A stretch of 64,000 bases of DNA from the NCBI RefSeq assembly GCF_002858765.1, contig NZ_PJRP01000025.1:1-64000 (forward strand). The letters run 5' to 3'. The stretch's first letter is position 1, and each line of letters starts with the position of its first letter. The notes under the pieces were generated by a model, which saw nothing but the letters and a program-made list of their open reading frames with translations, searched no databases and was not told the DNA's origin. The stretch comes from Cupriavidus pauculus. Lineage in GTDB: Bacteria; Pseudomonadota; Gammaproteobacteria; Burkholderiales; Burkholderiaceae. Of this stretch, positions 1 through 64,000 are shown one piece after another. A program made the translations under genes and the position numbers.

Positions 1-860
1 ATACCCGCCGGCACGGCGGGTGTGGGAACGGCAGGCATGCCCGTGCGCCGGGGCACATGGGCCATGCCTTCGAGTGGCAACAGCAACGGCGTATCGCGCA
101 CCGGGCCGCGCCGCTTGTGGAAGACGATCGACATCAGGTTGCCGGGCTGCGGCGACAACGCCAGCCGCAGCACTGCCGGCGACGAGTCGTGCAGCACCCG
201 CATGGGCCGCAGCACCCACACCACGGTATCGCCGGCCTGCGCCAGCACCTGCAGGCGCCGCAGCGCCTCGGGCCGCGCGCCGGCCAGCCAGACCAGCACC
301 GCGCCGAACGCCTGGCTGCGCAGCATCTGCTCGGCGGCCCAGAGCATGTCCGTGCGCTGCGAGGCCATCGTGGCGGCCACCGGCGGCCGCACCCAGTAGA
401 GCTGCCGCGCGGGCAGGCGGCCATCGTCCAGTCCGCCCGCCGATCCGCTCGCCAATTCGCCAGCATTCGGCAGGCAAGGCGGATTGACCAGCGCGATGCG
501 CCGCCCACCGGCCGCCAGCGTGCGCAGCGCCGGCATCAGCAGACGCAACTCGCCCGCCCCGTCCTGCGTCAGCAGCAGTTCCGTCACCGCACCGGCTGGC
601 CAGCCGCCACCCGGCAACTCGGCGGTCAGCGCGTCATAGCCGGTCGGGCAGACGGGCAGCCGGCCGGCACGGCCCAGCTGGCCCGCACGCCACAGGCCAG
701 GATACCGCTGTTCGAGTTCGCGCACCGATTCGCGGGGCGGCTCGGCGAGCGCAGGGGATAGGGATGGGGGCGCATGGTCCTCTGCCAGAAGCGAAGGCTG
801 CCCATGCGGGGCTGGAATCATGGTCGGATCGTCGGCCCACGCCAGCATCGGCGCGGACAT
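1..860 (-). CDS. imuA: ImuA, SOS mutagenesis accessory protein (5' part, runs off the left edge)
   Basis: An open minus-strand frame runs from an ATG at 858-860 to the window edge without a stop, giving about 286 residues. It contains RecA/SulA-like ImuA features: a PGGGWPAGAVTELLL segment where RecA has its P-loop region, then RRIALVNPPCLPN, LYWVRPP and a MLRSQAFGAVLVWL stretch. ImuA partners ImuB and the error-prone polymerase DnaE2 in damage-induced mutagenesis, and imuB-dnaE2 would be expected beyond the left edge. A perfect LexA box lies 17 bp upstream of the chosen start. In-frame ATGs at 846-848 and 819-821 are alternative starts, since no strong Shine-Dalgarno decides. Family assignment is from recognised sequence pattern and the SOS promoter context. 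Confidence 0.85.
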   Translation of the reverse strand, partial: MSAPMLAWADDPTMIPAPHGQPSLLAEDHAPPSLSPALAEPPRESVRELEQRYPGLWRAGQLGRAGRLPVCPTGYDALTAELPGGGWPAGAVTELLLTQDGAGELRLLMPALRTLAAGGRRIALVNPPCLPNAGELASGSAGGLDDGRLPARQLYWVRPPVAATMASQRTDMLWAAEQMLRSQAFGAVLVWLAGARPEALRRLQVLAQAGDTVVWVLRPMRVLHDSSPAVLRLALSPQPGNLMSIVFHKRRGPVRDTPLLLPLEGMAHVPRRTGMPAVPTPAVPAG

Positions 861-874
861 AGGTATTCATTGAA

Positions 875-894
875 TACTGTATGTTTATACAGTA
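875..894 (-). promoter_or_regulatory. LexA/SOS box of the imuA cassette
   Basis: TACTGTATGTTTATACAGTA is a 20-bp near-palindrome containing CTGT-N8-ACAG at 877-892, the canonical gamma/betaproteobacterial LexA operator. It lies just upstream of the imuA start on the minus strand, as expected for an SOS-controlled imuA-imuB-dnaE2 operon. It may also affect the divergent small gene that begins at 1037. Confidence 0.9.
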
Positions 895-1036
895 TCGAGA
901 CCGACGCAAGGGGTACGCTATCCAGGTGTCTAAATCGACGCTTCCGAGGGGATTTTTGCGTCCTTGCCACAGTTGCAAGCGAAGGATTGCAAACAAGTGT
1001 CAAGTGTCATTGTGAAGTGTCAGGCAGTACGGAAAA

Positions 1037-1369
1037 ATGCGCAGCATGAAAAGGAATACGCGCGAATGCGTGCATCTGCTGATCGAAGGCTTGCAACGTC
1101 AGGGCCCGCTGCGCCGTGACGGGCTGGCCGACGCCTGCGGCTTGTCCGCCGAGGAGACCACGCGCGCCCTGAAAGCCGCGCGGCAGATGAGCGTGATCGA
1201 CCATGTGCCCTACGGCCCCGGCACACCGCCGGCCGCCGTCTTCTATCAGCTGACCGGACGCCAGTTGCCGGCAGCGCGCAAGAGCACGCGGATTGCGCCG
1301 GCCCCCGACGACCGTTTCCAGCCACTGCTGGAAGCCTGGTGGAACAGCAGCGAACTGGACCGCGCCTGA
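1037..1369 (+). CDS. Small winged-helix-like protein, 110 aa
   Basis: The family is not firmly recognised. Residues about 5-60 (ECVHLLIEGLQRQGPLRRD, then LADACGLSAEETTRALKAAR) have the helix pattern of a winged-helix DNA-binding domain. A basic segment and a short acidic/aromatic C-terminus (FQPLLEAWWNSSELD) follow. It is divergent from imuA, and the intervening region carries the LexA box. The start could be Met1 or Met4 (1046), and neither has a convincing Shine-Dalgarno. A DNA-binding role is an inference from the helical pattern only. Confidence 0.6.
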   Translation: MRSMKRNTRECVHLLIEGLQRQGPLRRDGLADACGLSAEETTRALKAARQMSVIDHVPYGPGTPPAAVFYQLTGRQLPAARKSTRIAPAPDDRFQPLLEAWWNSSELDRA

Positions 1370-1423
1370 CCTATCAGCCGTAGCTGACGCGGTGAACGCG
1401 GCGAGCGCCTGGCGCCAGCAAGC

Positions 1424-2026
1424 TCAGGCCTGACGCAAACTGACCGGCTGCATCAACACGATGGGCGCCTCGGCGCCATGGCACGCCGCGTAGTGGTCGC
1501 ACCCCTCGCACGACGGCTCGGGACACGGATGAATGTCCAGCCGCTCGCAAACCCGGTGGTAGAAGAACTTCTTCCACTTCATTTCCGTGGTGTTGGCCGC
1601 GAACACCGGTGCGAAAACCTGCTGCAGCAGCGCCGACACATCGTCGCGCCCCGACAGTCCCATGTCCTGCCACAGATGCGTATGGCCGAAGCAGCCCGAC
1701 GCCAGTGCATGCGCGGCCCAATGGACGTCCGGGCCATACTGGCCCGGCGTGTGGCCGTCTTCCAGCATATCGACCAGATCGGCGAATTCGCACGGCAGCG
1801 CGTCGGCATCCTGCGGGGGTGCGTCGGGCTCCCAGCCAGCGGCCGCGGCGCCTGGGAAATGACGATCGAGCATGCGCCGGAACTCCGCCGGCGGCAGACC
1901 CAGCCACTGCGCAAAGCGCGGCAGGCGCCCCGCGCAGGCACTTTCCAGCACGCCTGCCAGGGCCCGCGTGACGGGGTCTCCGGGCTGGGCGGCAAACGCA
2001 TCGAGCAACAGTAACGAGCGGTTCAT
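1424..2026 (-). CDS. nifQ: NifQ-family molybdenum-iron-sulfur protein
   Basis: The 200-residue protein carries the NifQ signature near its C-terminus: CPEPSCEGCDHYAAC fits C-x4-C-x2-C-x5-C exactly. It follows the KWKKFFYHRVCE region typical of the family. In diazotrophs NifQ binds a Mo-Fe-S cluster and donates molybdenum for FeMo-cofactor assembly. The start at 2026 (MNRSLLLLDAF) is preferred. An upstream in-frame ATG at 2107 falls inside a good sigma-70 promoter (-35 at 2102-2107, -10 at 2078-2083), which would place transcription start near 2071. No nitrogenase or other nif gene is in the window, so the role here, perhaps general Mo handling, is open. Confidence 0.8.
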   Translation of the reverse strand: MNRSLLLLDAFAAQPGDPVTRALAGVLESACAGRLPRFAQWLGLPPAEFRRMLDRHFPGAAAAGWEPDAPPQDADALPCEFADLVDMLEDGHTPGQYGPDVHWAAHALASGCFGHTHLWQDMGLSGRDDVSALLQQVFAPVFAANTTEMKWKKFFYHRVCERLDIHPCPEPSCEGCDHYAACHGAEAPIVLMQPVSLRQA

Positions 2027-2077
2027 CTTGGGACGGCAAGTGTGGCGCGCCCGCCCGGACGGCGGGCTTCGCAACGC

Positions 2078-2107
2078 AATATAGTCCCGTATATAGCGAT
2101 GGGTCAA
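2078..2107 (-). promoter_or_regulatory. Sigma-70-type promoter of the nifQ-like gene
   Basis: Read on the minus strand, TTGACC (2107-2102) and TATATT (2083-2078) are separated by 18 bp. Transcription would begin near 2071, leaving a ~45-nt leader before the ATG at 2026. Two ATATAG direct repeats (around 2079-2096) lie within the promoter and could bind a regulator. Confidence 0.55.
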
Positions 2108-2137
2108 ACCGCCCGGCTGTGCGGGCAGATGGCCGGG

Positions 2138-2635
2138 CTACCTGTCCCGCCGGTAGCGGGCCTGCATGATCTGGATCCACTCGCCGTTGTCGGCCTGCAT
2201 GAACGATGTCAGTGTGCGGTTATCGTCACCCTGGAACGCAACCACATCGCGATATTTCGCCATCTTGCCCGGCACCACGGTGCCATCCGGGCCGAACGCC
2301 GGGCCATCGGCGCGCAGGGTCAGCGTCTTGCCGTCGGCTTCCAGGTCGCCCTCGTAGACCCACATGTGGGTCATCATCGAGCCGACGAAGGTGCCCACAA
2401 AGTGCTTGCGGGCGGGGTCGTAGCCCAGCGTCATGACCGTCACGGCCGGCCCGCAGCCAGGGAATTCCCCTTCTGAGCGGGTCTGCACCCAGGTATCGCC
2501 AATCTTGCTCACCTGTTCGGGAATCTTCCACTTCTCGGTGGGGCCGTCCGGGCCCATCTGCGCTTCGCCTTCCGCCGTCCAGTTGCCAACCAGTCTGTGC
2601 AGCCAGCGGTGTTCGTGGGTGGTTTCGACATGCAT
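2138..2635 (-). CDS. DUF1579-family protein, 165 aa
   Basis: This is a soluble protein of the DUF1579 type. It begins with the family's W-hx-L-VGNWTAEG pattern (HRWLHRLVGNWTAEGEAQMG) and contains TLGYDPARKHFVGTFVGS and YEGDLEADGKTLTL, typical of this lipocalin-like beta-barrel fold. No catalytic function is established for the family. The start at 2635 is chosen because CAGGAGAC lies just upstream of ATG-CAT-GTC, and the in-frame ATG at 2695 would overlap the inverted repeat at 2677-2695. The repeat is probably the operator of this gene. Confidence 0.75.
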   Translation of the reverse strand: MHVETTHEHRWLHRLVGNWTAEGEAQMGPDGPTEKWKIPEQVSKIGDTWVQTRSEGEFPGCGPAVTVMTLGYDPARKHFVGTFVGSMMTHMWVYEGDLEADGKTLTLRADGPAFGPDGTVVPGKMAKYRDVVAFQGDDNRTLTSFMQADNGEWIQIMQARYRRDR

Positions 2636-2676
2636 GCCTAAGTCTCCTGTTGATACGTTCAGATCGTGTCGCTGCA

Positions 2677-2695
2677 TTGTGTACATCGTACACAA
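2677..2695. promoter_or_regulatory. Perfect 8-bp inverted repeat, putative operator
   Basis: TTGTGTACATCGTACACAA consists of two 8-bp arms separated by ATC. It lies 42 bp upstream of the DUF1579 start and 200 bp before the tehA-like gene. The size and symmetry suit a dimeric TetR-type repressor, but no regulator gene lies next to it. Confidence 0.5.
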
Positions 2696-2894
2696 ATCCT
2701 AGGAGATGAACGGATCGATGTCCACATCGGCTTGGCTGCATGACAGAAACTTAATCTTGAGGCGCCTGCATCACCTCATACGGCGCCGGACGTGTTGAGA
2801 CGGACGAGCAAGACATTGCGCCGCCCGCGTCTGCGGCCCCGCCCAGGTGTGCGTACTATTCGATACATCAACCCAAACCGAATACGAGCCGATC

Positions 2895-3917
2895 ATGGGC
2901 GCCCCCACCCTATCCTCTCCCCCATCCACCACGGTCCGGACCATTCCGCTGTCGTTCTTCGGCATGGCCGTCGGCGCGCTGGCGCTGGCCAATGTCTGGC
3001 GCGGCGCCATTCACGTATGGGCCCTGCCCGCGCTGCCGGCCACGGTTCTGGCCTGGCTGGGCCTGGGCATCTGGGGGGTGCTGCTGGGTGCCTATGCGCG
3101 CAAATGGCTGGTGACACCGGCGGCTGCCCGCGCGGAAATGGCCGATCCGGTGCAATCGTCGTTCGCGGCGCTGATTCCGACTTCCACGCTGCTGGCCACG
3201 CAACTGGTGCATCCCTATGCGCCGCAGCTGGCGGTTGCGCTGTTCGTCTCGGCGACGGTCGGGCAACTGGCGCTGGGCGCCGTGCTGCATGGCCGGCTCT
3301 GGCAGGGCGGCATGCGGCCCGAAGCCGTGACACCGGCCGCCTACCTGCCGGCCGTCGCACCGGGGTTCGTGGGCGCCACATCGGCCGCGCTGCTTGGATG
3401 GCAGACCATCGGGATGCTGCTGTTCGGCGCGAGCCTGCTGTCGTGGATCGCCATCGAATCGGTGCTGCTGAACCGCACGGCCGTCAACGCGCCGCTGCCC
3501 GAGGCACGTCGCGCGCTGCTGGGCATCCAGATTGCGCCGCCCGTGGTGGGCGGCACGGCCTACCTGGCGCTGACGCACGGTCAGCCCGACCTGTTCGTGT
3601 ACGCGCTGCTGGGCTATGGGCTGTACCAGGCGCTGCTGATGCTGCGGTTGCTGCCGTGGATCGGCACGCAGCGTTTCTCGCCGGGCTACTGGGCGTTCAG
3701 CTTTGGCGTGGCCGCCCTGCCCGGCATGGCGATCCGCATGATCACCCGGGGCGCTGGCGACCTGGATGGCGCCGCGTTCGCGCTGTTCGTCGCGGCCAAC
3801 GCGATCATCGGCCTGCTGGCCTGGAAGACCGTGGCGCTGCTGCTGCGTGGCACGCTGCTGCCCACGCCGGCGGTGCCCGCCGCCCCCGCGCCCGTGCGGG
3901 CCACCGAGACGGCCTGA
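2895..3917 (+). CDS. tehA: TehA/SLAC1-family transporter
   Basis: The 340-residue integral membrane protein has about ten hydrophobic segments. The opening IPLSFFGMAVGALALANVWR is characteristic of the tellurite-resistance/dicarboxylate transporter family (TehA, SLAC1-like anion channels). These proteins form a pore lined by a conserved Phe. The substrate in this organism cannot be read from sequence, and tellurite resistance is only one possibility. The start at 2895 (MGAPTLSS) has a weak GAG upstream. An in-frame ATG at 2847 would add 16 non-family residues. It is monocistronic and converges with the next gene. Confidence 0.8.
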   Translation: MGAPTLSSPPSTTVRTIPLSFFGMAVGALALANVWRGAIHVWALPALPATVLAWLGLGIWGVLLGAYARKWLVTPAAARAEMADPVQSSFAALIPTSTLLATQLVHPYAPQLAVALFVSATVGQLALGAVLHGRLWQGGMRPEAVTPAAYLPAVAPGFVGATSAALLGWQTIGMLLFGASLLSWIAIESVLLNRTAVNAPLPEARRALLGIQIAPPVVGGTAYLALTHGQPDLFVYALLGYGLYQALLMLRLLPWIGTQRFSPGYWAFSFGVAALPGMAIRMITRGAGDLDGAAFALFVAANAIIGLLAWKTVALLLRGTLLPTPAVPAAPAPVRATETA

Positions 3918-3935
3918 CCGACCCCTGCCTGCCGA

Positions 3936-4301
3936 TTACTGCGGCAGACGGACCTTCGGCACGATGAACTGGTTGCCCGGTGCGCGCATCACGTCACACT
4001 GGGCTTCGCCCTTGCGCGCCTCGCCGGCCTGGTTCACGAACTCGATGCTGCCCACCACGCTATAGACGTCTTCCGCCACGCGGCGCGAGGTGCCCTGCAC
4101 CCAGCGGAACTTGTCGGGATTCGGCAGCTTGGCCTTGACGGCCTCCATGCAGGCCACCGGCGCCTCGGGCGCTTCCGGCCGGCCGCCACGCTGGCCCATT
4201 TCGACGTTGACCGGCGCATCGGCGGCGGCTGCCACCATCGGCAGCCCGATGGCCACGCAGGCCAGGGACGTCACGAGCTTGCGGCGCATGTGTGTTGTCA
4301 C
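3936..4301 (-). CDS. Small exported protein, about 121 aa
   Basis: The family is not recognised. The N-terminus (MRRKLVTSLACVAIGLPMVAAAADA) is a clear Sec signal peptide with an A-x-A cleavage site. The mature part of about 90 residues has two cysteines (PVACMEAV, EAQCDVM) that could pair, and the segment RWVQGTSRRVAEDVYSVVGS. A GTG start at 4299-4301 is chosen because GGAG lies seven bases upstream. The ATG at 4287-4289 lies 17 bases from that site. It sits immediately downstream of the czc operon's end on the same strand. Its location is inferred periplasmic. Confidence 0.65.
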   Translation of the reverse strand: MTTHMRRKLVTSLACVAIGLPMVAAAADAPVNVEMGQRGGRPEAPEAPVACMEAVKAKLPNPDKFRWVQGTSRRVAEDVYSVVGSIEFVNQAGEARKGEAQCDVMRAPGNQFIVPKVRLPQ

Positions 4302-4395
4302 AGGTGTACTCCAGAACGAAAACGGCCGGCACGCGCGATGCATGCCGGCCGGTTGCCATTGTACTGCGGCGTAAATCCCTTACGCGCTCACGCCA

Positions 4396-7300
4396 TTACA
4401 CGGACATGTCGCGCGGTTCGGGCTTGCGGTCGTCGAACCAGCGGTACAGCGTCGGCACCATCACCAGCGTCAGCAGCGTCGACGTAATCAGCCCGCCGAT
4501 CACCACCACGGCCAGCGGCCGCTGCACCTCGGAGCCCGGGCCGTCCGAGAACAGGAACGGCACCAGGCCCAGCATGGCGATGGTGGCGGTCATCATCACC
4601 GGCCGGAAGCGCTGCGTGGCGCCACGCACCACCGCGTTGCGCAGCGACATGCCCGATTCACGCAACGTGCGGATGTACGACACCAGCACCACCCCGTTCA
4701 GCACCGCCATGCCCCACAGCGCGATGAAGCCCACCGATGCCGGCACCGACAGGTATTCGCCGGTGACAAACAGCCCGATGATGCCGCCGATCGATGCAAA
4801 CGGCAGCACCGTGATGATCAGCGTGGCAAAGCGCAGCGAGTTGAACAGCAGGAACAGCAGGAAAAAGATTGCGGCGATGGTGATCGGCACGATCAGCTTC
4901 AGGTGGCCCATGGCGCGCTCCATGTTCTGGAACTGGCCGCCCCACTCGTAGTAGTAGCCCTCCGGCAGCTTGACCTTGGCCTCCGTGGCCGACTGCAGTT
5001 CGGCCACGAAGCCGCCCAGGTCGCGGTCCTTCACGTTGATCATCACCACCACGCGGCGCTTGGCCATTTCGCGGCTGATCTGCGCGGGGCCGTCGCTGAC
5101 CTCGATCTTCGCCACGCTCTGCAGCGGCACCTGCACGCCATCGGGCGCCTGCACCAGCAGCTGCCGGATGGCCTGCACGTTGCCGCGGAACTCCTCCGGC
5201 AGGCGCACCGCCGCCGCAAAGCGGCGCTCGCCCTCGAAGATGTCCGTGGCGCGCTTGCCGCCGATGGCAATCTCGATGATGTCGTGGATGTCCGACACGT
5301 TCAGCCCGTAGCGCGCAATCGCCTGGCGATCGATCTCGATCGACAGGTACTGCTGGCCCGAGATCCGCTCGATACGCACATCCTCGGCGCCCTTGATGCC
5401 GCCCGCCACGCGGGCAATCTCGCCGGCCAGCCCGCGCAGCTTGTCGAGATCGTCGCCAAAGATCTTCACGGCGATGTCCGACCGCACGCCGCTGACCATC
5501 TCGTCCACACGATCCGAAATCGGCTGCGCCATCACGACCTGCACGCCCGGAATGGCCTTGAGCTTGTCGCGGATGGCGTTGGCGATGTCGTCCTGCGTCC
5601 AGCCGTCGGGCCACTCGTCGCGATCCTTGAGGCTGGCGATCGGCGTCGACTCGTTCTGGCCCTGCGGGTCGGCCGGGCTTTCGCCACGACCCACGCCGGA
5701 CACCACCGACTTCACGCCCGGCACCTCCAGCACCAGCTTGTTGGCCTGGCGTTCGAGCTTGATCGACTCTTCCAGCGAGATGTTCGGCACGCGATCCAGC
5801 GCCGGCACGATCGAGCCTTCCTTCATTTCCGGAATGAACGACGTTCCGAGCATCGGTACGATCATCACCGTGGCCACGAACAGGCCCACCGCCGATAGCA
5901 CCGTCTTCTTGCTGTTGAGCAGGGACCAGTGCAGCATGCGCAGGTAGTGACGCTTCATGAACGCGATCACGCGCGTGTCATGCTCGGCGCCGCCCTTGAG
6001 CAGGTACGACGACAGCACCGGCGACAGCGTCAGCGACAGGAACAGCGAGATCGCCAGCGCAATCGAGATCGTGACGGCCAGCGGCGCGAACATCTTGCCT
6101 TCCATGCCCTGCAGCGTCATCAGCGGCAGGAACACCAGGATGATGATGCCCACGCCCACGATCACCGGCGTGGCCACTTCCTGCACGGCCTTGACCAGGA
6201 TCTGGTTGCGGGTCAGCCCCGACTTGTCCGCATGACCCAGTCGCTCGAACGCGTTTTCGACGACCACCACCGAGCCGTCCACCATCAGGCCAATGGCGAT
6301 GGCCAGCCCCCCCAGCGACATCAGGTTGGCCGACAGGCCAATGCGGTTCATCACCATGAACGTCAGCAATGGCGTCAGCACCAGCGTGGCCAGCACGATG
6401 ACCGACGAACGCACGTCGCCCAGGAACAGGAACAGCACGATCACCACCAGCACCACGCCTTCGAGCAGCACCTTGGTGACCGTCCACAACGCGGCGTCCA
6501 CCAGTTCGCTGCGGTCGTAGTACGGCACGATCTGCAGGCCGCCGGGGATCATGCCCTTCCCGTTGATCTCCGCCACGCGCGCCTTGACCCGGCTCACCAC
6601 TTCCTTGGCGTTGCCGGCGCGCATCATCATCACGATGCCGCCCACGGCTTCGGTCTGGCCGTTCTTGACCACGGCTCCCTGGCGCACCTCGTGGCCGATC
6701 GTCACCTGCGCCACGTCGCGCACGTAGACCGGCGTGCCGTTGACCTCCTTGAGCACGATGCTGCCGATATCGTCCACGCCCTTGGCCAGGCCCACACCGC
6801 GGATCAGGTACTGCTCCGCGTAGTGCGGCAGCACGCCGCCGCCCGAGTTGGCGTTGTTGCGCGCCAGCGCCTGGTACACCTGCTGCAGGCTGACCCCGTA
6901 GTGACGCATCCGCTCCGGGTTGACCAGTGCCTGGTACTGCCGCACGTAGCCACCCTGCGAGTTGATTTCGGCCACGCCCGGGATCGAACGCAGCAGCGGG
7001 CGCACCACCCAGTCCTGCGCGATGCGGCGCTCGGCCAGCTCATCCTGCGTCAGTTCGCGGTTACCGTCGTCGGGGCGGTCCAGCGTGTACTGGTAGACCT
7101 CGCCCAGGCCGGTGGACACCGGCCCCAGCACCGGCGTCACGCCTTCGGGCATGCGGCCGGACACCTCGATCAGCCGCTCCATGACGAGCTGCCGCGCGAA
7201 GTAGACGTCGGTCTTGTCGGTGAACACGAGCGTGATCAGCGACAGCCCGGCCTTGTTCAGCGAGCGCATCTCCTCGAGTCCGGGCAGGCCCGTCATCGAC

Positions 7301-7512
7301 ATTTCGATGGGCACGGTGACAAAGCGCTCCACCTCTTCGGGCGAGCGGCCGGTGGCTTCGGTGGCGATCTGCACCTGGACGTTGGTCACGTCCGGGAAGG
7401 CATCGACCGACAGCTTGCCAGCCGCGCGCAGGCCAAAGAAGAACAGCACCACCGCCACCACGCACACCACCAGCCGCTGCTTGATCGCGGCTTCCACAAG
7501 CGATGTCATCAT
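4396..7512 (-). CDS. czcA: CzcA-type heavy-metal RND efflux permease
   Basis: The 1038-residue inner-membrane proton/metal antiporter has the usual HME-RND length. Features seen are a first membrane helix (residues 14-32), a long periplasmic porter loop, and TM4 motif AIAIGLMVDGSVVVVEN (404-420) with the proton-relay Asp412. A second RND repeat ends near NGVVLVSYIRTLRESG. This TM4 pattern separates it from the Cu/Ag CusA group, but the transported metal cannot be fixed from sequence. It is the last gene of the czcI-like/C/B/A operon, beginning 6 bp after czcB. CzcA exports cations through CzcB and CzcC across both membranes. Confidence 0.92.
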   Translation of the reverse strand: MMTSLVEAAIKQRLVVCVVAVVLFFFGLRAAGKLSVDAFPDVTNVQVQIATEATGRSPEEVERFVTVPIEMSMTGLPGLEEMRSLNKAGLSLITLVFTDKTDVYFARQLVMERLIEVSGRMPEGVTPVLGPVSTGLGEVYQYTLDRPDDGNRELTQDELAERRIAQDWVVRPLLRSIPGVAEINSQGGYVRQYQALVNPERMRHYGVSLQQVYQALARNNANSGGGVLPHYAEQYLIRGVGLAKGVDDIGSIVLKEVNGTPVYVRDVAQVTIGHEVRQGAVVKNGQTEAVGGIVMMMRAGNAKEVVSRVKARVAEINGKGMIPGGLQIVPYYDRSELVDAALWTVTKVLLEGVVLVVIVLFLFLGDVRSSVIVLATLVLTPLLTFMVMNRIGLSANLMSLGGLAIAIGLMVDGSVVVVENAFERLGHADKSGLTRNQILVKAVQEVATPVIVGVGIIILVFLPLMTLQGMEGKMFAPLAVTISIALAISLFLSLTLSPVLSSYLLKGGAEHDTRVIAFMKRHYLRMLHWSLLNSKKTVLSAVGLFVATVMIVPMLGTSFIPEMKEGSIVPALDRVPNISLEESIKLERQANKLVLEVPGVKSVVSGVGRGESPADPQGQNESTPIASLKDRDEWPDGWTQDDIANAIRDKLKAIPGVQVVMAQPISDRVDEMVSGVRSDIAVKIFGDDLDKLRGLAGEIARVAGGIKGAEDVRIERISGQQYLSIEIDRQAIARYGLNVSDIHDIIEIAIGGKRATDIFEGERRFAAAVRLPEEFRGNVQAIRQLLVQAPDGVQVPLQSVAKIEVSDGPAQISREMAKRRVVVMINVKDRDLGGFVAELQSATEAKVKLPEGYYYEWGGQFQNMERAMGHLKLIVPITIAAIFFLLFLLFNSLRFATLIITVLPFASIGGIIGLFVTGEYLSVPASVGFIALWGMAVLNGVVLVSYIRTLRESGMSLRNAVVRGATQRFRPVMMTATIAMLGLVPFLFSDGPGSEVQRPLAVVVIGGLITSTLLTLVMVPTLYRWFDDRKPEPRDMSV

Positions 7513-7518
7513 GGCGGC

Positions 7519-8676
7519 TTACCCCTGTTCCAGGCGCTTGCGCTCGTTGTCGAGGTGGAACGCGCCCTCCACGACCACGCGGTCGCCCGCCTTGATACCG
7601 CTCTGCACCACTCGCATGCCGTCGCTTTCCGATCCCAGCTTCACCTTGGTCAGGCGATACTGGCCGGGCGCGGTTTCCACGTAGACCTGCTCGTCGTTGC
7701 CGTCGCGCACCACGGCGGAACCGGGCACCACCAGCGTATCGATGGGCTTGCCCGCAATCAGCATGCTGGCCAGCATGGCCGGCTTCAGGCGCCCTTCCTT
7801 GTTCTCCAGTTCGGTACGGACCAGCACCGTGCGCGATTGCGGATTCACGGTGCGGCCCACGTAGATCAGCTTGCCCGTGATGCGGCCGTTGGTGTTGGCC
7901 AGCGACGGCACCTCGATGTCGACGGCCTGGCCTTCGGCCACCTGGGCGGCCTGCTGCTCGGGCACCTCGGCCACCACCCAGACACGCGACAGGTCTGCCA
8001 CGGTGTACAGCGCGTCGGCCGGCTGCACCACCTGGCCTTGCGCCACGTTGCGCTCCACCACCGTGCCGCTGATGCTGGAAAACACCGGCGAGTACGACTC
8101 GATGCTGCCGTTTTTCGCCAGCGTGGAAATGGCCTGCGCCGACATGCCCAGCACACGCAGCTGGTCGCGGTAGGCGCGCATTTCGGCGGCGGCAATCGCG
8201 TATTCGCTCTGGCGGCGCTGCAGTTCGGCACGGCCGATCACGTCGGCGTCGAACAGCTGGCGCGCGCGCTCGGCATTGCGGGCCTGCAGGTCGTTCTGGG
8301 CTTCGGCCTTCAGGAAGGCCATCTGTGCGGCACCAAGTTCGCTGCTGTGCAGGCGGGCCAGCACCTGGCCGGCCTTCACTTCGTCGCCCAGGATGGCGTA
8401 GAGATCGGTCACACGGCCGGTGACCGTGGCGCCGATGCGCGACACGCGCTGTTCATCGAAATCGATACGGCCCGACACGCGCAACATCTCGCTGAACGGA
8501 GACGTAGCCAGGGTTGCCACCTTGAGGGTCTTCTGCAGGTTTTCTTCGGCCTTGACGATGCCGGGCGGCAGCTTGGGCGCCTCGGCAGCGGCTTCGGGTT
8601 CCTTGGAACAGCCGGCCAGCGACATCGCCAACACGGCGGCAGCGGCAATGGAAAGCAGGGAATGAGAGGGACGCAT
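7519..8676 (-). CDS. czcB: CzcB-type periplasmic adaptor lipoprotein
   Basis: The 385-residue membrane-fusion protein links CzcA to CzcC. A lipobox (LAMSLAGC) puts lipid-modified Cys23 at the mature N-terminus. The barrel-sandwich/lipoyl halves (GATVTGRVTDLYAILGDEV; SPVFSSISGTVVERNVAQG) flank an alpha-hairpin (LKAEAQNDLQARNAERARQL). A beta-barrel region and a C-terminal membrane-proximal domain follow. The start at 8676 fits the signal peptide and lies 2 bp after the stop of czcC. A longer in-frame opening toward 9075 lies inside czcC and is not used. It lacks the His-rich extension of classical CzcB. Confidence 0.9.
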   Translation of the reverse strand: MRPSHSLLSIAAAAVLAMSLAGCSKEPEAAAEAPKLPPGIVKAEENLQKTLKVATLATSPFSEMLRVSGRIDFDEQRVSRIGATVTGRVTDLYAILGDEVKAGQVLARLHSSELGAAQMAFLKAEAQNDLQARNAERARQLFDADVIGRAELQRRQSEYAIAAAEMRAYRDQLRVLGMSAQAISTLAKNGSIESYSPVFSSISGTVVERNVAQGQVVQPADALYTVADLSRVWVVAEVPEQQAAQVAEGQAVDIEVPSLANTNGRITGKLIYVGRTVNPQSRTVLVRTELENKEGRLKPAMLASMLIAGKPIDTLVVPGSAVVRDGNDEQVYVETAPGQYRLTKVKLGSESDGMRVVQSGIKAGDRVVVEGAFHLDNERKRLEQG

Positions 8677-8678
8677 GT

Positions 8679-10061
8679 TCAGTTCAGATTCTGGGAGACG
8701 GGCCGGGAAGGCACGACGGCGGCAGCACCAGGCGTGGCCGACATGAGCTTTTCGATCTGGATGGCGGCGATCTGCAGTTCGTACTGCGCGTTGATCAGTT
8801 CGCTGCGCGCATTGCGCAGCACGCGCTGGGCGTCGAGATAGTCGAGAATGCCGCGCTCGCCAAAGCGGTAGGCGGCTTCCGCCACGCCCAGCGCCGACTC
8901 GGCTTCGCGCACGATGCCCGATTCCAGCGCGGTGACCTGTGCCTGGGTGATCTCGTACTGCTGGTAGGCGGTATCCAGTTCCTGCGCGAGCTCGAACTCG
9001 CGCGCCTCCAGCGCGGTACGCGCCTGCGTGGCCTGTGCCGTGGCTTCGCCCACCGGGCCGCTGCGGCGGTCCCACAACGGGATCGTCATCACCAGGCCGA
9101 TCTGCGAGACGTTGTTGTCCGGCTGGCGGTCGGTGCTGGCGCGCAGCGACACCTCGGGCCAGCGCAGCGAGCGCTGGTAGTCCACGCCAAGGCGGGCGCG
9201 TTCCAGTTCGCTGCGGCGCTGGTTCAGCTCGGCGTTGTTGGCCTGCATGCCGTCGCGCAGCACGGCCAGGTTCGGCACGTCGGGCGTATTGGCCAGGCTG
9301 CCCGTCAGCCCGAAGCGCGCCGGCATGGCGCCGCCCACCTGCTGGCGCAGCGTGGCCTTCGACTGGTCGACGCGCAGTTCGGCCGTCTGCAGCGTCTTCT
9401 GTGCGGCCAGCAGTTCGGTATCGGCCTTGATCAGCTCGTAGCGTGGCGCCTCGCCCACATCCACGCGCACCTTGGCGCGCTCCTGGATCTGGCGCATCAG
9501 GTTCAAATCCTCACGCGCGGCGGCCAGTTCGGTCTCGCGCCGCAGCACCTGGAAGTACGCCGTCTTGACCCGCGCGGCCAGTTCGGCCCGGAAGGTCTGG
9601 CGCTGGGCCTCGGATGCCTCCAGACCACGCCCGGCCATCTGCTGGCGCAGGTTGCGCTGGTTGGGATAGTCGAACTTCTGCACGACGGCGTATGACGGCG
9701 CGTTGCCGCTGGTCACGCCTGGCTGCTTGCCGGACAGCCGCCCGTACATCACTTCCACCTGCGGGTTCGGGTACGCACGGGCGCTGCTGATCGCGGCAGT
9801 GGCCGCGTCCACATTGGCCTGCGCGGCCTCGGTGCCCTTGTTGGTCGATTGCGCGATTTCCAGCAACTGCGACAACTCGAAGGATTCGGCCGCGGGCGTG
9901 GTGGCGCGCGGCATGGCCTTGGCCGCCAGCTTCATGCCCGGCGCGGCAGCGGTCGTGGTGGGTGTCGCGGTCGCGCTGGCCGGCATGGGCTGGGCAGCCC
10001 AGGCCGGTGCCGTCACCAACGACAGCGACGCGACCCAGGTCAACGATTTCTTGGTCTTCAT
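8679..10061 (-). CDS. czcC: CzcC-type outer-membrane efflux channel (TolC family)
   Basis: The 460-residue outer-membrane factor starts with a signal peptide (MKTKKSLTWVASLSLVTAPAWA). Two OEP repeats rich in coiled-coil helices follow (AAQANVDAATAAISSARAYP; RAYRFGERGILDYLDAQRVL region). YPNPQVEVMYG and YRFGERGILDYLDAQ are standard OEP motifs. It forms the outer exit duct of the CzcCBA tripartite pump. The start at 10061 is set by the signal peptide, and an upstream opening to 10220 has no such feature. It follows the czcI-like gene by 193 bp and is nearly contiguous with czcB. Confidence 0.9.
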   Translation of the reverse strand: MKTKKSLTWVASLSLVTAPAWAAQPMPASATATPTTTAAAPGMKLAAKAMPRATTPAAESFELSQLLEIAQSTNKGTEAAQANVDAATAAISSARAYPNPQVEVMYGRLSGKQPGVTSGNAPSYAVVQKFDYPNQRNLRQQMAGRGLEASEAQRQTFRAELAARVKTAYFQVLRRETELAAAREDLNLMRQIQERAKVRVDVGEAPRYELIKADTELLAAQKTLQTAELRVDQSKATLRQQVGGAMPARFGLTGSLANTPDVPNLAVLRDGMQANNAELNQRRSELERARLGVDYQRSLRWPEVSLRASTDRQPDNNVSQIGLVMTIPLWDRRSGPVGEATAQATQARTALEAREFELAQELDTAYQQYEITQAQVTALESGIVREAESALGVAEAAYRFGERGILDYLDAQRVLRNARSELINAQYELQIAAIQIEKLMSATPGAAAVVPSRPVSQNLN

Positions 10062-10254
10062 GTCTGAATGGTTCAAACGGTACGGCTGCCCGGCAACCCA
10101 CGACACGCGCGCCGCATGCCGGCCGGCATCGGAACACCGGGGGCAAACGGCAAACGCTTTCAGCCGCGACACAGGGCGGTCGCGGGCAGTACGGGGCGCA
10201 AGGGCAAGGAATGAGCGCACCGTCCGGCGTCAGCCGGGACGGTGGCGTGGAGAC

Positions 10255-10734
10255 TCAGACGAGGAGATTGGGCGGCCGGAACAGGCCTTCGGACTCGAAC
10301 GTCGTACGCGCCGTGGGCGCCTGGAACAGGTCGCTCACCGATTGGGCGAGTGCGAAATTGGGCAGGACAAAGAGTGCGCTGGTTTCATCGACCGCATCGA
10401 ACAGATCGAGCGGATCAAGCAGGTCAGCCGACCAGATATTGCAGTAACCGGGTGGCGGGCCGTCGTCGGCGACCTCATCGTCGGCACCGAAGTCGGGGTC
10501 GCCGGGCAGCACCAGCTGGGCGAGGTCGTCGCCGTTGGCCAGCATTGCATAGTCGGGGGCTTCGGTCGCCTGGGACGCCTGCGCCGCTTGGGCGCTTTCG
10601 GCCGTATGTGCCGCATTCGACACCTTCATCACCCGCTCCGCCTTCGGCACGGCCGCACGCACGTTCGCCGCTGCCGAAAACGACAGCGCGGACAGGCACA
10701 TGGCAGTCAGCAGGAAGAGGACGAAACGTAACAA
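10255..10734 (-). CDS. CzcI-like exported protein at the head of the efflux operon
   Basis: The 159-residue protein has a Sec signal (MLRFVLFLLTAMCLSALSFSAAANV), an Ala-rich linker and an acidic middle (DPDFGADDEVADDGPPPG). The C-terminus ends in GLFRPPNLLV. Position, orientation, size and the Pro-containing tail resemble CzcI, the small periplasmic protein preceding czcCBA in Cupriavidus and implicated in tuning its expression. Sequence similarity is judged by eye only, so the assignment rests mainly on context. The acidic segment could bind divalent cations. Transcription probably starts near 10788. Confidence 0.6.
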   Translation of the reverse strand: MLRFVLFLLTAMCLSALSFSAAANVRAAVPKAERVMKVSNAAHTAESAQAAQASQATEAPDYAMLANGDDLAQLVLPGDPDFGADDEVADDGPPPGYCNIWSADLLDPLDLFDAVDETSALFVLPNFALAQSVSDLFQAPTARTTFESEGLFRPPNLLV

Positions 10735-10765
10735 GATGGGGGCGCGATTGCAGACATTTGGCAGA

Positions 10766-10800
10766 CAATGCCGACGGCATTGCTGCGGTACAGCATTGTA
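10766..10800 (-). promoter_or_regulatory. Promoter/operator region of the czc-like operon
   Basis: A perfect 8-bp-arm palindrome, CAATGCCGACGGCATTG (10766-10782), lies just downstream of a minus-strand -10-like TACAAT (10800-10795), at about +6 to +22. No good -35 is visible, which would suit an activator-dependent or alternative-sigma promoter. The palindrome could be a repressor site or a leader hairpin. Confidence 0.4.
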
Positions 10801-10947
10801 ACCGAACGCAACAATTGACTCGGGAAACGGCTATGAGTTCCTTTCAATCCGCCTGCGCTCCCCGGCGGCGCCTAACATCAGCCGCCTGCTGGACGCCTGC
10901 CATGCCCCGCCGGCATGCCCATCAAGCCACGTCGCCGTGCGCCGGCC

Positions 10948-11919
10948 TCACCGCACCGCCACCGGATTCACATTCACCTGCGTCGACCCCACATACAGCG
11001 GCTGGCCCAGCACAAACAGGAATTCCCAGGCCTTGTCGCGCACCAGGGCGCGGCTGTCGATCAATTCCAGGTTGTAGATGCCCCGCTTGGCCAGCATGAA
11101 CTGGTTGACCGGAAACTCGTCCTTGCCGTGCGGGTTCGGGTAGACCTCCGACGCCCAGGTGTCGCCCCCGAAGGCGACGATGCCCTGGTCGGCCAGCCAC
11201 CTGGCCGCTTCCATGCCGATGCCCGGTTCCACCTCCAGGAATTGCTGGTTGTCCTTGCCGATCAGTTCGAGCCAGCCCGTGTTGAACAGCACCACGTCGC
11301 CTTTGCGCAGCGTCAGGCCCTGCTTCCGGAGCACCGCCTGGATGTCGGCTACCGTGAACTCGGTGCCGCCCGGCACGATGGCCTTGCCATAGTGCGCGGT
11401 CATGTCCAGCACCACGCCACGCGTGACCATCGGGGGCACCTTCTCCACGCCAAGCTTCTTCACGCCGTCGACCGTGACGAAATCGGCGGCCTTGTTGCCG
11501 TTGTAGTAGACGTTGTCGATGCCGATATGGCCGATGCCGTTGAGCTGGGTGCCCACGCCCGTCCACGCGTTCACCAGTTCGTCATTGAACGTGAACTTGT
11601 TCGGCCCCAGCGACTTGCCGGCCTGCTGGCCGACCTGCACGTTATAGAGCCGGAAGCTGCGGTGCCGGAACGCCGGCAGGTTCTTGTTGACGGGCACGGC
11701 CAGCGGATAGGTCCTGCCGGTCTTGACCAGCGTCACCGCCTGCCTGACCACCTCTGGTGTGAGCAGGTTCGCAGCGCCGATCTCGTCATTGGCGCCGTAC
11801 ACCGACGGGCTCCAGTCAGCGGCCGGGGCGGCCGGCTCGGCGGAAGCAGCCGAAGCCGCGGCGGCGTGGATGGCAAACGGCAATGCGGCGGCCAGGGCAA
11901 GTGTCTTCAGTGATGTCAT
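10948..11919 (-). CDS. Exported cyclase-family (kynurenine formamidase-like) hydrolase
   Basis: The 323-residue protein has a signal peptide (MTSLKTLALAAALPFAIHAA) and the putative cyclase fold. Metal-site-like segments include TQLNGIGHIGID, where the family usually has a His-x-x-x-His cluster, and LRKGDVVLFNTGWLELIG. It also carries the VAFGGDTWASEVYPNP segment of the plant/bacterial cyclase subgroup. The family includes Mn/Zn amidohydrolases such as arylformamidases. Substrate is unknown, and the exported location argues against tryptophan catabolism. It is the second gene of an operon, 18 bp after the Old Yellow Enzyme gene. Confidence 0.75.
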   Translation of the reverse strand: MTSLKTLALAAALPFAIHAAAASAASAEPAAPAADWSPSVYGANDEIGAANLLTPEVVRQAVTLVKTGRTYPLAVPVNKNLPAFRHRSFRLYNVQVGQQAGKSLGPNKFTFNDELVNAWTGVGTQLNGIGHIGIDNVYYNGNKAADFVTVDGVKKLGVEKVPPMVTRGVVLDMTAHYGKAIVPGGTEFTVADIQAVLRKQGLTLRKGDVVLFNTGWLELIGKDNQQFLEVEPGIGMEAARWLADQGIVAFGGDTWASEVYPNPHGKDEFPVNQFMLAKRGIYNLELIDSRALVRDKAWEFLFVLGQPLYVGSTQVNVNPVAVR

Positions 11920-11937
11920 CGTCAGTGTCCCGGTGTC

Positions 11938-13074
11938 TCAGGCGGCCTTGGCAGCCAGCGCGGGATAGTCGGTCAGCCCCTGCGCCCCGCCGCCGAACAG
12001 TGTGTTGCGGTCGTGGGGGGTGAGCGGGGCGCCGGCGCGCAGGCGCTCGGGCAGGTCAGGATTGGCCACGAACGGGCGGCCGAAGGCGATCAGGTCGGCC
12101 CATCCTTCGCCCAGCGCGGCGTTGGCGCGTTCGGCGGTGTACTTGCCGGCATAGATCAGCGTGCCAGGAAACACGTCGCGCAGGCGCTGCTTGAACGCCA
12201 GCGGCATGTGCGGGGCATCGTCCCAGTCGGCCTCGGCAATGTGGATGTAGCCCACGCCCAGTTCGCCCAGCAGTTTTGCTGCTGCCGTATAGGTGGTTTC
12301 CGGATCGGCGTCGACGCAGCCGTTCAGCGTGGTCAGCGGCGCCAGGCGAATGCCGACGCGGTCCTTGCTGCCCGTGCCGTCGATCAGCGCCTGGGCCACT
12401 TCGCCCAGGAAGCGCAGGCGGTTGTCCAGCGATCCGCCGTATTGGTCCGTGCGGGTGTTCGCGCCGGAATCGATGAACTGGTTCACCAGGTAGCCATTGG
12501 CCGCGTGCAGTTCCACGCCGTCAAACCCGGCCGCCATCGCGTTGCGCGCGGCCTGGCGGTATTCGTCGACGATTGCGTGGATCTCGTCCACGGACAGCGC
12601 GCGCGGCTGCGATGCCTGCACGAAGCCTGGCGTGCCGTCACGCTCGGCCACGAAGACATTGACGCCCGCCGCCTGGATGGCCGACGACGATACCGGCGAC
12701 TGGCCGTCGAGCAGGCTGATATGGCTGAGCCGCCCCACATGCCAGAGCTGCGCAAAGATGCGGCCGCCGGCGGCATGCACGGCGCGCGTCACCTTGCGCC
12801 AGCCCGCCACCTGCTCGGGCGTGTGAATGCCCGGCGTCCATGCATAGCCCTTGCCCAGCGGTGAAATCCACGTGCCTTCGCTGACGATCAGGCCGGCACC
12901 GGCGCGCTGCGCGTAGTACTCGGCCATCAGGTCGTTGGGCACATCACCGGGCTGGCTGGCGCGCGAACGCGTCATCGGCGGCATCACGATGCGGTTGGGC
13001 AGTGTCAGGTCGCCCAGCGCCCAGGGCTGGAACAGCGGTGCTTGCGAAGCGGTGTCGATCGAAGGATTGCTCAT
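11938..13074 (-). CDS. nemA: Old Yellow Enzyme family alkene reductase (NemA type)
   Basis: The 378-residue flavoprotein has the (beta/alpha)8 FMN barrel of N-ethylmaleimide/xenobiotic reductases. Seen are LPNRIVMPPMTRSRA near residues 25-39, AQLWHVGRLSH, GFDGVELHAANGYLVNQF with the substrate-binding His/Asn pair, and DQYGGSLDNRLRF. It reduces activated C=C bonds of electrophiles with NAD(P)H. AGGAG precedes the ATG at 13074. The upstream region (13118-13188) is nearly identical in layout to that of the aldo-keto reductase at 15327-16130, so both are probably induced by the same activator, plausibly in electrophile stress. Confidence 0.9.
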   Translation of the reverse strand: MSNPSIDTASQAPLFQPWALGDLTLPNRIVMPPMTRSRASQPGDVPNDLMAEYYAQRAGAGLIVSEGTWISPLGKGYAWTPGIHTPEQVAGWRKVTRAVHAAGGRIFAQLWHVGRLSHISLLDGQSPVSSSAIQAAGVNVFVAERDGTPGFVQASQPRALSVDEIHAIVDEYRQAARNAMAAGFDGVELHAANGYLVNQFIDSGANTRTDQYGGSLDNRLRFLGEVAQALIDGTGSKDRVGIRLAPLTTLNGCVDADPETTYTAAAKLLGELGVGYIHIAEADWDDAPHMPLAFKQRLRDVFPGTLIYAGKYTAERANAALGEGWADLIAFGRPFVANPDLPERLRAGAPLTPHDRNTLFGGGAQGLTDYPALAAKAA

Positions 13075-13117
13075 CGGAAACTCCTGTGTGGATCGATCGG
13101 AAGGATCGGAATGGACA

Positions 13118-13188
13118 CAGTGTGCCGATTTGTCGTTTGCAGATTAAGCCGTGAATCGACGAAATACCTTTGAACTGGAATCAACAAT
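13118..13188 (-). promoter_or_regulatory. Activator-type promoter of nemA, shared block copy 1
   Basis: On the minus strand, TTGATTCCAGTTCAA is followed by TATTTCG and then by TTAATC-N17-CACACT, a weak core promoter. The block aligns without gaps to 16179-16249. The longest shared run is GATTAAGCCGTG in plus-strand reading. The arrangement of a dyad upstream of a poor -35 fits LysR-type activation. Confidence 0.6.
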
Positions 13189-13275
13189 TAAACGACGATT
13201 CGACCGGCAGAAATGACAAGGCGCGGCACCGGAAACCGGCGCCGCGCCTGCTGGCTTGCCGTTACGGTTACCGGG

Positions 13276-15099
13276 TCAGGGTGCCGCTACCCCCCGCGTC
13301 TGCGCCGCGTACGGCGTGTAGAAGCTCGACCCCGCCCACGGCGCGGTGGCCACGTTGTACAGCGCGGCGCCCTGCGTGTAGTTGGCGCCGTCGTGCCAGT
13401 CGCCCGAGCCCTTGTATTTGGCAACCGCCGGGTACGGATACACGGGCCGCGACGCGGTGACCGCGCTGGTCATCGCATCGGTCTGGTACGTCATCACGTC
13501 GTTGGGTGCCGTGCCCTGCTCCACCCAGGCGGTGACACGCGACACCAGGTCGATATTGGGATTGCCCTCGCCGCCGCCGCAGTGGCTGACACCGGGAATC
13601 AGGTACATGCGCGCAAACCCGTCGACCGCCGATGCCCCCATCGTGCTCTGCATCGCCTCGTAGTAGGCAATGGTGAACAGCGGCGAGATGTGCTGGTCGG
13701 CCCAGCCGTGCCACAGGATCAGCTTGCCGCCGGCCTTCTGGAATGCAGACAGGTCGGGGTTGGTCGCGTCGTTCAGCGAATGGTTGGCCAGCAGGTAGTC
13801 GGTGAAGAAGTTGGCATCGTGATAGCCGAACGTGTTGATGTTCGGCATGGTGGGCGCGCCCGTAAAGATCAGGTTGTAGGCACCCGTCACGATCATGTTG
13901 CTGAACAGGCCCGTCACCGGCACGGCGGGGTCGGTCGAATTCGAGCTGGGCACTTCCACGCCGATCCAGTTGGCTTCCGAGCCGAATTGCGGCGAGCCGG
14001 CCAGCATGCGCTTGCCGTTGGTGGTATCGAACGGGCCGCTGTAGATCTGGTTCGCGGTGGCCACCTCGGCGGCCGTCAGGCACTTGCTCGTGTCGGCGGC
14101 GCCTGGCGCGCACTGGATCGAGACCGGATTGAAGTGGCATACGCGCGGGTCGGCCAGCAGCCCGTCGGGCGCACCGCTGGTGCCGCCGCACGCGGCCACC
14201 ACGGCCTGATGCAACACCTTGGCCTTGTCGGCATAGAGCACGACATTGCCGGTGTTGTCGCCGGTGGTGCTGTTCGAGATCACGTTCCAGCCGTGATAGA
14301 GCGAGTTCTGCGTCTGGAAGTGGGCGGCCGGCGCGCCGGCGATGATGCCGTTGTAGTCCGTCGGATACCGTTGCGCGGCCATCAGTGCCTCGCGGCCGCC
14401 ATCGGAGCAGCCCACGAAGTACGCGTATTTCTGCGGCTGGCCGTAGTAGGTCTGAATCAGCTTCTTGGCCGCCAGCGTGGTGATGTGCTGGCCGCGATAG
14501 GCAAAGTCGGCCTGCTTCTGCGGGTCTGACGACCATGTGGCATCCGCGCCGGTGTGGCCCATGTCGGTCGCCGCCGTGGCAAAGCCGCCCTGCTGCACCA
14601 GCGGGCAGTTGTAGCTGAAGCTGAATGCACTCTGCTTGGTCGGATCGCTGAGGTTGCCGCACAGGCCGCCGCAGCCCAGTTCGGCAAAGCGCTGCGTCCA
14701 GGTGCTGACCGGCAGTGCCACCTCGAACGTGTTGGCCGGCGCCAGCGTGCCCTTGACCGTGCAGAACTGCACCGATGCGCCGTTGACGGTTGCGGTGGTG
14801 ACCGTGGCCGATGCGATGGTGCTGCCCGTGCCGCCGATGTCCGTCAGGTCTACCGCCGCCAGCTTCGCGCAGTCCACCACGGGTGCCACCACCTGCAATG
14901 TGGTCGTGGGCGTTGCCCCCGTGCCCGGCGATGTGGTGGCCGTGCTGCTGCCCGATGACGCGGTGGAACTGCCGTCGCCGCCGCAGCCTGCCAGGCCCAC
15001 GGTTGCCACGCAGAGGGTAAGCCACGCCAGCAATGACGTGGCCGATGAACGAGCGAATGGGGCGAGCGCGAGCCGCCCGGCACGAAGCCGATTTCTCAT
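13276..15099 (-). CDS. Tannase/feruloyl esterase family lipoprotein
   Basis: The 607-residue secreted esterase has a lipobox VGLAGC (Cys39) followed by a Ser/Thr/Pro-rich linker, so it is probably anchored to the outer membrane. The tannase-family CS-D-HC arrangement is visible: GCSDGGREA with nucleophile Ser232, an Asp in LILWHGWADQHISP, and His in GVSHCGGGEG. A disulfide joins the Cys residues next to Ser and His. Family members cleave gallate, ferulate or terephthalate-monoester (MHET) bonds, and the substrate here is not determined. GGAGACATCC precedes the ATG at 15099. It lies between two co-regulated reductase genes but lacks their promoter block. Confidence 0.85.
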   Translation of the reverse strand: MRNRLRAGRLALAPFARSSATSLLAWLTLCVATVGLAGCGGDGSSTASSGSSTATTSPGTGATPTTTLQVVAPVVDCAKLAAVDLTDIGGTGSTIASATVTTATVNGASVQFCTVKGTLAPANTFEVALPVSTWTQRFAELGCGGLCGNLSDPTKQSAFSFSYNCPLVQQGGFATAATDMGHTGADATWSSDPQKQADFAYRGQHITTLAAKKLIQTYYGQPQKYAYFVGCSDGGREALMAAQRYPTDYNGIIAGAPAAHFQTQNSLYHGWNVISNSTTGDNTGNVVLYADKAKVLHQAVVAACGGTSGAPDGLLADPRVCHFNPVSIQCAPGAADTSKCLTAAEVATANQIYSGPFDTTNGKRMLAGSPQFGSEANWIGVEVPSSNSTDPAVPVTGLFSNMIVTGAYNLIFTGAPTMPNINTFGYHDANFFTDYLLANHSLNDATNPDLSAFQKAGGKLILWHGWADQHISPLFTIAYYEAMQSTMGASAVDGFARMYLIPGVSHCGGGEGNPNIDLVSRVTAWVEQGTAPNDVMTYQTDAMTSAVTASRPVYPYPAVAKYKGSGDWHDGANYTQGAALYNVATAPWAGSSFYTPYAAQTRGVAAP

Positions 15100-15326
15100 G
15101 GATGTCTCCTGGAACGGTCGCCTCTTATTGAGGCGGGGCCGGCAACCAGCGCCGCCTCGCCACGACAGTGGGCGATGAGTGAGGTGTCGGCGTCGAACCT
15201 GCACCACGGCACGCACCAACGAGACGAAGGATGCGCGGAACCGACTCGCGCGCGGTTGCAATGTGACGCACCCTCCGTTGCCGTTCGCTTATTGGAGACG
15301 ACGGCCCTTGTGTAACCGCTACGGGA

Positions 15327-16130
15327 TCAGTCCCACGCCGGCGCCAGCCCGTCGGGGCTGACCTCGCGGCCGTTGCGCTCCAGCGCGGCGATGGCCGCCA
15401 TGTCGTCGGCATCGAGCTTCAGGTCGCGCGCCAGCAGGTTGCTGGCCAGGTTCTCGCGCTTGGTCGACGACGGAATCACCGCATAGCCCAGTTGCAGCGC
15501 CCAGGCCAGCGTCACCTGGGCCACCGTGGCGTTGTGCCTGGCGGCAATGCGCGCCAGCACCGGGTCCTTCAGCACCTTGCCGTAGGCCAGCGTCATGTAC
15601 GACGTCACGGCGACGCCCTGCTCTTTCAAGAACGCGGTGAGCTTGCGGTTCTGCAGGTACGGGCTCAGTTCGATCTGGTTGGTCGCGATCTCGCCCTGGC
15701 CCACCACGTCGATGGCCTGCTGCGTCAGCGCGATATTGAAGTTCGACACGCCGATCTGGCGGGTCAGGCCACGTGCCTTGGCCTCGGCCAGCGCGGCCAT
15801 GAACTCGGGCAACGACACGCCGTTGTCCGGGGCCGGCCAGTGGATCAGCGTCAGGTCCACGTAGTCGGTGCGCAGCTTGTCCAGGCTCTCGCGCAGGCTC
15901 GGCACGAGCTTGTCGGCGGCGTAGTTCGCGGTCCAGATCTTGGTGGTCACGAACAGCGCGTCGCGCTTGACGCCGCTTGCCTCGATAGCCTGGCCCACAT
16001 CGGCCTCGTTGCCATAGATCTGCGCGGTATCGACAGCCCGGTAGTCCAGATCCAGCGCGTTACGCACCGAATCCACGGCGGCCTGGCCAGTCAGACGAAA
16101 CGTGCCAACACCAAAAGACGGGATGCTCAT
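15327..16130 (-). CDS. Aldo-keto reductase (2,5-diketogluconate reductase B-like)
   Basis: The 267-residue AKR barrel protein has the catalytic tetrad in place: Asp34 and Tyr39 (DTAQIYGNE), Lys64 (VTTKIW) and His97 (LTLIHWP). GVSNFN and NADPH-binding [13 protein letters not shown] follow near the C-terminus. It reduces aldehydes and ketones such as methylglyoxal or dicarbonyl sugars. GGAG precedes the ATG. It is short at the N-terminus, as in DkgB-type enzymes. The upstream block 16179-16249 matches that of nemA, suggesting joint control in reactive-carbonyl or electrophile defence. Confidence 0.88.
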
Positions 16131-16178
16131 CGGGTAACTCCAGTGAAATTGCGAACTCGGTCCTGTTCGGAATGACCG

Positions 16179-16249
16179 CAGTATGCCGAAGCTACCTTTG
16201 CCGATTAAGCCGTGTATTGGCGAATAACTGTTGATCTGAAATCAATAGT
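16179..16249 (-). promoter_or_regulatory. Activator-type promoter of the aldo-keto reductase, shared block copy 2
   Basis: On the minus strand TTGATTTCAGATCAA forms a TTGAT-N5-ATCAA dyad. TTATTCGCC and then TTAATC-N17-CATACT, the presumed -35/-10, follow. It aligns ungapped with 13118-13188. It begins right behind the stop of the upstream CoA ligase gene (16257). Confidence 0.6.
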
Positions 16250-16256
16250 ATACCGA

Positions 16257-17951
16257 TCAGTCATCCATCTCCTGCAGCACCCGCCACTGGATCTTGCCGG
16301 TACCGGACTTGGGCAACGCATCCACGAAGCGCACGATACGGGGCACCTTGTAGGTCGCCATGTGCTCTCTGCACCATGCGATGATCGCCGCCTCGTCGGT
16401 GCCGGGCACACCGTGCCGCCCCGGTTTCAGTACCACTACCGCCTTGACCGTCTCGCCCCGGCGCGCGTCCTGTGCGGCCACCACGCAGGCCTCGTGGATG
16501 GCCGGATGCCCGTAGAGCAGGCTCTCCACTTCGGCCGGCCACACCTTGTAGCCGTTGGCGTTGATCATGCGCTTGAGCCGGTCGCGCATGAAGAAGTAGC
16601 CCTCGTCGTCCACGTAGCCAAGATCGCCCGTACGCAGGAAGCGCTTGCCGTCCATCTCGATGAAGGTTTCGGCATCGGCCTCGGCATTGCGCCAGTAGCC
16701 GTGCATGATCTGCCCGCCGTGCAGCACGATCTCGCCCGTCTCGCCGGCCGGCAGCACCGCGAACGTGGCCGGGTCCACCACGCGGGCGTCCACGCCGAAG
16801 GTGGCCACGCCCAGACACTCGCGCTTGGCGCGATGGCGCGGATTCGACAGGATGAACGCGGCCGTCTCGGTCATGCCATACGCTTCCACATAGGGCAGGC
16901 CGAAGCGCGTTTGCAGCGTGGTAGCCACCGCTTCGGGCATGGCCGCGCCACCGCCGCCCAGGAACGCCAGGCTCGACAGGTCGCGGCCATCGATACCGGG
17001 CTGCGCGAAGAAATCCACCAGCATCGCCGGCGGCGCATTCCAGTTGCTGACCCGGAAGCGCTCGATCAGCGCCGCCGCCAGCGCCGCATCCCAGCGCGGC
17101 ATCAGGACGATGGTCGCGCCCAGATACAGCGGCGCGTGCATGCCGTTCTGCAGCCCGAGCATGTGGAACATCGGCGCCACGGCTAGGAACACGCTTTCCG
17201 GCCCGTTCGCGCGCCAGACCTGCGAGCCGGCCGCCGCGCACATCAGCGAGCGATGCGTATGCATGCAACCCTTCGGCCGTCCGGTGGTGCCCGATGTATA
17301 GGCCAGCAGCGCCAGCGTTTCCGGGCCGGCCTGATGCGCCGACGGCGACCGCTGCGCTGCCATCGCCGCCATCCAGGTCGCGGCCGGGCCAGTCATGGCG
17401 GACGCGGGCAGCGGCGTGCGTTCGCGCGCCCAGCCGGGCACCGGCAGGCCGCCGTCGTCATCCAGCGCGTCCGCATAGGCAAAGGTGACGACCCGCTCGA
17501 TGGCCCGGCCATGCAGCGGCGCCACCTGCGCGTAGAGGTCTTCGGCAACGATGGCCACGCGTGCGCCGCTATCGTCCACCACATGTTCGATCTCGCCGGT
17601 GAGCCACATCGGGTTGGCCGGCACCAGCACGGCCTCGGCACGCAGAATTGCGTAACTGGCAATGATGTATTGCGGGCAGTTCTGCGCGCACAGCAGCACG
17701 CGGTCGCCCGGTTGAACGCCGCAGTCCTGCTGCAGGTAGCCGGCCAGCCGCTCGATCTCTTCCAGCAGCCGCGCATACGCGATGGCGGTGCCGAAGTACT
17801 GGATCGCCGTCTTGCCGGGGTAGCGGCGTGCCGCGTGTTCGACGTTGTAGACCAGGCTGGTGGCCGGTACTTGGATGGCGCGCGGCAGGCCGGCGGGCCA
17901 GTGCGGCGGGACGGAGGATGTCGATGCGGGCACCATGGATGCAAGGGTCAT
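16257..17951 (-). CDS. AMP-forming acyl-CoA synthetase
   Basis: The 564-residue ANL-superfamily ligase activates a carboxylic acid to its CoA thioester through an acyl-AMP. Motifs seen are the P-loop YTSGTTGRPKG, EAYGMTE, LRTGDLGYVDDEGYFFMRDR and the C-terminal catalytic lysine region PKSGTGKIQWR. Residues about 150-200 hold a family-variable, low-similarity stretch. The substrate is not deducible, and length and motif pattern suit medium/long-chain or branched acids. The Shine-Dalgarno is weak (ACTCCACG). It is divergent from the MalT-like regulator, which may control it. Confidence 0.88.
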   Translation of the reverse strand: MTLASMVPASTSSVPPHWPAGLPRAIQVPATSLVYNVEHAARRYPGKTAIQYFGTAIAYARLLEEIERLAGYLQQDCGVQPGDRVLLCAQNCPQYIIASYAILRAEAVLVPANPMWLTGEIEHVVDDSGARVAIVAEDLYAQVAPLHGRAIERVVTFAYADALDDDGGLPVPGWARERTPLPASAMTGPAATWMAAMAAQRSPSAHQAGPETLALLAYTSGTTGRPKGCMHTHRSLMCAAAGSQVWRANGPESVFLAVAPMFHMLGLQNGMHAPLYLGATIVLMPRWDAALAAALIERFRVSNWNAPPAMLVDFFAQPGIDGRDLSSLAFLGGGGAAMPEAVATTLQTRFGLPYVEAYGMTETAAFILSNPRHRAKRECLGVATFGVDARVVDPATFAVLPAGETGEIVLHGGQIMHGYWRNAEADAETFIEMDGKRFLRTGDLGYVDDEGYFFMRDRLKRMINANGYKVWPAEVESLLYGHPAIHEACVVAAQDARRGETVKAVVVLKPGRHGVPGTDEAAIIAWCREHMATYKVPRIVRFVDALPKSGTGKIQWRVLQEMDD

Positions 17952-18138
17952 CGTGGAGTCTGGAAGTCATCGGGAAACACGGCGACCAACGATAGTACGG
18001 GGGCGCCGCATTGCGTATTTGCGATTTGCGAATCGGGCCTTCGCCTGCCGCAAACCGGGGCCGCCCCGGGTATCCATGCGCGCAAAACCCATGTAACAAT
18101 CGCGTCCACAAGAACATCGAATCAGGAGACTTTCCGCC

Positions 18139-20910
18139 ATGCAGCCCAGCCCGCCGGGTGCGCGGCGGCACGACGCCGATGGCACCACGAGGCCGCTGGC
18201 GATGCCGACGATGCCGACGATCGTTGTGTCGAAACTGGTGCCACCGGCCAGTGCCGATTCCCACCTGGCGCGACCGCATCTGGTCGACAGCATGCTGACC
18301 GCGCACAGCGCGCGACTGCTGCTGATCCGGGCGCCGGCCGGTTTCGGCAAGACCACCCTGATGCAGCAATACGTGGCCGCGCGACAGGCGCTGGGACACA
18401 CCACGGCGTGGCTGCGGCTGGACGCCGCCGACAACGACCTGCCGCGTTTTCTGGGGCATCTCGGCGCCGGGCTGCGCGCACTGGTGCCCGACACCCCGCA
18501 GGCATCGGCATCGGCCGAACGGCTGGCAGCCAGCGTCATCGCGACCGTGGCATCGCAGAAGACGCCGTTCGCGATCCTACTGGACGACTTTGAAACGATC
18601 CAGAGCGAATCGGTGCTGAACTTCGTGCAGTTGCTGCTGGAGTCGCTGCCGCCCATCGGCACGCTGGTGGTGGCGTCGCGCACCACGCCTGCGCTGGGCC
18701 TTGGCCGCCTCCGCGCCCGTGGCCAGCTGCTCGAACTCCATCCCGGCGCACTGCGCTTCACCTTGCCCGAGGCCACGGTGTTCATCCGGGAGAAATGCGG
18801 CATTCCGCTGGGCGATGCCGAAATCTCCAGGCTGCACCGCTACACCGAAGGCTGGGCCACCGCCATCTTCCTGGCCACGTTGTCGCTGCGCCAGCGCACC
18901 GACTACGGCCGCTTTGTCTCGTCGTTCTCGGGCTCGAATACCGAACTGGCCGAGTATCTTGCCGAGGACATCCTGGGCGGGCAGAGCGACGCGGTGCGCA
19001 GCTTCCTGCTCGAAACCAGCATCCTGTCGCAACTGTCGGCGCCGCTCTGCGATGCCATCCTGGGGCGCACCGACAGCCAGGCCATGCTGTCCACGCTGGA
19101 GCGCAACAACCTGTTCCTGTTCCCGCTCAACGGCGAACTCGACGAATACCGCTACCACAGCCTGTTCGCCAGTTTCCTGCAGCACCGGCTGCACGCCCTT
19201 GACCCGGTCCGCGAAACCGCGCTGCACGCCGCCGCCGCACGCTGGTATCTGGCGGCCGATCGCCCCGTCCCCGCCATCGATCATCTGCTGCGTGCCGGCC
19301 TGCACCACGAAGCCATCGGGCTGATGGCGCTGCACGCCGACGCGCTGCTCAACAACGGGCGCGTCAGGCTGCTGTCCCGCTGGTTCGATCTGGTCCGCGA
19401 CAAGCTGCGTACCGCCGACCCGCGCGTACGCATCAGCGCCGCATGGGCCCTGCTGCTGAACCGCCGCTTCGACGAAGCCATGGCCACCGTGCAGCAGATT
19501 GCCGACGATACCGTTGCCGACGCCGCGCGCGAGGCCGTGCTGCTGCAGGCCGAGACGCTGCGCTGCGTGCTGTTCGCCATGACCGACCAGATCGATGCCT
19601 GCCGCCGCACCGGCCTGCCGCTGCTTGATCGTCTGCCACCCGACGACTCGTTCCAGTACTGGATGCTGGCCAACTCGGTGGCGTACGGCCTGGTGTCCGC
19701 ACGCCGGCACGACGAAGCGCGTCAGGTGCTGGCCCAGGCCGGCGCCAGGGAGCGGCACGGGCCAGCACCCGGTGCCGCATTGCTGCGCAGCGTGGCCGAC
19801 TGCCTGGAGAGCATCATCGATCTGATCCACGGCCGGCTTGGCCGTTCGATGGCCCGGCTGCGCACCGCGCAGCAGGCGTGGCAAGAACGCCCGGACGCAG
19901 TCACCGGTGGTCGCGCCGCAGCCGGCGTGATCCTGGGCCTGCTGCTCTATGAATCGGACCAGATCGATGAAGCCGCGCGCTTTGTCAACGACACGCTGCC
20001 GTTTGCCAAGATGACGGGCCCGGTCGATTCGATGACGACCTGCCACATCCTCAGCGCGCGGATTGCCCTGGTGCGCGGCGACCGCGATCTCTGGCACCGC
20101 CGCCTGCACGAACTCGATGAACTGGGTCGCCAGGTGCAATCGCCCCGCGCGATCTGCTCGGCGTGGCTCGAACGCGCACGCGTCGCCACGCTCGACGGCG
20201 CACTCGATGCCGCCGCACAGGCCCTGGATGCCGCACAGGCGCACAGCGCGTGGGAAGCCCTCGATGACGCAGGCTACGGCAATGAGGTCGATACTCCGAC
20301 GGTTGCGCGCTGGCGGCTCGACATTGCCCGCGGCGCCGATCGCGCGGTGTGCGATGCGCTGGCCACGGCCATCGCCATGGCCGCCGCGCAGCAGCGCCAT
20401 TGGCGCCTGGTCAAGCTGCGGTTTCTGCATGCCATGGCACTCGATTCGGTGGGCGAGGCGCGCGCCGCCTTCGAGGCGCTGACCGCAGCATTGCGCCTGG
20501 CCAGCCACGAGGGACTGGTCCGCACCTTCCTCGACGAAGGTGACCGGCCTGCCAGCCTGCTGCAGCGGTGGATGGCCACGCAACGCGCCAACGCGGCATC
20601 CGGCGTGGCCGTGGCGTTCGTGCCCGCGCTGCTGGCCCGCATGGGGGTGTCGGCGGGCACTGCCACGCCCGCCCCATTGCCAGTCGAAAACCATGCCTCG
20701 CCGGACGGTGGCCTGGACGCCCTGACGGCCCGCGAACTCGATGTCCTGCGCATGCTGTCGCACGGTCACCGCAATCGCGCCATTGCCGAAAAGCTGTTCG
20801 TATCCGAGCTGACCGTGAAGTCGCATCTGCGCCGTATCAGTGCCAAACTCGGCGCGCAAAGCCGCACCGAGGTGGTGGCGATTGCGCGGGCAAAGGGGTT
20901 GCTGGATTGA
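18139..20910 (+). CDS. MalT-like LAL-family LuxR transcriptional activator
   Basis: The 923-residue regulator is built as in MalT. The N-terminal STAND ATPase has Walker A APAGFGKTT (Lys71) and a Walker B-like ILLDDF. A helical repeat (TPR-like) sensor region covers roughly residues 350-830. The C-terminal LuxR helix-turn-helix (LTARELDVLRMLSHGHRNRAIA, then ELTVKSHLRRISAKL) follows. Such proteins bind an inducer and ATP, oligomerise and activate promoters. AGGAG lies ten bases before the ATG, and Met22 or Met25 are alternative starts. It is divergent from a CoA ligase gene and next to the acyl-CoA operon 20989-26694. Confidence 0.88.
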   Translation: MQPSPPGARRHDADGTTRPLAMPTMPTIVVSKLVPPASADSHLARPHLVDSMLTAHSARLLLIRAPAGFGKTTLMQQYVAARQALGHTTAWLRLDAADNDLPRFLGHLGAGLRALVPDTPQASASAERLAASVIATVASQKTPFAILLDDFETIQSESVLNFVQLLLESLPPIGTLVVASRTTPALGLGRLRARGQLLELHPGALRFTLPEATVFIREKCGIPLGDAEISRLHRYTEGWATAIFLATLSLRQRTDYGRFVSSFSGSNTELAEYLAEDILGGQSDAVRSFLLETSILSQLSAPLCDAILGRTDSQAMLSTLERNNLFLFPLNGELDEYRYHSLFASFLQHRLHALDPVRETALHAAAARWYLAADRPVPAIDHLLRAGLHHEAIGLMALHADALLNNGRVRLLSRWFDLVRDKLRTADPRVRISAAWALLLNRRFDEAMATVQQIADDTVADAAREAVLLQAETLRCVLFAMTDQIDACRRTGLPLLDRLPPDDSFQYWMLANSVAYGLVSARRHDEARQVLAQAGARERHGPAPGAALLRSVADCLESIIDLIHGRLGRSMARLRTAQQAWQERPDAVTGGRAAAGVILGLLLYESDQIDEAARFVNDTLPFAKMTGPVDSMTTCHILSARIALVRGDRDLWHRRLHELDELGRQVQSPRAICSAWLERARVATLDGALDAAAQALDAAQAHSAWEALDDAGYGNEVDTPTVARWRLDIARGADRAVCDALATAIAMAAAQQRHWRLVKLRFLHAMALDSVGEARAAFEALTAALRLASHEGLVRTFLDEGDRPASLLQRWMATQRANAASGVAVAFVPALLARMGVSAGTATPAPLPVENHASPDGGLDALTARELDVLRMLSHGHRNRAIAEKLFVSELTVKSHLRRISAKLGAQSRTEVVAIARAKGLLD

Positions 20911-20942
20911 GCGGATGGCGAATCCAGGCATCACCGGGTGGG

Positions 20943-20973
20943 CTCCCCTCTCCCATTGCATGGGAGAGGGGAG
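20943..20973. repeat. GC-rich hairpin repeat (CTCCCCTCTCCCAT type)
   Basis: This is a perfect 14-bp inverted repeat with a TGC loop, between the converging MalT-like and acyl-CoA dehydrogenase genes. A related CTCCCCTCTCCC / TGGGAGAAGG arrangement occurs at 33867-33920, again between converging genes. It looks like a dispersed intergenic palindrome and may end transcription from either side, although no T-tract follows. Confidence 0.6.
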
Positions 20974-20988
20974 AAAAGCCAAGCCCAC

Positions 20989-22137
20989 CTACAACGTCCG
21001 CGCAATCAATTCTTTCATGATCTCGTTCGAGCCGCCGTAGATCTTGCCTACCCGGGCGTTGACGTAGAGCCGGGCGATCGGGTACTCAGCCATGTAGCCG
21101 TAGCCGCCGTGCAGTTGCAGGCATTCGTCGATGATCTCGCAGCTCTTCTGCGTACACCACCACTTCGCCATGGCAGCGGTCTCGGCGGTCAGCTCGCCGC
21201 GCAGCACCTTGCCCATGCAGTCATCGACAAAGGCGCGCGCCACGATCGCATGCGTCTTGCACTCGGCCAGCTTGAAACGCGTGTTCTGCATCTCCAGCAG
21301 CGGCGCGCCGAAGACCTGGCGATCGCGCACATAGTCCACGGTAGTCTCCAACGCGCGCTCCATCGACCCCAGCGCACCCAGCGCGATGACCATGCGTTCC
21401 TGCGGCAACTGCTGCATCAGCTGGTAGAAGCCGCGCCCCTCCTCGTCGCCCAGCAGGTTCTCGCAGGGCACGCGGACGTTGTCGAAGAACAGCTCGGCCG
21501 TGTCCTGCCCCTTCTGGCCGATCTTCTCCAGCACGCGGCCGCGCCGGAAGCCCTCCAGCCCCGCCGTCTCCACCACCACGATCGACACGCCCTTGGCGCC
21601 TTTGTCCGGGGCAGTCTTGACCACCACCAGGATCAGGTCGGCCAGCAGGCCGTTCGAGATGAACGTCTTCGAGCCATTGATGACGTAGTGCGCGCCATCG
21701 CGCACCGCCCGCGTCTTGACGCTCTTGAGATCCGAACCCGCGCCGGGCTCGGACATCGCAATGGCGCCCACCATTTCCCCCGTAGCCATCTTCGGCAGCC
21801 ACCGCTGCTTCTGTGCCTCGGAGCCATAGCGCAGGAGGTAGTGCGCCACGATGGCGCTATGGACGTTGGTGCCCAGGCTGGTGGCCATGGCGCGAGCCTG
21901 CTCGTAGGCAATGATCGCCTCGTGCGCGAACGACCCGCCCCCGCCGCCATAGGCTTCGGGGATGCTGGCGCAGAGCATGCCGACCTCGCCCGCCTTGCGC
22001 CAGGTTTCGCGGTCCACATGCTGCTGCTTCCACCAACGCTCCTCGTGCGGCACGAGTTCGCGCTCGATGAACTTGCGGATCGCGTCCTGGAATATCGAAA
22101 GATCGTCCGTGATCCACGGGCTCTGGCTTGTCGGCAT
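20989..22137 (-). CDS. Acyl-CoA dehydrogenase
   Basis: The 382-residue FAD enzyme forms the alpha-beta double bond of an acyl-CoA and passes electrons to ETF. Motifs seen are AMSEPGAGSDLKSVKTRAV (FAD/substrate loop), INGSKTFISNG, LQLHGGYGYMAEYP and IYGGSNEIMKELIARTL, in which the Glu is the usual catalytic base. AAGGAG precedes the ATG at 22137, and an upstream opening to 22269 lies inside the SDR gene. It is the last gene of the operon 26694-20989 and precedes a hairpin repeat. Confidence 0.92.
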   Translation of the reverse strand: MPTSQSPWITDDLSIFQDAIRKFIERELVPHEERWWKQQHVDRETWRKAGEVGMLCASIPEAYGGGGGSFAHEAIIAYEQARAMATSLGTNVHSAIVAHYLLRYGSEAQKQRWLPKMATGEMVGAIAMSEPGAGSDLKSVKTRAVRDGAHYVINGSKTFISNGLLADLILVVVKTAPDKGAKGVSIVVVETAGLEGFRRGRVLEKIGQKGQDTAELFFDNVRVPCENLLGDEEGRGFYQLMQQLPQERMVIALGALGSMERALETTVDYVRDRQVFGAPLLEMQNTRFKLAECKTHAIVARAFVDDCMGKVLRGELTAETAAMAKWWCTQKSCEIIDECLQLHGGYGYMAEYPIARLYVNARVGKIYGGSNEIMKELIARTL

Positions 22138-22165
22138 GTCCGTGCTCCTTTGGATGTCGTGCGGT

Positions 22166-22996
22166 TCAGGGACGGCCGCCGCCCACGACCAGCACCTGCC
22201 CGCTGATGTAGTTCGACTCCGGAATGCACAGCAGGTAGACCGCGCCGGCGGCCTCGGCCGGCGTGCCACCGCGCCCCACCGGGATCATCGCCTCGACGTT
22301 CTTCATCAGCTGGGCGTTGACGCCCACCTTGATTTCCTTGCCCGCGATGTCGATCGTCGCACTGTTGCCGTCACCGGCCACGGCTTCGGTCAGACGCGTC
22401 TTGATCAGGCCAAAGGCCACGCTGTTGACGTTGACCTTATATCGGCCCCACTCCTTGGCCAGCGCGCGGGTCAGCCCGTTGATGGCAGCCTTGGCAGCCG
22501 AATAGTTGGCCTGCCCCGCGTTGCCCATCACGCCCGACACCGACGAGATATTGACGACCTTGCGGAAAATCTCCTGCCCGGTCTCGGCCTCCGCCTTGGC
22601 GGTCTCCTTGAAATGGTCGGCCGCGGCACGCAGGATGCGGAACGGGGCCGTCACGTGTACGTCCATGATCGACGACCATTGCTCGTCGGTCATCTTCTGG
22701 ATCACGTTGTCCCACGTATAGCCGGCGTTATTGACGATGATGTCGAGCGCGCCGAACGACTGCAGCGCGGTCTGCACGAAACGCTGCCCGAAATCGGCCT
22801 CGGTGACGCTGCCCGTGCAGGCCACGGCCCGCCCGCCAGCCGCCACGATCTCGCGCACCACGGCATTCGCCGGCTCGGCGTCCAGGTCGTTCACCACGAC
22901 CGCAGCGCCTTCGCTCGCCAGCTTCAGCGCAATCTCGCGCCCAATGCCCCGGCCCGAACCCGATACGATGGCGACCTTGCCATTCAACTTGCTCAT
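22166..22996 (-). CDS. SDR-family 3-hydroxyacyl-CoA dehydrogenase-like protein
   Basis: The 276-residue short-chain dehydrogenase has the NAD(P) motif GSGRGIG, NNAG, a Ser in NISSVSG and the catalytic YSAAK. An inserted segment (KAEAETGQEIFRK) is typical of the 17-beta-HSD4/MFE-2-like or FabG-type (3R)-hydroxyacyl-CoA dehydrogenases. In this operon it would oxidise the 3-hydroxyacyl-CoA made by the neighbouring MaoC hydratases. It lies between ACAD (29 bp downstream) and MaoC (19 bp upstream). Confidence 0.87.
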   Translation of the reverse strand: MSKLNGKVAIVSGSGRGIGREIALKLASEGAAVVVNDLDAEPANAVVREIVAAGGRAVACTGSVTEADFGQRFVQTALQSFGALDIIVNNAGYTWDNVIQKMTDEQWSSIMDVHVTAPFRILRAAADHFKETAKAEAETGQEIFRKVVNISSVSGVMGNAGQANYSAAKAAINGLTRALAKEWGRYKVNVNSVAFGLIKTRLTEAVAGDGNSATIDIAGKEIKVGVNAQLMKNVEAMIPVGRGGTPAEAAGAVYLLCIPESNYISGQVLVVGGGRP

Positions 22997-23015
22997 TGTG
23001 TTGTCTCCTTGATGT

Positions 23016-23432
23016 TCAGCGGTCGGGCGCGATCAGCGCCTCGCCCGTCAATTTGATGTCGCCCTGCTGGTTGCGCGTGGACAGCGCGATGCGCACCGTC
23101 CCCGCCGCCTCGTCCTTCTCCGTGACCACGCCCGTGCACGAGACCGCATCGCCCACCTGCGTGATGGCCGCGAAACGCACCGAGAACTCGCGGATCGCGT
23201 GCTGCGGCGCCCAGTTGGTCAACAGGCGGCCCAGGTAGGCCATCGACAGCATGCCGTGCGCAAACACGTCGGGCATGCCGGCGCGTCGGGCAAAGTCCGT
23301 GTCGACGTGGATCGGGTTGTGGTCGCCGGATGCCCCCGCATAGAGCGCCAGCGTGAGCCGGCTCAGCGGCTCGGCGGTGAACGGCGGCAGCGTGCTGCCC
23401 ACCTCCAGCGCCTCGAATCGAATCGGATTCAT
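23016..23432 (-). CDS. MaoC-like (R)-hydratase, single hot-dog domain
   Basis: The 138-residue hot-dog protein carries the hydratase-2 motif: YAGASGDHNPIHVDTDFA followed by GMPDVFAHGM. The Asp/His pair activates water for addition to an enoyl-CoA. The start overlaps the stop of the preceding hot-dog gene by four bases (ATGA at 23429-23432), which suggests translational coupling and a heteromeric two-subunit hydratase. Confidence 0.88.
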   Translation of the reverse strand: MNPIRFEALEVGSTLPPFTAEPLSRLTLALYAGASGDHNPIHVDTDFARRAGMPDVFAHGMLSMAYLGRLLTNWAPQHAIREFSVRFAAITQVGDAVSCTGVVTEKDEAAGTVRIALSTRNQQGDIKLTGEALIAPDR

Positions 23433-23884
23433 GCGGTCTCCAGGCTGTTGCGCACGACAACCACGCTGCGCAGGTCTGCCACGGCGGCGCCATCGGCATC
23501 GGTCACGCGGGTCTCGCGCACCACGAAGCCCAGGGCCCCACCCTTCTTCTCGTAGATGTCGGCGATGCGAATCTCGAAGTGCAACCGCTCGCCGGCGAAT
23601 GCCATGCGGTGATAACGGAAGGCCTGCTCGCCATGCAGGACGCGGCCGATGTTGATGCCCAGCAGGTCCAGCGTGGCGCGCGGGTTCGGCGCCTCCATTT
23701 CCAGGCAGAACAGGAATGTGGGGGGCACCGGCAGCGCCGGATATCCCGCTGCCCTGGCCGCCTCGGCATCGATATAGCTGGCGTCTGCCTGCCCCGTGGC
23801 CTTGGCGAAGAAGCGCAGGCGGCCGGCCTCCACCTCTGCCACGTGGCGCGACACCACGGTGCCAATGTGTTTCGTGTCCAGCAT
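23429..23884 (-). CDS. MaoC N-terminal-domain (FAS1-type dehydratase-like) subunit
   Basis: The 151-residue hot-dog protein is similar to the N-terminal half of double-hot-dog hydratases. Seen are RFFAKATGQADASYID, LPVPPTFLFCLEME and GINIGRVLHGEQAFRYHR. It lacks the GDxNPxH catalytic motif of its partner, which fits a structural/substrate-binding subunit. GAGGAG precedes the ATG at 23884. It couples by ATGA overlap to the catalytic MaoC gene, as in HadAB-like or ChsH-like heteromers. Confidence 0.8.
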   Translation of the reverse strand: MLDTKHIGTVVSRHVAEVEAGRLRFFAKATGQADASYIDAEAARAAGYPALPVPPTFLFCLEMEAPNPRATLDLLGINIGRVLHGEQAFRYHRMAFAGERLHFEIRIADIYEKKGGALGFVVRETRVTDADGAAVADLRSVVVVRNSLETA

Positions 23885-23895
23885 CGGCGTGCTCC

Positions 23896-25080
23896 TCACT
23901 GCCGCTCGTACAGCGTCACCACGCAGGCGCCGCCGAGACCGAGGTTGTGTTGCAGCGCCAGCCGCGCGCCCGGCACCTGCCGGTCCTGCGCCTGGCCGCG
24001 CAGTTGCCAGACCAGTTCGGCACATTGCGCCAGGCCGGTGGCGCCAAGCGGATGCCCCTTCGACAGCAGGCCGCCGGACGGATTGGTCACCACGCGGCCG
24101 CCATACGTGTTGTCGCCGTCGACGATGAACTTCTCGGCGGTGCCTTCGGCGGTCAGGCCGAGCCCTTCATAGGTAATCAGTTCGTTGGCGGTAAAGCAGT
24201 CGTGCAGCTCCACCACGTCGATGTCGGTGGGTGCCACGCCGGATGCCTCGTACACCGCCTGCGCCGCCGCGTGGGTCATGTCGTAGCCCACGACCTTGCG
24301 CATGTCGCCTTCGTCGAACGTGCTGTTGCGGTCCGTGGTCATCGACTGGGCGCGAATCGCCACGCGGGTATCCAGGCCGTGCCGCTTCGCAAATTCCTCC
24401 GAGCACAGGATGGCCGCCGCCGCGCCGCAGGTGGGCGGGCAGCATTGCAGGCGCGTCAGCGGATCGAACACGGCCGGCGACGCCATCACCTCTTCCAGCG
24501 TGACCGTGTTGCGGAATACCGCGAACGGATTGCGCGCGGCGTGCTGGCGGGCCTTGACCGAGATGCGGCCGAACGTGTCCGGCCGGATGTCGTACTCCTT
24601 GATGTAGTCGCGGGCCGCTCCGCCAAAGAACTGGGTGGCGCGGGGCGCGGCGTCGTCGAAGCCCTGGATGTCGCGCATGGCGTCGACAAAGCGGGCCATT
24701 GGCGATGGGCGGTCGGTGTAGGCGCCCTTCAGCGCGCCGGGCACCATCTGCTCGAAGCCCACCGCGATGGCGCACTCGATGGCGCCGCTGGCCACCGCCT
24801 GGCGCGCCAGGAACAGCGCCGTCGACCCGGTGGCGCAGTTGTTGTTGACGTTGATGACCGGGATGCCGGTCAGCCCCACGCCGTAGATGGCAGCCTGCCC
24901 GGCCGTGGAATCGCCGTACACATAGCCCACGTAGGCCTGCTCCACCAGCGCGTAGTCGACGCGCGCATCGGCCAGCGCCGCGCGGGCGGCGTTGGCGCCC
25001 ATGACCGGGTAGTCATCGCTGGCACCGGGCTTGGTGAACGGAATCATGCCGACACCTGCAACCAACACTTTCCTGCTCAT
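23896..25080 (-). CDS. Thiolase / SCP2-type lipid-transfer acyltransferase
   Basis: The 394-residue thiolase-fold protein retains the active-site elements: nucleophile Cys82 in NNNCATGS, VELHDCFTANE, SKGHPLGATG with the catalytic His, and a C-terminal glycine loop (LGLGGACVVTL). It fits SCP-x type thiolases that cleave branched or sterol-like 3-ketoacyl-CoAs. AAGGAAACG precedes the start. It is the second gene of the operon, after the CoA ligase. Contrast the Cys-less thiolase-like protein at 39043-40209. Confidence 0.88.
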   Translation of the reverse strand: MSRKVLVAGVGMIPFTKPGASDDYPVMGANAARAALADARVDYALVEQAYVGYVYGDSTAGQAAIYGVGLTGIPVINVNNNCATGSTALFLARQAVASGAIECAIAVGFEQMVPGALKGAYTDRPSPMARFVDAMRDIQGFDDAAPRATQFFGGAARDYIKEYDIRPDTFGRISVKARQHAARNPFAVFRNTVTLEEVMASPAVFDPLTRLQCCPPTCGAAAAILCSEEFAKRHGLDTRVAIRAQSMTTDRNSTFDEGDMRKVVGYDMTHAAAQAVYEASGVAPTDIDVVELHDCFTANELITYEGLGLTAEGTAEKFIVDGDNTYGGRVVTNPSGGLLSKGHPLGATGLAQCAELVWQLRGQAQDRQVPGARLALQHNLGLGGACVVTLYERQ

Positions 25081-25134
25081 GTTCGTTTCCTTGAAGATTG
25101 GGGGACTTGGGGAATTGGGAATTTGGGAACGGAT

Positions 25135-26694
25135 TCAGCTCACCTGGCGGCCCTGGCCGCGCCAGTACTGCTCGCGCAGATCGCGCTTGAGGATCTTTCC
25201 GGCGGCCGACAGCGGCAGCGTCGGCCGGAACTCGAAACTCTTGGGGCACTTGTAGCTGGCCAGCGCGGCGCGGCAGTGCTCGCGCAGCGCCACATCGGAC
25301 GGCGACTTCCCGGCGCGCGGCACCACCACCGCATGCACGGCCTCGCCCCAGCGTTCGTCGGGAATGCCGATCACCGCGCAGCTGGCCACGTCCGGGTGCA
25401 GCGACAGCACGCTCTCCACTTCGGCCGAATACACGTTCTCGCCACCGGTGACGATCATGTCCTTGAGCCTGTCGACGATAAACAGGTAGCCGTCGTCATC
25501 CATGTAGCCGCCGTCGCCGGTGTAGAGCCAGCCGTCGCGCAGCGCCTGCGCGGTCTCTTGCGGGCGGTTCCAGTAGCCGCGCGTGATATTGGCGCCGCGC
25601 ACGGTGATCTCGCCCACGGTGTTGCGCGGCACCTCGTTGCCCAGCGGATCGACGATGCGCATCGTCACGCCGAAGCCGGCGCGGCCAGCCGATCGGTACA
25701 GGCCGCTGGCGCGGCCCGCCGTGCCATGGTTGTCGGGCGGATTGACGCTGATGACCGGCGATGCCTCGGTCATGCCATAGGCGTGATAGAACGCGACGTG
25801 CGGCATGGTCGCCAGCGCGCGGTCCAGCACCCCGGCTGCAATGGGCGAGGCGCCGTAGTAAATGCGCTGCAGGCTCGACAGGTCGTGGTCGCCAAAGGCC
25901 GGATCGTCGAGCACGGCCTGCAGCATCGTCGGCACCATCATCAGTTCCTCGATGCGCTCGCGCTCGATGGCCTGCAGCACCGCCGCCGGGGCAAAGCCCG
26001 GATGAATCACCTGCACGTCGCCGGCCACGATATGCCCGACCGCCCGCGCCATCGCGGCGGTATGGAACAGCGGTGCCACATGCAGCGACACGAAAGTGCC
26101 ATGCCCGGCGCGAAACTCGGCCATGCGCGAGACCGCCGACGCCCATAGATTCAGGTGCGACTGCATGACGCCCTTGGGCTTGCCGGTGGTGCCACCGGTG
26201 TACATGATCGTGGCCAGGTCCTCGCCGCCACGGAACACGTCGGCCACCGGCGCGGCCCCGGCGATCAGCGCCTCGTAGTCGAGCATGCCGTCCGGCGCTT
26301 CCTGCTCGCCGGCGTAGAGGATGCGCGGCGGCCGCTTGGCGGTGGCCACGATGCCGGCCACCATCGGCACGAACTGGTCGTCGACGATCAGGATGCCGGT
26401 ATCGCAGTCGTCCAGCGAGTAGACGATTTCCGGCACGCTCCAGCGGATATTGACCGGGTTCAGCACGCCGCCGCCCCACCACACCGCCAGCATGTATTCG
26501 ATATAGCGGTCCGAGTTCAGCGCCAGCATGCCCACGCGATCGCCGGGCGCCATGCCCAGTGCCCGCAGCGCCCCGGCCAGCCGGGCCACGCGCTCGTGCA
26601 ATGCCCGGAACGTGCGGGTGCGGCCGCCAAAGACGGTGGCACGGCTGTCCGGCGTCTGCTGCATGCAGCGATGCAGCCCCTGCGTCAGATACAT
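25135..26694 (-). CDS. AMP-forming acyl-CoA synthetase (FadD3/FadD17-like)
   Basis: The 519-residue ANL ligase is the first gene of the minus-strand acyl-CoA operon. The P-loop is YTGGTTGKPKG (Gly replaces the usual Ser). YHAYGMTEASP, LYTGDGGYMDDDGYLFIVDR, MIVTGGENVYSAEVE and LSAAGKILKRDLRE with the catalytic Lys are present. AAGGAGACGAGAC precedes the ATG at 26694, and the frame stays open toward 27990 only because it runs antisense to the next gene. It probably activates the acid degraded by the operon. A palindromic operator lies 136 bp upstream. Confidence 0.9.
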   Translation of the reverse strand: MYLTQGLHRCMQQTPDSRATVFGGRTRTFRALHERVARLAGALRALGMAPGDRVGMLALNSDRYIEYMLAVWWGGGVLNPVNIRWSVPEIVYSLDDCDTGILIVDDQFVPMVAGIVATAKRPPRILYAGEQEAPDGMLDYEALIAGAAPVADVFRGGEDLATIMYTGGTTGKPKGVMQSHLNLWASAVSRMAEFRAGHGTFVSLHVAPLFHTAAMARAVGHIVAGDVQVIHPGFAPAAVLQAIERERIEELMMVPTMLQAVLDDPAFGDHDLSSLQRIYYGASPIAAGVLDRALATMPHVAFYHAYGMTEASPVISVNPPDNHGTAGRASGLYRSAGRAGFGVTMRIVDPLGNEVPRNTVGEITVRGANITRGYWNRPQETAQALRDGWLYTGDGGYMDDDGYLFIVDRLKDMIVTGGENVYSAEVESVLSLHPDVASCAVIGIPDERWGEAVHAVVVPRAGKSPSDVALREHCRAALASYKCPKSFEFRPTLPLSAAGKILKRDLREQYWRGQGRQVS

Positions 26695-26796
26695 GTCTCG
26701 TCTCCTTGATGTGATGCGAACGCCTGGTGCATTGCCGGGCGATGGGTGCCATGTCTCGGGAGTCGACTGTACGGACGCCCCCGCGCCGTGTCGTGC

Positions 26797-26847
26797 TCCG
26801 AACGAACCAATTTGCATGCTGCAGTGCGATTGGTCCGAACGGACCAA
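26797..26847. promoter_or_regulatory. Operator between divergent acyl-CoA operons
   Basis: TTGGTCCGAACGGACCAA (26830-26847) is a perfect 8-bp-arm palindrome with an AA centre. A second, imperfect copy (TCCGAACGAACCAA, 26797-26810) lies 37 bp away centre to centre. They sit in the 207-bp region between the CoA ligase (26694, minus) and the racemase-like gene (26902, plus). This suits a TetR-family acyl-CoA-responsive repressor controlling both directions. The regulator is not identified here. Confidence 0.6.
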
Positions 26848-26901
26848 GACAGCCCCCGGCCCCGATGAAAGAATCGGCCGGACTTCAACACCACGGGTGA
26901 C

Positions 26902-28107
26902 ATGGGCATGAGCGGACCGCTGGCAGGACTGAGGATTCTCGATTTTTCGACGCTGCTGCCCGGGCCGTTCGCCACCCTGGCGCTGGCAGACCTGGGGGCC
27001 GACGTGATCCGGATCGAGGCGCCCACGCGTGCCGATCCCGTGCGGCGGCTGGCGCCGCAACGCCATGGCGTTGCGGCCGTTCACGCCTGGCTCAACCGGA
27101 ACAAGCGTTCGCTGGCGCTGGATCTCAAGCAGCCGGAGGCCATCGGCATCGTGCATCGGCTGCTGCGCACGCATGACGTCGTGGTCGAGCAGTTCCGTCC
27201 CGGCGTCATGGCGCGCCTGGGCCTGGGCTACGACCAGCTGCGCGCCATCAACCCGGCGCTGATCTACTGCTCCATCACCGGCTACGGCCAGGACGGCCCC
27301 TACCGCGACCGGGCCGGCCACGACATCAACTACCTGGCCATAGCCGGCGCGGCCAGCTACAACGGCCACGACAAACCCGCCCCGCTGGGCATCCAGGTGG
27401 CCGATATCGCTGGCGGCAGCCTGCACGCCAGCGTGGCCATCTTGGCGGCACTGGCGCACCGTCACCGCACCGGCGAGGGCCAGCATGTGGATGTCAGCAT
27501 GACCGACGCCGCATTCAGCCTGAACGCCATGTCGGGCGCCGCCTACCTGGCCGGCGGCCGCGCGCCGCGCCCGGGGTCCGAACGGCTCAACGGCGGTGCC
27601 TTCTATGACTACTACGCCACCGCCGACGGCCGGCATTTCTCGGTCGGCAGCCTGGAACCGCAGTTCCTGCAGCGCTTCTGCGATGCAATGGGGCACCCCG
27701 AATGGTTCGCGCTGGCGCAGTCCGACATGCCGCGCCTGAAGCACGAGATCGCCAGCGCGTTCGCCAGCCAGCCCTTTGCACACTGGTGCGCGCTGTTTGC
27801 CGAGGCGGACTGCTGCGTGGAGCCCGTGCTCACGCTGGAGGAATCGGCCTGCCATCCGCAGTTGCGCGCGCGCCGCATGGTGATCGACGTGCCGGTGGCC
27901 GGCACGGCCGACGGCGGAAACCCAGCCGACACGCTGCCCCAGATCGCCCATCCCGTGCGCTACTCGGCAACGCCGCCGGCATACCGGCACGCCGGAGAGA
28001 CGCTAGGCCGACAAAGCCGGACGATCCTGGCCGAACTGGGCTACGGCGATGCCGATGTGGCGGCACTGGCCGCAGCAGGCGTGATCGCGTCGGGCGAAAC
28101 CCCATGA
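26902..28107 (+). CDS. Family III CoA-transferase, alpha-methylacyl-CoA racemase-like
   Basis: The 401-residue CaiB/BaiF-fold protein has the RAGHDINYLA motif (His140) seen in alpha-methylacyl-CoA racemases, and an Asp at 168 (QVADIAGGS) where the family has its catalytic Asp. SGPLAGLRILDF and RNKRSLALDLK are family signatures. Racemases of this type interconvert 2-methyl epimers so that branched chains can be beta-oxidised, while CoA-transferase activity is the alternative. It is the first gene of the plus-strand set and divergent from the CoA ligase operon. Confidence 0.82.
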   Translation: MGMSGPLAGLRILDFSTLLPGPFATLALADLGADVIRIEAPTRADPVRRLAPQRHGVAAVHAWLNRNKRSLALDLKQPEAIGIVHRLLRTHDVVVEQFRPGVMARLGLGYDQLRAINPALIYCSITGYGQDGPYRDRAGHDINYLAIAGAASYNGHDKPAPLGIQVADIAGGSLHASVAILAALAHRHRTGEGQHVDVSMTDAAFSLNAMSGAAYLAGGRAPRPGSERLNGGAFYDYYATADGRHFSVGSLEPQFLQRFCDAMGHPEWFALAQSDMPRLKHEIASAFASQPFAHWCALFAEADCCVEPVLTLEESACHPQLRARRMVIDVPVAGTADGGNPADTLPQIAHPVRYSATPPAYRHAGETLGRQSRTILAELGYGDADVAALAAAGVIASGETP

Positions 28108-28130
28108 CAGACCAGACCAAGGAGACTGAC

Positions 28131-29117
28131 ATGCAGCACAGCAGGAGACACTGGCTCGGCCAGGCCGCGGCATTGGGTGGCGCGGCGGCGCTGGCAAGCT
28201 GGCCCGCGCGGGGCGACAGCGCCTATCCGGGCCGGCCGTTGCGGCTGGTGGTGCCCTATCCGGCGGGTGGCGGCACCGACACCATCGCGCGCCTGATCGG
28301 GCAGCAGCTGGCGCAGGCCTGGAAGCAGCCCGTGGTGGTGGACAACAAGCCCGGCGCCAGCGGCATCCTTGGCAACGATATCGTCGCCAAGGCCGCGCCC
28401 GACGGCTACACGCTGCTGCTGGCCATCACCGCGATGATCCAGTCGCCCAGCCTGTACCGGAAGATGCCCTACAACGTGGAGCGCGACTTCCTGCCCGTGT
28501 CGCTGGTGGCGCGCTCGTCCGACCTGTTCGTGGTGCCAACCCGCGTGCCGGCCCACACGCTGGCCGAATTCATCGCGCTGGCCAAGGCAAGCCCCGGCAA
28601 GCTCAGCTATGGTTCATACGGCAACGGCACGTCGTCGCACCTGCATGGCGAGCAGTTCAAGATCCAGGCCGGCATCGACATCGTCCATATCCCGTACAAG
28701 GGCGCGGCGCCGCTGGTCAGCGACATTCTTGGCGGACAGGTGGATTCCGCGTTTGTCGACGTCACCTCGGCCAACAGCTACCTGGCCGGTGGCAAGTTCC
28801 GCGTGCTGGGCATCACGGGCACGCAGCGGCACGCGGCGCTGCCGGCCGTCCCCACGTTCTCGGAAGCCGGCCTGCGCGGATTCGAGCCCAATGGCTGGTT
28901 CGGCATCTTCTTGCCCGCCGGCACACCGCGCCCGATCGCCGACCGGCTGGCCGCCGAGATCGGGCGGATCGTGAAGCAGCCCGAGGTGTCGCAGCGACTT
29001 GCCGCCATGGGCCTGCAGCCGGTGGCCTCCAGCCCGGCCGAACTGGCCACGGTGGTCAGCAGCGACACCCCGAAATGGGCGGAGATCGTCCGCACCGCGC
29101 GCATCCAGCTCGACTGA
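28131..29117 (+). CDS. Bug-family periplasmic solute receptor (1)
   Basis: The 328-residue tripartite-tricarboxylate-type receptor has a twin-Arg signal (SRRHWLGQAAALGGAAALAS). The Bug ligand-binding motifs follow: LRLVVPYPAGGGTDTIARLI, VVDNKPGASGILG, APDGYTLLLA, HIPYKGAAPLVSDILGGQV and PAVPTFSEAG. Bug proteins bind carboxylates through two water-mediated contacts. AAGGAG precedes the ATG at 28131, and an ATG at 28104 would overlap the preceding stop. No TctA/TctB membrane subunits are nearby, so it may be an orphan receptor. Confidence 0.9.
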   Translation: MQHSRRHWLGQAAALGGAAALASWPARGDSAYPGRPLRLVVPYPAGGGTDTIARLIGQQLAQAWKQPVVVDNKPGASGILGNDIVAKAAPDGYTLLLAITAMIQSPSLYRKMPYNVERDFLPVSLVARSSDLFVVPTRVPAHTLAEFIALAKASPGKLSYGSYGNGTSSHLHGEQFKIQAGIDIVHIPYKGAAPLVSDILGGQVDSAFVDVTSANSYLAGGKFRVLGITGTQRHAALPAVPTFSEAGLRGFEPNGWFGIFLPAGTPRPIADRLAAEIGRIVKQPEVSQRLAAMGLQPVASSPAELATVVSSDTPKWAEIVRTARIQLD

Positions 29118-29287
29118 AGGCCCGACTGAAGGCTCGGCTAAGGGCTTGACGGGCAAGGCAGGACGGGGGTCGGCGCCCCCGCTATCGCTTCAACAAAGCC
29201 CACCTTCAACAAATGCAAATTGCCTGACCGGCGGGCGTGTCGCAAAGTCTCTCCAACAACAGCCTGATACAGAAACAGGAGGAGACG

Positions 29288-30250
29288 ATGCTGCGAATCA
29301 TGCTTGCCGGCGCGGTGCTGGCGCTGGCCCACGGAGCGGCCCTGGCCGACACCTATCCCTCGCGCCCGGTGCGCCTGCTGGTCGGCTATGCGCCGGGCGG
29401 CCCCGTGGACACCGCCGCGCGCATCTACGCGGACTACATGGGCCGCGTGCTCAAGCAGCCGGTCATCGTCGACAACCGCGCCGGTGCCAGCGGCGCTATC
29501 GCGGCCGGCATGACCACCAGCGCCAAGCCGGACGGCTACACGCTCTATTTCGTGGCCAGCCCCACGATGACGATGACGCCGCTGATCCAGAAATCGGTCA
29601 GCTTCAAGCCGGCGCAGGACTTCAGCTACGTGGGCCTGATCACCGACTACACCAACGTCCTGCTGATCAACAAGGATTTCCCGGCCAAGAACGTGGACGA
29701 ACTGGTGTCGTACGCGCGCAAGCATCCGGGCGACGTGAGCTTCGGCTCGGCCGGCATCGGGGCGTCGAACCACCTGTCCGCCGAACTGCTGGCGCAGATG
29801 ACCGGCGTAAAGATGCTGCATGTGCCGTACAAGGGCAACGCGCCGGCCATGGCCGACGTCATCAGCGGCAAGGTCACGTTCATGTTCGATATCACCGGCA
29901 CGGCCATCGGCCATATCCAGGGCGGCAAGGTGCGCGCGCTGGCCGTGACGTCCAAGACCCGCAACGCTGCGCTGCCGACGGTGCCCACGCTGATCGAATC
30001 TGGGCTCAAGCAATATGACCTGACAGGCTGGTACGGCCTGGTGGGTCCGCTCGGCATGCCCGCCGATGTCACCGACCGGCTGGTCAAGGCCCAGCAGACC
30101 GTTGGGCAGGACCCCGCGTTCCGCGCCCGCATGACCGATGGCGGCTACGACCTCAACATTACAGGCCCGGCGCCGCTGCAAGACCGCATCAAGAAGGAAC
30201 TGGCCCTGTGGGGCAACGTGGTCAAGACGGCCAATATCGAGGTGGAATAA
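29288..30250 (+). CDS. Bug-family periplasmic solute receptor (2)
   Basis: The 320-residue receptor has a Sec signal (MLRIMLAGAVLALAHGAALA) and the usual Bug segments: VRLLVGYAPGGPVDTAARI, VDNRAGASGAIAAG, KPDGYTLYFV, VPYKGNAPAMADVISGKV. AGGAGGAGACG lies directly before the ATG. It is only moderately similar to its neighbour at 28131, so the pair is probably an old duplication with different ligands rather than a recent copy. It lies between the racemase-like gene and a CoA ligase on the same strand. Confidence 0.9.
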   Translation: MLRIMLAGAVLALAHGAALADTYPSRPVRLLVGYAPGGPVDTAARIYADYMGRVLKQPVIVDNRAGASGAIAAGMTTSAKPDGYTLYFVASPTMTMTPLIQKSVSFKPAQDFSYVGLITDYTNVLLINKDFPAKNVDELVSYARKHPGDVSFGSAGIGASNHLSAELLAQMTGVKMLHVPYKGNAPAMADVISGKVTFMFDITGTAIGHIQGGKVRALAVTSKTRNAALPTVPTLIESGLKQYDLTGWYGLVGPLGMPADVTDRLVKAQQTVGQDPAFRARMTDGGYDLNITGPAPLQDRIKKELALWGNVVKTANIEVE

Positions 30251-30415
30251 GCCGGCCGGCCCGGGCAGCACCGTTCCGCCCGGGCGAAGTACCGCTTTCC
30301 CGATGACGAATTGCGCAGCCTTCGGGCTGGCCATACACTGCGACGAGCCGGTATCCGCCTGACGGCGAAGCCGGCGCCACTCCGAAATCCACTCTCTGCA
30401 AAGGACTTGAGCGAG

Positions 30416-31948
30416 ATGCCGCAGGACCGAGCCATCGCGAATCGCATCAGCGACATTCCCCGCCATTGGGCAGCCCATGCGCCCGACCACGTGGCCGTGC
30501 ATGAAGGCGAGCGCACGGTGAGCTTTGCGCAACTCTGGGAAGGCGTCGGGCTGGCGCGGCAGTATCTGGAATCCCAGGGGGTTGGCACCGGCGACCGCGT
30601 CATGATTACCGGCGAGAACTGCCTGGCCGTCATCACGCTGGTCTTTGCGCTGTCCGAACTGGGCGCGTGGCCGGTGGTGACCAATGCCCGGTTGACGGCC
30701 CGCGAGATCGAGGAAATCCGCGCGCACTGTACGCCCCGGCTGATGCTGTTCACGCACGCGGCGTCCCCCGATGCCCTGCGCCACGGCCTGCGCTACCGCG
30801 CCCGCGAGATCGCGCCGCCGGGGCTGGGCCCGCTGATGGCCGCCGATGTGGACGACCGCAGCGAGCGCGAGCCGCAGGCGCTGGCGCACGAGGTGGCCGC
30901 GCTGATCTACACGTCCGGCACCACGGGCCAGCCCAAGGGCGTGATGGTCACGCATCGCGGCCTGCTGCACTATGCGCGCGTCACGGCCGACACCCGCAAG
31001 ATCGGGCCGGGCGACTGCGCCTACGCCGTGATGCCGATGTCCCATATTTTCGGGCTCGCCACGCTGCTGCTGGCCACCTTCCAGGGCGGCGGCAGCCTGT
31101 ACCTGGTGGCCCGGTTCAACGTCACCGACGCGTGCGCCGCGCTGCAACGCGAGGCCATCTCGATCCTGCAGGGCGTGCCGGCCATGTTCAGCCGTATCCT
31201 GGCGCACCTGCAGAAGCAGGGCATCGCCACCCTGCACCCCAAACGCCTGCGCTATCTCTATACCGGTGGCGGGCCGCTGGAGCCCACGCTCAAGCGCAAC
31301 GTCGAAGCCGTGTTCGGCCAGCCGCTGCACCATGGCTATGGCATGACCGAATACGCGGGCTCGCTGTTCATCACCCGCATGGACCGCCCGCGCAGCGACT
31401 GCTCCGCCGGCGAGATTGTCGAAGGGGCCGAACTGCGCATCGTGGGCGCCAACGGCGAAACAGTGCCGCCGGGCACGGCTGGCGAACTGTGGGTGAAAGG
31501 CCCCGGGGTCATGCGCGGCTACTATCGCGATCCGGCGCAGACGGCGGAAGCCCTGCGCCCGGAAGGCTGGCTCAACACGGGCGATATTGGCCGACTGGGG
31601 CCCGATGGCGCGCTGTATATCGTCGGGCGCACGCGCGACCTGATCATCCGCTCAGGCTTCAGCGTCTATCCGATCGAGGTGGAATCGGTCATCAACACGC
31701 ACCCGGCGGTGCGGCTGTCCGCCGTGGTCGGCAGGCCGGCGGCCGATGGCAACGAGGAGATCGTGGCGTTCGTGGAGCTTCGAGAGGGCGAGACGTTCGA
31801 TGCTGGCGAACTGCACGCCTATCTTGCGGAGCGGCTGTCGCCCTACAAGCGCCCCGTGCAGATCGTGCGCGTACCGGCCATTCCCACGACCGCCAGCGGC
31901 AAGCTGCACAAGCACCAGTTGCGCGGCATCGTCGCCGAGATGGCCTAG
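30416..31948 (+). CDS. AMP-forming acyl-CoA synthetase
   Basis: The 510-residue ANL ligase shows YTSGTTGQPKGVMVTH, HGYGMTEYAGS, LNTGDIGRLGPDGALYIVGR, IIRSGFSVYPIEVE and TTASGKLHKHQLR with the catalytic Lys. It closely resembles the ligase at 34928-36457 in motif wording (YTGAGPLDLSLK against YTGGGPLEPTLK), so the two look like paralogues. AAAGGA lies 11 bases before the ATG at 30416. It ends 42 bp before the convergent LysR gene. Confidence 0.9.
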   Translation: MPQDRAIANRISDIPRHWAAHAPDHVAVHEGERTVSFAQLWEGVGLARQYLESQGVGTGDRVMITGENCLAVITLVFALSELGAWPVVTNARLTAREIEEIRAHCTPRLMLFTHAASPDALRHGLRYRAREIAPPGLGPLMAADVDDRSEREPQALAHEVAALIYTSGTTGQPKGVMVTHRGLLHYARVTADTRKIGPGDCAYAVMPMSHIFGLATLLLATFQGGGSLYLVARFNVTDACAALQREAISILQGVPAMFSRILAHLQKQGIATLHPKRLRYLYTGGGPLEPTLKRNVEAVFGQPLHHGYGMTEYAGSLFITRMDRPRSDCSAGEIVEGAELRIVGANGETVPPGTAGELWVKGPGVMRGYYRDPAQTAEALRPEGWLNTGDIGRLGPDGALYIVGRTRDLIIRSGFSVYPIEVESVINTHPAVRLSAVVGRPAADGNEEIVAFVELREGETFDAGELHAYLAERLSPYKRPVQIVRVPAIPTTASGKLHKHQLRGIVAEMA

Positions 31949-31990
31949 GGTTCAGGCATTCGGGCATTCGGGCACCCAGGCACCCGGCCA

Positions 31991-32893
31991 TCAGGCCGGG
32001 TTGCCGGTGCCGTCTTCCACCAGCAGGTCCACCAGCTTGCGTGCGAACACCGGCAGCGCGTCCAGGTCCGCCACGCAAATCTGCAGCTTGCGCTCGGCCC
32101 AATCGTCCTCGATCTGCACGATATTGAGCGCCATGGTCTGCGCATGGCGGCGCGCCGTGCTCTCCGGCAGCACGCCGATGCCAACGTTGGCCTCGATCAT
32201 GCGCCCCGCCGTCTCGAAATTGCTGACCTGGATGCGCCAATGCAACTGGCGCTGCAGGTCGGAGGCCGCGCGTTTCAGGAAGTTGTGGATCGCGCTGTCC
32301 TCGGGCAGGCCGATGAAGTCGTAGTCGAGCGTCTCGACAAACCGCACGCGCTTGCGCTGGGCCAACGGGTGGCTCAACGCCGTGGCCAGTACCAGGCGGT
32401 CCAGCCGGTAGGGCATCACTTCGAGTCCTTCCATGTTGACGCCGCTGGCAGCGATGCCGATATCGACCATGCCTTCCTGCACGGCCCGTACGATGTCCGG
32501 GCTGAGCCGCTCGCGGATGTCGACGGTCACGTCGGGATGATTGACCAGGTACGTACGCAGCACCCCCGGCAGGAACTCGCTCATGGCCGTGGTGTTGGCG
32601 AATACGCGCACATGCCCCTTGATGCCCGACGCATACTCCTGCAGGTCGCCGCTCAGTTGCTCGATCTGCCGCAGCACGCGGCGCGCGTGGGCCAGCAGCG
32701 TCTCGCCGGCGGGCGTGACCTTGACGCCCTGGCTGCTGCGGCTCAGCAGCTTGACGCCCACCTGCTCTTCCAGGTTCTTGATGCGCGTGCTGGCCGCCGG
32801 CAGCGACAGGTGGCAACGTTCTGCACCGCGGGTCAGGCTGCTGGCTTCCGCAATATGCGTGAAGAGATTCAGATCGACCAGATCGAAGCGCAT
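31991..32893 (-). CDS. LysR-family transcriptional regulator
   Basis: The 300-residue regulator has an N-terminal winged helix (LNLFTHIAEASSLTRGAERC, then SLPAASTRIKNLEEQVGVKL). The periplasmic-binding-protein-like effector domain (GIAASGVNMEGLEVMPY; NVGIGVLPESTAR) follows. It is divergent from the enoyl-CoA hydratase gene (173-bp gap) and convergent with a CoA ligase gene, so one of these acyl-CoA units is its likely target. It is also a candidate regulator for the shared promoter block of nemA and the AKR, but nothing links them directly. Confidence 0.9.
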   Translation of the reverse strand: MRFDLVDLNLFTHIAEASSLTRGAERCHLSLPAASTRIKNLEEQVGVKLLSRSSQGVKVTPAGETLLAHARRVLRQIEQLSGDLQEYASGIKGHVRVFANTTAMSEFLPGVLRTYLVNHPDVTVDIRERLSPDIVRAVQEGMVDIGIAASGVNMEGLEVMPYRLDRLVLATALSHPLAQRKRVRFVETLDYDFIGLPEDSAIHNFLKRAASDLQRQLHWRIQVSNFETAGRMIEANVGIGVLPESTARRHAQTMALNIVQIEDDWAERKLQICVADLDALPVFARKLVDLLVEDGTGNPA

Positions 32894-33066
32894 TGTCGTT
32901 GTCTCCAGGGTAGCCGACGATTATCCCCCGAACGCCGGCATTTTTTCCATTCTCGCAATTACGGAGGTGTCTTCACTGCCGGCGAATGCCGGATTCAAAA
33001 CATGCAAATTGCCGCGCGGCCGCGCATGGGTCAAGCTGTGCCATCGAACCCTCATGGAGACACCCG

Positions 33067-33861
33067 ATGGCAGAAGAACAGACCCTGCTGGTGGACATCG
33101 CGGACGGCATTGCCACGCTGACGCTGAACCGCCCCCAGTACAAGAACGCGCTGAACGGGCCGATGCGCGACGCCCTGCGCGAAGCCGTGCAGCAGATCCG
33201 CGCCGACCGTACGGTACGCGCCGTGGTGCTGCGCGGTGCCGGCACCGACTTCTGCTCGGGTGGCGATATCCGCGCCATGAACGTCACCGATGCCGCATCC
33301 GGCCGCAACCGCATGGACGACCTGCACGGCTGGATCGCCCTGCTCGTCGACCTGGACCGCCCGGTCGTGGCGGCGGTGGATGGCGTGGCGTACGGTGCCG
33401 GCTTCAGCCTGGCACTGTTGGCCGATTTCATCGTGGCCACGCCGCGCGCACGCTTCTGCATGCCGTTCATGAAGGTTGGCCTGGTGCCCGATTGCGGCGC
33501 GCTGTACACGCTGCCACGCGTGGTGGGCATGGCGCGCGCCCGGGACCTGGTCTTCAGCGCGCGCGAAGTGGGCGCGGAAGAAGCCAGGCAGATCGGGGCG
33601 GTGTTCGAGATCGTCGAGCAGGAGCAGCTTTACGCCCGCGCCGACCAGCTCGCACGCGGCCTGGCGGGCGCGTCGCCCGTGGCGTTCGCGCTCACCAAGC
33701 GTGCGCTGAACCAGTCGAATGCCGCCGACTTGCGCACCATGCTGGAACTGGAATCGCTCGGTCAGGGCATCGCGTTCACCACCGACTACCACCACGAGGC
33801 CGTGCGCCGCTTCAAGGAAAAGGAAACGCCACTGTTCCAGTGGCCAACTTCGGCAGACTGA
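33067..33861 (+). CDS. Enoyl-CoA hydratase/isomerase (PaaG-like)
   Basis: The 264-residue crotonase-fold enzyme has oxyanion-hole segments GTDFCSGGDI (60-68) and GVAYGAGFSLALLAD. Where hydratases carry the second catalytic Glu it has Asp142 (MKVGLVPDCG), and the first Glu is absent, as in PaaG/ECI-type isomerases. It therefore may isomerise or hydrate enoyl-CoAs rather than act as a standard crotonase. GGAGACACCCG precedes the ATG. It is divergent from a LysR gene. Confidence 0.85.
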   Translation: MAEEQTLLVDIADGIATLTLNRPQYKNALNGPMRDALREAVQQIRADRTVRAVVLRGAGTDFCSGGDIRAMNVTDAASGRNRMDDLHGWIALLVDLDRPVVAAVDGVAYGAGFSLALLADFIVATPRARFCMPFMKVGLVPDCGALYTLPRVVGMARARDLVFSAREVGAEEARQIGAVFEIVEQEQLYARADQLARGLAGASPVAFALTKRALNQSNAADLRTMLELESLGQGIAFTTDYHHEAVRRFKEKETPLFQWPTSAD

Positions 33862-33866
33862 GGATT

Positions 33867-33920
33867 GCTCCCCTCTCCCGCCCGATGGTGTGCGCCCTTC
33901 TCCCACTTCATGGGAGAAGG
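33867..33920. repeat. CTCCCCTCTCCC-type intergenic palindrome
   Basis: GCTCCCCTCTCCCG (33867-33880) is followed by CCTTCTCCCA-CTTCA-TGGGAGAAGG (33896-33920), a 10-bp stem. It lies between the converging enoyl-CoA hydratase and Bug genes and is a relative of the repeat at 20943-20973. It could work as a bidirectional terminator or be a mobile palindromic repeat. Confidence 0.5.
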
Positions 33921-33947
33921 CTGCGCATGGTCACGGCCTTCGCTCTC

Positions 33948-34931
33948 TCAACCCGCCGTAATCCCTGCCGTCTGGATCACCTTGCGCCACTTCTCGATTT
34001 CGCTGTGCAGGCGCTGGCGCATCTGCTCCTGCGTGCCGGCATCCGCCTCGGCGCCAGCCTGCAGCAGCCGTTGCTTGACGCCGGCGTCCTTCATGGCGAC
34101 GTTGAAGTCGGCATTGATCTTGTCGAGGATCGGCTTCGGCGTCTGGGCCGGCGCGAACAGCGCGGCCCAGGAATAGGCCTCGTAGCCGGGCAGTCCCGAT
34201 TCGGCGACGGTCGGCACGTCGGGCAGCATGCCCGAGCGCTTGCGGCTGGCCACGCCCAGCACCTTGATACGTCCCGACTTGATATGTTGCAGCGCGGTAG
34301 GCGCGTCGCTGAACATCAACTGCACCTGGCCGCCCAGCAGGTCGTTCATGGCCGGGCCGCTGCCCTTGTACGGCACATGCTGCAGCTTGGTGCCCGCCTC
34401 CATGTTGAACAGTTCGCCCGCCAGGTGCGTGCCGCCGCCGTTGCCGGACGACCCGTAGGCCAGCGTGTGGCCGCTCTTGGCGTAGGCGATCAGCTCCTTG
34501 ATGCTGCTGGCCGGCACCGAGGGATGGGCGACGACGAACACCGGGAACATCGCGGCAAAACTGACCGGCGCGAAGTCCTTTTCGATGTCGTACGGCAGCT
34601 TGCCCATCAGCGACGGGTTGACCGCGTGATGGATCGACCCCAGGAACAGCGTGTAGCCGTCGGGCGCTTCCTTGGCCGCGATGGTGGCGCCAATGGTGCC
34701 GCCCGCGCCAGCGCGGTTGTCGATGACGATCGGGTTCTTCCAGATCTCGCCCAGCTTCTGGCTGAAGATGCGCGCCGTGCTGTCCACCGGACCGCCAGGC
34801 GGAAATGGCACGATCAGGCGCACGGGCTTGGTCGGCCACGTTTCCGTGGCAAACGACGCAAACGGATACGCTGCGGCGCCGAACAGGCCGGCGGCCAACA
34901 GGCGCCTGCGCATGGCGGACGATGGGTTCAT
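33948..34931 (-). CDS. Bug-family periplasmic solute receptor (3)
   Basis: The 327-residue receptor begins with a basic signal peptide (MRRRLLAAGLFGAAAYPFASFA) and contains LIVPFPPGGPVDSTARIFSQ, VIDNRAGAGGTIGA, APDGYTLFLG, HVPYKGSGPAMNDLLGGQ and PDVPTVAESGLPG. Its start overlaps the stop of the upstream CoA ligase by four bases (34928-34931). Ligase and receptor are therefore co-translated, suggesting that the receptor captures the acid which the ligase activates. This is the best functional link among the three Bug proteins here. Confidence 0.9.
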   Translation of the reverse strand: MNPSSAMRRRLLAAGLFGAAAYPFASFATETWPTKPVRLIVPFPPGGPVDSTARIFSQKLGEIWKNPIVIDNRAGAGGTIGATIAAKEAPDGYTLFLGSIHHAVNPSLMGKLPYDIEKDFAPVSFAAMFPVFVVAHPSVPASSIKELIAYAKSGHTLAYGSSGNGGGTHLAGELFNMEAGTKLQHVPYKGSGPAMNDLLGGQVQLMFSDAPTALQHIKSGRIKVLGVASRKRSGMLPDVPTVAESGLPGYEAYSWAALFAPAQTPKPILDKINADFNVAMKDAGVKQRLLQAGAEADAGTQEQMRQRLHSEIEKWRKVIQTAGITAG

Positions 34932-36457
34932 GCTGGGTCTCCTTGGGTCGACATCGAACCGGCCTGCTCCTGCAGCACACGCTTGAGGATCTTGCCGTTG
35001 TTATTGGTAGGCAGTTCGGCCAGCGCCACAATGCGGGCCGGGCGCTTGTACGGGGCCAGGCGGCTGTGCAGGTGGCTGCGCAGCGCCTCCGGTTCCAGCG
35101 CCGCGCCGGGGCGCAACTCGACGAAGGCGACGATTTCCTCGTTGCCGTCGCCCTCGGCCACGCCAACCACGGCAGACCGCTGGATGCTCGGATGCGTGTT
35201 GAGCGCCCCCTCCACCTCGGCCGGATAGACGTTGAAGCCCGAGCGGATGATCATCTCCTTGAGGCGGCCGACCACGAACAGCGCGCCATCGGCGTGCATC
35301 TCGCCCAGGTCGCCGCTGGCGTACCAGCCGCCCTCGCGCATCACGGCTTCCGTCGCCGCGGCATCGCGGAAGTAGCCCGGCATCAGCCCCCTGCCCCGCA
35401 GCCAGAGTTCGCCGCGCTGGCCCAGCGGCAAAGGCTGACCGGTCATGGGATCGGTCACCTGCACCTCGGCCTCGGCCACGGCATAGCCGGCGCTGGTATC
35501 GGGGCGCTGATCGCCCAGGCGCGTGACGTGGACCGATCCGGCGTATTCGGATAGCCCATAGCCATGGTGCAGCGTCAGGCCGAACGTAGCCTCCACGCGC
35601 GTCTTCAGCGACAGGTCGAGCGGACCCGCGCCGGTGTAGAGGTAGCGCAACGCCGGCGCCACCGGCTGCGCGATGCCCTGCTCCTGCAGATAGGCCAGCA
35701 GCCGCGAGAACAGCGTGGGCGGCCCCTGCAACTGCGATACGCCGTGATGGGCCAGCGCGTCGAGCAGATCGGCGGGATCGAACTGCGGCCGCATCACCAG
35801 CTGAGCGCCAGCCAGCAGCGAACTGAGCAGCACCGTGCCAAGGCCGAAGATATGGGTCATCGGCACGAAGGCATAGCTGCGGTCGGTCGGGCCCAGTGCA
35901 CGGGCCTCACGGGTCACCCGCGCGAAATGGATCAGCGCGTCGTGCGTCAGCATCACGCCCTTTGGCTCGCCCGTGGTGCCGGACGTGAAGATCAGGGCGG
36001 CCACCTGGTCGCGCAACGGCGCCGGTTCCTGCATCGCATCGGCTCGCACGGCAGAACGATGCATGCCGGGCAGCGCCGATGGCGCGGCCCTGAAGCGTTC
36101 GGCGTGCCCGGCGGCGGCGCGCGACGCCGTGGCGGTGAAGTACACCACCCTGGCATCGGCCCGGGCGGCGAAGGCGTCGATTTCGCCCGCGGCCATGCGC
36201 GCATTGACGCCACACGACCATGCGCCCACGCGGCTGCAGGCCAGGATCAGCGCGGCGTGCTCGGGACAGTTCTCGGCCACCACCATCACGCGGTCACCGG
36301 GCCGCACATCAAGCTCGCGCAGTTCCGCTTCGGCCGTATCCGTCAGCGCGCCCAGCGCGGCAAAGCTGACGCTGCGGCCGTCCGGCAGGTGGAGAAACGG
36401 TTGATCGGGGGCCTCGGCCAACCAATGGTCAAGCAGCTCATGAATCCGGGTGGTCAC
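34928..36457 (-). CDS. AMP-forming acyl-CoA synthetase coupled to a Bug receptor
   Basis: The 509-residue ANL ligase shows FTSGTTGEPKGVMLTH, HHGYGLSEYAGS, YASGDLGEMHADGALFVVGR, IIRSGFNVYPAEVE and NNNGKILKRVLQE. A GTG at 36457-36455 (VTTRIHELLDHW) with AAGGAC upstream is the preferred start. An ATG further up at 36619 would add about 54 residues with no family resemblance. It overlaps the Bug gene by ATGA and is divergent from the igr-like ACAD operon, so it is a good candidate activating ligase for that pathway. Confidence 0.88.
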   Translation of the reverse strand: MTTRIHELLDHWLAEAPDQPFLHLPDGRSVSFAALGALTDTAEAELRELDVRPGDRVMVVAENCPEHAALILACSRVGAWSCGVNARMAAGEIDAFAARADARVVYFTATASRAAAGHAERFRAAPSALPGMHRSAVRADAMQEPAPLRDQVAALIFTSGTTGEPKGVMLTHDALIHFARVTREARALGPTDRSYAFVPMTHIFGLGTVLLSSLLAGAQLVMRPQFDPADLLDALAHHGVSQLQGPPTLFSRLLAYLQEQGIAQPVAPALRYLYTGAGPLDLSLKTRVEATFGLTLHHGYGLSEYAGSVHVTRLGDQRPDTSAGYAVAEAEVQVTDPMTGQPLPLGQRGELWLRGRGLMPGYFRDAAATEAVMREGGWYASGDLGEMHADGALFVVGRLKEMIIRSGFNVYPAEVEGALNTHPSIQRSAVVGVAEGDGNEEIVAFVELRPGAALEPEALRSHLHSRLAPYKRPARIVALAELPTNNNGKILKRVLQEQAGSMSTQGDPA

Positions 36458-36678
36458 GCTAGCCGTCCTTGCTGAATGCGGTGAAGAGGTCCGCGCAGCA
36501 TGGCGCCAAAGCCGGGCCGGCGCCATTCGTAAATCACAAGGGTCGGCTTCGCTGGCCTGAAACCGCGCTGCGGAATGCGGCGCCGTGCATTTCGGTATCC
36601 GGAAGGCTGGATTCGGCAATCTCGAACCAGCGTGGCGTGCACGCCCATAGAATCGTTTTCACTGACCGGAGACAGTTC

Positions 36679-37872
36679 ATGGACCTGCGTTTCACAAGAG
36701 AAGAAGAATCCTTCCGCGAGGAAGTCGGCGCCTTTGTGCGGGCCAGCCTGCCCGCCGACATTCGCGACAAGGTGCTGGGCCATCGCCGCGTGGAGAAGGA
36801 CGACTACGTGCGCTGGCACCGTATCCTGCACGCCCAGGGCTGGGGTGCCCCGACGTGGCCCACGGAATGGGGCGGCACCGGCTGGAAAGCGCTGCAACGC
36901 CTGATCTTCGAGATCGAGACATTCCGCGCCGGCGCGCCGCGCATGCTGCCGTTCGGGCTGACGATGATCGGCCCGGTGCTGATGAAATACGCCAGCGCCG
37001 AGCACAAGGCGCGCTTCCTGCCGCGCATCCCGACCGTGGACGACTTCTGGTGCCAGGGATACTCCGAGCCGGGCGCCGGTTCCGACCTGGCGTCGCTGCG
37101 GACCCGCGCAGTGCGCAAGGGCGACAAGTACATCGTGAACGGCCAGAAGACCTGGACCACGATGGCGCACTTTGCCGACTGGATCTTCTGCCTCGTGCGC
37201 ACGGACACCGAGGTCAAGCCGCAGGAAGGCATCTCGATGCTGCTGATCGACATGAAGTCGCCCGGCGTGACGGTGCGGCCGATCAAGACGCTGGACGGCG
37301 GCCACGACGTGAACGAGACCTGGTTCGAGGACGTGGAAGTGCCGGTGGAAAACCTGCTGGGCGAGGAAAACAAGGGCTGGACGTACGCCAAGTACCTGCT
37401 GGGCCACGAGCGCACCGGCATTGCCGGCATCGGCCACTGCTATCGCGAGCTGCGCCAGCTGCGGCACTACGCGGCCGAGACCACCGACGGCCGGGGCCGC
37501 CCGCTGATCGAGGACGTGCGCATGCGCGACAAGATCGCCCGCGTGGAAATGGATCTGCTGGCGCTGGAGATGCTGCTGTTGCGTGTGGCGACCCAGGCCG
37601 CCGGCACGCCGGGCCCCGAGGCCTCCATGGTCAAGATTCGCGGCTCCGAACTGCAGCAGGACATCGCGATGCTGCAGATGGAAGTGGCCGGCCCCAATGG
37701 TTGGCCGTACTCGCCGGACTGGATGGAGCCCGGCGCGCCGCAACCCGTGAGCGGCCCGGACTGGGCCGCCCCTGCGGCATCGACCTACTATGACATGCGC
37801 AAGACCACGATCTACGGCGGCTCGACCGAGGTCCAGAAAAACATCATCTCGAAGATGATCATCGGTTTCTAA
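36679..37872 (+). CDS. Acyl-CoA dehydrogenase, catalytic subunit of a probable heteromer
   Basis: The 397-residue ACAD has intact motifs: GYSEPGAGSDLASLRTRAVR, VNGQKTWTTMAHFADWIF and the C-terminal TIYGGSTEVQKNIISKMIIG with the presumed catalytic Glu. The family resembles the FadE28/FadE26-type subunits of steroid-degrading heterotetramers. CCGGAGACAGTTC precedes the ATG at 36679. It lies 17 bp before a second, degenerate ACAD. It would dehydrogenate a short branched side-chain acyl-CoA. Confidence 0.9.
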   Translation: MDLRFTREEESFREEVGAFVRASLPADIRDKVLGHRRVEKDDYVRWHRILHAQGWGAPTWPTEWGGTGWKALQRLIFEIETFRAGAPRMLPFGLTMIGPVLMKYASAEHKARFLPRIPTVDDFWCQGYSEPGAGSDLASLRTRAVRKGDKYIVNGQKTWTTMAHFADWIFCLVRTDTEVKPQEGISMLLIDMKSPGVTVRPIKTLDGGHDVNETWFEDVEVPVENLLGEENKGWTYAKYLLGHERTGIAGIGHCYRELRQLRHYAAETTDGRGRPLIEDVRMRDKIARVEMDLLALEMLLLRVATQAAGTPGPEASMVKIRGSELQQDIAMLQMEVAGPNGWPYSPDWMEPGAPQPVSGPDWAAPAASTYYDMRKTTIYGGSTEVQKNIISKMIIGF

Positions 37873-37889
37873 CGCAGGGGACGACAGGC

Positions 37890-39005
37890 ATGGATTTCAC
37901 CTACAGCGAAGAACAGCAGATGCTGGCCGACAGCCTGCGCCGCTTTGTCGCATCCGAGTATGCGTTCGAGCATCGCCGCCGCAATGCGCGCGAACAGGGC
38001 GGCTTCGACCGCGCCACGTGGCGGCAACTGGCGGAGATGGGCGTGCTGGGCCTGACCGTGCCGGCCGACCATGGCGGCTTTGGCGAAGGCCCGACCAGCC
38101 AGGTGGTGGTGCAACGCGAACTGGGCCGTGGGCTGGTGCAGGAGCCGGTGATTCCGGCGGCCATCGCCGCGGCCATCCTGGCGCACCATGCGCCGGTCGC
38201 GCAGCAGGCCGAATGGCTGCCGGCCATCGCCGATGGCAGCAAGATCGTGGCACTGGCTTACCTGGAACCCGCCACGCGCTATCGCCTGGACACCGCCCAG
38301 ACCGTGGCGCGCCAGCGCGAGCCGAATGGCTACGTGCTGCGCGGCACGAAATCGGTGGTGTGGCATGGCGGGGCCGCCGACACCTATCTGGTCTCGGCCA
38401 TGCTCGACGGCACGCTGGCACTGTTCCTGGTCAGCCACGACGCCCCGGGGCTGAGCGTGACCACCTATCCCACCATCGACCGCCTGTCCGGCGCCGACCT
38501 GCAACTGGCCGACGTGCCGGCCACGCTGGTGACCGTCGACGGGCTCCGGGCGCTGGAACTGGGCATCGACCACGGCATTGCCGCGCAATGTGCGGCGGCG
38601 GCCGGCGCGATGGAGCGGCTGATCGAGATCACCGCCGAATACCTGGGCGCGCGCAAGCAGTTCGGCAAGCCGCTGGCATCGTTCCAGGCGCTGCAGCACC
38701 GCATGGCCGACATGCTGGTGCAGAAGGAACTGGCGCTGTCGATGGCCTACGTGGCCGCGCAGGGGCTGGACGCCACCGATGCCGACGAACGCCGCCGCAA
38801 GGTAGCGGCCGCAAAGGTCGTCACGGCGCGGGCGGCACGCTTTGTCGGCCAGCAGGCCGTGCAATTGCACGGCGGCATGGGCATGACCGACGAACTCGAG
38901 GTGGGCGACTACTTCAAGGCCCTGGCCATGACCGATGTGCTGCTCGGCGACACCGACCTGCACATGGAGCGCTACACCGCCACCATGGCCGCGATCGCGG
39001 CCTGA
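37890..39005 (+). CDS. Acyl-CoA dehydrogenase-like partner subunit (degenerate active site)
   Basis: The 371-residue ACAD fold has an intact core (DFTYSEEQQMLADSLRRFV; LQHRMADMLVQKELA; VQLHGGMGMTDELEVGDYFK). The usual (S/T)EP-x-AGSD loop reads LEPATRYRLD (about 125-134). The C-terminus LLGDTDLHMERYTATMA has no GG(T/S)xE catalytic Glu. This is the hallmark of the non-catalytic partner in alpha2beta2 ACADs such as ChsE1-ChsE2. It follows the catalytic subunit by 17 bp. Confidence 0.85.
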   Translation: MDFTYSEEQQMLADSLRRFVASEYAFEHRRRNAREQGGFDRATWRQLAEMGVLGLTVPADHGGFGEGPTSQVVVQRELGRGLVQEPVIPAAIAAAILAHHAPVAQQAEWLPAIADGSKIVALAYLEPATRYRLDTAQTVARQREPNGYVLRGTKSVVWHGGAADTYLVSAMLDGTLALFLVSHDAPGLSVTTYPTIDRLSGADLQLADVPATLVTVDGLRALELGIDHGIAAQCAAAAGAMERLIEITAEYLGARKQFGKPLASFQALQHRMADMLVQKELALSMAYVAAQGLDATDADERRRKVAAAKVVTARAARFVGQQAVQLHGGMGMTDELEVGDYFKALAMTDVLLGDTDLHMERYTATMAAIAA

Positions 39006-39042
39006 CGAACACCATACGGAACACCAGACGGAAGACACACCG

Positions 39043-40209
39043 ATGACAATCAATGGCAAGGCATATATCGTCGGGGCCTACGAGCACCCGACCCGCAAGG
39101 CACCGGACAAGACCGTGCCGCAACTGCACGCCGAATGCGCCCGTGGCGCGCTGGAAGACGCCGGCCTGACACTGGCCGACGTGGACGGCTATTTCTGCGC
39201 CGGCGACGCACCCGGCCTGGGCATGGTCAACATGGTCGACTACCTGGGCCTGAACGCACGCCATGTGGATTCGAGCGAAATGGGCGGCTCGTCCTATATC
39301 GCGCACGTCTCGCACGCAGCCCAGGCGATTGCCGCCGGCAAGTGCAATGTGGCGTTGATCACGCTGGCCGGGCGCCCGCGCTCGGAGGGTTCCAGCGGCA
39401 CGCAGGCCCGCAACTGGGGCGCGAACCTGCCCGACCAGCCGTTCGAGGCGCCGTTCAGCCCGGTGACGGTCAACCTGTATGCGATGGTGGCGCAGCGCCA
39501 CATGTACGAGTTTGGCACCACGCCCGAGCAGCTTGCGTGGATCAAGGTGGCTGCCTCGCACCACGCCCAGCACAACCCGAACGCAATGCTGCGCGAGCTG
39601 GTAACGGTGGAAGACGTGCTGAATTCGCCGATGATCTCCGACCCGCTGCACCGGCTGGACTGCTGCGTGGTGTCCGACGGTGGCGGCGCGCTGATCGTGG
39701 CGCGCCCCGAGATCGCGGCGAAGCTGAACCGGCCGAAGATCAAGGTGCTGGGCGCGGGCGAACACGTGAAGGGCCTGCTGGGCGGCCAGGTGGATCTGTC
39801 ATGGTCCGCCGCGCGCGTGTCCGGCGCGGCGGCGTTCGCAGAGGCGGGCGTTACGCCATCCGACATCCAGTACGCGTCGATCTACGACAGCTTCACCATC
39901 ACCGTGCTGATGCAGCTGGAAGACCTGGGCTTCTGCAAGAAGGGCGAAGGCGGCAAGTTCGTGATGGACGGCAACCTGATTGCGGGCGTGGGCAAGCTGC
40001 CGATCAACACCGACGGCGGCGGCCTGTGCAACAACCATCCGGCCAATCGCGGCGGCATCACCAAGGTGATCGAGGCCGTGCGCCAGTTGCGTGGCGAGGC
40101 CAACCCGGCCGTGCAGGTCAAGAACTGCCAGCTTGCGCTGGCCCAGGGGACCGGCGGCTACATGGGGTCGCGCCATGGCTCGGCCACCCTGATCCTGGAA
40201 CGCGAATAA
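39043..40209 (+). CDS. Cys-less thiolase-fold protein, probable Ltp2-type retro-aldolase
   Basis: The 388-residue thiolase-fold protein lacks the thiolase nucleophile: residue 82 is Gly (SSEMGGSSY) where Cys82 sits in the homologue at 23896. The HDCF motif is replaced by YDSF (Tyr281), GHPxGATG by NHPANRGG (His332), and the C-terminal Cys loop by TGGYMGSRHG (Tyr373). Tyr residues replacing Cys/His are known in Ltp2 steroid side-chain retro-aldolases. The next gene is a DUF35 protein, the known partner of Ltp2 enzymes. Predicted reaction: retro-aldol cleavage of a tertiary 3-hydroxyacyl-CoA to a ketone and a short acyl-CoA. Lipid transfer is an alternative. Confidence 0.78.
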   Translation: MTINGKAYIVGAYEHPTRKAPDKTVPQLHAECARGALEDAGLTLADVDGYFCAGDAPGLGMVNMVDYLGLNARHVDSSEMGGSSYIAHVSHAAQAIAAGKCNVALITLAGRPRSEGSSGTQARNWGANLPDQPFEAPFSPVTVNLYAMVAQRHMYEFGTTPEQLAWIKVAASHHAQHNPNAMLRELVTVEDVLNSPMISDPLHRLDCCVVSDGGGALIVARPEIAAKLNRPKIKVLGAGEHVKGLLGGQVDLSWSAARVSGAAAFAEAGVTPSDIQYASIYDSFTITVLMQLEDLGFCKKGEGGKFVMDGNLIAGVGKLPINTDGGGLCNNHPANRGGITKVIEAVRQLRGEANPAVQVKNCQLALAQGTGGYMGSRHGSATLILERE

Positions 40210-40223
40210 GCGCGAGGCTACCG

Positions 40224-40631
40224 ATGACCACTCCCTACGTTCCCACCGTTTTCAAGGCCCCGGACGAACTGCCCGACAACGCGCCGTTCTGGCAAGCCGC
40301 CCGCGAAGGCCGCCTGCTGGTGCGCCACTGCAAGTCGTGCGGCAAACCCCACTGGTACCCGCGCGCACTGTGCCCGTTCTGCATGGGCGACACCGACTGG
40401 AAAGACGCCAGCGGCCTGGGCGAGATCTATTCGTTCAGCATCACGCGCCGTGCCGGCCCCCATCCGTTCTGCATCGCCTATGTGAAGCTCGATGAAGGCG
40501 TAACCATGCTGACCCATATCGTCGATACCGACCTGGACAGCGTGCGCATTGGCCAGCGCGTGAAGGTGCGCTTTGCCGAGACCGAGGGCGGCGCGCCAGT
40601 GCCTGTCTTCGCGCCGGCCGAAGCGGCCTGA
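40224..40631 (+). CDS. DUF35 zinc-ribbon/OB-fold partner protein
   Basis: The 135-residue protein has an N-terminal helix (PFWQAAREGRLLVRHCKSCG), a rubredoxin-like zinc ribbon with Cys36, Cys39, Cys50 and Cys53 (CKSCG...CPFC), and a C-terminal OB fold (GLGEIYSFSITRRAG; PFCIAYVKLDEG). DUF35 proteins present acyl-CoA to thiolase-like enzymes and are obligate partners of Ltp2 aldolases (ChsH2 C-terminal half). GAGG precedes the ATG. It lies 14 bp after the thiolase-like gene and 13 bp before the MaoC gene. Confidence 0.9.
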   Translation: MTTPYVPTVFKAPDELPDNAPFWQAAREGRLLVRHCKSCGKPHWYPRALCPFCMGDTDWKDASGLGEIYSFSITRRAGPHPFCIAYVKLDEGVTMLTHIVDTDLDSVRIGQRVKVRFAETEGGAPVPVFAPAEAA

Positions 40632-40644
40632 AGCGGAGCACCCG

Positions 40645-41538
40645 ATGGCGATCCGCTACCAGCACCTGCGCAACCGCGACTTTTCCCCGGTGCGCCAGCA
40701 CTACACCCTGCGCGACACCATGCTGTACGCGCTAAGCCTGGGCCTGGGCAACGACCCGATGGATGCGTCGGCCCTGCCCTTCGTCTACGAAGGCACGCCG
40801 GGCGGCCTGCGCGCACTGCCGTCGCAGGCCGTGGTGCTGGGCTATCCCGGCTTCTGGGCCCGCGAGCCCGATACCGGCATCGACTGGGTCAAGCTGCTGC
40901 ACGGCGAGCAGCGGCTGCGGCTGCATCGCCCGCTGCCCGCCGATGCCGAGGTGGTGGGCCACAACCGCATTACCCACCTGACCGACAAGGGCGCGGGCAA
41001 GGGAGCCATCATGGTCACCGAGCGCCGGCTGGAAACCGTGCAGGGCGAACTGCTGGCGACGATCCAGCAGGTGTCGTTCCTGCGCGGCGACGGCGGCTAC
41101 AGCCAGCAGGACGGCGGCCAGCCCAGCGACGAACCGTTGCCGGCGCTGCGCCCGGTGCCCGAAGACCGTCCGCCCGATTTCGTCGATACCCAGCCCACGC
41201 GCCCCGAAGCGGCGCTGCTGTACCGGCTTATGGGCGACTTCAATCCGCTGCACGCCGATCCGGCCGTGGCCAGCGCCGCCGGGTTCGAGCGACCGATCCT
41301 GCACGGCCTGGCCAGCTACGGGCTGGTGGCCCACGCGCTGCTGCGGCAATGCGCGGGCCATGACCCGGCACGGCTGCGCGCGTTCGATATCCGCTTTACC
41401 GCGCCGGTCTTTCCCGGTGAAACGCTGGTGACCGAGATCTGGCGTGATCCGCAGCATGCCGGCCAGTTCCAGTTGCGTGCCAGGGTGCTGGAACGCGACA
41501 AGGTCGTGCTCAGCCATGGCTGGGCCGAGATTGCGTGA
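40645..41538 (+). CDS. Double hot-dog MaoC enoyl-CoA hydratase
   Basis: The 297-residue protein has two hot-dog halves. The N-terminal substrate-binding half runs to about residue 150 and the C-terminal half carries the hydratase-2 motif YRLMGDFNPLHADPAVA, then GFERPILHGL. It would hydrate the enoyl-CoA formed by the paired ACADs to the tertiary alcohol cleaved by the thiolase-fold aldolase. GGAGCACCCG precedes the ATG at 40645. It is fifth in the 36679-42870 plus-strand run. Confidence 0.88.
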   Translation: MAIRYQHLRNRDFSPVRQHYTLRDTMLYALSLGLGNDPMDASALPFVYEGTPGGLRALPSQAVVLGYPGFWAREPDTGIDWVKLLHGEQRLRLHRPLPADAEVVGHNRITHLTDKGAGKGAIMVTERRLETVQGELLATIQQVSFLRGDGGYSQQDGGQPSDEPLPALRPVPEDRPPDFVDTQPTRPEAALLYRLMGDFNPLHADPAVASAAGFERPILHGLASYGLVAHALLRQCAGHDPARLRAFDIRFTAPVFPGETLVTEIWRDPQHAGQFQLRARVLERDKVVLSHGWAEIA

Positions 41539-41577
41539 ACGCCCTCCCCCTGATTCGCTTCGCCTGATTCCTTTGCT

Positions 41578-42870
41578 ATGACCGCTTCCCACGAATCCAC
41601 CCCCGGCCTGCCGCCGCCGTCGCGGCAGACGGGCGCACTCAGCCATCTGCGCGTGCTCGACCTTTCCCGCGTGCTGGCGGGCCCATGGTGTACGCAGAAC
41701 CTGGCCGACATGGGCGCCGACGTCATCAAGATCGAGAAGCCCGGCGCCGGCGACGACACCCGGCACTGGGGGCCACCGTACCTGGATGGCGACGACGGCC
41801 CGACGCGCCAGGCCAGCTACTTCGCGGCGTGCAACCGCAACAAGCGCTCGGTGACCGTGGACATTGCCACGGCCGAAGGACAGAAGCTGGTGCGCGAGCT
41901 GGCGCAGCAGAGCGACGTGGTCATCGAGAACTACAAGACCGGCAGCCTCAAGCGCTACGGGCTCGACTACGAGACGCTCAGCGCGCTGAACCCGCGCCTG
42001 GTCTACTGCTCGATTACGGGCTTCGGCCAGACCGGACCCTACGCGGCCCGGCCCGGCTATGACCTGCTGGTGCAGGCCATGAGCGGGCTGATGAGCATCA
42101 CGGGCCAGCCCGATGGCGAACCCGGTGGCGGGCCGCTGCGCGTGGGCGTGGCGGTGATCGATCTATTCACGGGCATGTATGCCACCACCGCCATCCTTGG
42201 CGCGATCGAGGCCCGGCATCACACCGGGCGCGGCCAGCGGATCGACATTGCGCTGCTCGACGTGGCCATGGCGGTACTGGCCAACCAGGGTGCCGGCTAT
42301 CTGAATGCCGGCGTGGTGCCGACGCGCCAGGGCAATGTGCATCCCAGCGTGGTGCCATATCAGGACTTCCCGACCCGGGACGGCAACATGCTGCTGGCCA
42401 TCGGCAACGACGGCCAGTTCGCGCGCTTCTGCGAGGTGGCCGATGTCGACTGGGCACGCGACGAGCGCTACGCCACCAACAGTGCCCGCGTGACCCATCG
42501 CGACACGCTGATTCCGATGATGAGCGACGTCACTCGCGCGAAGTCGACCCACGAATGGATCGGCCTGCTTGAGGCGGCTTCGGTGCCATGCGGCCCGATC
42601 AACAACATCGGGCAGGCATTTGCCGACGAGCACGTCCAGCATCGCGGGCTGCGCGTGGAGCAGTACCGCTATGCGACGGCCGACCGCCCGGCAGAGGATA
42701 CCGTCAACCGGATCTGCTCCACGGCCAGCCCGCTGCGATTGTCCGACACGCCGCCCACGCTGCGCCACGCGCCGCCCGCGCTGGGCCAGCACACGGACGA
42801 AGTGCTGCGGGATTGCCTGGGTCTCGGTCCGCAAGCCGTAGCGGACCTGCGGACCAAGGGCGTGCTGTAG
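41578..42870 (+). CDS. Family III CoA-transferase (CaiB/BaiF)
   Basis: The 430-residue transferase shows LRVLDLSRVLAGPWCTQNLA, NRNKRSVTVDI, ITGFGQTGPYAARPGYD and VIDLFTGMYA, with Asp195 at the position of the catalytic Asp of formyl-CoA transferase. Unlike the protein at 26902 it lacks the GHDINY racemase motif. It probably moves CoA between a product acid and a substrate acid. It lies 39 bp after the MaoC gene and is probably in the same operon. Confidence 0.88.
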   Translation: MTASHESTPGLPPPSRQTGALSHLRVLDLSRVLAGPWCTQNLADMGADVIKIEKPGAGDDTRHWGPPYLDGDDGPTRQASYFAACNRNKRSVTVDIATAEGQKLVRELAQQSDVVIENYKTGSLKRYGLDYETLSALNPRLVYCSITGFGQTGPYAARPGYDLLVQAMSGLMSITGQPDGEPGGGPLRVGVAVIDLFTGMYATTAILGAIEARHHTGRGQRIDIALLDVAMAVLANQGAGYLNAGVVPTRQGNVHPSVVPYQDFPTRDGNMLLAIGNDGQFARFCEVADVDWARDERYATNSARVTHRDTLIPMMSDVTRAKSTHEWIGLLEAASVPCGPINNIGQAFADEHVQHRGLRVEQYRYATADRPAEDTVNRICSTASPLRLSDTPPTLRHAPPALGQHTDEVLRDCLGLGPQAVADLRTKGVL

Positions 42871-42882
42871 CCGGCTGCCGAC

Positions 42883-43551
42883 ATGCGGCTCAGCATCGAG
42901 TCGGCATCGCATCTGCGCCTGGCGCGGCTCGTGCCGGCGTTTCCGATGACGGTGACGGCCACGCGCGGCACGGCCGTGATGCGGCGTAACGGCTTCGCGC
43001 GCACGCTGGTGCCCGGGCTGCCCTGCATCGTCGAGCCATTCCATGGCGTCGACCTGCTGGTGACCGGTTGCGCGGGGCAGCCGGCCGGATGTCGGATCGA
43101 GATCGCGCCGGCCAGCGACACGGGCGACCACCGTCTGCTGCATCGCGCGCTGTCGCGGCGAATCTTCCTGCAGCCGGACTTGCCCTGGAGCGCCGATTTC
43201 GCGGCCGAATTGCTTGGGGAGTCGCCCAGGCAAATCCGGCGCACGCTGTTTGCGGAGGGCGCAGCCTTCGGCGACCTGTGCCGGACACAGCGCCTGATGC
43301 GGCTGCTGTTTGAGTCCACGCACGGGCATCGCGGGCATGCCAGCCTGGGTTCGCTGAAGCGCCGCATGGGATGGCCGGCGAGCCATGATCTGGAATCGTC
43401 GTTTTATGACCGGTTTGGCATCACGCTCGACGTGCTCCGGCACGTGACAGATGGCGGCGACGCTTCGCCCGGCACCGGCGCCCGCGCCAACCCTTCCGCC
43501 CGGCTTGTGCCTCCAATCGCGCACTATTGGCCCAGCCTATCCCCCGCATAA
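42883..43551 (+). CDS. AraC-like transcriptional regulator
   Basis: The 222-residue protein has a C-terminal half that fits an AraC/XylS DNA-binding domain. The first HTH reads LLGESPRQIRRTLFAEGAAF and the second GWPASHDLESSFYDRFGITL. The N-terminal ~100 residues (cupin-like or unknown) give no recognised effector domain. It starts 12 bp after the CoA-transferase stop, so it is probably an operon-encoded regulator of the 36679-42870 unit. Similarity to AraC is judged by pattern only. Confidence 0.65.
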   Translation: MRLSIESASHLRLARLVPAFPMTVTATRGTAVMRRNGFARTLVPGLPCIVEPFHGVDLLVTGCAGQPAGCRIEIAPASDTGDHRLLHRALSRRIFLQPDLPWSADFAAELLGESPRQIRRTLFAEGAAFGDLCRTQRLMRLLFESTHGHRGHASLGSLKRRMGWPASHDLESSFYDRFGITLDVLRHVTDGGDASPGTGARANPSARLVPPIAHYWPSLSPA

Positions 43552-43628
43552 CAAACCGGTCTTGGACGCTATACCCGGAAACGGGGATCATCGGCAGCAA
43601 CGGTTTCCCCCACCCACCGGAGTCTTCA

Positions 43629-43862
43629 ATGAAGTCCGCCCTGCTCGCCCTGTGTGGCGCAGCCTCCCTCCTTGCCTCGCTGTCCGCCGTTGCCGGTCCC
43701 GACTTTGCCGTGATCGAACGCGCGCGTGCCAACGCCCACCAGCGTCAGCAGGTCAAGCCCGCCGCATGCCATTGCGACACCGCAACAGGCCCCGGCACCG
43801 CCACGGGCATCCCGTCGGCCAGCGCGCCGAAGGCCGCCCTGGCGCCGATTCATACCAGCTGA
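43629..43862 (+). CDS. Small secreted protein, 77 aa
   Basis: The family is not recognised. A Sec signal (MKSALLALCGAASLLASLSAVAG) is followed by a short mature segment with ARANAHQRQQ and CHCDTATGPGT, a CxC pair. CCGGAGTC precedes the ATG at 43629. Its size and signal suggest a periplasmic protein of unknown role. Ends 27 bp before the convergent LysR gene. Confidence 0.6.
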   Translation: MKSALLALCGAASLLASLSAVAGPDFAVIERARANAHQRQQVKPAACHCDTATGPGTATGIPSASAPKAALAPIHTS

Positions 43863-43888
43863 GTTGGCCCGGCGAGCAGATTCGCTGC

Positions 43889-44797
43889 TCAGACGTCGGT
43901 CAGCCCCGCCACGCGTCCCGCTTCGGCCACGAAATCGATGAACCGACGTACGCGCACCGGAATATGGGTGCGGTGCGGGTAGTACATATAGAGGCCGACG
44001 TTGTGGCTGTCGAACTGCCGCAGGATCGGTATCAGGCGGCCAGCAGCCACGTCGTCACGAATCAGGAACATCGATAGCTGGCCGATGCCCATGCCGGCCC
44101 GCACGGCGGCGATCTCGGTCTGCACGTCGTTGAACGTGGCCACGGCCGGCACATCCTGGAACACCAGGTCGCCGTCGATGCCCAGTTCCCAGGGCACCAT
44201 GCGGCCCGTCACGGGCCGCCGGAACCCGGTGCAGGCGTGCTGCAGCAGTTCGTCCAGCGTGCGGGGCTCGCCATGGCGCTCCAGGTAGGCGGGCGCCGCG
44301 CAGATCCCCATCGGCAGATCGCAAAGCCGGCGCGCCACCAGGTTCTGGCCCGGGCTCGTACCCGAACGGAAGCCAATGTCGATGCGTGACTCGACCAGAT
44401 CCGTGAAGAGATCACTCAATTGCAGGTCGAAGGTAATGCCCGGGTAGATGGCGCGGAACTGATGCATCAGCGGCACCAGCACGTGCGTGCCGACCGATGG
44501 CGGCGCGGTCAGCCGGATCAGGCCATCGTCCTCGCTTTTGGCAATGCGCACCTGCGCCAGAGCCTCGTCCAACTGACGCAGCCCGGGGTCGGCCAGCTCG
44601 AACAGGCGGGCGCCTTCGTCCGTCAGGCTCAACTTGCGGGTCGTGCGATGCAACAGCCGCACGCCCAGATCCTCTTCCAGCGTCCGCACGGCCTTGCTGA
44701 CGGCCTGTGGCGTCACGCCGGCCTCCACCGCGGCGCGGGCGAAACTCCTGGCCCGCACCACGCCCAGAAACAGTGTCAAGACGCGTGCCCTGTCCAT
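43889..44797 (-). CDS. LysR-family transcriptional regulator
   Basis: The 302-residue regulator has an N-terminal winged helix (RSFARAAVEAGVTPQAVSKA, LEEDLGVRLLHRTTRKLSLT) and effector domain pieces SRIDIGFRSG and AVRAGMGIGQLSMFLI. This CrgA/DsdC-like subgroup commonly controls oxidoreductase genes. The start at 44797 (MDRARVLTLF) is the family start. No divergent partner is present: the next 298 bp contain no gene. It is another candidate for the activator of nemA and the AKR, without direct evidence. Confidence 0.88.
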   Translation of the reverse strand: MDRARVLTLFLGVVRARSFARAAVEAGVTPQAVSKAVRTLEEDLGVRLLHRTTRKLSLTDEGARLFELADPGLRQLDEALAQVRIAKSEDDGLIRLTAPPSVGTHVLVPLMHQFRAIYPGITFDLQLSDLFTDLVESRIDIGFRSGTSPGQNLVARRLCDLPMGICAAPAYLERHGEPRTLDELLQHACTGFRRPVTGRMVPWELGIDGDLVFQDVPAVATFNDVQTEIAAVRAGMGIGQLSMFLIRDDVAAGRLIPILRQFDSHNVGLYMYYPHRTHIPVRVRRFIDFVAEAGRVAGLTDV

Positions 44798-45040
44798 GAT
44801 CCTTGTGTTGTATTCACAACCGTTGGTTGGCAATGGCGCAAGGATAACTGAGCGGCAAGCCGCCGCGGACGTCTGAATGTCCGCGGTCGCTTTACGAGAG
44901 CATTCACTTCGGCGCTGGCGGGCCATCGGGGAACATCGGTGCCATCCGCATCAATCTCTAGGAATCCAGCGCCATGTCCGCCTGCGGCAGCCAGCAGCCT
45001 ACAAGGCGTAGCGCGGGCCATCATTCGCCACGGCAGGATG

Positions 45041-45070
45041 CAAAACGCCACTCCCGTGGCGGGAGTGGCG
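45041..45070 (-). terminator. Intrinsic terminator of the metallophosphoesterase gene
   Basis: A perfect 11-bp stem (CGCCACTCCCG / CGGGAGTGGCG, 45046-45070) with a 3-nt loop is followed on the minus strand by TTTT. It lies 25 bp downstream of the stop at 45096. Confidence 0.8.
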
Positions 45071-45095
45071 CGGTGACCAGCGGCAGGGATGCCCG

Positions 45096-47294
45096 TCAGA
45101 ACTTCGACGGCTCGTTCGTCAAATCGGTCAACTGATTGGACTTCAGGTCGATCGTGAAATGGCGCGTCGGCGCCCCGTTGGCGAGCTTGAGCATGATCGC
45201 CATCAGCGGCTTGAAGCGCGCCTGATACAACGCCGCCACCGTGTTGCTGTTGTTGACCTGCTCGCCCGCCAGCGTGATGCTGGACGACGTGGCCTGCAGC
45301 GCCTGGGCAATCAGCTTGTACTGGCGTGCACGGGCGTCGGGAATATCCGCGAACGCGAGATCGCCGGCGTTGGCAAGCCGCACGAAGTCACCGGCCAGGT
45401 CCAGCGCCTTCCACTGGTCGAAGTCTTCGAGCTGCATGCCGTTGGCCTGTGCCAGCGCGCGGGCCTTGGCTTGTGCCGTGGCATAGTCGGTCGCGTACTG
45501 AGGATTGGCCGTGCCGGCGCCGCCTGCATCCGCCAGGCAGTTGAAGAACGCCGTGGACAGGTTGTTGCGCGTGCCGGTATTCGCCAGTTCCTTCAGCGTG
45601 ACCGTCGTCTGCAGTTGCGACAGGATCAGCATCTCCGATCCCGTCAGCGGGCTCTTCACGAGTTCGCGCATCTCGCAGCGCCAGTCGTCCTTCAGCAACC
45701 GCAGGCGCACCAATTCCGACATGTAGCGCGTGTTGAAGTCGGCGTAGTTCGTGGCGTTCAGGATCGAGGCATCCCACAGTTCGCCGCCGCCCGGGATCAT
45801 CGCCGGGAAGTCGGTGAAATAGCGGTGTTCCTCGCGATAGTGCTCGAACAGCTCGTCGTAACGCGGCACGTTGTCCAGCCGGACGGTCTGCACATCCACC
45901 ACGTCATTGCGGCCGATGGTCAGCACCTTGTACGCCGGCACATACGCCGCCATCGACGGCGCCTGGATGTTGACCAGTGCGTGCTTGCCGTCGTAGTTGC
46001 GAACGCCCGTGTCGTTGAAGTGCATATGCCCGCCCACATGCACCTGCAGGCCGGTGTCTGCCAGGGCACGTGTGACGTCCTCTTTCGGACGCCGCACCAT
46101 CTGCATCTTTCCTGCGCCCAGCAGCGCGATGATGTCGTCCGAAGCCCCGTTGAAGAACTCGCTCATCGGGAAGTGGCTGAAGGCCACGACCTGCTTGCCG
46201 GCGGCCTTGCCACGCGCCACCACGTCCGTCAGCCAGGTGATCACGTGTTGTTTGTGCGTCAGCATCATGTTGTAGCCGGCGTCGCCCGAGCCGTTGAAAT
46301 CGTTCTGGCCCGGCCCGGTCGGCACGTACACATTCGCATCGATGCCGACCAGCCAGAGACCTTCAACCGGCTCCACCAGATAGGTGGTATCGGGCACCAT
46401 CTTGCAGAAGGTATAGGCCGGCTTCTTGAACTGGCCGCCGGTGCCTTCCTTGCAGATCTCGTACTGGCGGTTCGCCCAGTCAGCCTGCTGCAATGCGGTC
46501 TGCAGCGAGTAGTTCGACTGCGAATACCGACTGTAGGGCGTTTCAAAGTAACGGTACGACCCCTTCGGCATCAGGCCGTGCTGCTCGATCGCATTCATGA
46601 CCGTCGCGTAGCCGCCTTCCTGGATCTCTTCGGTGCAGTAGCTCGTGTTGACCTTGGCCCATTGCCCCGAATAGCCCGACGAACAGTCCGCGTTGCCGCC
46701 ACGGCTATAGACCGGCTGCGGAAAGCCGACGCGGCCATTGGACGAATCGATGCCCAGGAAGTCTGACTTGCCGCCGGCACGCGCAAGCGGGCGGTTCGGG
46801 TCGTGGTTGCCAGGGGCCGCGAAGAACTGGATGCCGTAGCGTTCGCTGTACTGGTCCAGCACCTTCTTGAGGCCACGCATATGCACGGGCTGGCCGTCGT
46901 CGGAGAAGTCGCCGGGCAGTGCAATGAACTTGATGCCGCGCGCCACCGCGTCGTCCAGCGCGGCCAGGAAGGCAAAGTAATTCTCGTTGAACAGGCGCGT
47001 CGACGTCATCTGCGCCTGCATCAGGCGGATGGTCGCATTGCGGCCCGATTTGCTGTTGGGCACGCCCGGAAACGACCCGTCCTGGAACGTGGCATACACG
47101 TCGTGGAAGTGGATGTCGGGCATGAAGGCGACCTTCGTGGTCGCTGCCTCGGCGGGCTGGCTCGGCGTCGGGCCTGCTGCCGGCGGGTTCGTCCCCGCAT
47201 TGGGATTGTCGTCGCTGCCGCACGCTGCGAGCAGCAATGCCGACGCTGTCATCAGCGCGGCCAAGGGATGGTGAAACGGCTTCTTCCGGGTCAT
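45096..47294 (-). CDS. Secreted metallophosphoesterase lipoprotein
   Basis: The 732-residue calcineurin-like phosphoesterase has a lipobox LLLAACG. Metal-binding motifs occur in order: PDIHFHD, ALPGDFSDDGQ, APGNHDPN and HVGGHMHFND. A His in VVAFSHFPMSEF lies between them. A C-terminal region of about 280 residues has no recognised domain (Tyr/Asn-rich, helical). It probably hydrolyses phosphoesters at the cell surface. The start at 47294 is set by the signal peptide. It lies downstream of the PhoX-family gene but behind that gene's terminator, so the two are probably separate transcripts. Confidence 0.85.
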   Translation of the reverse strand: MTRKKPFHHPLAALMTASALLLAACGSDDNPNAGTNPPAAGPTPSQPAEAATTKVAFMPDIHFHDVYATFQDGSFPGVPNSKSGRNATIRLMQAQMTSTRLFNENYFAFLAALDDAVARGIKFIALPGDFSDDGQPVHMRGLKKVLDQYSERYGIQFFAAPGNHDPNRPLARAGGKSDFLGIDSSNGRVGFPQPVYSRGGNADCSSGYSGQWAKVNTSYCTEEIQEGGYATVMNAIEQHGLMPKGSYRYFETPYSRYSQSNYSLQTALQQADWANRQYEICKEGTGGQFKKPAYTFCKMVPDTTYLVEPVEGLWLVGIDANVYVPTGPGQNDFNGSGDAGYNMMLTHKQHVITWLTDVVARGKAAGKQVVAFSHFPMSEFFNGASDDIIALLGAGKMQMVRRPKEDVTRALADTGLQVHVGGHMHFNDTGVRNYDGKHALVNIQAPSMAAYVPAYKVLTIGRNDVVDVQTVRLDNVPRYDELFEHYREEHRYFTDFPAMIPGGGELWDASILNATNYADFNTRYMSELVRLRLLKDDWRCEMRELVKSPLTGSEMLILSQLQTTVTLKELANTGTRNNLSTAFFNCLADAGGAGTANPQYATDYATAQAKARALAQANGMQLEDFDQWKALDLAGDFVRLANAGDLAFADIPDARARQYKLIAQALQATSSSITLAGEQVNNSNTVAALYQARFKPLMAIMLKLANGAPTRHFTIDLKSNQLTDLTNEPSKF

Positions 47295-47438
47295 ACAACT
47301 CTCTTGTTCACATCTTATGGCCTGCGCCGTTGCACCCTTGGGCGCAGGGGCTCTAACAGCCCGACGATGGTAGAGAGCGAAAGTGACGCAGCCGTGACTC
47401 AATGTGCGGAATGTCCGGGCCTTCTGACGGGACCCTCG

Positions 47439-47471
47439 AAAAAAACGCCGCGGACCGGATGGCCCGCGGCG
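47439..47471 (-). terminator. Intrinsic terminator of the PhoX-family gene
   Basis: An 8-bp GC stem (CGCCGCGG / CCGCGGCG, 47446-47471) is followed on the minus strand by seven T residues (47445-47439). It lies just after the stop at 47497. Confidence 0.8.
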
Positions 47472-47496
47472 CCTTCATGACTGACGGCAGCCAGTC

Positions 47497-49479
47497 TTAC
47501 TTGCCCAGCTTCACGCTCGTGGCGTCGGCGGTCAGGTAACCCACCGATGCGCCCAGGCCGTTCTTGTAGTTGGCGAACACCAGCGGCTCCACCTGCGTCT
47601 TGACCTGCGTCTTGATGCCATCCCCGGCGTGCTGGAAGTTGCTCATGATGTAGGTCCAACCGTTGATCTCGTCGACGGCGTGCAGGCCCGTCGATTCCGC
47701 ACCAGCCGGCACCGACATCAGGCGCGACAGCTTCTTCGTGTCGACGTTGTACGCCCACAGGAAGTTGTTGGTGTGGCGACTGCTGTCCTCGCCGATGAAC
47801 AGCGTGCGCAGCTTTTCCGAGAACTTCAGGTTGTCCGGGTTGCCGATGGTTTCCGGATCGGACGTATTGCCCAGCGCGTCAGCGGTGATGTCCTTGCCGA
47901 CGATCAGCGCCTGGGTATGCACCGGCATCCATTCGCTGTTGATGGCGGCACCCGACGTATCCGACTGGCCGCCGGCCAGCTTGTGCTGCATCACGCCGCC
48001 CGAATTGATCGCGGCAGGCACGCTGATGTTGCTTTCGGCATACCAGCCCTTGGCCGTGTTGTTGAGCACCATCGAGTCGACGATGTTCTGCAGCGCAGAG
48101 TAGGCGATCTTGTCCTTGATGTTGACCGTCGTGCCTTCCATCTTGGTGAAGCCCATGCTGCCGCCCATCAGGGCTGCGTAACGGTGGGTTTCCAGGAATG
48201 CGGCAACCAGTTCCTTGCCGGCCTTGACGCGGACCCACTGTGCGGCGCCGCTGTACATGATCTTCTTGTACGTCGTGTCGCCCGGATCGGTGGCCGAGTA
48301 GTCCATGATGTCGGCGAACGTGTGCGACTTCGCCCAGGCTTCCACCTGCGCGCTCGTCGCGTGGCCCAGCTTGATCCACGTGATATCGGCGCCGGCCGCG
48401 GCGGGGTCCACCGAGAAGCCAGTCCCCACCTTGCCCACGTAGAGCGTACCGGCCGACAGGTCCTTTTCCTTGTCGGCGACGAACACGAACAGGCCGCTGT
48501 TGGTGGCGTCATCGCCCATCAGCACCGTGCGGTTGTCCGGCATCACCTGCACCAGTTCGTGCGAGATGCGGCCCACGCAGTAGTGCTTCTTGATCGAGCC
48601 CGTGCCGTCGGCGTTGACCGTCACTTCCGGCAGGTGGCCGTACAGGTACGGGTTGAACGGGACCGACGCGGTGCCGTACAGGTTCAGTGCATAGTCGAGG
48701 CACTGCGCGTTCGTGGCAGCGGTGCGCGCGTCCGGCTCGTACTCTTCGCTCGACAGGTGGGTGTTCCACGGCGACAGGCTGGCGCCGCAGGTGATCCACA
48801 GGCCGTTGGCGCCCGACGTATCCACGTTGTGGTACTTCACCAGCGACAGCTTGCCGGTGGCCGGGTCCTGGTCCAGTGTCAGCACGGCGATCGGCGACGG
48901 CAGGCGGCCGTACATGTCCTTGACCTTGGCCTGGTCCCACGTCGTGTACTCGAACTGCACCACGGCGAAGACCGTGTTGCCCTTCACGCCGGCAACCTTG
49001 GCGCCTTCGATCTTCAGCAGCGACGTGCCGTCCGGCGAATCGGAGAAGAACTGCTTGTTGCCAGCCACCGACGGATCGATGATCGGGCTGTTGTTGATGT
49101 TGAAGTAGCCGCCGGCCAAGATCTGGCCGCCGTTGCCGTCCGGCACCAGGTCGCCGGTCATGAAGAACGGCTGGTACGCCAGCTTGTAGGTCTGGGTGCT
49201 GCCGTCGCTCAGCTTCACCGACAGGCTGGAGCCGACCGTGGTCGTGGCCATGGCGGCCGGGTTGCTCAGCGAAGGTGCCGGCATGGCCGTGAACTCGGCC
49301 GAAGCGAAGCTCGGGGTAACGGTGCCTGGCGTACCGCCCGGCGTCACCGCTGCAGGCGCATCGTCGCCGCCGCCGCAACCGGCCAGCAGCGACGTGGAAG
49401 CCAGGCCCAGAGGCAGCATCGGCACGCCGGCCAGGAGTTTCAGTGCCTTGCGGCGCGAAGCGTCAGGTTTTTCAAACAT
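47497..49479 (-). CDS. PhoX-family alkaline phosphatase-like protein (DUF839)
   Basis: The 660-residue exported protein has a twin-Arg signal (SRRKALKLLAGVPMLPLG) that ends in a lipobox LLAGC (Cys35), so it is probably a Tat-exported lipoprotein. DUF839/PhoX features include CGASLSPWNTHLSSEEYEPD and GRISHELVQVMPD, in which acidic residues bind Ca and Fe. Near the end are NPDNLKFSEKLRTLFIGEDS and WAYNVDTKKLSRLMSVP. PhoX enzymes release phosphate from organic phosphomonoesters in a Ca-dependent way. No convincing Pho box (two CTGTCAT-like repeats 11 bp apart) was found upstream. Confidence 0.87.
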   Translation of the reverse strand: MFEKPDASRRKALKLLAGVPMLPLGLASTSLLAGCGGGDDAPAAVTPGGTPGTVTPSFASAEFTAMPAPSLSNPAAMATTTVGSSLSVKLSDGSTQTYKLAYQPFFMTGDLVPDGNGGQILAGGYFNINNSPIIDPSVAGNKQFFSDSPDGTSLLKIEGAKVAGVKGNTVFAVVQFEYTTWDQAKVKDMYGRLPSPIAVLTLDQDPATGKLSLVKYHNVDTSGANGLWITCGASLSPWNTHLSSEEYEPDARTAATNAQCLDYALNLYGTASVPFNPYLYGHLPEVTVNADGTGSIKKHYCVGRISHELVQVMPDNRTVLMGDDATNSGLFVFVADKEKDLSAGTLYVGKVGTGFSVDPAAAGADITWIKLGHATSAQVEAWAKSHTFADIMDYSATDPGDTTYKKIMYSGAAQWVRVKAGKELVAAFLETHRYAALMGGSMGFTKMEGTTVNIKDKIAYSALQNIVDSMVLNNTAKGWYAESNISVPAAINSGGVMQHKLAGGQSDTSGAAINSEWMPVHTQALIVGKDITADALGNTSDPETIGNPDNLKFSEKLRTLFIGEDSSRHTNNFLWAYNVDTKKLSRLMSVPAGAESTGLHAVDEINGWTYIMSNFQHAGDGIKTQVKTQVEPLVFANYKNGLGASVGYLTADATSVKLGK

Positions 49480-49678
49480 CTGTATGGTTCCCGTCTGGTT
49501 GTTATCGAACGCGCCCTGCCAATGGCCGGTCATTCGCCCTTGTGAGGTCGGCGGCACAAAGCCGCGCCGGAACGCATCCTATTGGGCGTTTATGACAACA
49601 AGTTGAACCCGACATGAATGAGGCATACATCCAACTATCTGTTGCATGTCCGGCCGCTGCCCGGTACAAATCGCGGGC

Positions 49679-49714
49679 AAAAAAAAACGCCGCAGCCAGG
49701 TTCTGGCCGCAGCG
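49679..49714 (-). terminator. Orphan minus-strand intrinsic terminator
   Basis: A 12-bp stem with two G-U wobbles (49688-49699 with 49703-49714, loop of 3) is followed on the minus strand by nine T residues (49687-49679). No minus-strand gene precedes it, and phoX starts 200 bp further on. It could end a small RNA or a leader transcript. Confidence 0.55.
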
Positions 49715-50099
49715 CGTCAATGCGCCGGTCCGCGCGACACCCACTATGTCGCCCGTTGCACCCCATTTCTGGTTCGACCGGCTTGTCCTTTCATGGCAGA
49801 GGAAAACCGCCACGGGAACGGATCGTAGTGACTGTCCATGTCCATTTCATGACAGCCTGTCTTGACATACGACCAGGCAAATCCATGGCTGATGTTTGCG
49901 CCGGCGGCCCGCCGGCGAGGGCCAAACCGGCCGCCCAATGGCTACCGGAGTGTGGTGAAAATCAAACGAATACTGGAAACCACTCCGAATTTTTTCTCAT
50001 GAGCACCATAAATTCAGGTATCTGGGGAATATGTCATCTTTAGCCTATTGAAGTGATCAATCCGGGCGGCTATGGTTCTGCGCATAATATTTTCCACGG

Positions 50100-50127
50100 C
50101 AATATATGCAACCTCCTGCATATATTG
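50100..50127. promoter_or_regulatory. 11-bp-arm inverted repeat upstream of the OFA transporter
   Basis: CAATATATGCA and TGCATATATTG form a perfect inverted repeat around ACCTCC. It lies in AT-rich DNA 320 bp upstream of the transporter start. It is long and symmetrical enough for a dimeric regulator site or a stable cruciform. Confidence 0.55.
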
Positions 50128-50446
50128 TTCGCCCCAGCCGGAAAAACAATGATCCATTCCATGATGGGACGCAGCACGCGTCTCCAGCCGCCCTCATTCC
50201 CGGCCCCTTCGGGTCTCGCCGGCGCGCGTCCGCGCGCCCGAATTCCGTCTATCCGTTTTGTAGCAACCCCGTAGCAACTGTCGCTATTCCCGGGCCAAAA
50301 CGTCTCTGAAAGCCCGGCACGGCGACAACCTCTGGAGGTAATCCAACCCAGGGTGTGACGGGGTCAACCGACGGGCTAACCAGACCCGGCGGGCGCGCCA
50401 GACTGCACGGACGGATTACCGAGGATCCACGACTGGAGAACATCCA

Positions 50447-51874
50447 ATGAGCAGTGTTATGAATGAAGGTGGCATGCCGTCCCAAGGGTCGGCGCCGTTC
50501 TTCTCGAAAGAAGCCACCTACGCCAAACCGGGATTTTCCCGCTGGATGGTGCCGCCGGCCGCGCTTGCAGTGCATCTTTGCATCGGCCAGGCCTATGCGT
50601 TTTCGGTATTCAATGCCCCCCTTTCCAAGGTGATCGGCATTACCGAATCCGTGGCTGATGACTGGAAGCTGACCACGCTGGGCTGGATTTTCTCGCTGGC
50701 GATTTTCTTCCTGGGCATTTCGGCCGCATTTGCCGGCAAATGGCTCGAACGTGTCGGCCCGCGCCGCACCATGTTCACGGCCGCCTGCTGCTTTGGTGGC
50801 GGTTTCCTGATTTCCGCGCTGGGCGTCTACACGCACCAGATCGTCCTGCTCTACCTGGGCTACGGCGTGCTGGGCGGCATCGGACTTGGCCTGGGCTATG
50901 TGTCGCCGGTGTCGACGCTGATCCGCTGGTTCCCGGACCGCCGCGGCATGGCCACCGGCATGGCCATCATGGGTTTCGGCGGCGGCGCGATGATCGCCGC
51001 GCCGCTGTCCGTGGCACTGATGAACTACTTCAAGAGCGCCACCTCGGTGGGCGTCACCCAGACCTTCCTGGTCATGGGCGTGGGCTATTTCATCTCGATG
51101 ACCATCGGTTCGCTGGCCATCCGCGTTCCGCCACCCGGCTGGAAGCCGGAAGGCTGGACCCCGCCCGTGGTCGAGAACAAGATGATCACGCGTAACCACG
51201 TGCACATCGACGAAGCGCTGAAGACCCCGCAGTTCTACCTGCTGTGGCTGGTGCTGTTCCTGAACGTGACGGCCGGTATCGGCGTGCTCGGCCAGGCTTC
51301 GCTGCTGATCCAGGAAAGCTTCAAGGGTTCCGTGAGCGCCGCGGCCGCCGCCGGCTTCGTGGGCCTGCTGTCGCTGTTCAACATGGGTGGCCGCTTCTTC
51401 TGGGCCTCGTCGTCCGACTGGATCGGCCGCAAGAACACCTACTTCGTGTTCTTCGCGCTGGGCGCCGTGCTGTACTGGCTGGTGCCGCAACTGGGCGCCA
51501 GCGGCAATATCGCGCTGTTCGTGCTGGGCTACTGCGTGATCATGTCGATGTACGGCGGCGGCTTCGCCACTATCCCGGCCTACCTGGCCGACATGTTCGG
51601 CACCGCCTTCGTCGGCGGCATCCACGGCCGTCTGCTGACCGCCTGGGCAGCCGCGGGCATTGCCGGCCCGGTGCTGGTGAACTACATCCGCGAATACCAG
51701 GTGGCGCACGGCGTGACCGGCGCCTCGGCCTATGCCATGACGCTGCACATCATGGCCGGCCTGCTGGTGGTGGGCTTCATCTGCAACCTGGTGGTGTCGC
51801 GCGTCAACGCCAAGCACCACATGAGCGATGCCGACGTGGCCAAGCTGGGCGCCAGCGCCGGCGCGGCCCACTGA
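50447..51874 (+). CDS. OFA-family MFS transporter (oxalate/formate antiporter-like)
   Basis: The 475-residue major-facilitator protein has about 12 membrane helices. OFA features include GFSRWMVPPAALAVHLCIGQ near the N-terminus, LGYGVLGGIGLGLGYVSPVS, a long central loop (about 215-250), and GGRFFWASSSDWIGRKNTY, the repeated MFS loop motif. Known OFA members exchange oxalate for formate or import small carboxylates, and the substrate here is unknown. GGAGAACATCCA precedes the ATG. A 45-residue membrane peptide follows within 10 bp. Confidence 0.87.
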   Translation: MSSVMNEGGMPSQGSAPFFSKEATYAKPGFSRWMVPPAALAVHLCIGQAYAFSVFNAPLSKVIGITESVADDWKLTTLGWIFSLAIFFLGISAAFAGKWLERVGPRRTMFTAACCFGGGFLISALGVYTHQIVLLYLGYGVLGGIGLGLGYVSPVSTLIRWFPDRRGMATGMAIMGFGGGAMIAAPLSVALMNYFKSATSVGVTQTFLVMGVGYFISMTIGSLAIRVPPPGWKPEGWTPPVVENKMITRNHVHIDEALKTPQFYLLWLVLFLNVTAGIGVLGQASLLIQESFKGSVSAAAAAGFVGLLSLFNMGGRFFWASSSDWIGRKNTYFVFFALGAVLYWLVPQLGASGNIALFVLGYCVIMSMYGGGFATIPAYLADMFGTAFVGGIHGRLLTAWAAAGIAGPVLVNYIREYQVAHGVTGASAYAMTLHIMAGLLVVGFICNLVVSRVNAKHHMSDADVAKLGASAGAAH

Positions 51875-51883
51875 TCAGGAGTC

Positions 51884-52021
51884 ATGCAAATGGAAAACCA
51901 GAACCTCAACGCACAACCGACCAACAAGGGCCTGCTGGCCGTCTTCTGGCTCTACGTGCTCGTACCGCTGGTGTGGGGTGTGTCGAACACCATCACCCAG
52001 GCGATGAAGCTGTTCCACTAA
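51884..52021 (+). CDS. MFS transporter small subunit, 45 aa
   Basis: The short gene begins ten bases after the OFA transporter stop, with AGGAG just before its ATG. The product is polar at the N-terminus (MQMENQNLNAQPTNK) and then has a single membrane helix (GLLAVFWLYVLVPLVWGVSN) ending in TITQAMKLFH. Peptides of this kind are conserved behind OFA-type transporters and are presumed to assemble with them. It is followed by the interrupted terminator. Confidence 0.8.
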   Translation: MQMENQNLNAQPTNKGLLAVFWLYVLVPLVWGVSNTITQAMKLFH

Positions 52022-52050
52022 GCGCCTGCCCTTCCCGGGCACGCACCGAA

Positions 52051-52062
52051 GGCCGCAAGCGA
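52051..52062 (+). terminator. Left half of an intrinsic terminator split by the IS
   Basis: GGCCGCAA (52051-52058) is the 5' arm of the OFA operon's terminator, and GCGA (52059-52062) its loop, now the left target-site copy. The 3' arm and T-tract lie beyond the element at 53516-53537. Confidence 0.85.
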
Positions 52063-52087
52063 TGAACTGCACCCCAAAAGTTGGACA
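52063..52087. repeat. IS left inverted repeat
   Basis: Terminal repeat of the IS, pairing with 53487-53511 at 21 of 25 positions. Its inner part also pairs with the adjoining sequence to form the hairpin at 52070-52102. Confidence 0.9.
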
Positions 52088-52102
52088 CCAACTTTTGGGG
52101 TG
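52070..52102 (+). terminator. Left-end hairpin of the IS
   Basis: A perfect 15-bp stem (CACCCCAAAAGTTGG / CCAACTTTTGGGGTG) with an ACA loop is followed by TTTTC just before the orfA ATG. RNA entering from the left would form it. That could stop transcription or hide the GGGGTG ribosome site, limiting transposase made from outside promoters. Confidence 0.65.
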
Positions 52103-52107
52103 TTTTC

Positions 52108-52641
52108 ATGTATAGGTACACCGAGCAGTTCAGACTGTCGGTCATCAAGGAGTATCTGACCGGGCACGCAGGGGCCGGCGCGCTCGCCAAGCGCTATGGG
52201 ATTGACGAGGGGACGGTGCGGCGGTGGGTTGCAGCCTATCGGCTGCATGGCCAAGCCAGTCTCAAGCGCAGGTACAAGACCTACAGCGCAGAGTTCAAGC
52301 TCTCCGTGCTTGAGCGGATGCGCCGCCAAGGCTTGTCGCATCGGGAAGTGGCGGCGCTGTTCGACATCCGCGGTAGCGGCGCCATTGGCGTGTGGGAACG
52401 CCAGTATGATGCTGGGGGTTTAGAAGCTCTGACGCCTCGCCCCAGGGGACGACGGCCCAGCAAGATGCCACAACGGACTCCCAAGACAAAGCCATCGCGG
52501 TCATCAGGCGACCTGACGCGCACGCGCGAAGAACTCCTTGAAGAGTTGGACTACCTGCGCATGGAGAACGCGTACCTAAAAAAGCTCGACGCCTTGGTTC
52601 AAGCGAGCAAGACATCTGCGCAACCCAAAAAGCGCAAATAG
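52108..52641 (+). CDS. IS3-family OrfA (helix-turn-helix protein)
   Basis: The 177-residue OrfA has two HTH units (YTEQFRLSVIKEYLTGHAGA; then LSHREVAALFDIRGSGAIGVWERQYDA region) that bind the IS ends. A basic linker and a leucine-zipper-like helix (LLEELDYLRMENAYLKKLDA) follow. The start at 52108 lies after the left-end hairpin, and the ATG at 52081 is inside the inverted repeat. OrfB lies in the -1 frame. A C-AAA-AAG stretch six codons before the stop could let ribosomes shift back to make the OrfAB transposase. Confidence 0.88.
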   Translation: MYRYTEQFRLSVIKEYLTGHAGAGALAKRYGIDEGTVRRWVAAYRLHGQASLKRRYKTYSAEFKLSVLERMRRQGLSHREVAALFDIRGSGAIGVWERQYDAGGLEALTPRPRGRRPSKMPQRTPKTKPSRSSGDLTRTREELLEELDYLRMENAYLKKLDALVQASKTSAQPKKRK

Positions 52642-53477
52642 TGCTTGAGCTGAGGCAGCAGTACCCGTTGGCCGGCTTGCTGAGGGTGGCAGGACTGGCG
52701 CGCAGCACGTTCTACTACCAGCAGGCCGTGCTGCAGGCCCACGACAAATATACGGAGCTGAAAGCGCGCATTCGCGAACTCTTTGCCCGGCACATGGGCC
52801 GTTATGGCTACCGCCGCATCACGGCGGTAATCCGGCAAACCGGCACGATCGTCAACCACAAGACGGTTCAGCGCCTCATGAGAGAGATGGGACTGAAGTC
52901 GTTGGTCCGGCCGAAGAAATACCGCTCCTACAAGGGCACGGTAGGCCGTGTCGCACCCAATGTTCTGCAACGGCAATTCCAGGCCAGGCGTCCGAATCGG
53001 AAGTGGGTAACCGACGTGACCGAATTCAACGTGGCCGGCGAGAAGCTGTACCTCTCCCCGGTGCTGGACCTGTACAACGGCGAGATCATCGCCTACGAGA
53101 CTGCCCGTAGGCCCACCTTCGAGATGGTGAGCAATATGCTGAAGAAGGCGTTCCGCCGCCTCAGCCCGAAGGACCGACCGCTGCTGCATTCCGATCAGGG
53201 TTGGCAGTACCAGATGCCGGCCTATCAGCGGATGCTCAAACAGCGCAGAATCCGTCCCAGCATGTCCCGCAAGGGCAATTGCCTCGACAACGCCACCATG
53301 GAAAGCTTCTTCGGCACCCTGAAGTCCGAGTTCTTCTACCTGAACAAGTTCGCCAGCGTCGAGGAGCTACAGCAAGGCCTGCGCCAATACATTCACTATT
53401 ACAATCACGACCGCATCAAGCTCAAACTTAAAGGGCTGAGTCCCGTGAAGTACAGGACTCAGCCCTCTCTAGCCTAG
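52641..53477 (+). CDS. IS3-family OrfB, DDE transposase domain
   Basis: The 278-residue (as OrfB) rve-type integrase core shows the catalytic triad: Asp in WVTDVTEF, Asp in LLHSDQGWQY and Glu in DNATMESFFGTLKSE. An HTH_21 region (HMGRYGYRRITAVI) and the IS150-type end (IHYYNHDRIKLKLKGLSPV) are present. The frame is open upstream past the GTG and reads AQIVLELRQQYPL, as in OrfAB fusions. The working transposase is therefore probably a -1 frameshift product. Confidence 0.9.
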   Translation: MLELRQQYPLAGLLRVAGLARSTFYYQQAVLQAHDKYTELKARIRELFARHMGRYGYRRITAVIRQTGTIVNHKTVQRLMREMGLKSLVRPKKYRSYKGTVGRVAPNVLQRQFQARRPNRKWVTDVTEFNVAGEKLYLSPVLDLYNGEIIAYETARRPTFEMVSNMLKKAFRRLSPKDRPLLHSDQGWQYQMPAYQRMLKQRRIRPSMSRKGNCLDNATMESFFGTLKSEFFYLNKFASVEELQQGLRQYIHYYNHDRIKLKLKGLSPVKYRTQPSLA

Positions 53478-53486
53478 CAAATCAAC

Positions 53487-53511
53487 TGTCCAACTTTCTG
53501 GGGTCAGTTCA
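53487..53511. repeat. IS right inverted repeat
   Basis: Right terminal repeat ending CAGTTCA, followed at once by the second GCGA target copy (53512-53515). Confidence 0.9.
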
Positions 53512-53537
53512 GCGATTGCGGCCTTTTTCGTTTTTTT
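53512..53537 (+). terminator. Right half of the split terminator
   Basis: Second GCGA copy, then TTGCGGCC (53516-53523), the exact complement of GGCCGCAA at 52051-52058, then TTTTTCGTTTTTTT. Without the IS this would be an 8-bp stem with a GCGA tetraloop and a T-tract, a strong intrinsic terminator. Confidence 0.85.
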
Positions 53538-53637
53538 GCGGCAACGCACGCCAGGAATGCTGCATTCCAGCCGTCCGGCTTGCACATTGCCTCCGACTTC
53601 ATACACTTGACGGGCCTACCCCAACCCTGGAGTTCAC

Positions 53638-54432
53638 ATGAAGATCGAATTGTCGGGCAAGACCGCCCTGGTAACTGGGTCCACCGCCGGCATTGGCTTT
53701 GCCACCGCGCGCGGCCTGGCCGAATCGGGTGCACGCGTGATCCTTAACGGCCGCAGCCAGGCCAGCGTCGACAAGGCCATCGCGGCGTTGAAGGCCGCCG
53801 TGCCCGAGGCCGACGTGACGGGCTTTGCCGGCGACCTGGTCGACGCCGCAGTCAGCGACACGCTGGTCAAGACCCATCCCGACATCGACATCCTGGTGAA
53901 CAACCTGGGCATCTTCCAGCCGCAGGACTTCTTCGAGATCCCGGACAGCGAATGGTCGCGCTTCTTCGAGGTCAACGTGCTGACCGGCGTGCGGCTCTCA
54001 CGCGCCTACGCGCTCGGCATGGTCCAGCGCAAGTGGGGCCGCATCGTGTTCGTGGCGTCGGAATCAGGCGTCAATATCCCCGTGGAGATGATCCACTACG
54101 GGTTCACCAAGACCGCCCAGCTGGCGGTGTCGCGCGGCCTGGCCAAGCGGCTGGCCGGCACTGGCGTGACCGTCAACTCGGTGCTGCCCGGTCCGACGCT
54201 GTCGGAAGGCGTGGAAGCCATGCTCAAGGATGAAATCGCGAAGACCGGCAAGTCGGCCGAAGAGGTGGCTGCCGATTTCGTCAAGGCGCACCGCAGTACG
54301 TCGCTGATCCAGCGCGCGGCCACCGTCGACGAGGTGGCCAACATGATCGTCTACGCGTGCTCAAAGCAGGCCTCGGCCACCACCGGCGCGGCATTGCGCG
54401 TCGACGGCGGTGTGGTCGACATCATCATCTGA
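53638..54432 (+). CDS. SDR-family oxidoreductase
   Basis: The 264-residue short-chain dehydrogenase has TGSTAGIGFATARGLAESGA (NAD(P) motif), NNLG, VASESGVNI with the catalytic Ser, and IHYGFTKTAQ giving Y-x-x-x-K. The C-terminal TTGAALRVDGGV is standard for SDRs. CTGGAGTTCAC precedes the ATG. Substrate is unknown. It stands alone, convergent with the next SDR 14 bp away. Confidence 0.88.
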   Translation: MKIELSGKTALVTGSTAGIGFATARGLAESGARVILNGRSQASVDKAIAALKAAVPEADVTGFAGDLVDAAVSDTLVKTHPDIDILVNNLGIFQPQDFFEIPDSEWSRFFEVNVLTGVRLSRAYALGMVQRKWGRIVFVASESGVNIPVEMIHYGFTKTAQLAVSRGLAKRLAGTGVTVNSVLPGPTLSEGVEAMLKDEIAKTGKSAEEVAADFVKAHRSTSLIQRAATVDEVANMIVYACSKQASATTGAALRVDGGVVDIII

Positions 54433-54446
54433 AGGCTCCCCGCCCC

Positions 54447-55448
54447 CTACCCGCGCCGGTGGCGCATCAGCGCGGCCATGGCCGCCGATGCGCCCACCAC
54501 CAGCGCGGTGGTCAGTATCGGGTGGCGGGTGGAGGCCGTATAGGGGCACGACTTCAACGCCCGGCGGTCGCCCGTCCGCTCCACCAGGCTGTTGCCGGCC
54601 GCATGCAGCGTGTTGTCGTCGCGCGGCCCCGCCGGCATGTCGGTTTGCTGTGCGCGGCCCATGAAGCGCCGCATGAAGCGATCGAACGTGTGCGGCGCGT
54701 AGTACGCCGCCGCCGAGAACGCCTTGGCGGACGCGCCCACGAACAGGTCGCGGCGCGGATGCTCGGCAGCAAACAGGATGGCCTCGGCCGCCATCGACGG
54801 ATCGTACAGGGGCGACGCCTGCTTCGGCTCCACGTGCAGGAAGTTCTTAGCGTGGGTGACGATCGGCGTATCCAGCCCCGCCGCCTTGATCAGGGTGACC
54901 GATACGGGCGCCTTTTCCTGCTCCAGTTCCAGCCGCAGGGTGTCGGTAAATCCCTTGATGGCATGCTGCGACGCCACGTACGAACTCTGCAGCGGCAGCG
55001 GACAGTCGCATGACTCGCTGCCCATGTTGATGATCGCCCCGCCGTTCTGCCGCAGGTGGGCCACGGCCGCCAGCGACCCGTGCACCACGCCCCAGTAGTT
55101 CGTTTCAAATAGCCGGCGGTGGTCCTCGAGCGGCACATCGTCATGGCGGCCGAAGATCGTCACGCCGGCATTGTTGACCCACGTATCGAAGCCGCCAAAG
55201 CGCTCGATGGCCGACTGCGCGATCTGCGCCACGTCCTCGTGCTTGCCCACGTCGGCGGTGACGGTGATGACTTCGGTACCGTGCTCGCGCAGTTCCTCGG
55301 CCAGCTTGTGCAACGCATCCTCGCCGCGCGCCACCAGCACCAGCTTGGCGCCCAGCACGGCGGCCTTGCGAGCCGTGATCAGGCCCACGCCGCTCGTGGC
55401 GCCCGTCAGCACGATGACCTGCGAGCCAATCTTCTTCAGCGTCTTCAT
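54447..55448 (-). CDS. SDR-family protein with substituted catalytic Lys
   Basis: The 333-residue classical SDR core has TGATSGVG, NNAG and NMGSESCD, then a C-terminal extension of about 80 residues ending in a membrane-like helix (ILTTALVVGASAAMAAL). The active-site motif reads SYVASQHAIKG: Gln stands where the Y-x-x-x-K lysine is expected. The codon is CAG on the minus strand, one base from AAG. Either a nearby Lys substitutes or activity is lost. The C-terminal helix suggests membrane attachment. Confidence 0.82.
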   Translation of the reverse strand: MKTLKKIGSQVIVLTGATSGVGLITARKAAVLGAKLVLVARGEDALHKLAEELREHGTEVITVTADVGKHEDVAQIAQSAIERFGGFDTWVNNAGVTIFGRHDDVPLEDHRRLFETNYWGVVHGSLAAVAHLRQNGGAIINMGSESCDCPLPLQSSYVASQHAIKGFTDTLRLELEQEKAPVSVTLIKAAGLDTPIVTHAKNFLHVEPKQASPLYDPSMAAEAILFAAEHPRRDLFVGASAKAFSAAAYYAPHTFDRFMRRFMGRAQQTDMPAGPRDDNTLHAAGNSLVERTGDRRALKSCPYTASTRHPILTTALVVGASAAMAALMRHRRG

Positions 55449-55696
55449 GATGCCTCTCTTGCCTGGATGGGTTGAGTCGATGGAAGGGGTGGAGTCGGAT
55501 CAGATCCCTGCCTGCCGTCGCACAACCCGTGCCCGCGCCGGCCATGCCCCCTGGCCGATGTGCGGCGCAGCAAATGCGGTCAGGAATTACAAACAAGGAA
55601 AAATGTCGCCTGCCGGTGTAGGACGGCCCCCGCTTTCGCACGCGGCGTGCGCTGCATAAGCTGAAGGCACCGCCACCCGCCCGGACGTGTCCGTTC

Positions 55697-58435
55697 ATGG
55701 CCAAAACCGCTGCCTCCGCTGCCCCCGCCGCGTCAGATGCCCCGCTGGGCAAGTACCAGCGCAAGCGCGACTTCGCGGCCACGCCCGAACCCAGCGGCAA
55801 GCGCGCGCCCTGCGCCAGCAAGGCTGCCAGCGGCAACAATTCCCATGCCTTCGTTATCCAGAAGCACGCGGCGCGGCGCCTGCACTATGACTTCCGGCTG
55901 GAAATGGACGGCACGCTCAAGAGCTGGGCCGTACCGAAAGGGCCAAGCTTCGATCCGGCAGACAAGCGCATGGCCGTTCACGTGGAAGACCACCCGCTGG
56001 ACTACGCCGACTTTGAAGGCGTGATACCCGCCGGCCATTACGGCGCGGGCACGGTCATCGTCTGGGATCGCGGCGTATGGATTCCCGACGCCGACCCGGA
56101 GGCCGGCTATCGGGACGGCAAGCTGAAGTTCGAGCTGCGCGGAGAAAAGCTCCAGGGCCACTGGGCGCTGGTGCGCATGGGCGGCAAGAAGGCGCCCGAC
56201 GACAACGCCTGGCTGCTGATCAAGGAGCGCGACGCGTATGCGCGGCCCGCGTCGGAGTTCGACGTGGTGGACGCCATGCCCGACAGCGTGCTGGCCGGCA
56301 CGGCCAAGGCGGCGGCGGGCAAAGCCGCCAGCGCGAAACGGAAAGCGTCGACCAAAGCGGGGGCGAAAGGGTCGACTAAAGGGTCGACTAAAGCGGCGGC
56401 GAAGGCGTCATCGAAGAAGGGCAGCGGCAAGCTGCCCCCGTTGCCGGCCGGGGCCAAGAAGGCGGCCCTGCCCCTGGCGCTGGCGCCGCAACTGGCCACG
56501 CTGGTCGACAAGCCGCCCGCAGACCCCACCCAGTGGCAATACGAGATCAAGTTCGATGGCTACCGCATCGTCGCGCGCATCGACGGCACGGATGTGCGCC
56601 TGTTCACGCGCAATGGCAACGATTGGACCTCGAAGCTGCGCGCGCTGGCCGCCGAGATCGCCAGCCTGGGCTGGCCCGATGGGTGGCTCGATGGCGAGAT
56701 CGTCGTGGTGGACGCGCACGGCATCACCGATTTCCAGGCCTTGCAGAATGCCTTTGAAACGGCCCACGCCGAATCCATCCAGTACTACGCATTCGACCTG
56801 CCCTGGTTCGCCGGGCACGACCTGCGCGCCGTGCCGCTGGCGGAACGCCGCACCCTGCTGCATGGCCTGCTGGCCGGGCATGCGTCCAACCGGTTGCGCT
56901 TCAGCGACAACTTTGAAGGCGCTCCGGCCGACATGCTCGATGCGGCCTGCCGCATGAAGCTCGAAGGCATCATCGGCAAGCGTGTGGACGCCCCCTACGT
57001 CAGCGCACGCGCCAGCTCCTGGATCAAGCTCAAGTGCCAGAACCGGCAGGAATTCGTGATTGGCGGCTACACCGACCCCAAGGGCAGCCGCAGCGGGCTG
57101 GGATCGCTGCTGCTGGGCCTGCATGACGCGGACGGCAAGCTGCGTTACGTCGGCAATGTCGGCACCGGCTTCGACACGGCCATGCTCGATGCCCTGCGCA
57201 AGCAGCTGGACGCGCTGCGCACCGACGACACGCCGTTCGCGCCACTGCCGCGCGGCATCAAGGGGCACTGGGTCAAGCCCAGGCTGGTGGCCGAAGTGAC
57301 GTTCGGCGCCTGGACGCGCGAGGGCCGCATCCGCCATTCCGTGTTCCATGCCCTGCGCACCGACAAGCCGGCCGCCGCGGTGACGCTGGAGGTGCCCGCC
57401 CGCTCCGATACGCCAACCGGCGCCCCGTGGGCAAAGACCGCCGCGAAAGCCACCACAAAGACCGCCGCCAGGGCGGGAACGAAGGCCGCCGCCAAGCCGG
57501 CCACCAAGTCGGCTTCCAGGACACCCGCAACCAGGGCCGCCAAGGCCGCCATTGGCAACGTCGTGGTCAGCCATGCGGACCGCGTGATCGACAAATCCAC
57601 AGGCTTGACCAAGGGCGATCTGGTCGGCTACTACGCCCACGCCGCCGGGCTGATGCTGCCATTCCTGCGTGGGCGCCCGCTGGCCCTGGTCCGTGCGCCG
57701 TCCGGTATCGATGGCGAGCAGTTCTTCCAGCGTCATGGCGACACGCTGCACGTGAAGGGCGTCAAGGCGCTGGAACCCGAACTGTGGCCGGGCCATCCGC
57801 CCCTGCTGGAAATTACCACGGCGTCGGCAATCGTCGAGGCGGCGCAGTTGAACGTCGTGGAATTCCACACCTGGAATGCCAGGGCGCGCGCGATCGACAA
57901 GCCCGACCAGATCGTCTTCGACATCGACCCCGGCGAAGGCGTCAGCTGGCGCGAGATCCAGGAGGCCGCCAGCCTGGTCAAGGCGCTGCTCGACGCGCTG
58001 TCGCTGCAGAGCTTCCTGAAGACCAGCGGCGGCAAGGGACTGCATGTGGTGGTGCCGCTGTCTCCCCGCGCGGGCTGGGACGCCGTGCGCGATTTCGCGC
58101 AGGACGTCGTGACACATATGGCGCGCACCATTCCCGAACGCTTTGTAGCAAAGAGCGGTCCGCGCAACCGGGTTGGCAAGATTTTCATCGATTACCTGCG
58201 CAACGGTGTCGGCGCTACCACGGCCGCCGCCTTTTCGGCACGGGCGCGGCCGGGGCTAGGGGTCTCGATCCCGGTCAGTTGGGACGAACTCGACGACCTG
58301 ACCGGCGCCGCGCAGTGGACGATTGCCAACGTCGACCCCCGGCTCGACGAACTGGCGCGCCACGACCCATGGGGCGGCCACGACAAGGTGCGCCAGACGC
58401 TCACGCAGGCCCGCAAGCTGCTCGACAACGCCTGA
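55697..58435 (+). CDS. ligD: LigD, multifunctional NHEJ DNA ligase (PE-LIG-POL)
   Basis: The 912-residue protein has three domains in Pseudomonas-type order. The 3'-phosphoesterase shows His57, His63, Asp65, Arg67 (KHAARRLHYDFRLE) and His99. The ATP-dependent ligase has Lys285 in YEIKFDGYR. The C-terminal primase-type polymerase has metal-binding Asp742/Asp744 in VFDIDPGEG. Two Lys/Ala-rich linkers (about residues 200-250 and 578-620) join them. The first contains a short DNA tandem repeat (gtcgactaaag). It seals double-strand breaks with Ku. The short N-terminal extension is basic. Confidence 0.94.
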   Translation: MAKTAASAAPAASDAPLGKYQRKRDFAATPEPSGKRAPCASKAASGNNSHAFVIQKHAARRLHYDFRLEMDGTLKSWAVPKGPSFDPADKRMAVHVEDHPLDYADFEGVIPAGHYGAGTVIVWDRGVWIPDADPEAGYRDGKLKFELRGEKLQGHWALVRMGGKKAPDDNAWLLIKERDAYARPASEFDVVDAMPDSVLAGTAKAAAGKAASAKRKASTKAGAKGSTKGSTKAAAKASSKKGSGKLPPLPAGAKKAALPLALAPQLATLVDKPPADPTQWQYEIKFDGYRIVARIDGTDVRLFTRNGNDWTSKLRALAAEIASLGWPDGWLDGEIVVVDAHGITDFQALQNAFETAHAESIQYYAFDLPWFAGHDLRAVPLAERRTLLHGLLAGHASNRLRFSDNFEGAPADMLDAACRMKLEGIIGKRVDAPYVSARASSWIKLKCQNRQEFVIGGYTDPKGSRSGLGSLLLGLHDADGKLRYVGNVGTGFDTAMLDALRKQLDALRTDDTPFAPLPRGIKGHWVKPRLVAEVTFGAWTREGRIRHSVFHALRTDKPAAAVTLEVPARSDTPTGAPWAKTAAKATTKTAARAGTKAAAKPATKSASRTPATRAAKAAIGNVVVSHADRVIDKSTGLTKGDLVGYYAHAAGLMLPFLRGRPLALVRAPSGIDGEQFFQRHGDTLHVKGVKALEPELWPGHPPLLEITTASAIVEAAQLNVVEFHTWNARARAIDKPDQIVFDIDPGEGVSWREIQEAASLVKALLDALSLQSFLKTSGGKGLHVVVPLSPRAGWDAVRDFAQDVVTHMARTIPERFVAKSGPRNRVGKIFIDYLRNGVGATTAAAFSARARPGLGVSIPVSWDELDDLTGAAQWTIANVDPRLDELARHDPWGGHDKVRQTLTQARKLLDNA

Positions 58436-58580
58436 TTGCGGCACGCGCATCCCTTAACGCCACAGCGCCCGGCCACCGTGTCGGCGTCCGTCTGTCAGCC
58501 ATCGCGCCATGCGCGGCACGGTTCTTGCCACTCAGCACCCAGAACCTGGGCCCGAAATGCCCAAGGCTGGACTGGAAACG

Positions 58581-58733
58581 ATGAGACAAGACCCCGATCC
58601 CTGGTATTCGCGCGAATTCTGGCAGCGCGCCGTCATTGGTGTGCTGATGCTGGCACTGGCTTACCTGCTGGCGTCGCCGGCCGATGCACGCGCCGCCGGA
58701 GCAAGGTTGCCTATCCATATGCTGGGCGATTGA
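58581..58733 (+). CDS. Small single-pass membrane protein, 50 aa (candidate)
   Basis: No family is recognised. The reading frame gives MRQDPDPWYSREFWQRAV followed by one hydrophobic helix (IGVLMLALAYLLASPADA) and a short tail ending HMLGD. The upstream GGACTGG is a weak ribosome site. The codon pattern is GC-rich in third positions like real neighbours. It lies between ligD and the sensor kinase. Confidence 0.5.
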   Translation: MRQDPDPWYSREFWQRAVIGVLMLALAYLLASPADARAAGARLPIHMLGD

Positions 58734-58779
58734 CGTCCCATCCACCACCTTTTGCAGGAATGTCATAAATACAACCGAT

Positions 58780-58947
58780 ATGGGCGGAATGAAGGTAAAA
58801 ATTACAACTCAGGATAGGTCGGCGCCACCTGCGGAGGTTGCAGGGGGGCATGCTGTGCCGGCTCGTGCCCTGGGCGCGCCATTCCTTGCCATTACCTTTG
58901 TCATTACCAAAGCCAAAGCGGCGATGTCTGCCGCCAGTCAGCCATGA
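58780..58947 (+). CDS. Short open frame overlapping the kinase start (candidate leader)
   Basis: The frame of 55 codons from ATG 58780 (or 58789) ends in TGA overlapping the kinase ATG as ATGA (58944-58947). The kinase has no good Shine-Dalgarno of its own, so coupled translation is plausible. The peptide (ending ITKAKAAMSAASQP) has no recognised features. Confidence 0.3.
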   Translation: MGGMKVKITTQDRSAPPAEVAGGHAVPARALGAPFLAITFVITKAKAAMSAASQP

Positions 58948-61022
58948 ACGCCACGCCTGCCCACCACCCGACGCGTCGACCGCTAGTCCTCAATGTCGAG
59001 GGCCGAGAGGGGCCGCGCTACGTCAAGAGCCGTATCCTGAACCGCGCGGATTTCGCCGTGCTGGAGGCTTCCGACGGACAGGCCGCGCTGTCGCTGGTCC
59101 GCCAGCACGCGCCAGACCTGGTGTTGCTCTCCGGCCAGCTTTCCGACATCGACGGCCTGGATGTCTGCCGCCTGATCAAGAGCGATCCGCAAACCGCCCG
59201 CACCATGGTGCTGCTGACGTCGCCCGGTGTGACCGATTCCCACCGCCGCGTGCAAGCGCTGGACGGCGGCGCGGACACCTTCCTGGTGGAGCCGGTGGAA
59301 CCCGAGGAGCTGGTATCGAACATCAACGCGCTGCTGCGGATGCGGGGGGCCGAGGACGCCTTCCGGCGCACGTCGCAGGCGCTGCATGAGAACGAAGACC
59401 TGTTCCGCCAATTGGCCGAAGCCTTGGCCGACGTGGTCTGGATCATCGATCCCGCCACACGCCGCTTTCTGTTCGTGAGCCCGTCGTTCGAGGCCCTGTG
59501 GGGCCGCCCCGCCGATGCCGTCAAGCAGGACCCGACCCGCTGGCTGCAGTGGGTGACCGCCGACGATCGCGCGCGCATGGAAGTGGAATGGCAGAGCATG
59601 CTGCGCGATGGCCGTCTGGATTCGGAGTTCCAGCTGGAACGACCCAACGGCGAGATCCGTGAAGTGCATATGCGGGCATTTCCGGTGCGCGGCGCCGATG
59701 GGCGATGCCTGCGCGTGGCTGGCATCTGCCAGGACGTGACGCGCCACAACCGCGCCGAGCGCACGCTCCATAACGAAGAGCGCCGCAAGGACGAATTCCT
59801 GGCCATGCTGGCCCACGAACTGCGCAACCCGCTAGCGCCAATGCGCAGTGCGGTTGACCTGCTGCAGCAGTTCTCGCCCAGCCGCGAGGACATGTTCCGG
59901 GCCCGCGACATCATCAGCCGGCAGTTGCACCACTTGACCCGGCTGGTCGACGAACTGCTGGACGTGTCCCGTTTCAACCAGGGCAAGATCACGCTGCGAC
60001 GCGACCTGGTGGAACTGCGCGGCGCGCTGAATACGGCCGTCGAGACCGTGCGGCCACTGCTGGAAACGCGCCACCACACGCTGCGCCTGTCGCTGCCAGA
60101 GCAACCGCTACCCGTGCGGGGCGATATGGTGCGGCTCACTCAGATCTTTGCCAACGTGCTGCACAACGCCGCCAAGTTCACGCCGGAAGGCGGACAGATC
60201 GCCGTCGAAGCCACGGCGGCCGATGGCAAGGTCGTGGTGCGCGTGCGCGACAACGGCAATGGTCTGTCGCCGGACATGCAGCGGCAACTCTTCGACCCGC
60301 TCGCACCGGTCGCCAGCGGCGACGCGACGGCACACGGCGCGGGCGAGCATGATGACCGCACCGCTGCCGGGCGGCACGCGTCGCAGCAGCCGCAGCCAAC
60401 GCAACAGGCCCAGCAGACGCAACAGATGCAGCCGGAAGCCCTACAACCGGCCATGACCGACCCCGACGCGTTTGCCGCGCGAGAAGGTGCCGGCATCGGC
60501 CTGACGCTGGTCCAGAAACTGGTGACCCTGCATGGCGGCCGCATCAGCGCCGAAAGCCCGGGGCGGAACCTGGGCAGCACGTTCATCGTCGAACTGCCTG
60601 TGGAACCCTGGCAGACCTGGCATCCGGCAAGCGGCAAGACGCGTGTGGCATCCACAGCCACGCATACGATCATGCTGGTGGATGACAACGTCGATGCCCT
60701 GGAGGCCATGACGATGACGCTCGAAACGCTGGGCCACACCGTGGTCACCGCCCCCGATGGCATGAGCGCCATCGCGTGCGCCGCCACCGTGCGTCCCGAT
60801 GTCGTCCTGCTGGATCTGGGGATGCCAACCATGGACGGCTTTGAAACCGCCCGCCGGCTGCGCGAAATTCCCGAACTGCGCAATGCCCGGCTGGTGGCGC
60901 TGACCGGATTCGGCCAGCCTGACGACCGTCGCCGTACCCGCGCTGCCGGCTTCGATCTGCATCTGGTGAAGCCAGCCGATCTCAACGCCCTGACGCGCCT
61001 GCTCGAAGAACTCGACGCCTGA
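58944..61022 (+). CDS. Hybrid sensor histidine kinase with pseudo-receiver
   Basis: The 692-residue soluble hybrid kinase reads REC-PAS-HisKA-HATPase-REC. The N-terminal receiver (13-133) has lost the phospho-Asp (Ser63 in VLLSGQL) and the Lys (Glu116). PAS is about 150-270. HisKA has His291 in LAHELRNPLAP. The ATPase has an N-box with Asn404/Asn408 and G-boxes DNGNG and GAGIGL, but between them a Gln/His-rich insert (about 454-512) enlarges the ATP lid. The C-terminal receiver is intact (Asp580/581, Asp624, Thr654, Lys676). No membrane segment is seen. It lies between ligD and ku. Confidence 0.88.
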   Translation: MNATPAHHPTRRPLVLNVEGREGPRYVKSRILNRADFAVLEASDGQAALSLVRQHAPDLVLLSGQLSDIDGLDVCRLIKSDPQTARTMVLLTSPGVTDSHRRVQALDGGADTFLVEPVEPEELVSNINALLRMRGAEDAFRRTSQALHENEDLFRQLAEALADVVWIIDPATRRFLFVSPSFEALWGRPADAVKQDPTRWLQWVTADDRARMEVEWQSMLRDGRLDSEFQLERPNGEIREVHMRAFPVRGADGRCLRVAGICQDVTRHNRAERTLHNEERRKDEFLAMLAHELRNPLAPMRSAVDLLQQFSPSREDMFRARDIISRQLHHLTRLVDELLDVSRFNQGKITLRRDLVELRGALNTAVETVRPLLETRHHTLRLSLPEQPLPVRGDMVRLTQIFANVLHNAAKFTPEGGQIAVEATAADGKVVVRVRDNGNGLSPDMQRQLFDPLAPVASGDATAHGAGEHDDRTAAGRHASQQPQPTQQAQQTQQMQPEALQPAMTDPDAFAAREGAGIGLTLVQKLVTLHGGRISAESPGRNLGSTFIVELPVEPWQTWHPASGKTRVASTATHTIMLVDDNVDALEAMTMTLETLGHTVVTAPDGMSAIACAATVRPDVVLLDLGMPTMDGFETARRLREIPELRNARLVALTGFGQPDDRRRTRAAGFDLHLVKPADLNALTRLLEELDA

Positions 61023-61049
61023 GAGGCTAGCGCCCGCACAAGGACAACC

Positions 61050-61196
61050 ATGCAAATGCATATCACCCCCGAACCGGATATCACGCCGCCGAAGCCGGAA
61101 ATGCCGCCGCCAGAGCCGCCCGACACGACACCGGAGCCTGTCAACGACCCGCCTCCCGGCGACATGCCGCCGCCTCCGCCCCAGCGGGCGGCCTGA
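61050..61196 (+). CDS. Proline-rich micropeptide, 48 aa
   Basis: AAGGACAACC precedes the ATG, and the gene lies 27 bp after the kinase stop and 22 bp before ku. The peptide starts MQMHITPEPDITPPKPE and continues with PPP and PEP units to PPPPPQRAA. Almost half the residues are proline, with acidic residues between. It is probably an extended, disordered peptide. No homologue is recognised, and the ribosome site and operon-like spacing are the main support. Confidence 0.55.
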   Translation: MQMHITPEPDITPPKPEMPPPEPPDTTPEPVNDPPPGDMPPPPPQRAA

Positions 61197-61218
61197 GCGA
61201 CCGGACGGCTGAACGGCT

Positions 61219-62313
61219 ATGTCGCGCGCGATCTGGAAGGGCGCCATCAGCTTCGGGCTGGTGAACATCCCCATCACGGTCAAACCGGCGTCACGCGCGC
61301 ATTCGCTTGATCTCGATCTGCTGGACAAGCGCGACATGTCACCGGTGGGCTATCAACGCATCAACAAGCACACCGGCAAGCCGGTGGACCGTGACGACAT
61401 CGTCAAGGGCTACGCGTACGAAAAGGACGAGTACGTCGTACTGACTGACGAGGACTTCAAACAGGCCAACGTCGAGGCCACGCAGACGGTGGATATCGTC
61501 AGCTTCGTCGACGCCGCCGCGATTCCGCCCTACTACTTCGACACCCCCTACTACCTGGAGCCGGACAAGCGCGGTGAGCGCGGCTATGCGCTGCTGCATG
61601 AAACCATGCGCAAAACCGGACGCGCCGCCCTGGCGCTGGTGGTGCTACGGAACCGTCAGCATCTGGCGGCGCTGCTCGTTGCGGGCAAGGCGCTGGTACT
61701 CAACACGATGCGCTTCGCGGACGAAGTCGTGCCCGTGGCCGACCTGAGCCTGCCCGGCGGGAAGAAGTACGCCGCCAGTGCCCGCGAGATACAGATGGCT
61801 GCCAAGCTCGTGGAAGACATGAGCGAGGTCTTCAGGCCCGAGCAGTATCACGACACCTATCGCGAGGACCTGCTGGCCCGCATCCACGCCAGGGTCAAGG
61901 CCGGCAAGACTCATCTGCTGACGCCTGCGGCCGACGAAACGGCGGCCCCCGCCCGCAAGGGCGCCAAGGTCATCGACATGATGGCGCTGCTCAAGCAGAG
62001 CCTGGGACAGCGTGGCAAGCGCCAGGAAGGCGCCGAAGCGGAGGTTGCCGAAGAAGCGGATGCCGAAGAAGCGGCGGTGACACCGAAGCAGAAGCCCGCA
62101 CGACGCGGCACCGCCACCGCAGCCAAGCGGCCGGCCGCGAAAAAGGCTACGGCCAAATCAAAGACCGCATCAACCTCGTCGACCTCATCTCCCGGTAGGA
62201 AACCCGCTGCCGGCACCACGGAAAAGAAGGCAATGGCACGGAAGCGGGCCGCGAAGAAAGTCGCAAAAGCCGCAAAATCCTCGACGCGAAGTGCCGCGCG
62301 CAAGGCTGCCTGA
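61219..62313 (+). CDS. ku: Ku, NHEJ DNA end-binding protein
   Basis: The 364-residue bacterial Ku homodimer subunit opens with SRAIWKGAISFGLVNIPI. The Ku core contains GYAYEKDEYVVLTDEDF, PPYYFDTPYYLEPD and KYAASAREIQMAAKLVEDMS. The conserved KVIDMMALLKQSL segment that contacts LigD follows. An unusually long Lys/Ala-rich tail (about 273-364) is likely to bind DNA. It threads onto double-strand ends and recruits LigD, encoded 2.8 kb upstream on the same strand. Confidence 0.94.
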   Translation: MSRAIWKGAISFGLVNIPITVKPASRAHSLDLDLLDKRDMSPVGYQRINKHTGKPVDRDDIVKGYAYEKDEYVVLTDEDFKQANVEATQTVDIVSFVDAAAIPPYYFDTPYYLEPDKRGERGYALLHETMRKTGRAALALVVLRNRQHLAALLVAGKALVLNTMRFADEVVPVADLSLPGGKKYAASAREIQMAAKLVEDMSEVFRPEQYHDTYREDLLARIHARVKAGKTHLLTPAADETAAPARKGAKVIDMMALLKQSLGQRGKRQEGAEAEVAEEADAEEAAVTPKQKPARRGTATAAKRPAAKKATAKSKTASTSSTSSPGRKPAAGTTEKKAMARKRAAKKVAKAAKSSTRSAARKAA

Positions 62314-62349
62314 CAGCGAAGCCCCACGCAGCACAACAAGACACAGGAA

Positions 62350-62390
62350 GCACAAGAAAAAGAGCCGCGACACGTGGGAGGGTCGCGGCT
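62350..62390 (-). terminator. Intrinsic terminator of the BON-domain gene
   Basis: A 9-bp stem (AGCCGCGAC at 62363-62371 with GTCGCGGCT at 62382-62390) is followed on the minus strand by CTTTTTCTT. It lies about 115 bp beyond the BON gene stop and between the convergent ku and BON genes. Confidence 0.6.
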
Positions 62391-62506
62391 CAGCGCAGGG
62401 GCGACCGCAGTCGCCGCGCATCATCAACCGATACTACCGATCGCTACAGGGTGGCTACAGGGCGGCGCGTTGCCACCGGATCTGGCGGGACGACACCCGC
62501 ACCCCT

Positions 62507-62971
62507 TTAGCGGGACGACACCTTCAGGTTGTCACTCACCGAATCCACGCCCTCCACCGACTTCACCGTATCCACCGCCAGTTGCTTCTGCTCTGAACTC
62601 GGCACCGAACCGGTCAGGTTCACCACGCGATCCTTGGTCTTGACGTGGATGCCGGTGGACTTCAGGTCCTTCGCGGTCAGGAGCTTCGTCTTGATCTTGG
62701 TGGTCAGGGCGCTGTCCGTTACCGCCTGCTTCGCGTTGTCTGCGCTGGCATCGGTCCTGGAGTCAGTGGTAGCGCCGTTTGTCCGGTCGCCCTCGGTACG
62801 GCTCGACATGCCGGATGCGTTGTTCGCGGGGGCGGGGTGCATCGCCGATCCGCTCGTTGTACTCGTATCGGCGACCTTCATGAAGCCCCCGTTGTCCAGC
62901 GCGTGAGCCCCACCGGCGGCGGCCAGCGCCGTCACCATCATGGCAATGCGAAGCTTATGTACGGTTTTCAT
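62507..62971 (-). CDS. BON-domain periplasmic protein (OsmY-like)
   Basis: The 154-residue protein has a Sec signal (MKTVHKLRIAMMVTALAAAGGAHA), a Ser/Thr/Asn/Asp-rich linker, and one BON domain (about 84-152: DSALTTKIKTKLLTAKDLKS, VVNLTGSVPSSEQKQLAVDT, VEGVDSVSDNLKV). BON proteins attach to phospholipid or outer-membrane structures and are often induced by osmotic or envelope stress. AAGGAGATAGCACC precedes the ATG. It is convergent with ku. Confidence 0.88.
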   Translation of the reverse strand: MKTVHKLRIAMMVTALAAAGGAHALDNGGFMKVADTSTTSGSAMHPAPANNASGMSSRTEGDRTNGATTDSRTDASADNAKQAVTDSALTTKIKTKLLTAKDLKSTGIHVKTKDRVVNLTGSVPSSEQKQLAVDTVKSVEGVDSVSDNLKVSSR

Positions 62972-63382
62972 GGTGCTATCTCCTTGTTAGCGTTTGAATC
63001 GCAATGAATCAAGGCCGATTCACACGGATGCACGTATGCCGACACCCCATTGCAGCGCACTTCGCGCTGCTGCGGGGTCCGGCCCCTCTGATTTCTGCAA
63101 GGAGCGTTCCAAAGCCACGGCACGAATCGCCCACATCCCGCCGATGCCCATGCCATGGGCCGTTAAACGGAAGCATGCGCACACGTCAACGCATGCGGCA
63201 CGGACATACCACCCTTCTGGCGTGAAAACCCTGCATGCGTTGTAAATCGCGACAACCGGGCATGTCGTGCATCGGCTACCTGTATGTCCGACAGATGCCA
63301 TACCCCCGACTTTGGCGCGTGGCACGCCGATTGCTGCTACATCCATGCGGCAGCCCGCCGCGAATTGGACTTGGAGACAGCA
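62972..63382. other. Intergenic region (411 bp)
   Basis: The region lies between the divergent BON gene and the Gln-rich gene and should hold both promoters. No convincing -35/-10 pair, operator or RNA gene was identified. Short frames here lack ribosome sites. Confidence 0.5.
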
Positions 63383-63634
63383 ATGGGACAGCAGCAAGGT
63401 AGCCAATCCGGACAGCAAGGTAGCCAATCCCAATCGGGACAAAAGCAGCAGGAGCAGCAACCCGGCCAGCGCGGCAACCAGCAGCAAGGTAGCCAGGATC
63501 AGCAACGCCAGCAGGGTGGTGGCCAGATGGGTAACCAGGACAAGGGTTCGGGCCAGCACCAGCAGCAAAGCGGCACGGGCAGCCAGCAGGGATCGCAGCA
63601 AGGTTCTCAGCAGGACAAAAACCGTCAGCAGTAA
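63383..63634 (+). CDS. Gln/Gly/Ser-rich low-complexity protein, 83 aa
   Basis: TTGGAGACAGCA precedes the ATG at 63383, supporting translation. The product is almost entirely Gln, Gly, Ser and Asn with scattered Lys/Arg/Asp. Imperfect GSQSGQQ and GSQQ units repeat (MGQQQGSQSGQQGSQS at the start, SQQGSQQDKNRQQ at the end). It has no Cys, Trp, aromatic residues or signal peptide. It is predicted disordered and hydrophilic, and could be a stress or desiccation protein, but the family is not known. Confidence 0.65.
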   Translation: MGQQQGSQSGQQGSQSQSGQKQQEQQPGQRGNQQQGSQDQQRQQGGGQMGNQDKGSGQHQQQSGTGSQQGSQQGSQQDKNRQQ

Positions 63635-63863
63635 CGCTGCGACGGACTTCAACTCTGCCGACATTAGCTTTCCGGGCCCCGCAGTGACATCTCCACGGTT
63701 GTCACACCGCGTCTGAAGTCAAGACGTGCCTCAGAAACGGGGTCCTGCGCCGGAGCATCCGCCATGGGTGTTCCGGCGTCTTTCGTTGAGACGGCGTCGT
63801 CAAATCCGACTCGACTGTCCGTCCGATTTCTTGCGGCATTTCTTGCGGCAAGAAGGCGCGTGC

Positions 63864-64000
63864 TCACCCCAGCCGGCCCGAGACCGCCACCAGCGCTTGC
63901 CGCCACACTTCGCGTTGCTGTTCGAGATAGTCGATGGCCTGCTGGCCGGTCAGGCTCAGCGGCTCGGCGCCGTCCTGCGCCAGCCGTTGTCGCAGCGATG
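63864..64000 (-). CDS. 3' end of an unidentified gene (cut by the right edge)
   Basis: A minus-strand frame open from the window edge ends at TGA 63866-63864 and encodes about 44 C-terminal residues: RLAQDGAEPLSLTG, then QAIDYLEQQREVWRQALVAV and SGRLG. The pattern is helical with good codon bias, but too short to name a family. Confidence 0.55.
   Translation of the reverse strand, partial: SLRQRLAQDGAEPLSLTGQQAIDYLEQQREVWRQALVAVSGRLG

Follow-up and report, generated by a model that had tools for sequence, protein, structure and literature searches.

According to PMC12329534 and PMC9195938, thiolase-fold aldolases have been characterised for the side chains of steroids and, less fully, for ibuprofen. 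In the account given in PMC12329534, a Tyr is required in both characterised aldolases and the exchange of Cys304 for Ser or His abolishes the activity of CtSal; the same source counts the acylase PhlABC and the HMG-CoA synthase complex among the DUF35-thiolase-fold partners, and describes a slow decarboxylation of malonyl-CoA by TbSLP. The first-pass annotation of the window (i.e. the whole 64,000-nucleotide stretch of Cupriavidus pauculus DNA that was analysed) had read five consecutive genes as a counterpart of the igr locus, a reading that is partly supported, being right in outline and wrong in detail. We give a probability of roughly 55% to the view that these genes belong to an operon for the breakdown of a carboxylic acid that is activated with CoA and is not a steroid, in which a round of side-chain oxidation ends by aldol cleavage and not by thiolysis. 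The operon and its surroundings are composed as follows.

29237..30250, plus strand: second Bug/TctC receptor (PF03401)
30311..31948, plus strand: LIG2, second AMP-forming acyl-CoA ligase (PF00501 over 30416-31945; same position in sister loci)
31991..32893, minus strand: LysR1 regulator (PF00126 and PF03466; same position in sister loci)
32986..33861, plus strand: protein of the crotonase family, possibly a delta3,delta2-enoyl-CoA isomerase (PF00378, sequence)
33948..34931, minus strand: first Bug/TctC receptor, substrate-binding, sharing 4 bases with the ligase gene (PF03401)
34928..36619, minus strand: AMP-forming acyl-CoA ligase, divergent (PF00501, ORF)
36679..37872, plus strand: ACAD1, PimC-like large (catalytic) subunit of an acyl-CoA dehydrogenase (Pfam ACAD N/M/C)
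37890..39005, plus strand: ACAD2, PimD-like small subunit of an acyl-CoA dehydrogenase, no catalytic Glu recognisable (Pfam)
39043..40209, plus strand: THIO, putative retro-aldolase, a protein of thiolase fold without the Cys (Gly81/Gly82, Tyr281, His332; NF006010, residue census, tree, AlphaFold2 model)
40224..40631, plus strand: DUF35 zinc-ribbon/OB-fold partner, 135 aa (PF12172 and PF01796 above cut-off)
40645..41538, plus strand: MaoC, free-standing MFE-2-type enoyl-CoA hydratase 2, 297 aa (PF22622 and PF01575 above cut-off)
41578..42870, plus strand: CaiB-type (family III) CoA-transferase, same operon (PF02515, 420.5 bits)
42883..43551, plus strand: ORF222, conserved, possibly co-transcribed, fast evolving (ORF, sister-locus homologues)

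The five genes from ACAD1 to MaoC lie where they had been placed, all on the plus strand and each with a Pfam match above cut-off; they are closely packed, with intergenic gaps of 17, 37, 14 and 13 bases, and are under purifying selection (dN/dS 0.01-0.26 for ACAD1 to CaiB, in up to ten sister loci chosen for their common arrangement). As a module, however, they had been made to end too soon, for the CaiB-type CoA-transferase, which starts 39 bases after MaoC and closes the run in 10/10 sister loci, had been omitted although it belongs to the same run. ORF222, for which Pfam gives nothing up to E = 5, has homologues in 5/10 sister loci (E <= 1e-20; 60-73% identity, dN/dS 0.23-0.46). On the other side of the operon, positions 34928-34931 of the minus strand hold both the stop of the CoA ligase and the start of the Bug receptor, an overlap of 4 bases; the first start of this ligase, a TTG, is doubtful and the true start lies perhaps nearer 36526. 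The crotonase-family protein, with an Asp in the motif GLVPD and, by eye, without the two hydratase Glu, we take to be perhaps an isomerase. Elsewhere in the window a module B (20.9-29.1 kb) carries an SDR and a thiolase with the Cys retained.

THIO is a member of the family NF006010 (764.1 bits, cut-off 462). That it is Cys-less was borne out, since the nucleophile column holds Gly in 109/109 sequences; all 109 combine the lack of the nucleophilic Cys with a base Tyr in YDxF/Y, i.e. the pattern of DUF35-dependent aldolases. Read directly from the alignment, the nucleophile, Ltp2-Y294 and Ltp2-Y344 columns are occupied by Gly, Tyr and His in 80/80 named and 29/29 order-level loci, as against C/H/H in the thiolase 7yvy, G/Y/Y in TcLtp2 and G/Y/Q in CtSal. 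THIO was rejected as an SCP2-type thiolase on account of the Gly for the nucleophilic Cys and the Tyr for the HDxF His. Both known acid residues, Ltp2 Tyr344 and Sal Cys304, are replaced as well, by His332 and Ser283, respectively, and given Ser283 at the column of CtSal Cys304 a different acid has to be assumed. TcLtp2 and IpfD carry their second catalytic Tyr where the THIO family has His332, so that the removal of a C3 (propionyl) unit as in igr is unsupported. THIO is best read as representing an uncharacterised branch of DUF35-dependent aldolases, with the residue pair Tyr/His.

The comparison of folds points the same way. The AlphaFold2 model of THIO scores highest in VIA-align with CtSal-Shy(DUF35) (Z = 47.8), followed by Ltp2-ChsH2(DUF35) (47.1) and 4u4e (46.3), these last two being tied, and by SCP2 thiolases (~38-41) and classical thiolases (~32); the predicted structure thus appears nearest to the two solved thiolase-fold/DUF35 aldolases, CtSal and TcLtp2, the latter tied with 4u4e. 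In a midpoint-rooted tree with four solved reference rows only, and with two thiolases in it, the THIO family forms its own clade (support 100/100) that joins the 4u4e clade (97/96), with Ltp2 and Sal outside. In this tree THIO does not fall inside the Ltp2 or Sal clade, and among the few reference sequences it stands apart from both thiolases, so that the first refuting condition named in the first-pass annotation did not come about.

DUF35 and hydratase are, as had been observed, unfused chains. The former has ChsH2(DUF35) (6ok1_B) as its best solved match and a C4 zinc finger (Cys36-Cys39-Cys50-Cys53); its gene directly adjoins THIO in 78/80 named loci, with CCCC kept in 72 of those 78, and the two proteins would be expected to form a complex. 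The dehydrogenase pair is indeed of the alpha/beta type. In ACAD1 we take Glu244, in a HER motif, to be the base, with Gly380 at the MCAD-type base position, and Glu244 is kept in 10/10 ACAD1-like matches above 250 bits (named loci); ACAD2 has no Glu at that column and no YGG/YEG motif. A single catalytic subunit (Glu244 in ACAD1, no equivalent in ACAD2) is the pattern that would be expected of an igr-type pair, and ACAD1 and ACAD2 may form a heteromer. On an equivalence with fadE28/fadE29 the comparisons point both ways: PimC and PimD are the nearest NCBIfam models, both below cut-off, but steroid pairs (4x28 and 6wy8/6wy9) supply the nearest solved chains. The predicted MaoC hydratase is present too, with an N-terminal PF22622 half and a C-terminal PF01575 half that holds Asp-x-Asn-Pro-x-His, i.e. 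the build of an MFE-2-type hydratase 2; its best solved match is the peroxisomal multifunctional enzyme type 2 (1s9c), and Asp198, Asn200 and His203 are kept in 5/5 MaoC matches above 150 bits (named loci). Its equation with ChsH1 is not supported: it is a two-domain chain, the gene is missing from the operon in 2/10 sister loci, and the igr arrangement of two MaoC chains (ChsH1 and ChsH2N) with DUF35 fused to one was not found.

The six-gene order from ACAD1 to CaiB is contiguous in 9 of the 60 Cupriavidus-genus genomes searched. These genomes hold 87 thiolase-like matches (E <= 1e-100) and 190 ACAD2-like matches (E <= 1e-60); by hand count an ACAD2 homologue is found no more than 3 kb away from at least 21 thiolase-like genes, among them the one in the window, as against 0.38 expected from random placement (kinship ignored), and the proximity exceeds chance. 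Dehydrogenase pairs also recur beside THIO among the named loci: an ACAD pair is near in 9/80 named loci, from beta-, gamma- and alphaproteobacteria, and is accompanied by MaoC in 3/80. The other 71 have no adjacent ACAD pair in the stretch examined, some stretches ending at contig ends.

The genes, their close packing, the loss of the Cys, the Tyr and His and the repeated association with dehydrogenase pairs can be read from the sequences; the pathway that follows is inferred in each of its reactions, as are the two complexes and the part of His332 as acid. Activation to the acyl-CoA would fall to the CaiB transferase, the AMP ligases or both. The ACAD1-ACAD2 heteromer, with Glu244 of ACAD1 as base, would convert the acyl-CoA to the 2-enoyl-CoA; the MFE-2-type MaoC would hydrate this to the 3-hydroxyacyl-CoA, and THIO, held with DUF35, would cut C2-C3 in a retro-aldol reaction, releasing a short acyl-CoA together with a ketone or an aldehyde. 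Tyr281 would accept the proton of the 3-hydroxyl and His332 would give a proton to the enolate. Several observations count against this reading, besides Ser283 at the column of CtSal Cys304, the 71/80 named loci without an adjacent ACAD pair, the two sister loci without MaoC in the operon, and another Cupriavidus in which close homologues of MaoC, CaiB, the ligase and LysR accompany a classical thiolase (by family): His332 aligns with the His of ordinary thiolases and could be merely conserved from them; its loop has pLDDT < 50 in the AlphaFold2 model; 7yvy outranks TcLtp2 by sequence score and Foldseek E-value; the THIO-DUF35 pair is solitary in some Cupriavidus; and an aldehyde dehydrogenase is absent from the operon's genes.

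The strongest competing view, in our estimate improbable, sees the operon as a route of the PimCD type, for dicarboxylic acids that are branched or of medium chain length, in which THIO serves one intermediate and general beta-oxidation does the other rounds. PimC and PimD are the nearest NCBIfam models for ACAD1 and ACAD2, and the CaiB protein is closest to succinate-glutarate CoA-transferase (NF052585; 487.9 bits, below the cut-off of 750); moreover, PMC12543098 reports from RB-TnSeq that Ralstonia sp. CL21 depends on a PimCD-like pair for C8-C12 dicarboxylates, and similar pairs in three other betaproteobacteria, one of them a Cupriavidus. Both ACADs, however, score well under the curated cut-offs (ACAD1 with TIGR03204, 488.6 against 623.85 bits; ACAD2 with TIGR03203, 299.5 against 652.7), by which a true PimCD pimeloyl-CoA dehydrogenase was rejected. 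A second PimCD-like pair in the genome, 56% and 41% identical to ACAD1 and ACAD2, scores higher (525.7 and 338 bits), yet still below cut-off, and is a stronger candidate than the operon's pair for the dicarboxylate role already known; the dicarboxylate route, furthermore, leaves the Cys-less thiolase unexplained.

Slightly less probable still is that THIO-DUF35 has another function (acyl transfer, Claisen or aldol condensation, decarboxylation, CoA-ester binding) and was recruited to the operon by chance, as might be suggested by the diverse neighbours of the pair, which mostly lacks the operon partners, and by the range of DUF35 partners and the TbSLP reaction mentioned at the outset. Acyl-transferring relatives depend on Cys (PhlC, BbsB). 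This Cys is absent in 109/109 THIO-type sequences, and the recurrence of ACAD pairs beside THIO likewise speaks against chance recruitment.

Ordinary thiolytic beta-oxidation, by an atypical Cys-independent thiolase or by a thiolase from elsewhere with THIO as accessory, we consider quite unlikely. The thiolase fold, the match of His332 to the thiolase GHP His and the sequence rank of 7yvy are in its favour, as is another Cupriavidus in which close homologues of MaoC, CaiB, the ligase and LysR stand beside a classical thiolase (by family) instead. Against it are the Gly at the nucleophile column and the Tyr for the HDxF His throughout the 109 sequences, and the lack of a dehydrogenase in the operon to form the 3-ketoacyl-CoA: no SDR or 3-hydroxyacyl-CoA dehydrogenase was found in the 13 listed genes of 29.2-43.6 kb, all Pfam-scanned. 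A true igr module removing propionyl-CoA from steroid or bile-acid side chains is very improbable, for although the five activities match by content, the nearest solved chains to both ACADs are those of steroid pairs (4x28 and 6wy8/6wy9) and an igr is on record in the betaproteobacterium C. testosteroni, His replaces the second catalytic Tyr, the THIO clade is separate from Ltp2 and Sal, the hydratase architecture differs, and KshA_C has no match in the genome (a single marker, searched without a strong positive control, 0/14 controls scoring above cut-off).

Aldol cleavage of a non-steroid acyl-CoA, our preferred reading, leads to a wider proposal that we offer tentatively, at somewhat less than even odds: among the thiolase-fold retro-aldolases that depend on DUF35, THIO would represent a third class by mechanism, its base being Tyr281 and its acid His332. 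This class would occur in many Proteobacteria and a few records from other phyla without visible link to steroids, and dehydrogenase pairs and hydratases would have joined it repeatedly. If this is true, aldolytic beta-oxidation is a general bacterial means of removing acyl-CoA units, aldolytic chain shortening reaches far past steroids, a large family is wrongly named in its present annotation as thiolase or acetyl-CoA acetyltransferase, and a new C-C lyase/ligase scaffold becomes available for biocatalysis.

Among known systems, Ltp2-ChsH2(DUF35) of Thermomonospora curvata (6ok1), with the igr operon, shares with the Cupriavidus operon the Cys-less thiolase fold, the base Tyr of YDxF, the DUF35 partner and a nearby ACAD pair and MaoC. 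It differs in its second catalytic Tyr (His in THIO) and in a DUF35 fused to the hydratase, whereas the Cupriavidus DUF35 is unfused and the hydratase a single MFE-2-type chain; in addition, the Cupriavidus ACADs seem nearer to PimCD-like pairs (PimCD pimeloyl-CoA dehydrogenase being the closest named model for both, though each scores below its cut-off), THIO lies in a separate clade, and nothing that points to a steroid route was seen, in line with the reported lack of steroid-ring genes. The betaproteobacterial host, a Cupriavidus, was rightly recognised, but a betaproteobacterial igr is not new, since one has been published for C. testosteroni TA441 (PMC12502768). As described there, ORF40-44 likewise comprise an ACAD pair, hydratase, aldolase and DUF35, but with a fused MaoC-DUF35 and within a 120 kb steroid gene region. 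Sal-Shy of C. testosteroni (9myr; PMC12329534; PMC11321319), the top structural match to THIO (Z = 47.8), also has Gly at the Cys site, the base Tyr and a DUF35 partner; Sal uses Cys304 in YDCY and has and Gln at the position of His332, and Shy is a fused MaoC-DUF35 with a C3H1 zinc finger, unlike the C4 finger found here. IpfDE, the ibuprofen retro-aldolase of plasmid pIBU218 (PMC9195938), is described as Cys-less, with a base Tyr (YDAF), an adjacent DUF35 gene and a non-steroid substrate, as proposed for the Cupriavidus operon; IpfD is 32% identical to THIO, carries Tyr, like Ltp2, in the column of His332, and acts after a dioxygenase, whereas THIO would act after ACAD and hydratase. Also among the known systems are THIO's own family, PRK08142/NF006010 'thiolase domain-containing protein', and its nearest solved relative by sequence, 4u4e of Sphaerobacter thermophilus, for which the records consulted state no function; 4u4e, 45% identical to THIO, belongs to the sister clade and carries the same Gly, Tyr and His.

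All five genes that the first-pass annotation had grouped as an igr-like module are present as it described, and each matches its family in Pfam, but the operon is longer: a CaiB-type CoA-transferase gene belongs to the same run, giving at least six genes (36679-42870) with intergenic gaps of 13-39 bases up to CaiB. The genes are as follows.

36679-37872, forward strand: ACAD1, first of the paired ACADs
37890-39005, forward strand: ACAD2, second of the pair
39043-40209, forward strand: THIO, Cys-less thiolase-fold protein, putative retro-aldolase
40224-40631, forward strand: DUF35 protein
40645-41538, forward strand: MaoC hydratase
41578-42870, forward strand: CaiB-type CoA-transferase
42883-43551, forward strand: ORF222, conserved unknown

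ORF222, for which Pfam gave no match, may be a seventh operon gene; it is fast-evolving, and a related gene (198 aa) adjoins the homologue of the flanking regulator gene LysR1 in genome G202 (locus L141). Elsewhere in the window the GC content drops to 0.60 (52001-54000); this part contains an IS3-like pair, two ORFs (52081-53477) with matches to transposase HTH and integrase-core families.

THIO was matched at E <= 1e-100 in 53 of 60 Cupriavidus genomes, with ACAD2 directly upstream in 11 (the window's own genome, of 7.4 Mb, included) and MaoC downstream in 10, namely nine of these eleven plus G210, an incomplete genome with no ACAD2 match at its THIO. At the ten sister loci the genes ACAD1-ACAD2-THIO-DUF35-(MaoC)-CaiB are co-directional, with 13-116 bases between matches; MaoC is found in eight, and in G158 and G203, which lack it, CaiB comes straight after DUF35. 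The full six-gene order thus occurs in 9/60 genomes of the genus, window included. The flanking order BUG-LIG2-LysR1-ECH-BUG-LIG (Bug receptor, ligase, LysR and crotonase-family genes) is also recurrent, some of its genes being lost, at a contig cut or missed in gene calling. When each sister locus was compared with the window (ten loci; eight for MaoC), dN/dS amounted to 0.02-0.06 for THIO, 0.01-0.13 for DUF35, 0.03-0.12 for ACAD1, 0.04-0.12 for MaoC, 0.04-0.15 for CaiB and 0.12-0.26 for ACAD2.

The genus holds a second arrangement (ten cases), in which THIO is more distant (75-76%), ACAD2 is a different one (43-46%) and about 1.1 kb separates the two, with a Bug gene between them in the loci that were read:

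L144 and L154-L157: ACAD1-ACAD2-Bug-THIO-DUF35-CaiB

This arrangement perhaps serves another substrate. At L154, a gene for a LigB-type protein and several RraA-like genes come after CaiB, and an ATP-grasp CoA-ligase-like protein is encoded upstream. Taking both arrangements together, at least 21 of the 87 THIO genes have an ACAD2 homologue no more than 3 kb away, where random placement, with kinship ignored, predicts 0.38. The window's own genome contains two further Cys-less thiolase-like genes (G000:C3:49346-50413 and G000:C29:13123-14238), each of which has a DUF35 match alongside and carries Tyr and His at the alignment positions where THIO does.

A scan of named genomes, which may leave out records very close to the window's genome, confirmed at least 592 stretches, the best 80 of which (68-90% identity) were used. 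Among the matches listed, the nearest named relatives of the window's genome are Cupriavidus, with 97.7% for THIO in Cupriavidus sp. EM10. In 78 of these best 80, DUF35 is a same-strand neighbour of THIO, no more than 150 bases away; of the other two loci, one is on a contig that stops 127 bases on, and L088 has 2.7 kb without DUF35. Nine of the best 80 contain an adjacent ACAD1-ACAD2 pair, four contain MaoC and three contain both (Bradyrhizobium, Verticiella and a Comamonadaceae isolate). The other 71 loci showed no such pair within stretches of up to 9 kb on each side, often shorter; in C. neocaledonicus, for example, THIO-DUF35 stands beside a pirin gene. The window's order ACAD1-ACAD2-THIO-DUF35-MaoC was found in 0/80 named loci and 9/60 genus genomes, and the five-gene block was rejected as a widely conserved unit: the mobile unit is THIO-DUF35, not the whole block. 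In an order-level sample, THIO was matched at E <= 1e-60 in 32 of 200 genomes, and a plasmid search matched 574 records, 537 of them at <60% identity.

In ACAD1 the HER-motif Glu is kept and the MCAD base position is Gly, while ACAD2 has Glu at neither; both positions are catalytic-base sites. Such a residue pattern fits an alpha/beta ACAD. Among NCBIfam models PimC and PimD are nearest, but both proteins fall below the PimC/PimD cut-offs and were not accepted as PimCD members. No ChsE1/E2 model was among the NCBIfam matches listed for either protein, so that the pair may or may not belong with ChsE1/E2. Another PimCD-like pair in the same genome (56% and 41% identical to ACAD1 and ACAD2) scores 525.7 and 338 bits on these models, also below cut-off. 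According to PMC12543098, a PimCD-like pair is needed for C8-C12 dicarboxylates in a Ralstonia. The nearest solved chains are the steroid pairs 4x28 and 6wy8/6wy9, with 207 and 179 bits for ACAD1 and 116 and 127 bits for ACAD2. The MaoC protein is a two-domain MFE-2-type hydratase with Asp, Asn and His kept.

THIO itself matches NF006010/PRK08142 with 764.1 bits (cut-off 462). Its AlphaFold2 model (pLDDT 84, pTM 0.89) has residues 199-205, 324-327 and 329-334 at pLDDT <50, the loop of His332 being too poorly predicted for geometry. Structural alignment with VIA-align gave Z values of 47.8 for 9myr (CtSal), 47.1 for 6ok1 (TcLtp2), 46.3 for 4u4e and 44.4 for TbSLP, followed by archaeal thiolases (43-44), SCP2 thiolases (38-41) and classical thiolases (about 32). 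Foldseek ranked 4u4e, 9myr, 7yvy (a thiolase) and 6ok1, an order repeated by phmmer (311, 199, 160 and 154 bits). On these comparisons, nearness to CtSal is firm and greater nearness to TcLtp2 than to archaeal thiolases modest; a common fold does not establish the function of THIO. In a 34-row tree, which is midpoint-rooted and limited by long branches and a small number of references, the THIO family forms its own clade (100/100), joined with that of 4u4e (97/96) and apart from CtSal, TcLtp2, the thiolase 7yvy and the thiolase of module B, a neighbouring gene set.

Active-site residues were counted in an alignment with four solved relatives, comprising 80 named and 29 order-level sequences; as these are relatives by selection, the counts apply to the THIO family with its sister clade and not to the superfamily at large. 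Gly occupies the nucleophile column, Tyr the Ltp2-Y294 column and His the Ltp2-Y344 column in 80/80 and 29/29; at the centre of YDxF, 97 of the 109 have Ser, 10 have Ala and 2 have Cys. As an SCP2 thiolase THIO was rejected on the Gly and the Tyr that replace the nucleophilic Cys and the HDxF His in all 109. According to PMC12329534, TcLtp2 uses Tyr294 and Tyr344, and CtSal uses Tyr302 and Cys304, C304S or C304H killing activity. Membership of Ltp2 was rejected on the His at the second catalytic Tyr and a position outside the Ltp2 clade, membership of Sal on the Ser at the Cys304 position and a position outside the Sal clade. The acid residues of Ltp2 and Sal are thus both absent from THIO, YDCF nevertheless occurring in 2/109. 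His332 is, by position only, a candidate acid.

The focal operon lacks a nucleophilic Cys as well as any recognised dehydrogenase that would act on the 3-hydroxyl, which would fit an aldolytic round of beta-oxidation, yet a dehydrogenase could act from elsewhere. Two residues count against aldolytic cleavage: THIO has Ser where Sal requires Cys304, and His332, in a low-confidence loop of the model, may be an ancestral retention. The aldolytic reading is further weakened because THIO-DUF35 mostly occurs without ACAD or MaoC, two sister operons lacking MaoC, and because a classical thiolase stands in for THIO-DUF35 in a related set of G202. At that locus (L141 9412-17045), the classical thiolase and a butyryl-CoA:acetate-type CoA-transferase are encoded amid close homologues of MaoC, CaiB, ligase and LysR1, which looks like a swap of the cleaving enzyme. 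Adjoining the focal island, a second, complete-looking set would be thiolytic, judging from its gene content:

20989-29117: module B, with an ACAD, an SDR, two small hot-dog proteins, an SCP2-type thiolase, an AMP ligase, CaiB and a Bug receptor

Its thiolase retains Cys (NNNCATGS, HDCF, GHPLG); NNNCATGS was read by eye, the protein being misaligned at its Cys in the residue census, where the column shows Gly.

By its probable working, and not as a proven member, THIO is likely to be grouped with the DUF35-dependent thiolase-fold aldolases. In literature mostly outside subscription journals, no publication was found on the THIO family or a Tyr/His aldolase, nor on the family in Cupriavidus, and that on non-steroid aldolytic clusters held nothing on the family beyond the papers cited here. 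An igr equivalent from a betaproteobacterium has already been published (PMC12502768); the present operon was rejected as a member of igr, the Ltp2-type second Tyr being absent and the hydratase MFE-2-type. The zinc finger of its DUF35 protein is C4, like that of TcChsH2, whereas that of Shy is C3H1 (PMC12329534). As an independent check, the ibuprofen retro-aldolase IpfD was fetched from pIBU218, where it was identified as the neighbour of the gene containing the published ipfE primers (L158 4634-6232; labelled hypothetical protein in the record). In PMC9195938, the introduction describes a retro-aldolase giving propionyl-CoA and 4-isobutylcatechol and the discussion an ipfDE-encoded thiolase. 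The DUF35 partner of IpfD seems, by eye, to be without the four-Cys zinc finger. In the alignment IpfD lacks the Cys, reads YDAF and has Tyr in the Ltp2-Y344 column, and thereby shares the Ltp2-like second Tyr. Removal of a C3 unit, as first proposed for this operon, is doubtful mainly because both enzymes reported, in the papers cited here, to release propionyl-CoA, Ltp2 and IpfD, have the second Tyr that is absent from the THIO family.
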